From positions 1 to 22,014 of the IMG/VR virus record IMGVR_UViG_3300046009_009235: a stretch of 22,014 bases of DNA; one strand, 5' to 3'. This DNA comes from a virus. Every line of letters starts with the position of its first letter. Within the stretch, counting starts at the first letter, position 1. The notes beneath the pieces are model-generated. The model was not told the DNA's origin. It did not search any database and was given only the letters and a program-made list of their open reading frames with translations. The position numbers were made by a program, and so were the translations under genes. This document shows, piece after piece, positions 1 through 22,014 of this stretch.

Positions 1-1
1 T

Positions 2-3000
2 GTAGTTAGCAGCTTTAATAGTTCTACTGGCAGACAATTAGTACAACGCAAGACAGTGCTAGATTATGATGGCGCTAATAAAGTAGCTACTATTGATGAT
101 GTTTGGGACCCTAATGGTATTCCTACTACTTCGACAACATATTACCTAGAGCAGCCATATATAGATTCTAGAGCAACTATTAATTTTGCAGCAATAACTG
201 TAGATTATGTTAGCTCTACTACTTATGGTAGAAGATTAGTTATAGGTGAAGACATAAATCTGCCTTCGGCGCTGCAAGCTATGCGCGATTGTGACGAACG
301 ATCAGATGTAACAGTTAGAACATCATCTGTTACTGTTACACCAGCCGCTGGAGCCGTGTATAAGTTTAGTAATACTGCTGGTGATATATTATGGCAAGGT
401 ACTGTTTTAAGCACTTTTGTATCTGATGTTTCTGGAAGTAGCAAGACTTATGTTACCTTTACAGATATAATTGGTAAGCTTACCAATTACTGGAAGTCTT
501 GGAAAGTGTATCCTGAGGGTACTCTAGTACACTATGGAAACAACTTATATAAAGCAACTGGGTCTTATGTAGCTAACTCTACAGCACCTACGCATACATC
601 TGGCACCGTAAACCAACTAGCATACCAGGGCTCTCTGAATCTCACAAAGGTGTCTGGTACGGGTGACTCCTCTCTAGCTCTATTTGTTGCTGGTAACCCC
701 GTACAGTCTGTCAAAAATGGCAGAGTAGCTGGGGGATATAGTTTATATGACTGTGATGAAGTAGATTACTGGAGATACGTAGGTTGGGATGCGTGCGAGC
801 AACGCTATGTTACTAAGTTTCAAGGTAATATATCTATAGATACATCTCAGCCTGTGTTTGAAAATACCAACGGCCTACTACAGCATTATGGTGGAATATT
901 CAGATATAACGCGGGTCAATACTTCCTAGAAGTAGAGGCTGCTGCAGAAGCCATATCTGAGGATGATCCTGCGAACATAACAGAAGATAGCATTGTAGGT
1001 AAGATTAAAATAAACGATGAGGGTATTCGAGGGGCATTCAATTCTCTTGCAGTATCTTACGCCGATCCATCTAATAGGTATGAGTCGCGGACTATTAGCT
1101 TCTTTAATTCTGAGTACCTGAAAATAGATAGAAACGTTCCCAGAAAGGGTAACCTTTCTATTCCGGGCGTGACTAACTATTATAACGCTAGACTGCTCGC
1201 TGATAGTTATTTGAATAAGTCTAGATTTGGTACTAGCATTTCATTAACTCTGGTACCCAAGTGTTTAACTCTACTGCCGGGCAATGTGGTACAAATACAA
1301 CAACCTAGGTATGGGTGGACGGATAAAAAATTCAGAATAACGAGCTTAGTAATATCAGAAGATTCACTTATTGATATTACTGCCAAAGAATACGATGCTA
1401 GTTTCTATTCTGCTAGTAATATTAGAAAGCAAAGTGGTAGTGGATTAGCTGGTTTGCCGGTAATCAATACTATAAGTGCTCCGAGTGCTTTAACAGCTAC
1501 AGAATTTGATGATGCCGATGCAAGCGCAGCTACTATTGCTCTTAACTGGTCAAATAGTTCTGCTTCCAATGCAGCTACTACTTTAACTGAATTATATCAC
1601 TTCAGCAATACAGCTACTGGAACTGGGGTAGCTACTAACGTTATAACTACTTCTGCGGCCCATGGATTTACTGTTGGAGACATTGTAGTTGCGTTTAATA
1701 CTGGAAACGGGCTTACTGCCGGTAATATATACTATGTGTTAACTACGCCGCTTACAACAACCCTAACTTTAAGTACTAGTTCAGGAGGCCCTACTTTATC
1801 ATTAACCAATGGTAGCGGACTTACGCTAGGGCTAGGGAAGCAGGAACTTCTAACTACTGTAAATTGCCCTGGGAATTCTTACAGTGACATTACTTATACA
1901 ACTGCTCAGTTGAATAAGTACTATAGAATTAGGCACAAACAAGCAGTACAGCAAAATGGTGGTCCTACCGACCAGTACTCAGGCTATCATCCAACAAGTA
2001 CAGCAGTATTAGGTTCTACTGTGGTAGTAGTATCAATACCATCCACAGGAGATATTGACTTAGGTACAGCAGACAACTCTCTACACTTATCGGGAACTAA
2101 TACAGAGATATTAGCACACTTTGGGGCAGCCTCCCCAGCTACTGCACCAACTAAGGTGACTACATCAGGAACTCTAATATCTAGAGATTTTGAACAAAGA
2201 TCTGGGGATAACACACTAAAGTGGTCTTCTAGTACTGGGCATACCCAATCTGGCTTAAATGATATTTTTGCTAATTTAACCAATCAGTTACCTACATCTG
2301 CAATAGCTTCGGACAGTGTGACTAATGCTACTACTGTATCGGGCACTACTGATCCGGGGGCAGCAAAAAGAGTAACCTACAGACTTGGTGGTGCTTCTGA
2401 TGTAACAATTCAGGCAACATGCACTATTTCTGGTATATCTGACACAGATACTTTTGGTAATTTTACCTACACCGTTTATGAGAGGTATTCCTCTAGCGGG
2501 GATTTCTCCTCTTCTAGTTGGAGTTCTATAGGCACAGATACTATAGTTAGAGGCACTGATTATACTGTTGGTACAATATATGTACCGGTATGGAATGGAG
2601 GCGATGGAATCTATGAGTCCCAAGAAGTATATAGTGTAGCATCAACAGACATATCTATATCTGTAGGTTCAGCTTCTAAAGCGGCGGGATACTACCAATA
2701 TGCAGTAGTAGGCCCCACAACGGTTCCTTGGGGCTTTGAAGCTTACTCCTCTACTATAACGGCCACGGACGTTGATACAATCCCTAGCTATATCTTATCG
2801 GGTAATGGAGTGGACTCAGTCAACTTTATACACCCCATAGGTGTTTATAGTAATATTAAAGGAGTTGCATTAGGCGGCGTAATTTCGTATACCGCAGATA
2901 TGGCAGTTTTAAGCACTGTAGATGGCCTTCCAAGAACTGCCAGAAATTTCAGCGCATATGATCTTGGGGTAACACTCACCGGTGCTACTGATACAGTTAG

Positions 3001-3823
3001 TACAGTAAGCGCTCATGGGTTAACAGTGAACCAAAAAGTAGTAGCTACTGCTAATGCGGCCGGGTTTACTATAGTAGCTGGAACTTCATATTGGGTAAAA
3101 ACAGTTCCTAGTGATACTACATTTACCTTATCAAGTACTCCTGGAGGCTCAACTTTAGACCTAGCCGCTGACGATACTACTACATTTACCATTTGTATAA
3201 ATGATTTAAATCTAGGTATATCTGGTATAGGTGGGTTAGACACCGGAACTAAAGCTAATAGTACTTGGTATTATATATGGCTTATTTCTAATGGAGTAGT
3301 AGATAGGCTCTTGGGCTCTCTTAGCAGCTCTACACCTACAATGCCTTCTGGGTTTTCCTATAAGAAATTAATAGGGGCCTGTAGAACTAGTTCAGCAGGT
3401 AATGTTCTTAGTTATAGACAAACCAATGATATCGTAAAATTTACCCGTGATACCTCGGCGTCATCTGTGTACGATGGTATACAGACAATAATTAGTACCA
3501 CTACAAACAATACTAATATAAGTAATGATAGCTGGAACCCTTCTGCGACTGTAGTAAGAGCAAACTCAGGGGCAAATAGCTTTGTCCCAATAGAAGCGCA
3601 CACTATATGTGTAACAGCAGCATCTAGAGACACTAGTCACCTAGTACAAGTTGCCCCTAATAATAGTTACGATGGGTACCAAGGTACGATAACACCGCCT
3701 ATAATAGCTCATCAGTTGGCTGTTGTAACAGGTGATTTAATATTAGAATCCGACAACATATATGTAGGCACTAGCAATACTTCGGCTAGGTTATACTGTG
3801 CGGGGTTCACTTTAAGTATGTAA
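2..3823 (+). CDS. Tail tip / central hub protein (gpJ-like), 5'-partial
   Basis: The frame is open to the left window edge, so the true start lies upstream; a GTG at 56 is only the first possible start inside the window. The visible 1,270 or so residues resemble the C-terminal half of gpJ-like tail-tip proteins of siphoviruses, which cap the tail tube and link it to fibres or receptors. The clue is the stretch encoded by about 1070-1420, containing SNRYESRTISFFNSEY, LLPGNVVQIQQPRYGW and FRITSLVISED, typical of the hub domain of phage tail proteins. A fibronectin-III-like segment follows (about 1465-1600). Two similar Ser/Thr-rich modules (about 1600-1830 and 2960-3195), each with an AHG(F/L)TV core, lie further on. 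The C-terminus is low-complexity and probably beta-rich. The next gene starts 32 nt downstream, in the same late operon. Family assignment is from memory of motifs; the exact hub type is uncertain. Confidence 0.75.
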   Translation, partial: VVSSFNSSTGRQLVQRKTVLDYDGANKVATIDDVWDPNGIPTTSTTYYLEQPYIDSRATINFAAITVDYVSSTTYGRRLVIGEDINLPSALQAMRDCDERSDVTVRTSSVTVTPAAGAVYKFSNTAGDILWQGTVLSTFVSDVSGSSKTYVTFTDIIGKLTNYWKSWKVYPEGTLVHYGNNLYKATGSYVANSTAPTHTSGTVNQLAYQGSLNLTKVSGTGDSSLALFVAGNPVQSVKNGRVAGGYSLYDCDEVDYWRYVGWDACEQRYVTKFQGNISIDTSQPVFENTNGLLQHYGGIFRYNAGQYFLEVEAAAEAISEDDPANITEDSIVGKIKINDEGIRGAFNSLAVSYADPSNRYESRTISFFNSEYLKIDRNVPRKGNLSIPGVTNYYNARLLADSYLNKSRFGTSISLTLVPKCLTLLPGNVVQIQQPRYGWTDKKFRITSLVISEDSLIDITAKEYDASFYSASNIRKQSGSGLAGLPVINTISAPSALTATEFDDADASAATIALNWSNSSASNAATTLTELYHFSNTATGTGVATNVITTSAAHGFTVGDIVVAFNTGNGLTAGNIYYVLTTPLTTTLTLSTSSGGPTLSLTNGSGLTLGLGKQELLTTVNCPGNSYSDITYTTAQLNKYYRIRHKQAVQQNGGPTDQYSGYHPTSTAVLGSTVVVVSIPSTGDIDLGTADNSLHLSGTNTEILAHFGAASPATAPTKVTTSGTLISRDFEQRSGDNTLKWSSSTGHTQSGLNDIFANLTNQLPTSAIASDSVTNATTVSGTTDPGAAKRVTYRLGGASDVTIQATCTISGISDTDTFGNFTYTVYERYSSSGDFSSSSWSSIGTDTIVRGTDYTVGTIYVPVWNGGDGIYESQEVYSVASTDISISVGSASKAAGYYQYAVVGPTTVPWGFEAYSSTITATDVDTIPSYILSGNGVDSVNFIHPIGVYSNIKGVALGGVISYTADMAVLSTVDGLPRTARNFSAYDLGVTLTGATDTVSTVSAHGLTVNQKVVATANAAGFTIVAGTSYWVKTVPSDTTFTLSSTPGGSTLDLAADDTTTFTICINDLNLGISGIGGLDTGTKANSTWYYIWLISNGVVDRLLGSLSSSTPTMPSGFSYKKLIGACRTSSAGNVLSYRQTNDIVKFTRDTSASSVYDGIQTIISTTTNNTNISNDSWNPSATVVRANSGANSFVPIEAHTICVTAASRDTSHLVQVAPNNSYDGYQGTITPPIIAHQLAVVTGDLILESDNIYVGTSNTSARLYCAGFTLSM

Positions 3824-3855
3824 GCCTAAGCTAGGCTAAGTTACGGGACAAATAA

Positions 3856-4515
3856 ATGCTTGAATTTTTAAACGCAGAAATAGCCTTTGTTATTAGTATA
3901 ATAACGGTAGTCGGGCTTATCTGGGGCCCCAAGGCTTGGCCCTCTTTTTACTCTTGGTTGGGTACGATATGGAAAGCCATATCGTACCCAATTAGGGGCA
4001 CAGAAAGAAGAGTAGATGAGCTCAAAAAATTACAGGAAAACTTGTCTAAATCAGTTACAGACATATCTAAAAAGATAGATGATTTAGCCGAGCAATTCCA
4101 GCCTAATGGAGGTGCGAGTATTAAAGATAGCTTAAACAGAATTGAGTTTAAGCAAGCAAATAACGAAAATATGACTAACTTTATAATAAGTAGCCTAGAA
4201 GTACCAGTATTTAAAACAGATATACATGGTATGTATATTTGGGCTTCTAGAGCTTGCTGCACTTTAGCGGATAGAGATTTAGAGGACCTATTAAATTGGG
4301 GCTGGTTATCTTGCGTACACTCGGCAGATGTAGATAGAGTTAGACAAACATGGCGGGAAGCTGTAGAAGAAAGAAGAATATTTGAGTGTAAATTTAGGAT
4401 GATTAGACCCGACGATCGTACTATCCTAGATATTTATGCTAAAGCTGCCCCCACCTTTTTTAACAATAAAATAGCTGGATGGGTAGGTTCCTGGGAGGTA
4501 ATAAATGGCGGTTAA
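3856..4515 (+). CDS. Membrane-anchored PAS-domain protein
   Basis: 219 residues. An N-terminal hydrophobic helix (about residues 8-24, rich in Ile/Val) is followed by a Trp-rich linker, a charged coiled-coil-like region (about 50-82) and a C-terminal domain (about 110-216) that reads as a PAS fold: PVFKTDIHGMYIWASRA, then LLNWGWLSCVHSADVDRV, then FECKFRMIRPDD, ending in IAGWVGSWEVI. PAS domains bind small ligands or cofactors and act as sensors or dimerisation modules. No output domain (kinase, cyclase, DNA-binding) is present, so any signal would have to pass through the membrane helix or a partner. It sits between the tail-tip gene and a baseplate-like gene and overlaps the latter by 11 nt, so it should be expressed late with the tail genes. 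The upstream Shine-Dalgarno is weak (ACGGGA). The PAS call is by pattern; function is unknown. Confidence 0.75.
   Translation: MLEFLNAEIAFVISIITVVGLIWGPKAWPSFYSWLGTIWKAISYPIRGTERRVDELKKLQENLSKSVTDISKKIDDLAEQFQPNGGASIKDSLNRIEFKQANNENMTNFIISSLEVPVFKTDIHGMYIWASRACCTLADRDLEDLLNWGWLSCVHSADVDRVRQTWREAVEERRIFECKFRMIRPDDRTILDIYAKAAPTFFNNKIAGWVGSWEVINGG
3958..3991 (+). repeat. Perfect 15-bp inverted repeat inside the PAS gene
   Basis: Left arm TTGGGTACGATATGG (3958-3972), loop AAAG, right arm CCATATCGTACCCAA (3977-3991). All 15 pairs match and two further G-U pairs could extend the stem in RNA. No T-tract follows, so it does not look like an intrinsic terminator. It lies wholly within codons 35-46 of the PAS gene, between the membrane helix and the coiled coil. 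It could be an RNA structure affecting translation, an RNase site, or a binding site for a dimeric protein. Confidence 0.85.
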
Positions 4516-4834
4516 ATATGACATTACAATAGATCAAGGTTCGGAATACGTTCTTAATCTAACTCTATCCCAAAATGGAATAGGATTAGCTCTAGCGGGC
4601 TATGCTGTTAGGGGGCAAATCAGGCCTACTATAGCCTCGTCAACTCTATCCGCGACATTTACTGGAACTACTATTGACGCTGGCTTAGGCCAATTTAGGA
4701 TAAGTTTGTCTGCCTCAACTACAACAACAATTGTTCCAGGGCAGTATTTTTACGACGTAGAGTTGTATAATGGGAATACAATTACCAGATTAATGGAAGG
4801 AAAGGTTTTAGTTAGGCCGGAGGTAACAAGATGA
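4505..4834 (+). CDS. Small baseplate / fibre-adaptor-like protein
   Basis: 109 residues with no signal peptide or membrane helix. The pattern is that of a small beta-sandwich phage structural protein commonly encoded directly before tail fibres and resembling the N-terminal domain of BppU-type baseplate proteins: [11 protein letters not shown] at the start, a central [14 protein letters not shown] strand pair, a Ser/Thr/Ala-rich [20 protein letters not shown], and a C-terminal [16 protein letters not shown]. It probably joins the tail tip to the fibre encoded next. Its ATG overlaps the end of the PAS gene by 11 nt and its TGA overlaps the fibre ATG in an ATGA arrangement, so the three are likely translationally coupled. 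The family likeness is clear; the exact position in the virion is inferred. Confidence 0.7.
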
Positions 4835-7800
4835 GCGGTAATGTATTTTTAACTCTAGAGCCAGTTATAGCAGGGGTTGGTTCTCCCGGCATACTATTAG
4901 AGGTACAGTCAGGTGTTGGTACTGGGCCTACTGGGCCTACTGGGCCTACTGGGCCTACTGGACCTGCGGGAGCTGCCTCTACTGTGCCAGGGCCTACTGG
5001 GCCTACTGGACCTACTGGACCTGCCGGGCCTACTGGACCTGCGGGAGCTGACTCTACTGTACCAGGGCCTACTGGACCTACTGGACCTACTGGCCCCGCT
5101 GGGCCCGCTGGACCTACCGGGCCTGCTTCTACTGTCCCAGGGCCTACTGGACCTACTGGACCTACTGGGCCTGCTGGACCTACTGGACCTGCGGGAGCTG
5201 ACTCTACTGTACCAGGGCCTACTGGGCCTACCGGGCCTGCTTCTACCGTCCCAGGACCTACTGGGCCTACTGGGCCTACTGGGCCTGCAGGAGCCGATTC
5301 TACTATTCCAGGACCTACTGGCCCTACTGGCCCTACTGGGCCTACTGGGCCTGCAGGAGCCGATTCTACTGTTCCAGGACCTACTGGCCCTACTGGCCCT
5401 GCGGGGGCCGATTCTACTGTTCCAGGACCTACTGGACCTACCGGACCTACCGGACCTACCGGACCTACCGGACCTACCGGACCTACCGGAGCCGATTCTA
5501 CTGTTCCAGGACCTACCGGACCTACCGGGCCTACCGGGCCTACTGGAGCCGATTCTACTGTTCCAGGGCCTACTGGGCCTACGGGGCCTACTGGGCCTAC
5601 TGGACCTACCGGACCTACAGGGGCCACATTTACTGGTGGCGACTTATCTAGTGCGTTAGGTTTCACCGCGGGCACGCTAGCCGCGCCCGGCCTCTACGTT
5701 TCCGGCGACACCAACACCGGGCTGGCGCAGCTTTCCGGCGCGGACACGCTCGCCTTTGTGGTGGGTGGGGTGTCGAAGGTTGCGGTCACTGCGGCTAGCG
5801 TTGACATCATTCCTGCCTCGTCAAACTCTATGAATTTCTCCTCGGGGGGTGTTCGCATCGGGACTAGCCACAGCTTTGGCTGGTCAACCACGGCGGGCGG
5901 CAGCGGCGGGTCATGGGGCGCAGACTTTCGGCAGGCGACCGCCAACGTCGTAACGCTCCACACCAACAACGTCGAACGCTGGCGTGTGGACGCAGCTGGC
6001 CAGACCACCATCGCGGGCGGCACCATCACGACCAATGTGCCCGTCCTTCTGGTAACGAACACTTGGAATAGCAGCGCCGTCAACTTCGAGGGCGGTCTGC
6101 GGGTGGATATCACCGACACGGCGTCGGGGGCAGCCTCTGCCATAGCGACCTTCCGTACTGGTGGATCGACGCGCTCATACATTCACAAGTCGGGCGACTA
6201 CTTTATCGCCAACTCGAACTGGCGGATGGGGCGCGGGCCGACCGCCGAGACCACCAACCTCGTAATGGGCAACCGGTGCAACGAGCTTTCGACCGGCACC
6301 GGCGGCTACAACGTCAGCATCGGCTGGGAAGCCGGTCAGCGGATAGACGGTTCAGGTGCAAACAACCTCTACCTCGGCGTTCGCACCGGTAAAGGTACGG
6401 GCTCCGGCGCCGCCGCCACCGGCACTGCCAACACGACCGCCGGGATGCCTGCGAATGGCGACACTGTCACCATCAACGGCAAGGTCTACACTTACCAGAC
6501 CACGCTGACGAATGTGGACGGCAACGTCCTGATCGGTGCGTCGGCCAACACTGCGGCAGCCAATCTTTCTGCCGCCATCAACCTCGGTGCGACGGCTGGA
6601 ACCAACTACGCCGCTGCTATGACGCTGCATCCGACCGTCAGCGCGACCGTGTCCACCACGACCGTCACCCTGACGGCCAAGACGGCAGGGACGGCGGGTA
6701 ACTCGCTAACGCTGGCCAAGTCGGGAGCAAACATCGCCATCTCGGGCGCGGCGCTGACTGGTGGCACTGCTATCCAGAACGGCACCTACAACTCGGCCCT
6801 CGGCTCGGACGCGATGAATTATACGCGTAGCGCCAGTCAGAACATGGCCATCGGGGGCTTTGCGCTCCAAAACAACCTGAGCGGCAACGGGAACCTCGCC
6901 ATCGGGTATAGTTCGATGTTGGCGTGTCTGGGTGACAGCAACGTCGCCCTTGGTGGCTTCACCCTCTGCAACGCCGACAACGCCGCCGTCGAAAAGAACG
7001 TCGCCATCGGGCGCTCAGCCATGCAGGGCACTCTCGGCTCTTCCACTGGGTACGAGAACGTCGCCGTCGGCTTTGAGGCTTTGAAGGCCTTCACCACCGG
7101 CATCCGCAACACGATGATCGGCACGAACGCAGGCGATGTAACCACGACCGGCAGCCGGAACATCTGCATCGGCTATAACACCGACGCCCCCAGCGCGACG
7201 TCGAACGACACGCTGAACATCGGCAATCTGATCAAGGGCGATCTGTCGGGGGCCATCATCACGACCTGCGGCGCGGTCCTGCCCGACGCGGACGGCACGC
7301 GCAACATCGGCAGCGGCGCGCTGCGGTACAACACGATCTACGCCACGACGGGAGCCATCAACACCTCTGACGAGCGCCACAAGGTCATCCGCGAAGGTGG
7401 TGGCCTCAATGCTGCTGAGCTTAGGGCGTGGGGCAATGTCCGCGCCATCATCTATCAGGACGCCCACTCGGTCGCCGAGTGGGGCGCAAACGCCGCTCGC
7501 TTCCATGCCGGTTACGGCTGGGATGCCATTAAGCGAGCGTTTGCCGCCGAGGGGCTCGACGCTGCTCGCTACGGCCTGTGGTGCGCCGACCCTGTTCTGG
7601 AGCCGCGGACTATTGTCGAGACCCGCCAGCGGCCTGTGCTTGATGAAGATGGACAGCCGGTGTTCGAGCTCCGTCCGTTGATCCTGGCAGACGGCACGCC
7701 AGCCATGATGGACGAGCGTTCGGTGGTTATCGACATGGTTCCGACCGAGGTTCCGGTCATGGAGGAGTTCGAGGATACCTGTCTGGAGGTGAAGGTCATC

Positions 7801-8229
7801 GACGGCCAGACGGTGGCGGTCGTTCGTAGCCGAACGGCCCGGCGCGAAGTGACCGACACGATCCCCGTTCTGGATGCCGAGGGCCAACCCGTCATGGCCT
7901 CCAACCCGGTGCTCGGGGAGGACGGCGCCCCTGTTCTCGATGAGAACGGAGCCCTGCTGATGACGACCTCTCCGATGGAGATCGCCATCCCCCGGGTGGA
8001 GACGGTCGAGATGCCTGTCGAACGCGAAGTCTTCACTTCCGTTCCGCGCATGCAGCAAGTCGCCTTGATGGAGGACTACGAGCACGAGGTGACCGAACTG
8101 GTCCCGACCGGCGAGGTCAAGGGTGCCCTGCGCTACTCGGAGTGTGCGGTGATGGAGGCTGCTTGGTTGCGGCATCAACTCACCTCCCTAACAGCTAGAG
8201 TAGTAGCGCTAGAAAATGGTGGGGCTTAA
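4831..8229 (+). CDS. Collagen-like tail fibre with C-terminal peptidase S74 chaperone
   Basis: 1,132 residues; strong Shine-Dalgarno CCGGAGG 5' of the ATG. Order of parts: short N-terminal anchor (1-30); collagen-like Gly-Pro-Thr/Ala repeats (about 31-264) interrupted ten times by an ST(V/I)PGP element; a Gly/Ala-rich shaft; a head region with repeated N-x-AIG / N-x-A(V/L)G turns (about 665-790) as in trimeric adhesin heads; then from Ser846 an intramolecular chaperone of the endosialidase/peptidase S74 type, with the SDERHK cleavage motif, a [24 protein letters not shown]-type region and a late [19 protein letters not shown] helix. In this family the chaperone drives trimer folding and cuts itself off before the serine. 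The fibre should be the receptor-binding adhesin. Codons from about 5660 to 8185 are very GC-rich, unlike both ends of the gene, so the distal part looks transferred. The last 12 or so codons return to backbone style. Confidence 0.85.
4924..5622 (+). repeat. Collagen-like 9-bp tandem repeat tract (GPT/GPA)
   Basis: About 700 bp built from 9-nt units of the form GGNCCTACN (Gly-Pro-Thr) with GPA variants, broken by ten longer GADSTVPGP-like spacers. Some stretches are identical at DNA level: GGACCTACC occurs six times in a row at 5434-5487, while 4924-4959 uses GGGCCTACT. This suggests recent slippage or unequal recombination. At protein level it should form a trimeric collagen-like stalk whose length can vary between isolates. 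Confidence 0.95.
5660..8185 (+). other. High-GC, CTAG-free module inside the fibre gene (probable horizontal acquisition)
   Basis: Composition changes abruptly inside one open reading frame. Upstream and downstream codons are AT-leaning, whereas this block uses G/C in most third positions (for example 7261-7320 is almost all G and C). I found no CTAG between 5868 and 8194, although the backbone has one about every 90 bp in a segment I counted (eleven in 15781-16740). The reading frame is intact across both borders. The right border lies within the last 15 or so codons, where the text switches from ggcatcaac to ctaacagctagagtagtag. Interpretation: a receptor-binding module swapped in from a high-GC genome. 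Confidence 0.8.
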
Positions 8230-8249
8230 GTAGGTAGCCCAGGAAGTGT

Positions 8250-8273
8250 GAGCAGGAAATAATTTTCCTGCTC
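8250..8273 (+). terminator. Hairpin between fibre gene and lysis cassette
   Basis: GAGCAGGAAA, loop TAAT, TTTCCTGCTC: a 10-bp perfect stem just after the fibre stop codon and about 20 nt before the next gene. The following CTATTTCAT is only weakly T-rich, so termination would be partial. It may attenuate expression of the lysis genes or protect the upstream mRNA end. Confidence 0.5.
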
Positions 8274-8291
8274 CTATTTCATAGGAGTAAC

Positions 8292-8558
8292 ATGGAAAAT
8301 GATGATACACCAGCAGAAAGTGGTTGGGCATATAGAAGATGGAATACCTTTATAACAAAAATAGCTATTTATATACTGCTTGTAGGTATAGTAATAGCTA
8401 TGGGATTAACTAATCAGCCACTAATGTGGGTGGCTATTGTACTGATCATTTATGGTATGGTAACTGATGGCCTATACATGGGAGGGGCATCTGTGTTAGA
8501 TTACGCAGAAATAGCAAAAGGCCTCAGCGGTCTTAGAAAGAAATCAACAGATGAATAA
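8292..8558 (+). CDS. Two-helix small membrane protein, probable holin
   Basis: 88 residues. A polar N-terminus (about 1-20) is followed by two hydrophobic helices (about 23-41, IAIYILLVGIVIAMG, and 46-65, PLMWVAIVLIIYGMVTDG) and a charged C-terminus ending KKSTDE. Size, topology and position directly before an endolysin fit a class II-like holin, which would form the inner-membrane lesion that triggers lysis. Good Shine-Dalgarno TAGGAG five bases before the ATG. Its end overlaps the endolysin start by 8 nt, indicating coupled translation. I do not recognise a specific holin family, so the role rests on topology and context. Confidence 0.6.
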   Translation: MENDDTPAESGWAYRRWNTFITKIAIYILLVGIVIAMGLTNQPLMWVAIVLIIYGMVTDGLYMGGASVLDYAEIAKGLSGLRKKSTDE

Positions 8559-9069
8559 TTATATGTGGCTTAAAGAATTAGAATTGCCTAAGATAGTAAC
8601 TGAAGGACTAAAACTGTATGGTACTAAAGAAGCTCCAGGAACAGTTAACAATGCTACCATTTTAAAATGGGCTAAGGAATTAGGTCTAGCCAATACTTAC
8701 TCAGCGGACTCTATTCCTTGGTGTGGGCTATATGTGGCTTATGTAGTACATAAGAGTGGAAGGTCTCCAATTAAGGACCCACTATGGGCACGTAATTGGG
8801 CAAAGTGGGGGATACAAGCTACTACCCCATCCCTCGGAGACGTGCTAGTATTTGTACGAGATGGCGGTGGGCACGTAGGTATTTACATAGCGGAAGATGC
8901 TACTGCATATCATGTCCTTGGGGGCAATCAGTCGGACGCAGTAACTATTACTAGAATCGCTAAGAATAGGTGTATCGCTGTTAGAAGCCCAGAATATAAT
9001 AACAGGCCTGCAAGTGCTAAACCATATTTTGTTAAGGGGGCGGGGACTCTGTCCACGAATGAAGCTTGA
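8551..9069 (+). CDS. Endolysin, NlpC/P60-CHAP-like (TIGR02594 type)
   Basis: 172 residues. The pattern matches the family of phage and bacterial peptidoglycan hydrolases with a papain-like Cys-His active site (known as TIGR02594). Cys58 lies in PWCGLYVAYV at a helix start, His108 in DGGGHVGIYI, and a likely third residue Asn126 in HVLGGNQSD. The N-terminal EGLKLYGTKEAPGTVNNATILKWAKELG is also typical of that family. There is no signal peptide, so export should depend on the holin. It should cleave peptide bonds in the cell wall. It follows the putative holin and precedes the spanins. A second ATG at 8563 could also serve as start. Confidence 0.85.
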   Translation: MNNYMWLKELELPKIVTEGLKLYGTKEAPGTVNNATILKWAKELGLANTYSADSIPWCGLYVAYVVHKSGRSPIKDPLWARNWAKWGIQATTPSLGDVLVFVRDGGGHVGIYIAEDATAYHVLGGNQSDAVTITRIAKNRCIAVRSPEYNNRPASAKPYFVKGAGTLSTNEA

Positions 9070-9431
9070 AATACGTATTATATGGAATATTAGCTATTAT
9101 AATGGTAGTAGGCACCATGACAGCTACCAGCTTTCTTGGTGACCCTTTCGGTATCCAAGAACGACGAACGGAAGAAGCAATATCTGAAGCTTTTAAAGCT
9201 AAAGGGGACGCCGCTACTTCTAATGCTCAAGCTGGTGTTGGTATAGATTGGGCGGCCATAGCCGCGGGGGCGTCTACTAGAGACGCGAAAATAAGTTCTA
9301 CTAGGAGTGCTAATGCTACCTCATTACAAAAATCTCAAGGGGCTGACGCTCGTATTGACGATTCTCTTATCAACTCCGTTAATCGCGGCTTGTGCAACTA
9401 CAAGTCCACAGATTGTCCTAGCGGCGGTTGA
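9066..9431 (+). CDS. i-spanin-like inner-membrane lysis protein (Rz-like)
   Basis: 121 residues from a TTG start that overlaps the endolysin stop in a TTGA arrangement. One N-terminal membrane helix (about 3-24, YVLYGILAIIMVVG) is followed by a charged segment with helical character (ERRTEEAISEAFKAKGDAA) and an Ala/Ser-rich periplasmic part. The C-terminal third is overlapped in another frame by a lipoprotein gene, which is the hallmark layout of Rz/Rz1 pairs. The pair would fuse inner and outer membranes at the last step of lysis. Oddities: the non-ATG start with a weak Shine-Dalgarno, and a short coiled-coil compared with lambda Rz. The alternative ATG at 9102 would cut the membrane helix, so the TTG is preferred. 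The call rests on context rather than on sequence family. Confidence 0.6.
   Translation: MKYVLYGILAIIMVVGTMTATSFLGDPFGIQERRTEEAISEAFKAKGDAATSNAQAGVGIDWAAIAAGASTRDAKISSTRSANATSLQKSQGADARIDDSLINSVNRGLCNYKSTDCPSGG
9303..9307 (+). promoter_or_regulatory. Ribosome binding site deciding the o-spanin start
   Basis: AGGAG five bases before the ATG at 9313, located inside the i-spanin coding sequence. It favours 9313 over the in-frame GTG at 9307. Confidence 0.7.
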
Positions 9432-9666
9432 GTGTGCTCCCTATATTCCTCCAGAATACAGGAAACAGATTATAGGGGCACAACCTCTACCAAAAGGAGC
9501 AACAGTAGGCCTTCTAGCTGATAGACTCGATGAGCAAACAGCTAATTTGGACAGATCGCAGGGAAGAACCTCGGATGTTATTGGACTGGTTGATACTTGT
9601 GACAAGAGAAACAAAGAAATACTTAAAGAAGCTTTTCCAGATAAACCCTGGTACAAGTTCTGGTAA
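9313..9666 (+). CDS. o-spanin-like outer-membrane lipoprotein (Rz1-like), nested start
   Basis: 117 residues from the ATG at 9313, chosen because AGGAG (9303-9307) lies five bases before it; a GTG at 9307 would overlap that site. The N-terminus is a lipoprotein signal: basic YKNLKG, hydrophobic LTLVLTILLSTPL, then lipobox IAAC, so the mature protein should begin at that Cys and be lipidated. The remainder (CAPYIPPEYRKQI, PKGATVGLLADRLDEQ, CDKRNKEILKEAF) is soluble and partly helical with Pro-rich portions. The first 119 nt lie within the i-spanin gene in a different frame, and the rest extends beyond it. This is the last late gene before the terminator. Confidence 0.75.
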   Translation: MLPHYKNLKGLTLVLTILLSTPLIAACATTSPQIVLAAVECAPYIPPEYRKQIIGAQPLPKGATVGLLADRLDEQTANLDRSQGRTSDVIGLVDTCDKRNKEILKEAFPDKPWYKFW

Positions 9667-9668
9667 TA

Positions 9669-9700
9669 AAAAGCCCCTGAGAGCAATCTCAGGGGCTTTT
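9669..9700. terminator. Bidirectional intrinsic terminator between convergent operons
   Basis: AAAAGCCCCTGAGA, loop GCAA, TCTCAGGGGCTTTT: a 14-bp perfect stem with A-tract on one side and T-tract on the other, so it can stop transcription from both directions. It starts 2 nt after the last late gene and lies 3 nt beyond the end of the glutaredoxin gene. The loop is a stable GNRA-type tetraloop. Confidence 0.95.
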
Positions 9701-9703
9701 GGT

Positions 9704-9946
9704 TCACCAAGATAAGTATTCTTCTAGTTGATTATACCCACCAATATAGTGAGTAACACCATCTTTTAGTACCTGTATCTGAGGCACAGTCTTAGCAGAA
9801 GGAAAGAGCTCCCTGAACTCTTCCAAAGTTATTCCTTCGCCTATCTTTGTGTATACATAACTTAAACCAGTCTTAGACAATAGTGCTACTGCTTTAGTAC
9901 AATATGGGCAATTATCTTTTCCAAATACATTAAACAGCACAGCCAT
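9704..9946 (-). CDS. Glutaredoxin / NrdH-like redoxin
   Basis: About 80 residues from the ATG at 9946; an in-frame GTG at 9955 adds three residues. Thioredoxin-fold glutaredoxin with active site CPYC (Cys13 and Cys16 from the ATG), cis-Pro loop TVPQI (residues 53-57) and the IGGYNQLEEYL glutathione-site/C-terminal helix. It should reduce the C-terminal cysteine pair of the ribonucleotide reductase encoded immediately upstream, whose last codons it overlaps. It is the last gene of the minus-strand block and ends just before the shared terminator. The GGAG just before the ATG is closer than usual (3 nt), so translation may depend on coupling to the reductase. Confidence 0.92.
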   Translation of the reverse strand: MAVLFNVFGKDNCPYCTKAVALLSKTGLSYVYTKIGEGITLEEFRELFPSAKTVPQIQVLKDGVTHYIGGYNQLEEYLSW

Positions 9947-12743
9947 CTGCTCCACAAGCTACTTGATCATTAAGGTTAGTATGGTCTTCAACCTCCAACA
10001 CTTGACTCAAGTCAATATTGTGCAGGAATTTACTAAGTCTGTTGAACTCTTCTTCCGTACAGTCTTCAAATGGAGCCTGTACGTAGCTTCCTCCATCATA
10101 TGGAAGAACAGAAATACCAGTATATATGCTTCTATTGCGCCACATCCATTGACCAACTGGAACCCATTCATCTTCTTTGACCGAAATAGTGCAAGAAACA
10201 TTGTGGAAATTTTTACCGTATCTATGCCCAGGTTGTACCCACTCTTCGTTAAACTCAGCAACACGCTCTAGCGTGTCTATTGGGTTTTCTGTGCGTAAAA
10301 TGGCTCCAACTGGTGCTCTTTGGGGAAAGGACATAACTGCCTCTAAGTGAGGTTTAAAGGCACAGTCTTCAATTAGCTCGGGGAAGTTAGTAATCATGTA
10401 TTCATACATAGCCTCATTCTTCCCAACGCGCATTCTGCGAATGTAGAAATCATTATGCCAGGCATGAACTCCACTAGAAGAACCAACTACTAGAGAGCTA
10501 GTACCGCTTGGTTTAATAGTGGTAGTACGCGCAGCCTCGTTAATGCCAATCAGGGCAGCAACACGAGAGTTCTCCGTCACTACTACTTCGGCGGCTTCAG
10601 TAAGGTCTAGCCGTAATACTGTTCCAGAACCAATACCTGTCTGTCCAACACCGATAAGAGCTTCCTTCTCAGTGATATCGGCCCACTCAGGCCTCAAGTA
10701 GTGGAAATCAGTATAGCCAGCTTGCAATGTTCCTAGGAACGACGCGGCCTTAGCACGCTCGTTGAGGTCGCTTTGATCTTCAACGTCAGAGACATTGATC
10801 TCAGTAAGATTACATTGGTACGTTAGAACATTGCTAAACACGCCCATACCTCTTAGAGGCTCTGTGAAGCAAAATGTATCGTGTAGCCCAGGTAACTTAG
10901 TTACTGATCGTACGTTTTGGTTTTTGCCCTTTGCCACCCCCTCTGTGTTATTATTACATAACACTCTATGACAGGGTATTTCGTCAGTTTTAGTAATTTG
11001 AATATACCACATGTCTTCACTACGAGTGCCTTTGTTGGTAACTGTGCCTTTCTTGCTCATTAAATTAACAGAACTTCTAATACCAAACCTAGACAGTACC
11101 AACTGTAGGCCACGTGCTCTATCTTCTCTAGAAAGATATAGTCTCAGACCTTTTCCAGCGTTAGATCCATCAGCGTCTATCCAACCAGCCATAAATTTAA
11201 GAAAAGAATCTTTAGTATACCTAGTTAAGTTAAATATACTATCCGTATCATTTCTTAAACTAATTAATTCAGTTGGCGATAGCTCAGTCAATACTCTTAT
11301 TGTAGGAACATTATATCCTTCAGGAGTTCGCTCATTACCTCGCGCACCCTCAACGGGGCATTTCATTTTTTCACCGAATAAATCAATAACTACTTTATCT
11401 CTATGAACACATCCGTCTCCTAGGGCAAATCCCATAGTATATGCGTTTTCCATAACTTTTCCGGACTCATTAGTGTCTGTAATTTTATATGGTTCAGCAT
11501 GTACCGGATAATTGCCTAGTAAAAGGTCCTTTGCTTCTACTTTACGATATGTTTTTTCAAATCTATTTCTAATAGAGAATTTATGATCTTCAGTACAATC
11601 TAAATAAGACCCATCGCTCATTTGCACTCTTACAAGAGGTACTTGTGATCTAGTGTTTTGGATTAATACTTTAGACCAAACTTCCCCGTTAAATATCTCT
11701 ACTTCTTGTCCTAGTAGAGATTGTATTTCAAATATACCTTCCTTGGTAATTAACTTAGTATCCCCAGAAACACACATCTGGCAGTCATTGAGACTAATTT
11801 CAGCACATGGATTAGTCCCCATGTCGCGATCGTTAGTCCAGAAAATGCCAGGCTCTCCAGCCCCAGACAGTTGAATCTTCTTCCAAACCGCAAGAAACTG
11901 GTCAATCGTAGTGGTATCTCGTAGAAGCACTACTGAGTTATTAGCGCGACCACGCTGCGGATTGGCGATATACCAATCTCCGGACTTAGCATGGAGCATG
12001 TCCATATCGTCATAGTCAAACAGAGAAATAAGGGCTGCACGGCGAATACCCCCACTAAGGACGGCGTCAGCAATATAGCACAAAATATCATGTACTTCAA
12101 TAGGAGTTAGTTTACGACCAACTGCCCCATTAAGAACGCTACGAACGTGCTCAATACAAAGGCGAAGCGGCTCGGGCCCCGGAGCCTTACCTCCACTAGT
12201 AATTAGTCTGGCACCCTTGCGCCTAATGTCACTATAGTCAAATAATGGGTCGCTTTTTCCCTGGAAGTACGCTTTAAAGAGCACTTTAATAGCGTCAGCC
12301 CAGCCTTCAATACTATCACCTACTAGGAAGCGTCGTGTGCGCGCCTTGACTCCCTGAACAATTGGAAGCTGCGACACATGGTGCCTCTGAACACTGTATC
12401 CTAGCCCAGTTCCACCGAGCAGAAGGAACATGGCCTCGCTAAATACAGCGGGGTCTCTAGCAGCCATATAAGCGCAGTTAAAAATACGATTGTTGGCTAG
12501 CTCAATAGGAACACCACCAAATTGCAGCGAGCGCATTGAAGGAAGAACCTTTTTAGGCTCAACAAACCGCTCGTAAACAAAAGCAATCTCAGTTTCTAGA
12601 TCGGGGTACTTTCTAGTATGCATTGCTTTGTTACGATCGCAGATTTCTTTCCAAGTCTCTCTGCGGCCTAACTCAGGTAAGTATTTGGCATATTTGTTAA
12701 AAATAGTGATATCAGAGAGAATCTCAGACGCTACGTTTCTCAT
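9930..12743 (-). CDS. nrdJ: Adenosylcobalamin-dependent ribonucleoside-triphosphate reductase (class II), with intein
   Basis: 937 residues as encoded; removal of the 320-residue intein leaves about 617, shorter than the roughly 740-residue Lactobacillus enzyme but of the same monomeric type. It reduces ribonucleoside triphosphates to deoxynucleotides by a thiyl radical generated with coenzyme B12. Visible features: FNCAYM (N-side redox cysteine), LLGGTGLGYSVQRHHVSQLP, active-site NPCAEISL (Asn311, thiyl Cys313, Glu315), KPSGTSSLVVGSSSGVHAWH, and a C-terminal CGADGC (Cys930, Cys935) that shuttles electrons as in the Lactobacillus enzyme. The start ATG has GGAG upstream and overlaps the flap-endonuclease gene by 20 nt. 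Glutaredoxin follows with overlap. No separate radical-generating subunit is needed or seen. Activity requires splicing, because the intein splits the active-site region. Confidence 0.92.
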   Translation of the reverse strand: MRNVASEILSDITIFNKYAKYLPELGRRETWKEICDRNKAMHTRKYPDLETEIAFVYERFVEPKKVLPSMRSLQFGGVPIELANNRIFNCAYMAARDPAVFSEAMFLLLGGTGLGYSVQRHHVSQLPIVQGVKARTRRFLVGDSIEGWADAIKVLFKAYFQGKSDPLFDYSDIRRKGARLITSGGKAPGPEPLRLCIEHVRSVLNGAVGRKLTPIEVHDILCYIADAVLSGGIRRAALISLFDYDDMDMLHAKSGDWYIANPQRGRANNSVVLLRDTTTIDQFLAVWKKIQLSGAGEPGIFWTNDRDMGTNPCAEISLNDCQMCVSGDTKLITKEGIFEIQSLLGQEVEIFNGEVWSKVLIQNTRSQVPLVRVQMSDGSYLDCTEDHKFSIRNRFEKTYRKVEAKDLLLGNYPVHAEPYKITDTNESGKVMENAYTMGFALGDGCVHRDKVVIDLFGEKMKCPVEGARGNERTPEGYNVPTIRVLTELSPTELISLRNDTDSIFNLTRYTKDSFLKFMAGWIDADGSNAGKGLRLYLSREDRARGLQLVLSRFGIRSSVNLMSKKGTVTNKGTRSEDMWYIQITKTDEIPCHRVLCNNNTEGVAKGKNQNVRSVTKLPGLHDTFCFTEPLRGMGVFSNVLTYQCNLTEINVSDVEDQSDLNERAKAASFLGTLQAGYTDFHYLRPEWADITEKEALIGVGQTGIGSGTVLRLDLTEAAEVVVTENSRVAALIGINEAARTTTIKPSGTSSLVVGSSSGVHAWHNDFYIRRMRVGKNEAMYEYMITNFPELIEDCAFKPHLEAVMSFPQRAPVGAILRTENPIDTLERVAEFNEEWVQPGHRYGKNFHNVSCTISVKEDEWVPVGQWMWRNRSIYTGISVLPYDGGSYVQAPFEDCTEEEFNRLSKFLHNIDLSQVLEVEDHTNLNDQVACGADGCAV
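10815..11774 (-). mobile_element. Intein with LAGLIDADG endonuclease in NrdJ
   Basis: 320 residues (324-643 of the precursor). It starts CVSGDTKLIT (block A, Cys1), has block B SDGSYLDCTEDHKF with Thr384 and His387, two LAGLIDADG helices (TMGFALGDG near 436-444 and FMAGWIDADGS at 517-527), and block F/G ending FCFTEPLRGMGVFSNVLTYQ. The next residue is Cys, the +1 nucleophile. Splicing restores NDCQM-CNLTEI, ten residues after the thiyl cysteine, a known intein site in reductases. Odd point: the last two residues are Tyr-Gln instead of His-Asn (codons TAC CAA before TGT). The intein looks AT-richer than the flanking extein. Confidence 0.9.
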
Positions 12744-13548
12744 TTAGTCTCCACTCTAGGTCTAATACATTAGACGCGCCTATGGCTTCTTCGCAATAGG
12801 TTATTAAATCCATTAATTCATAATTAAGCATAAGACGTTCCTTATGCTCATTTAAGCTCTGTATATATTTGTACTTGCTGTCAATGGGGCAAGCCTCATA
12901 AATATCAAAGGCATCACCATAGGTCTCAATAAGAGACACAGCCTTTTTAGGCCCCACACCGGGAATACCTGGAATGTTATCTCCGGTATCCCCTGTTAAA
13001 CACTTGTATGAGATATAGTTGTCTTGGGATACATCATAAGGCCAAGTATCTATGGTGATTTCTTTACGCGTAACATAAGAAAAGCGGCTAACTCCGTCAC
13101 GAACTAGCAAGTCCCAGTCCCGGTCAGAACTGATAAGCCAAATCTGTTCCATATTGTAACGCTTTCTATAGCGAACAATATAAGCGGCTAAGTCATCGGC
13201 CTCAACACCCTTATAGCGGTACACTTCGTAGCGCTGAGCCAGTAAGTCTAGAGTGGCCTCATACTCATTAAAGAAAGCCTCAAAAGCTTCTTTCTCTTCT
13301 TTAGTTTGGTCCTCAAAAGTTCTGTTACGCTTATACTCTGGAAACAAATCACGGCGGAAACTGCTGCTGCCCTGGTCGGCAACGATTATAACTCGACCAG
13401 CCTTATAAGACTTAGCCAGAGATTGTACCGTTTGTAAGTACTTCTCCTTGAAGTATAAATCACCTGAATGTTTCCAGCGGAACGCAAGATTGAGGGCGTC
13501 CACTATCATTATGTGGGAATCTATCCTTGTGTCTTCAAAATTAGCCAA
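12724..13548 (-). CDS. 5'-3' exonuclease / flap endonuclease (T5 D15-like)
   Basis: 274 residues, close in sequence pattern and length to the T5 D15 flap endonuclease. Metal-binding residues line up: Asp17 in IVDALN, Asp58 in VADQGSSSFR, the PEYKRNR arch residues, Glu116/Asp118/Asp119 in GVEADDLAAYI, Asp142 and Asp144 in ISSDRDWD, Asp187 and Asp190 in TGDTGDN, followed by the helix-hairpin-helix IPGIPGVGPKKA. It removes 5' flaps and RNA primers. The start is a TTG preceded by GAGGG eight bases upstream; the later ATG at 13509 lacks a well-placed Shine-Dalgarno and would leave only a few residues before the first catalytic Asp, as seen by comparison with D15. It overlaps the upstream resolvase-like gene by 8 nt and the nrdJ start by 20 nt. 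Confidence 0.92.
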   Translation of the reverse strand: MANFEDTRIDSHIMIVDALNLAFRWKHSGDLYFKEKYLQTVQSLAKSYKAGRVIIVADQGSSSFRRDLFPEYKRNRTFEDQTKEEKEAFEAFFNEYEATLDLLAQRYEVYRYKGVEADDLAAYIVRYRKRYNMEQIWLISSDRDWDLLVRDGVSRFSYVTRKEITIDTWPYDVSQDNYISYKCLTGDTGDNIPGIPGVGPKKAVSLIETYGDAFDIYEACPIDSKYKYIQSLNEHKERLMLNYELMDLITYCEEAIGASNVLDLEWRLNEKRSV

Positions 13549-13978
13549 AATCTACACCCTCTTCCTTAAGCCAATCCTCAGCTAACATAGTATAGCAGTT
13601 TAGCCAGGAAATGTAAAGATATTTTTTAAGCTTTTCAGGTTTTAATTCAGTGCATACAAATACCTTTGACCTATTGTATTTGAAAAATAGGAGAGGTTCC
13701 TGCTTAGCGTTAAATGCCTGATTCTTAATCTTTAACCACCATCGTACCAGATTATTAGTCTTTTCCTGGGTAAACAACTTGTCAGTTAGAGGGGACTCTT
13801 CGTAATTCTTAACTTCTATACAAAAGCGATTCTTCATGTTAGGTACGTACAAATCGCCCTTCAAATACTCTAGTGCCCCGGACAGCGGGACTCGCTCAAA
13901 CTGCAAACCTGTTGCAGACCTAAGCAAGTCCCTAACCGTGTACTCTCCTCTAGCTCCTTTAGCTCTTGAATCTACCAT
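13541..13978 (-). CDS. PD-(D/E)XK nuclease, Holliday-junction-resolvase-like
   Basis: 145 residues. The layout matches archaeal Hjc-like and phage junction-resolving enzymes: KGARGEYTVRDLL (Glu12), SGALEYLKGDLYV (Asp42), FCIEVKNYE (Glu55-Val-Lys57), then a basic C-terminal half. Such enzymes cut branched DNA during recombination or packaging. It lies between SbcC and the flap endonuclease, in the position that a T5 D14-type gene takes in T5-like phages (from memory). Start ATG with AAGGTA upstream, overlapping the SbcC stop region. The nuclease fold is well supported; the junction-resolving role is inferred from motif spacing and context. Confidence 0.8.
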   Translation of the reverse strand: MVDSRAKGARGEYTVRDLLRSATGLQFERVPLSGALEYLKGDLYVPNMKNRFCIEVKNYEESPLTDKLFTQEKTNNLVRWWLKIKNQAFNAKQEPLLFFKYNRSKVFVCTELKPEKLKKYLYISWLNCYTMLAEDWLKEEGVDFG

Positions 13979-13979
13979 A

Positions 13980-15782
13980 TTACCTTTCTAACCTACTTAC
14001 TCTATCTTCGGACTTAATCACTTCTAGCTTATCTAGCAGAGGGTGAGTCCACCCGTGAGATACTATAAATGTATTTAAGTCTTCTTTTAGAAGCACCTCT
14101 ACTAGGCGCTCTTTGCCTGCATCATCAAGCACACTGATTACTTCGTCTAGAAATAACACATTAAGCTTATTCTTAGACATAGTGCTCATTAGCTTACGTA
14201 TAGCGAGTAGAGTAGCAGTATTGACTCGTCCAAGTTCCCCTGTAGATAGCGCTAGAATGTCTACGGGTTTAGAGAAGTCTGTTATTTCTACATTTAATTT
14301 ATCATTAGTAACCACGAACTCAATAGTAAATCTACCATCAGAAAGTTCAGCTAAATACTCATTTGCTTCATCTTCTAGGGTTTTTACCATGTTTTCTATT
14401 TTGTGTGCGATAAGCCCGTTAGTGCTAAAGGACTTCTTTAGTAGTTCTAAAATTGATAGATTGGATACTTCTTTGTCTAGCAGCGTGGCTGTCTCAACTA
14501 ATTCAGCCTGAAACTTTTCGCCCTGTTCTTGAACAACTTGTACTCTAGTATTATGCTTTATTCGGCGGTTGTTCTCTTTGGTTAACTCCTCTACCTGAGC
14601 CTTAGCAGCTTCTAGGCGCAGACGAGTATTAGTTAGGCTTAGTTCTAAGTCTATTTTATCCAGTAACGAGTCGGGGAGGCTTTTATCAATTGAGCGGTAA
14701 AGTTCCTCCCATTGACGTTGAGTTTGTACTTTCTTATTGTACTGCTCATTGTTTAGCTTTATAGTAGCAACCTTAACCTCTAGCTCTGCCATGTCGGACT
14801 TAAGCTGTTCAAGTCTGCGAGTATCGTCAGCAATTAGCCCAGTCTTAAACTCTGGAGCTATGGGTTGCTCACAGGTAGGACATTGATCGCCTAGCTTTGC
14901 TAGCCTGTTAATACTGTTATTTAGAGACGAACTCTCCTGCTTTATAGCTCCGATAGCTGCTTGTTCCTCGTCATACGAAATTAATTCACTAGCCTCAATC
15001 GCAGATACTGCTTGCATATCAATAGAATTCAACGCAGATTTGTTATCGTTGTTGATCGAAATTTTTCGATTTCTTGTTGAGATATTTGCAAGTTCTTCTG
15101 AAAGTTTCTGAATAGCTATCTCGTCTTCGGTCGTCGAAATCTCTATTTTCACAGGGTCTAGTACTTGGGTAGTCTCCAATTTATTTGAGTCCAACCATTT
15201 TTGGATGGTCGATAGCTTAGACTCAACCTCAGCAACTCTAATGGAAGCGTCTTTAGCAGCCTCTTTGAACACATCAAACTTAGCTACGTATTCTTCTAGG
15301 TGTAGTAGGTCGATTAGAAACTTCTTACGATTTGTATCTGTAGCCGTAAGGAACTGAAGACTTGTATTAGTACTCTGGTAGAATATCTGAGAGAACGTCT
15401 TATAGTCCCAGCCTAAAAGATCGGAAAGATACTTGAATGTGTTAGTAGCCGTGTGACTAGATACATCTACTCCGCCCTCAAGCAACTTCACTTTTACTGT
15501 TGACTTTCTACTTATTTCTAGTACGTACTCCGTAGCACCCACTGAAAACTCTAGTAGTATCTCGTAGCTGTCTTTGGTAGTATGTCTATTTGGTATATCT
15601 GCCTTCTTGATACCTTTAGAGTTTTTGTTAAAGAGAGCTTCTTCAATTATAAGAGGTATAGAGGACTTTCCAGACCCATTTACCCCAATAATCTGAGTAA
15701 TGGGAGAGGCATCAAGTTGTATGAAGTTATTCTTGCCGTAGCTAAAGCAATCACTCCATTCCACTCTTTTGAGCGTAATCAT
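13980..15782 (-). CDS. SbcC/Rad50-like recombination exonuclease ATPase (T4 gp46 / T5 D13 family)
   Basis: 600 residues, the compact phage form of SbcC/Rad50. Walker A GVNGSGKS (33-40); two long coiled-coil arms (about 165-295 and 310-440) around a zinc hook DQCPTCEQ (Cys301, Cys304); ABC signature ALSTGELGRV (511-520); Walker B NVLFLDE (541-547); D-loop VLDDAG (551-556); switch His576 in VSHGWTH. It binds DNA ends and, with the SbcD/Mre11 partner encoded just upstream, resects them for recombination-dependent replication. It overlaps that gene by 32 nt, which fits stoichiometric co-translation. All ATPase motifs are intact. Confidence 0.95.
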   Translation of the reverse strand: MITLKRVEWSDCFSYGKNNFIQLDASPITQIIGVNGSGKSSIPLIIEEALFNKNSKGIKKADIPNRHTTKDSYEILLEFSVGATEYVLEISRKSTVKVKLLEGGVDVSSHTATNTFKYLSDLLGWDYKTFSQIFYQSTNTSLQFLTATDTNRKKFLIDLLHLEEYVAKFDVFKEAAKDASIRVAEVESKLSTIQKWLDSNKLETTQVLDPVKIEISTTEDEIAIQKLSEELANISTRNRKISINNDNKSALNSIDMQAVSAIEASELISYDEEQAAIGAIKQESSSLNNSINRLAKLGDQCPTCEQPIAPEFKTGLIADDTRRLEQLKSDMAELEVKVATIKLNNEQYNKKVQTQRQWEELYRSIDKSLPDSLLDKIDLELSLTNTRLRLEAAKAQVEELTKENNRRIKHNTRVQVVQEQGEKFQAELVETATLLDKEVSNLSILELLKKSFSTNGLIAHKIENMVKTLEDEANEYLAELSDGRFTIEFVVTNDKLNVEITDFSKPVDILALSTGELGRVNTATLLAIRKLMSTMSKNKLNVLFLDEVISVLDDAGKERLVEVLLKEDLNTFIVSHGWTHPLLDKLEVIKSEDRVSRLER

Positions 15783-16704
15783 TATAAACTCCTATAATTG
15801 CATCTATTTTTTCAGGCGGTATTTCTACTATATAGGTTAAGTACTCCACCAACTCTTCTAGAATAGTCATATTCTTATCAAGAATTAGACTAGCTTCTGA
15901 GTTACGTTTGACTAGCTTTTTATCTAAAAGCTCCGACTCTCTAACTTGGGCTAATTCTACTGCATCGCCTTCAATTTCATAAATAGTATGATGAAACTCT
16001 GTGGGCAGCATATCTCGTTGATCAGATACTGTTTTTCTGATAAGTTGAGGTAAGTTAAAGTCATACCATTTCCAAGTATTATCATTCGTCTCTAGTATAA
16101 TGTAGCCAGTATCCACCTCGTTTCTATGAAAAGAGGTAGTCATTGGACTACCGGGGTACACTATATTACGTTGTGTATTAGAGTGTGAGTGCAAGTCCCC
16201 GGCAAATACAACTGGAAATCTATCGAACAAGGCCAAATCTACTTCTGGCTTAACGTGCGGAGGAATCTCTCCTCTAACGTGTGTAAATAGAATTTTCTCT
16301 GGAAAGAAGTCTAGAGTCTTGTGCTTATGTAGCTCGCAGTATGGAAGAATTGAAAACTCGTCCATAATAACAGATTCATCCACCACAGTAACCAAAGAGT
16401 TAAATCTGCTAGTGGTTTCTTTTAGATTACTAAAGAAGGTTTTACCTTTCTTTGTAGCTTCATGGTTGCCATCAAAAATAAGGCATTTAACCGGAATAGC
16501 GGACACTAGATCGAAATATACTACTAGCTCTTCAATAGTGGGTACACGGTCAAATATATCCCCACCTAGGACTAGTAGGTCTACATTAGCGCAGGCATCA
16601 ACAAGTTGTTCAATAAACATCTTGTATCTATTTTGAGCCCATACTAGAGGCACGTTTTTCTGTCTTAAATTTATATGTATATCAGCAGTAAATAGTATAC
16701 GCAA
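15751..16704 (-). CDS. SbcD/Mre11-like nuclease (T4 gp47 / T5 D12 family)
   Basis: 317 residues. Calcineurin-type metallophosphoesterase with all phosphoesterase motifs: ADIH (Asp8, His10), LGGDIFDR (Asp49), FDGNHE (Asn80, His81), LFTHVRG (His142) and AGDLHSH (His172, His174), then the Mre11 capping region YPGSPMTTSFHR and DTGYIILE. It is the nuclease partner of the SbcC-like ATPase. The start codon is TTG, chosen because GAGGAG (16710-16715) sits five bases before it. The gene follows an intrinsic terminator placed after ssb, so its expression depends on read-through or on a promoter I could not identify. Confidence 0.94.
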   Translation of the reverse strand: MRILFTADIHINLRQKNVPLVWAQNRYKMFIEQLVDACANVDLLVLGGDIFDRVPTIEELVVYFDLVSAIPVKCLIFDGNHEATKKGKTFFSNLKETTSRFNSLVTVVDESVIMDEFSILPYCELHKHKTLDFFPEKILFTHVRGEIPPHVKPEVDLALFDRFPVVFAGDLHSHSNTQRNIVYPGSPMTTSFHRNEVDTGYIILETNDNTWKWYDFNLPQLIRKTVSDQRDMLPTEFHHTIYEIEGDAVELAQVRESELLDKKLVKRNSEASLILDKNMTILEELVEYLTYIVEIPPEKIDAIIGVYNDYAQKSGME

Positions 16705-16709
16705 TGTTA

Positions 16710-16715
16710 CTCCTC
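16710..16715 (-). promoter_or_regulatory. Strong ribosome binding site for the TTG-started SbcD gene
   Basis: GAGGAG with a five-base spacer (TAACA) before the TTG at 16704. It fixes the start of a gene that has no nearby ATG at the right place. Confidence 0.8.
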
Positions 16716-16742
16716 AAAAAATAATGGGGGCTTGCGCCCCCA
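16714..16742 (-). terminator. Intrinsic terminator downstream of ssb
   Basis: Read on the minus strand: TGGGGGC, loop GCAA, GCCCCCA, then TTATTTTTTGA. The 7-bp stem is nearly all G-C and is followed by a T-rich tract. It starts 6 nt beyond the ssb stop codon and ends at the SbcD ribosome binding site. It should end or reduce transcription after ssb, separating it from the recombination genes. Confidence 0.85.
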
Positions 16743-16747
16743 CCACC

Positions 16748-17380
16748 TTACTTAATGTTGAATTCCTCGTTGATTTCCTCATCGACGTTCTCAGCATCGT
16801 CTCCGCCACGACGAATCTTGTCTAGCAGATCCTTCTGCATATCTGGAGTAGGCTTAGGTAGAACCTCGTCCATAGACTTAATTCCAGCGATCAGAGCCTT
16901 TTCTTCTTCAGTAAGCTCTCGGGGCTTGCACTTAAGAACTTGCAGCGTGTACTCTACGTTGATAGGGCGCGGGCCAGTCTTAACCTTCTTGAAGCAGACG
17001 TCCCAGCCCGTGGTCGGATCAGTGGGATCACCTAGGTCCTCGGCTGCGATCATAATTTGCTCAAGCAGCTTTTTCTTAAGGTTAATTACTACAAGCTTAT
17101 CTCCGTCAATGCACTGCATCGCGTAGGCCCAACCACACTTAAGGTCGGGGTAGTACTCCTTAACCCAATCTTTTTCCTGATTGGTAAACTTTTCGGACTC
17201 TCTATCAAACGCAAGGCATTCGAAAGGAATATCCTTGTTGTTCTCGCCCTTAACCCAGTACACGTAGCGAGCTAGAATATCTCCAACTAGACGTACCTTG
17301 TTGTCTCCTTCTTTGTAGGCGTACTGAGCCACCTTACCCTTAATAGCGCCGCCCTTTGAATTAGCGAATGCAATAGCCAT
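16748..17380 (-). CDS. ssb: Single-stranded DNA-binding protein
   Basis: 210 residues. An OB-fold-like core (about 25-160) contains VRLVGDILARYVYWVKG, DIPFECLAFDR, KDWVKEYYPDLKCGWAYAMQ and NVEYTLQVLKCK, and is followed by a linker and a strongly acidic tail (GGDDAENVDEEINEEFNIK). That core-plus-acidic-tail design is shared by phage ssDNA-binding proteins such as T7 gp2.5 and T4 gp32, whose tails recruit replication partners; here the extreme C-terminus is IK rather than an aromatic residue. It should coat single strands during replication and recombination. A GAGGAG overlaps the stop codon of the upstream gene. A consensus promoter about 390 bp upstream and a terminator just downstream suggest a separate, abundant transcript. 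Confidence 0.75.
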   Translation of the reverse strand: MAIAFANSKGGAIKGKVAQYAYKEGDNKVRLVGDILARYVYWVKGENNKDIPFECLAFDRESEKFTNQEKDWVKEYYPDLKCGWAYAMQCIDGDKLVVINLKKKLLEQIMIAAEDLGDPTDPTTGWDVCFKKVKTGPRPINVEYTLQVLKCKPRELTEEEKALIAGIKSMDEVLPKPTPDMQKDLLDKIRRGGDDAENVDEEINEEFNIK

Positions 17381-17382
17381 AT

Positions 17383-17769
17383 TTAGTTCTCCTCGTATAG
17401 GAATAGAATTCTATTCCCGTCTATTTTTAAAAGCCTGTTTTTTGCGATTGTATCTAACGATACGGGACATTTTCTAATATCTAATGAAGTGTCCCCGGTC
17501 ATAATATACTCCGCGTAACTTCTGAGACCTGCCAGCATTATATACTGAGCGGCTTCTTGCAGGGAGCAACTGTGCCAATTCATTAGGAGCCCTTTAGGGT
17601 TAAGCATAAAGCCATCCCCACTAAAGTCTTTATCTTTATATAGTCTTCTGAGATCGAACTTGTTTCTAATCTTGCGACCGTAAACAAGCATATCAAAAAT
17701 TGCTACAATTCTTGCGACCTTACGATCTGACGCCTGTAATATTTTATTCCAATCGTACAGAATAGTCAT
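17383..17769 (-). CDS. Hypothetical protein, unrecognised
   Basis: 128 residues from the ATG at 17769. An in-frame TTG at 17796 also exists, but it is the first base triplet of a perfect -35 element and has no Shine-Dalgarno. I do not recognise the family. The N-terminal half is basic (ASDRKVARIVAIF, GRKIRNKFDLRRLYKDK), the middle has a predicted helix (SLQEAAQYIMLAGLRSYAEYIM) and the C-terminus is short and acidic. No membrane helix or catalytic motif is visible. It is soluble and possibly nucleic-acid binding by charge only. The start is unsettled: the ATG overlaps the -10 box, so a transcript from that promoter would begin after it and translation would then need the internal ATG at 17691, which has no clear Shine-Dalgarno. 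It lies between thyX and ssb, 2 nt from the latter. Confidence 0.6.
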   Translation of the reverse strand: MTILYDWNKILQASDRKVARIVAIFDMLVYGRKIRNKFDLRRLYKDKDFSGDGFMLNPKGLLMNWHSCSLQEAAQYIMLAGLRSYAEYIMTGDTSLDIRKCPVSLDTIAKNRLLKIDGNRILFLYEEN

Positions 17770-17796
17770 TATAGCAAAGTTTTTCCAAATTGTCAA
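17768..17796 (-). promoter_or_regulatory. Consensus sigma70 promoter
   Basis: On the minus strand: TTGACA (17796-17791), exactly 17 bp, TATAAT (17773-17768). Both hexamers are perfect matches and the spacer is optimal. The -35 box overlaps the thyX stop codon and the -10 box overlaps the ATG of the following gene. Transcription should begin near 17758-17763 and run through the unknown gene into ssb, up to the terminator at 16714-16742. Confidence 0.85.
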
Positions 17797-18539
17797 GAAT
17801 TATTTTTTACACGCTCAAGAAGTAGCGGATACGCTCCATCTTCTTTTAGAATTTCGATAATTTTTTGCGCGTAGTCCTTATCTTGTTCTAGTTCTTCAAC
17901 GGCGTCGCAAATATCTCTGAAGTGAGACCTAAGAATAAGCCATGCCTTTTCCGCAATCTTCATATGCTCTTTTTGAGTGCCGTTGCCCATTCTTAGTCGG
18001 CAGTAGTGTATCCAAGAGCGAAGGGTGCCATGCATATACATGGTTGTGCTGGTCATGCCCTCGGGCAGAACCGCACGGGCTTGCTCTTTGGCGATACCCA
18101 TTCCAAGGGCTGCTGTGTATGCATTTTGTGTAACTCGTTCCACAGCTGCCTGAACCATATCGAACCCCTCAATAACGTGAGTATCAGTGGTTTGTAGGCT
18201 GTTTTGGCGGTTTTTAGTATCCTGAAGTCTAGCCTCTCTACGTACGGGCTTACCTTCCGCAATAGCATAACGTTGACTAAACTCCTGAAACCTGAAGCTA
18301 GGGTGCCTAATGATTTGGCGACCTATGTCTCTAGTAGTAACAACTTCCATTGTAACGGAAACCATTTCTAGAGGACTCCAATGTCCTTCACGAATAAGAG
18401 TCTTTAAAAGTTTCTTAGCCGTAGTATGATTTTTCTGGTTGCCTGGGTTACTAACCCTAGCCGTATATGCAATCAATTCAGCAGGGGAACTAACCCCTGG
18501 AACGAATGATTGCGTCATTGATATTAGTTCTACACTCAA
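17793..18539 (-). CDS. thyX: Flavin-dependent thymidylate synthase
   Basis: 248 residues. ThyX converts dUMP to dTMP using FAD, NADPH and methylene-tetrahydrofolate. The diagnostic motif is present in variant form at residues 78-91, RHPSFRFQEFSQRY, against the usual RHRxxSxxxxSxRY: the third residue is Pro and the sixth is Arg. The EGHWSPLE segment (His53, Ser55, Glu58), the C-terminal LRSWIHYCRLRMGNGTQKEH dUMP-site region and the ARAVLPEGM element are typical. The start is TTG, supported by GGAGG nine bases upstream, and it overlaps the MazG-like stop as TTGA. It forms part of the nucleotide-supply set with NrdJ, glutaredoxin and MazG. Confidence 0.95.
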   Translation of the reverse strand: MSVELISMTQSFVPGVSSPAELIAYTARVSNPGNQKNHTTAKKLLKTLIREGHWSPLEMVSVTMEVVTTRDIGRQIIRHPSFRFQEFSQRYAIAEGKPVRREARLQDTKNRQNSLQTTDTHVIEGFDMVQAAVERVTQNAYTAALGMGIAKEQARAVLPEGMTSTTMYMHGTLRSWIHYCRLRMGNGTQKEHMKIAEKAWLILRSHFRDICDAVEELEQDKDYAQKIIEILKEDGAYPLLLERVKNNS

Positions 18540-18946
18540 AACTGTTTTCCTCCAGCTAATCGTCTATTTTCAGGCCTGTGGTCCGCTCGGTTAGCGTTAT
18601 ATTCTAGCTTATCTACAATGGCTCCAGCTAGGTCAAGATCATATGCCCCACAAAAATCCGCTATACGAATAACGGCATCTGCTAGCTCTACCTCAACACC
18701 CGGCCTGTCGGGTAATTTATCGTCCATAAGATTTTTGCGAACAGCTTCCATAGCTTCAGATATTTCAGATACCATAAGCATAAGTAGCTCGCCCTTATTC
18801 CTATTTAACCTAGCCCCTGTGTTAATATCATGCCACCATCCACCTTCTACAGCAGCGTCGTGACACGTATCTACTAGAATGTCTATACCTTCCATGATGG
18901 CTAGAGTATCCCGCGAGTTAGTATTTAACTGTTCAATCAAATCCAT
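18536..18946 (-). CDS. MazG-like nucleotide pyrophosphohydrolase
   Basis: 136 residues, all-alpha. The metal-binding signature of MazG/dUTPase-type pyrophosphohydrolases is visible: Glu61 and Glu64 in VSEISEAMEAVRK, then Glu87 and Asp90 in VEVELADAVIRIADF. The GWWHDINTG segment before it is also common in this group of phage proteins. It should hydrolyse (d)NTPs to monophosphates and pyrophosphate, either cleaning the pool or supplying dUMP for ThyX, with which it overlaps by 4 nt. Start ATG with GGAG five bases upstream; overlaps the helicase end by 10 nt. The substrate cannot be told from sequence. Confidence 0.85.
   Translation of the reverse strand: MDLIEQLNTNSRDTLAIMEGIDILVDTCHDAAVEGGWWHDINTGARLNRNKGELLMLMVSEISEAMEAVRKNLMDDKLPDRPGVEVELADAVIRIADFCGAYDLDLAGAIVDKLEYNANRADHRPENRRLAGGKQF
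18549..18553 (-). promoter_or_regulatory. Ribosome binding site for the TTG-started thyX
   Basis: GGAGG nine bases before the TTG at 18539, within the 3' end of the MazG-like gene. It supports initiation at TTG rather than at the ATG seven codons later. Confidence 0.65.
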
Positions 18947-21243
18947 ATTGTCTCCATTTTATAGCCTTTTCTCATATAGTGCCCCATTCTAGCCATGGCC
19001 TGCCTTTCAGCAGTGTGTCCAGTTAGATTTATATCTACTATCACAGGATTTTTCTTATCTTTTAGTTCACGTACTACACGACCTATAAGCTGCTCTAGTA
19101 GGGGCTCGTTGTTAACAGGAGTGCCCAATACTAAACAACTAAAGGGACTGTGTGATATACCCTCAGAGAAAATACTTTGAATACCTCCAAGCATATTGTA
19201 CTTTGTACCTACTTGAGAGATTAACAAGTCTCTCTCGTCTTTAACCTTACCAGTTACAGCAACTCCGTTAGGTCCAACTAACTTAACCACGTTCTCGATA
19301 AATTCCACTCTATCCGCTAGAGTTAGAACATTATGCCCTTGTACCGCGTACTTAGCTGAAATCATAGCCACTAAGTGCACATACTCTGGGTTAGACATTA
19401 GTTTGTTAACTCTAATAGCCCATGGACCAGACTGCTGAAATTGTATTTTAGTTTTATAAATGTGAACCACCGGAGTCATCCGGTTTTCTTCTGGAGGCAC
19501 ATATATCTTGTCCCCGAAGTAGTCTCTAAATACTACGTGCTTTCCATCTTTACGTCTAAGAGTCCCACTGAGCCCTATCTTGTACCTAGCGTAGCTTTTA
19601 TCAATAATAGTACTGAAGGTAGGGCTGCTCGTGTGGTGCATTTCGTCCAGAAGGATAGTACCAAATTCCCTAGATATTTCAGGTATCTTCCTAGATAGCG
19701 TCTGAGTATTACCCACTGTCACAGGCTTACTAATATCAAAACTACCACTACCGATAATGCCAGGTTTAAACCCAAAGACTTTTTCACATTCTTTTACCCA
19801 TTGATTTCTCAGTGGGACTGTGTGAGTTACTACCAAGGTCTTTTGCCCGAGCTTGCCAGCAATAGCCAAAGCAGTAAACGTGTTGTGAGTAACTATATAA
19901 CTATCGGTTAAATATAGTTTGTCTTCTGAATCTATCTCTATACAAAAGCAATCATCATTCTCTATCTTTTCTATACTCTTTATAGGTATTTTACCTAATG
20001 AGTCCCACTTGCCTTCTTTAATTCTAGCTTTTTTTCTACCTACATAAAACAACTGGGTTTTTATACTCCAAGGTATTCTGGAAACTCTGCCTCTATAAGA
20101 TACTCTTCCTAATCTACGCTCGTTATTGTGGGTATATTGAGTAGTTCTGCTAGATATTGTGATAGAGCCACCAATACTATAAACCAATTCAGCAAATGCA
20201 TCCATTAGTTTTTTTGATGTAGAGCTAAACTCTATTTTTCCACTGATCTCTATATTGCCATCTGAGTCTAATAGCCCCTGTAGTAATTGTAGTTTGTTTT
20301 CTAAGGAATCAAACATATATTCTTCTGGTATAAATTTATCATGAGAACCAAGACCCATTAAACCTAAGCGCCTTAATTCATCTGTTATTAAATTTTTACC
20401 CTGCCTTGAGTCCGTTATCCTATAGTCGTATTTACTAGCATGGGTTATTGAGCATAGTTCTGGGAGTAACTCTTGCACTCTATTGATAATTTCTTCATCA
20501 GCAGATGAAACCATTACGGAGCCAGAAGTAATACCTCCATCACCTAATAAAATACCTAGTACATATGGGTGTATTATATGAGTTTTATGTGTGTCTGATA
20601 TTGCTGAGGTTAAAGGTAGATATATCCTTTTCTCTTGAAGTAACCTATTTTCTTGTATAATTTGCTTTGTACTAAGAACTTCCATATTCTTTGATTTATT
20701 TTTGTATACGGACCAAAGATGGTCCTCACAACAATGAACTACTCTATCATCAAGCAAAGTAATTTCATATATCGGTTTATCTGTATGATTATACTTATTT
20801 AAAACGGTAGAAGTTTTATTGTTCGGAGTTATAACTAAATCGCCCGGAGCTATTTCATACATAGTCTTCCAACCCCCGGGTACCCTAATTAAAGAGTACC
20901 CAGGCTGTGCTTTGCCCCACGAAGGGTTAGCGTTAATCATGGCATTGCCTGAAATATCTTCGTAGACTTCTTTTTGGGACGCACGTAACTCATAACCAAA
21001 CTTGGGAAAGTCTGTCGGCGCCAGGACTCTTTTGTCAACTATCTCGTAGCTTGGAGGTATTAGGTCTATCCTGCCAATAGGGATGGACATAAGCCCAGGC
21101 CTAATGACAGAATAGGTTCTAATAATCTCTGGGGGCAGTTCTTCCGTATAAGCAGGTATTTTATAGGTAAGAAGGTGTTCTAACTCTCTTTGATAAGAGT
21201 CAGTAACTTCTAGAAATATCCTATTTGATAGTACCGCTTTCAT
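18937..21243 (-). CDS. SF2 DNA helicase (UvsW / T5 D10-like) with intein
   Basis: 768 residues as encoded, about 425 after removal of a 343-residue intein. The ATG at 21243 is preferred because AAGGAG lies four bases upstream; an in-frame TTG at 21258 would overlap that site. After splicing the P-loop reads NPSWGKTFTALAIA (motif I). Further SF2 motifs: VVTHTVPLRNQW (Ia), TVGNTQTLSRK (Ib), LLDEMHH (II), LSGTLRRKDG (III), NVLTLADRVEF (IV), LVLGTPVNNE (V) and EQLIGRVVR (VI). UvsW-type helicases drive branch migration and rescue stalled forks. The N-terminal 100 residues (YELRASQKEVY) are the usual pre-helicase and Q-motif region. The gene overlaps phoH upstream by 23 nt and the MazG-like gene downstream by 10 nt. 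Confidence 0.92.
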   Translation of the reverse strand: MKAVLSNRIFLEVTDSYQRELEHLLTYKIPAYTEELPPEIIRTYSVIRPGLMSIPIGRIDLIPPSYEIVDKRVLAPTDFPKFGYELRASQKEVYEDISGNAMINANPSWGKAQPGYSLIRVPGGWKTMYEIAPGDLVITPNNKTSTVLNKYNHTDKPIYEITLLDDRVVHCCEDHLWSVYKNKSKNMEVLSTKQIIQENRLLQEKRIYLPLTSAISDTHKTHIIHPYVLGILLGDGGITSGSVMVSSADEEIINRVQELLPELCSITHASKYDYRITDSRQGKNLITDELRRLGLMGLGSHDKFIPEEYMFDSLENKLQLLQGLLDSDGNIEISGKIEFSSTSKKLMDAFAELVYSIGGSITISSRTTQYTHNNERRLGRVSYRGRVSRIPWSIKTQLFYVGRKKARIKEGKWDSLGKIPIKSIEKIENDDCFCIEIDSEDKLYLTDSYIVTHNTFTALAIAGKLGQKTLVVTHTVPLRNQWVKECEKVFGFKPGIIGSGSFDISKPVTVGNTQTLSRKIPEISREFGTILLDEMHHTSSPTFSTIIDKSYARYKIGLSGTLRRKDGKHVVFRDYFGDKIYVPPEENRMTPVVHIYKTKIQFQQSGPWAIRVNKLMSNPEYVHLVAMISAKYAVQGHNVLTLADRVEFIENVVKLVGPNGVAVTGKVKDERDLLISQVGTKYNMLGGIQSIFSEGISHSPFSCLVLGTPVNNEPLLEQLIGRVVRELKDKKNPVIVDINLTGHTAERQAMARMGHYMRKGYKMETIWI
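19882..20910 (-). mobile_element. Intein with LAGLIDADG endonuclease in the helicase P-loop, class 3-like
   Basis: 343 residues (112-454 counted from the ATG at 21243). It splits the Walker A lysine from its threonine (GK / TFTALA). It begins with Ala (AQPGYSLIRVPGG), not Cys or Ser. Block B ends CCEDHLWSVY, with His175 and Trp177 at position B:12; block F has CFCIEI with Cys434 at F:4; block G ends VTHN with Thr452 at G:5 and Asn454 last, followed by Thr+1. Trp-Cys-Thr plus a non-nucleophilic first residue is the known signature of class 3 inteins. Two LAGLIDADG helices, VLGILLGDGG and LQGLLDSDGN, indicate a full homing endonuclease. Confidence 0.88.
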
Positions 21244-21883
21244 ACTGCTCCTTGGCAATTAAGTAATTCTTAACTAGTCCGCTTCTGACAATATCCTGAA
21301 TACCGAATTCAATCAAATCAAACTCGGGCATCGATTTAAGGATATCTAGAAACTTCTTCATTCCGTTCTTAGCTAGATCGGCTTGATTGAAGTCTCCACA
21401 AAAGATAATCTTACAATTATTACCAACTCTAGTAATGATTGAGTCTAGTTCATGGAAGCTCAAGTTCTGAATTTCATCGACAATAATAACTGCGTCAGAA
21501 ATAGTTGTACCTCTAATGAATGAGGTGGTCTTGAATTCTACGTAGCCTTTTTGTTTAAGCTGTAGGTATGCTGTACCACAATCGAATAGCTCTGTAAATA
21601 CTCCAGCGTATGGTGCCTCGTAAACTTCGGCTTTTTCCTTCTCTCCTCCAGGAAGGAACCCCATATCTCTTGTAGGTACTACACTTCGTACAATTACTAA
21701 TTTACTATATTCTTTCTTGAATATATCATCCATAGCTATATAGCAGGCTAGAAACGTCTTACCTGAACCGGCTGTGCCGTATAGCATTAGATTATTGGAA
21801 GAGTCCCACACCTTTTTTTGGTTGGCTGTTAACGGCTCAACTTCGATTAAATTAAGGTGTTCTCTTTCGATTTTACGCTTCAT
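21221..21883 (-). CDS. phoH: PhoH-like P-loop ATPase
   Basis: 220 residues, the usual length for a single-domain phage PhoH. LTANQKKVWDSSNNLMLYG leads into Walker A GTAGSGKT (36-43); IVRSVVPTRDMGFLPGGEKEK is the conserved PhoH segment; Walker B is IIVDEIQNL (Asp136-Glu137), CGDFNQAD resembles a sensor motif, and RSGLVKNYLIA lies near the C-terminus. Many phages carry phoH; proposed roles include RNA/DNA helicase-like activity, but the true function in infection is unsettled. Start ATG with AAGGA upstream; it overlaps the preceding open frame as ATGA and runs 23 nt into the helicase gene. Confidence 0.93.
   Translation of the reverse strand: MKRKIEREHLNLIEVEPLTANQKKVWDSSNNLMLYGTAGSGKTFLACYIAMDDIFKKEYSKLVIVRSVVPTRDMGFLPGGEKEKAEVYEAPYAGVFTELFDCGTAYLQLKQKGYVEFKTTSFIRGTTISDAVIIVDEIQNLSFHELDSIITRVGNNCKIIFCGDFNQADLAKNGMKKFLDILKSMPEFDLIEFGIQDIVRSGLVKNYLIAKEQYESGTIK
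21248..21253 (-). promoter_or_regulatory. Ribosome binding site deciding the helicase start
   Basis: AAGGAG, four bases before the ATG at 21243, inside the 3' end of phoH. The upstream in-frame TTG at 21258 has no such site. Confidence 0.75.
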
Positions 21884-22014
21884 ATTTTCCTTCTTGTATC
21901 CTTGTGGCTTTCTGACACGTAGTCATAAATAACCCATGGATGCTTACCCAAACACAACACTCTAGCGTAGGGTAATTCTATTGGAGGAGGTCTATTGATC
22001 CCTCCTCTCTCCCC
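21880..22014 (-). CDS. C-terminal end of an unrecognised gene, cut by the window edge
   Basis: An uninterrupted frame enters from the right edge and ends in a TGA that overlaps the phoH ATG as ATGA. It encodes 44 residues, including PPPIELPYARVLCLGKHPWVIYD and ending SHKDTRRKI. Overlap of exactly this kind is the rule in this operon, and the other frames in the same stretch are less convincing, so I read it as the real upstream neighbour. Too little is visible to name it. Confidence 0.55.
   Translation of the reverse strand, partial: GERGGINRPPPIELPYARVLCLGKHPWVIYDYVSESHKDTRRKI

Follow-up and report, generated by a model that had tools for sequence, protein, structure and literature searches.

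Can an intein whose last two residues are Tyr-Gln, and not the His-Asn of textbooks, still splice, and how unusual is such an end? This question is raised by the nrdJ gene of a 22,014-base viral record (hereafter the window, i.e., the whole stretch of DNA that was analyzed). Its product is an adenosylcobalamin-dependent (B12-dependent) ribonucleoside-triphosphate reductase of class II and monomeric type, and the precursor matches TIGR02505 RTPR (E 9e-60), phrog_367 ribonucleotide reductase (E 3e-109), and the L. leichmannii RTPR structure PDB 1l1l (E 4e-33). The relevant features are the following, with splice junctions and insertion sites marked by a slash throughout:

9930-12743, minus strand: nrdJ precursor, 937 aa, with one intein (open reading frame, profile and structure matches)
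11775-12743, minus strand: N-extein, last residues NPCAEISLNDCQM (open reading frame, comparison with insert-free relatives)
9930-10814, minus strand: C-extein CNLTEINVSDVE..., including the stop codon (same evidence)
10812-10814, minus strand: Cys+1, first residue of the C-extein, corresponding to the redox-active Cys419 in L. leichmannii RTPR (1l1l alignment, by numbering)
10815-11774, minus strand: class 1 intein with LAGLIDADG endonuclease, 320 aa, from Cys1 to Tyr319-Gln320 (reading frame, domain matches)
11772-11774, minus strand: Cys1, the first-step nucleophile, codon TGT (Cys in 80/80 relatives)
11583-11594, minus strand: block B TEDH with Thr61 and His64 (His invariant in a 54-row alignment)
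11409-11435, minus strand: first LAGLIDADG motif MGFALGDGC with Asp120 (Gly120, Asp125, and Gly126 in precursor numbering invariant in the 54 rows)
11163-11192, minus strand: second LAGLIDADG motif MAGWIDADGS with Asp200/Asp202 (Pfam LAGLIDADG_3)
10869-10871, minus strand: Cys302, block F position F:4 (Cys in 80/80 relatives)
10860-10862, minus strand: Glu305, position F:4+3 (Glu in 79/80 relatives, Asp in the remaining one)
10848-10850, minus strand: Gly309, where the block F His (F:13) usually sits (viral relatives: His in 37/60, Gly in 13/60)
10815-10820, minus strand: Tyr319-Gln320 (TAC CAA), the C-terminal residues of the intein (LTYQ in 10/23 viral relatives at the same site)

Compared to about 79 viral reductase relatives that lack the insert, e.g., NPCCEIALNPFQF/CNLTEIN as opposed to NPCAEISLNDCQM/CNLTEIN in the nrdJ of the window, the insertion is exact and in frame, occupies a conserved extein site, and leaves no scar on removal. 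Cys+1 is conserved in these insert-free reductases, and the Cys of the NPC motif in the N-extein aligns with Cys408 of 1l1l (again by numbering). In L. leichmannii RTPR, Cys419 and Cys119 form the redox pair while Cys408 carries the thiyl radical. According to this alignment, the splicing nucleophile Cys+1 is itself a catalytic residue of the host reductase, a point that the initial annotation had overlooked. The enzyme would consequently need exact splicing, failed splicing would inactivate it, and the unspliced precursor should be inactive.

Within the intein, the minus-strand frame is open through all 320 codons, and TIGR01445 intein_Nterm matches above its cut-off. Cys at positions 1 and +1, the TxxH of block B, and Gln320 as a cyclizable C-terminal residue are those of a class 1 intein, and the two helices with catalytic Asp (Asp120 in GDG, Asp200/202 in DADG) are those of a LAGLIDADG endonuclease. 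An AlphaFold2 model with a mean pLDDT of 92.6 confidently predicts an intein-like fold, for which Foldseek returned the TliVMA intein (7qsu, E 3e-15) as best match and also the folds of I-DmoI and PI-SceI; searching the PDB with the intein sequence returned no match, so that this likeness came through the model alone. Class 3 inteins have no nucleophile at position 1 and instead combine Trp at B:12, Cys at F:4, and Thr+1. Of these features the nrdJ intein has only Cys F:4, and with Cys1 present, Phe at B:12, and Cys+1 a class 3 mechanism is ruled out.

The C-terminal junction reads LTYQ/CNLTEIN, with codons TAC CAA TGT at 10820-10812. The initial annotation had given this reading, which we confirmed from the codons, and its assignment of an NrdJ intein to 10815-11774 is borne out in class and boundaries by the open reading frame, the profile matches, and the insert-free relatives. 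It had further described all other blocks as looking intact; this is true of Cys1, TEDH, both LAGLIDADG motifs, and Cys+1 but not of block F, where F:13 is Gly. The penultimate His, usual though not obligatory in class 1, is replaced by Tyr319. With Gly at F:13 and Tyr at the penultimate position, the intein is left without any His from F:4 to the splice junction. The loss of both auxiliary His of the C-terminal step would, judged from the residues, count against splicing.

To see how such ends are distributed, we applied peptide patterns from the N-terminal part to 2.9 million viral contigs and obtained 80 loci (contigs and phages are designated by L numbers below); since these patterns exclude the tail of the intein, the retrieval did not select for it. 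Together with phage records and after removal of near-copies, the viral set comprised 60 non-redundant inteins, all with Cys1 and Cys F:4. Their terminal residue is Gln in 48 and Asn in 12, the penultimate residue is His in only two, and none ends in His-Asn. At the /CNL site occupied by the nrdJ intein, 22 of 23 viral members (two of which are inserted one codon further on) end in Gln: Tyr-Gln in ten, Lys-Gln in eight, His-Gln in two, and Phe-Gln and Gly-Gln in one each, next to a single Lys-Asn. At the SNL/CxEI site of class I NrdA, i.e., before what we take from known NrdA anatomy to be the radical cysteine, ends are mostly Gly-Gln or Gly-Asn; the mini-intein of P1201, which sits at this site of nrdE and ends in Gly-Asn, belongs to a gene reported to be active. 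Two further members in NrdB precede Ser+1 (IH/SETY; L163 and L170) and have a terminal Gln. Among cellular relatives, Tyr-Gln ends are found in Lokiarchaeota and one Clostridiales genome, while many cyanobacterial relatives end in Gly-Asn. The pattern used for the cellular scan contained LTYQC, which biases Tyr-Gln frequencies among its matches, and these relatives consequently serve as examples and not as rates.

The LTYQ end is common to relatives that are just 31-48% identical to the nrdJ intein, e.g., L002, which shares HDTFCFTEPxRGMGVFxNxLTYQ/C with it, and chance is excluded as the source of the shared motif. In a tree of 80 sequences, built with the last three residues omitted, the lineage falls into two groups by insertion site; the CNL clade has a support of 100, and the NrdB pair lies within the other group. 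The nearest relatives of the nrdJ intein all end in LTYQ, and terminal Gln is conserved within its clade. Across the tree, the terminal residue changed between Gln and Asn at least nine times (two of them inside the CNL clade) and the His state of F:13 at least 19 times. Of the 80 sequences, 78 have Gly, Tyr, Lys, Ser, Phe, or Ala at the penultimate position and the other two have His, and a search for His-Asn ends among all 80 found none. In 23 of them, including the nrdJ intein and the NrdA intein of phage ICP1, the stretch from F:4 to the splice junction is free of His. The nrdJ intein clusters with the reductase inteins and shares their Cys F:4, Glu at F:4+3, and non-His penultimate residue. 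The departure from His-Asn noted in the initial annotation thus holds with respect to inteins in general but not within the reductase lineage, where the supposed oddity of a terminal Gln without a preceding His turned out to be normal; the comparison with Gln-ending reductase inteins that it had proposed shows the nrdJ intein to be typical.

The survey also revealed variation in where this lineage inserts. In reductases with twin Cys, its members are found one codon apart, i.e., at ELC/CLVETFP (L002, L116, L216, L218, and L225) or EL/CCLVETFP (L219, L124, and L125). Both insertions yield the identical extein, empty ELCCLVETFP alleles are common, and the shift by one codon occurred at least twice on the tree. 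The 1318-aa reductase reading frame of L002 contains two inteins, one before the equivalent of Cys119 (LNN/C, ending in TGN) and one beside the equivalent of Cys419; counting the NrdA site, all three catalytic cysteines are therefore represented among the insertion sites of phage reductase inteins. In L116, an apparent further insert follows TSVKPSG in the same reductase gene from about position 4377 onwards.

A second intein of the window offers a control:

19882-20910, minus strand: intein in the helicase reading frame 18937-21258 (at GK/T of the Walker A motif of a ResIII/UvsW-type helicase)

It is unrelated to the nrdJ intein and carries the class 3 (WCT) features Ala1, HLW with Trp B:12, Cys F:4, and Thr+1. 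It ends in VTHN, and all of its relatives that reach the end have His-Asn; their insertion point follows GK in a variety of P-loop proteins, and Glu at F:4+3 is absent from the helicase inteins. Unrelated inteins at the NPC Cys of cyanobacterial reductases likewise end in His-Asn (ITHN/CGEI). The Gln end is consequently a property of the lineage and not of phages or reductases as such. We had also considered that the insertion site itself might have caused the loss of His-Asn; at the radical-Cys site this is ruled out by unrelated His-Asn inteins in cyanobacteria and in viral contigs (e.g., L261 and L282). Elsewhere in the window, the plus strand encodes a protein of 1132 aa that contains long collagen-like GPTGPT repeats (4831-8229; Pfam Collagen), of which a long antisense reading frame at 4812-5675 is a by-product. 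The minus strand at 12724-21883 carries a phage DNA-metabolism block comprising a 5'-3' exonuclease, a PDDEXK nuclease, an SbcC/SbcD-like pair, ThyX, the helicase, and PhoH.

The initial annotation had stated that some reductase inteins have a C-terminal Gln, and the literature supports this (PMC4031507, PMC3556154). Gln is an accepted C-terminal variant, and the reductase (RIR1) intein of Chilo iridescent virus (CIV/IIV-6) splices with its native Gln, even better than with Asn (PMC4031507). Going by published descriptions, this intein resembles the nrdJ intein in host protein and terminal Gln and, if the Gly-Gln end given for it is right, in lacking a penultimate His, but it comes from an insect virus and has Gly instead of Tyr at the penultimate position (PMC3556154, PMC4031507). 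The same Gly-Gln end is recorded for phage phiCbK (PMC3556154), yet that paper gives N584 as the last residue of the phiCbK intein, and the phiCbK relative Caulobacter phage Karma (L088) reads Gly-Asn. The archaeal PhoPol-II and PabPol-II inteins likewise carry Gln as last residue where Asn is usual (PMC8229266, PMC4031507) but reside in another host protein, and in PhoPol-II a block F His, which is Gly in the nrdJ intein, has been proposed to activate this Gln (PMC8229266). Splicing without a His at G:6 has been shown for class 1 inteins of mycobacteriophages such as that of Bethlehem gp51 RDF; one with a penultimate Gly splices to completion, and an introduced His slows it (PMC5050341). These inteins differ from the nrdJ intein in host protein and in their Gly at G:6, and the study treats the C-terminal step as Asn cyclization without mentioning Gln (PMC5050341). 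Closer at hand, alignment and tree place the NrdA inteins of ICP1, phiTE, Staphylococcus St1.CM, and Aeromonas PhAER-4 in the same lineage; they share Cys1, Cys F:4, Glu at F:4+3, and LAGLIDADG motifs and end in Gly-Gln, but are only 27-33% identical and sit in class I reductases before the Cys of SNL/CxEI and not at the Cys419 equivalent. Inteins of cyanobacteria, Lokiarchaeota, and Clostridiales at the /CNL site share insertion site and clade with the nrdJ intein (31-46% identity) but have cellular hosts; those of Lokiarchaeota and Clostridiales end in Tyr-Gln like the nrdJ intein, whereas most cyanobacterial ones end in Gly-Asn.

Taken together, the nrdJ intein is very probably a class 1 intein that is active and mobile and belongs to a lineage specific to reductases, whose members normally end in Gln and normally have a penultimate residue other than His. 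By analogy to the characterized inteins, it most likely splices through Gln cyclization and is an ordinary member of a little-described group. In the proposed course of events, Cys1 would form the N-terminal thioester aided by Thr61 and His64, and attack by Cys+1 would give rise to a branched intermediate. Gln320 instead of Asn would then cyclize to a glutarimide and thereby release the intein, a step that would need neither the block G nor the block F His and would probably be assisted by Cys302 and Glu305, our candidate activators of a Gln that lacks both. An S-to-N shift would finally join the exteins to NDCQM-CNLTEIN and regenerate the redox Cys419. The LAGLIDADG domain, in turn, would carry the gene by homing into nrdJ alleles that lack the intein; such empty alleles are common among related phages. 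A bolder version of the third step, which we regard as unlikely, extends it to the entire lineage: Cys F:4 and Glu at F:4+3 would replace both auxiliary His and drive Gln cyclization, possibly through an acyl-enzyme formed at Cys F:4 in the manner of class 3 inteins, and the choice between Gln and Asn as last residue would be nearly neutral and switch freely.

The nrdJ intein might instead be slow or conditional, with a rate-limiting C-terminal step that lets precursor accumulate and delays or regulates reductase activity during infection. Splicing of the Pab and Mma Pol II inteins is indeed slower with Gln (PMC4031507), how much precursor builds up with a phage intein depends on its penultimate residue (PMC5050341), and the F:13 His is lost as well. 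We nevertheless consider this rather improbable, given that for the CIV reductase intein Gln is superior to Asn (PMC4031507) and that Gln has been kept across very diverged relatives, which suggests an optimized and not a crippled end.

That Tyr-Gln marks an intein in decay that has lost splicing seems very unlikely to us. Two textbook residues are absent, and reductase genes with decaying inteins have been described in Campylobacter phages (PMC3653736), but the reading frame is uninterrupted, the remaining catalytic residues are all present, LTYQ is conserved at 31-48% identity, and Cys+1 is essential to the reductase. A sequencing or assembly error that hides a true His-Asn end is barely conceivable, even though the window is a fragment from a metagenome and the one contig with an identical sequence (L001) ends short of the junction and thus neither confirms nor contradicts the codon. 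Several base changes would be needed to turn TAC CAA into His-Asn, and Tyr-Gln is found in many independent contigs and genomes. It is this recurrence of Gln and Tyr-Gln ends in distant relatives that makes both a dying intein and an error at the junction unlikely.

The textbook His-Asn rules serve both for the detection of inteins and for calls on their activity, and here they would mislabel a widespread lineage of reductase inteins as odd or dead. Conversely, the 23 of 80 members without a block F or block G His, including the NrdA intein of ICP1, are natural test cases for how the cyclization of Gln or Asn is activated.
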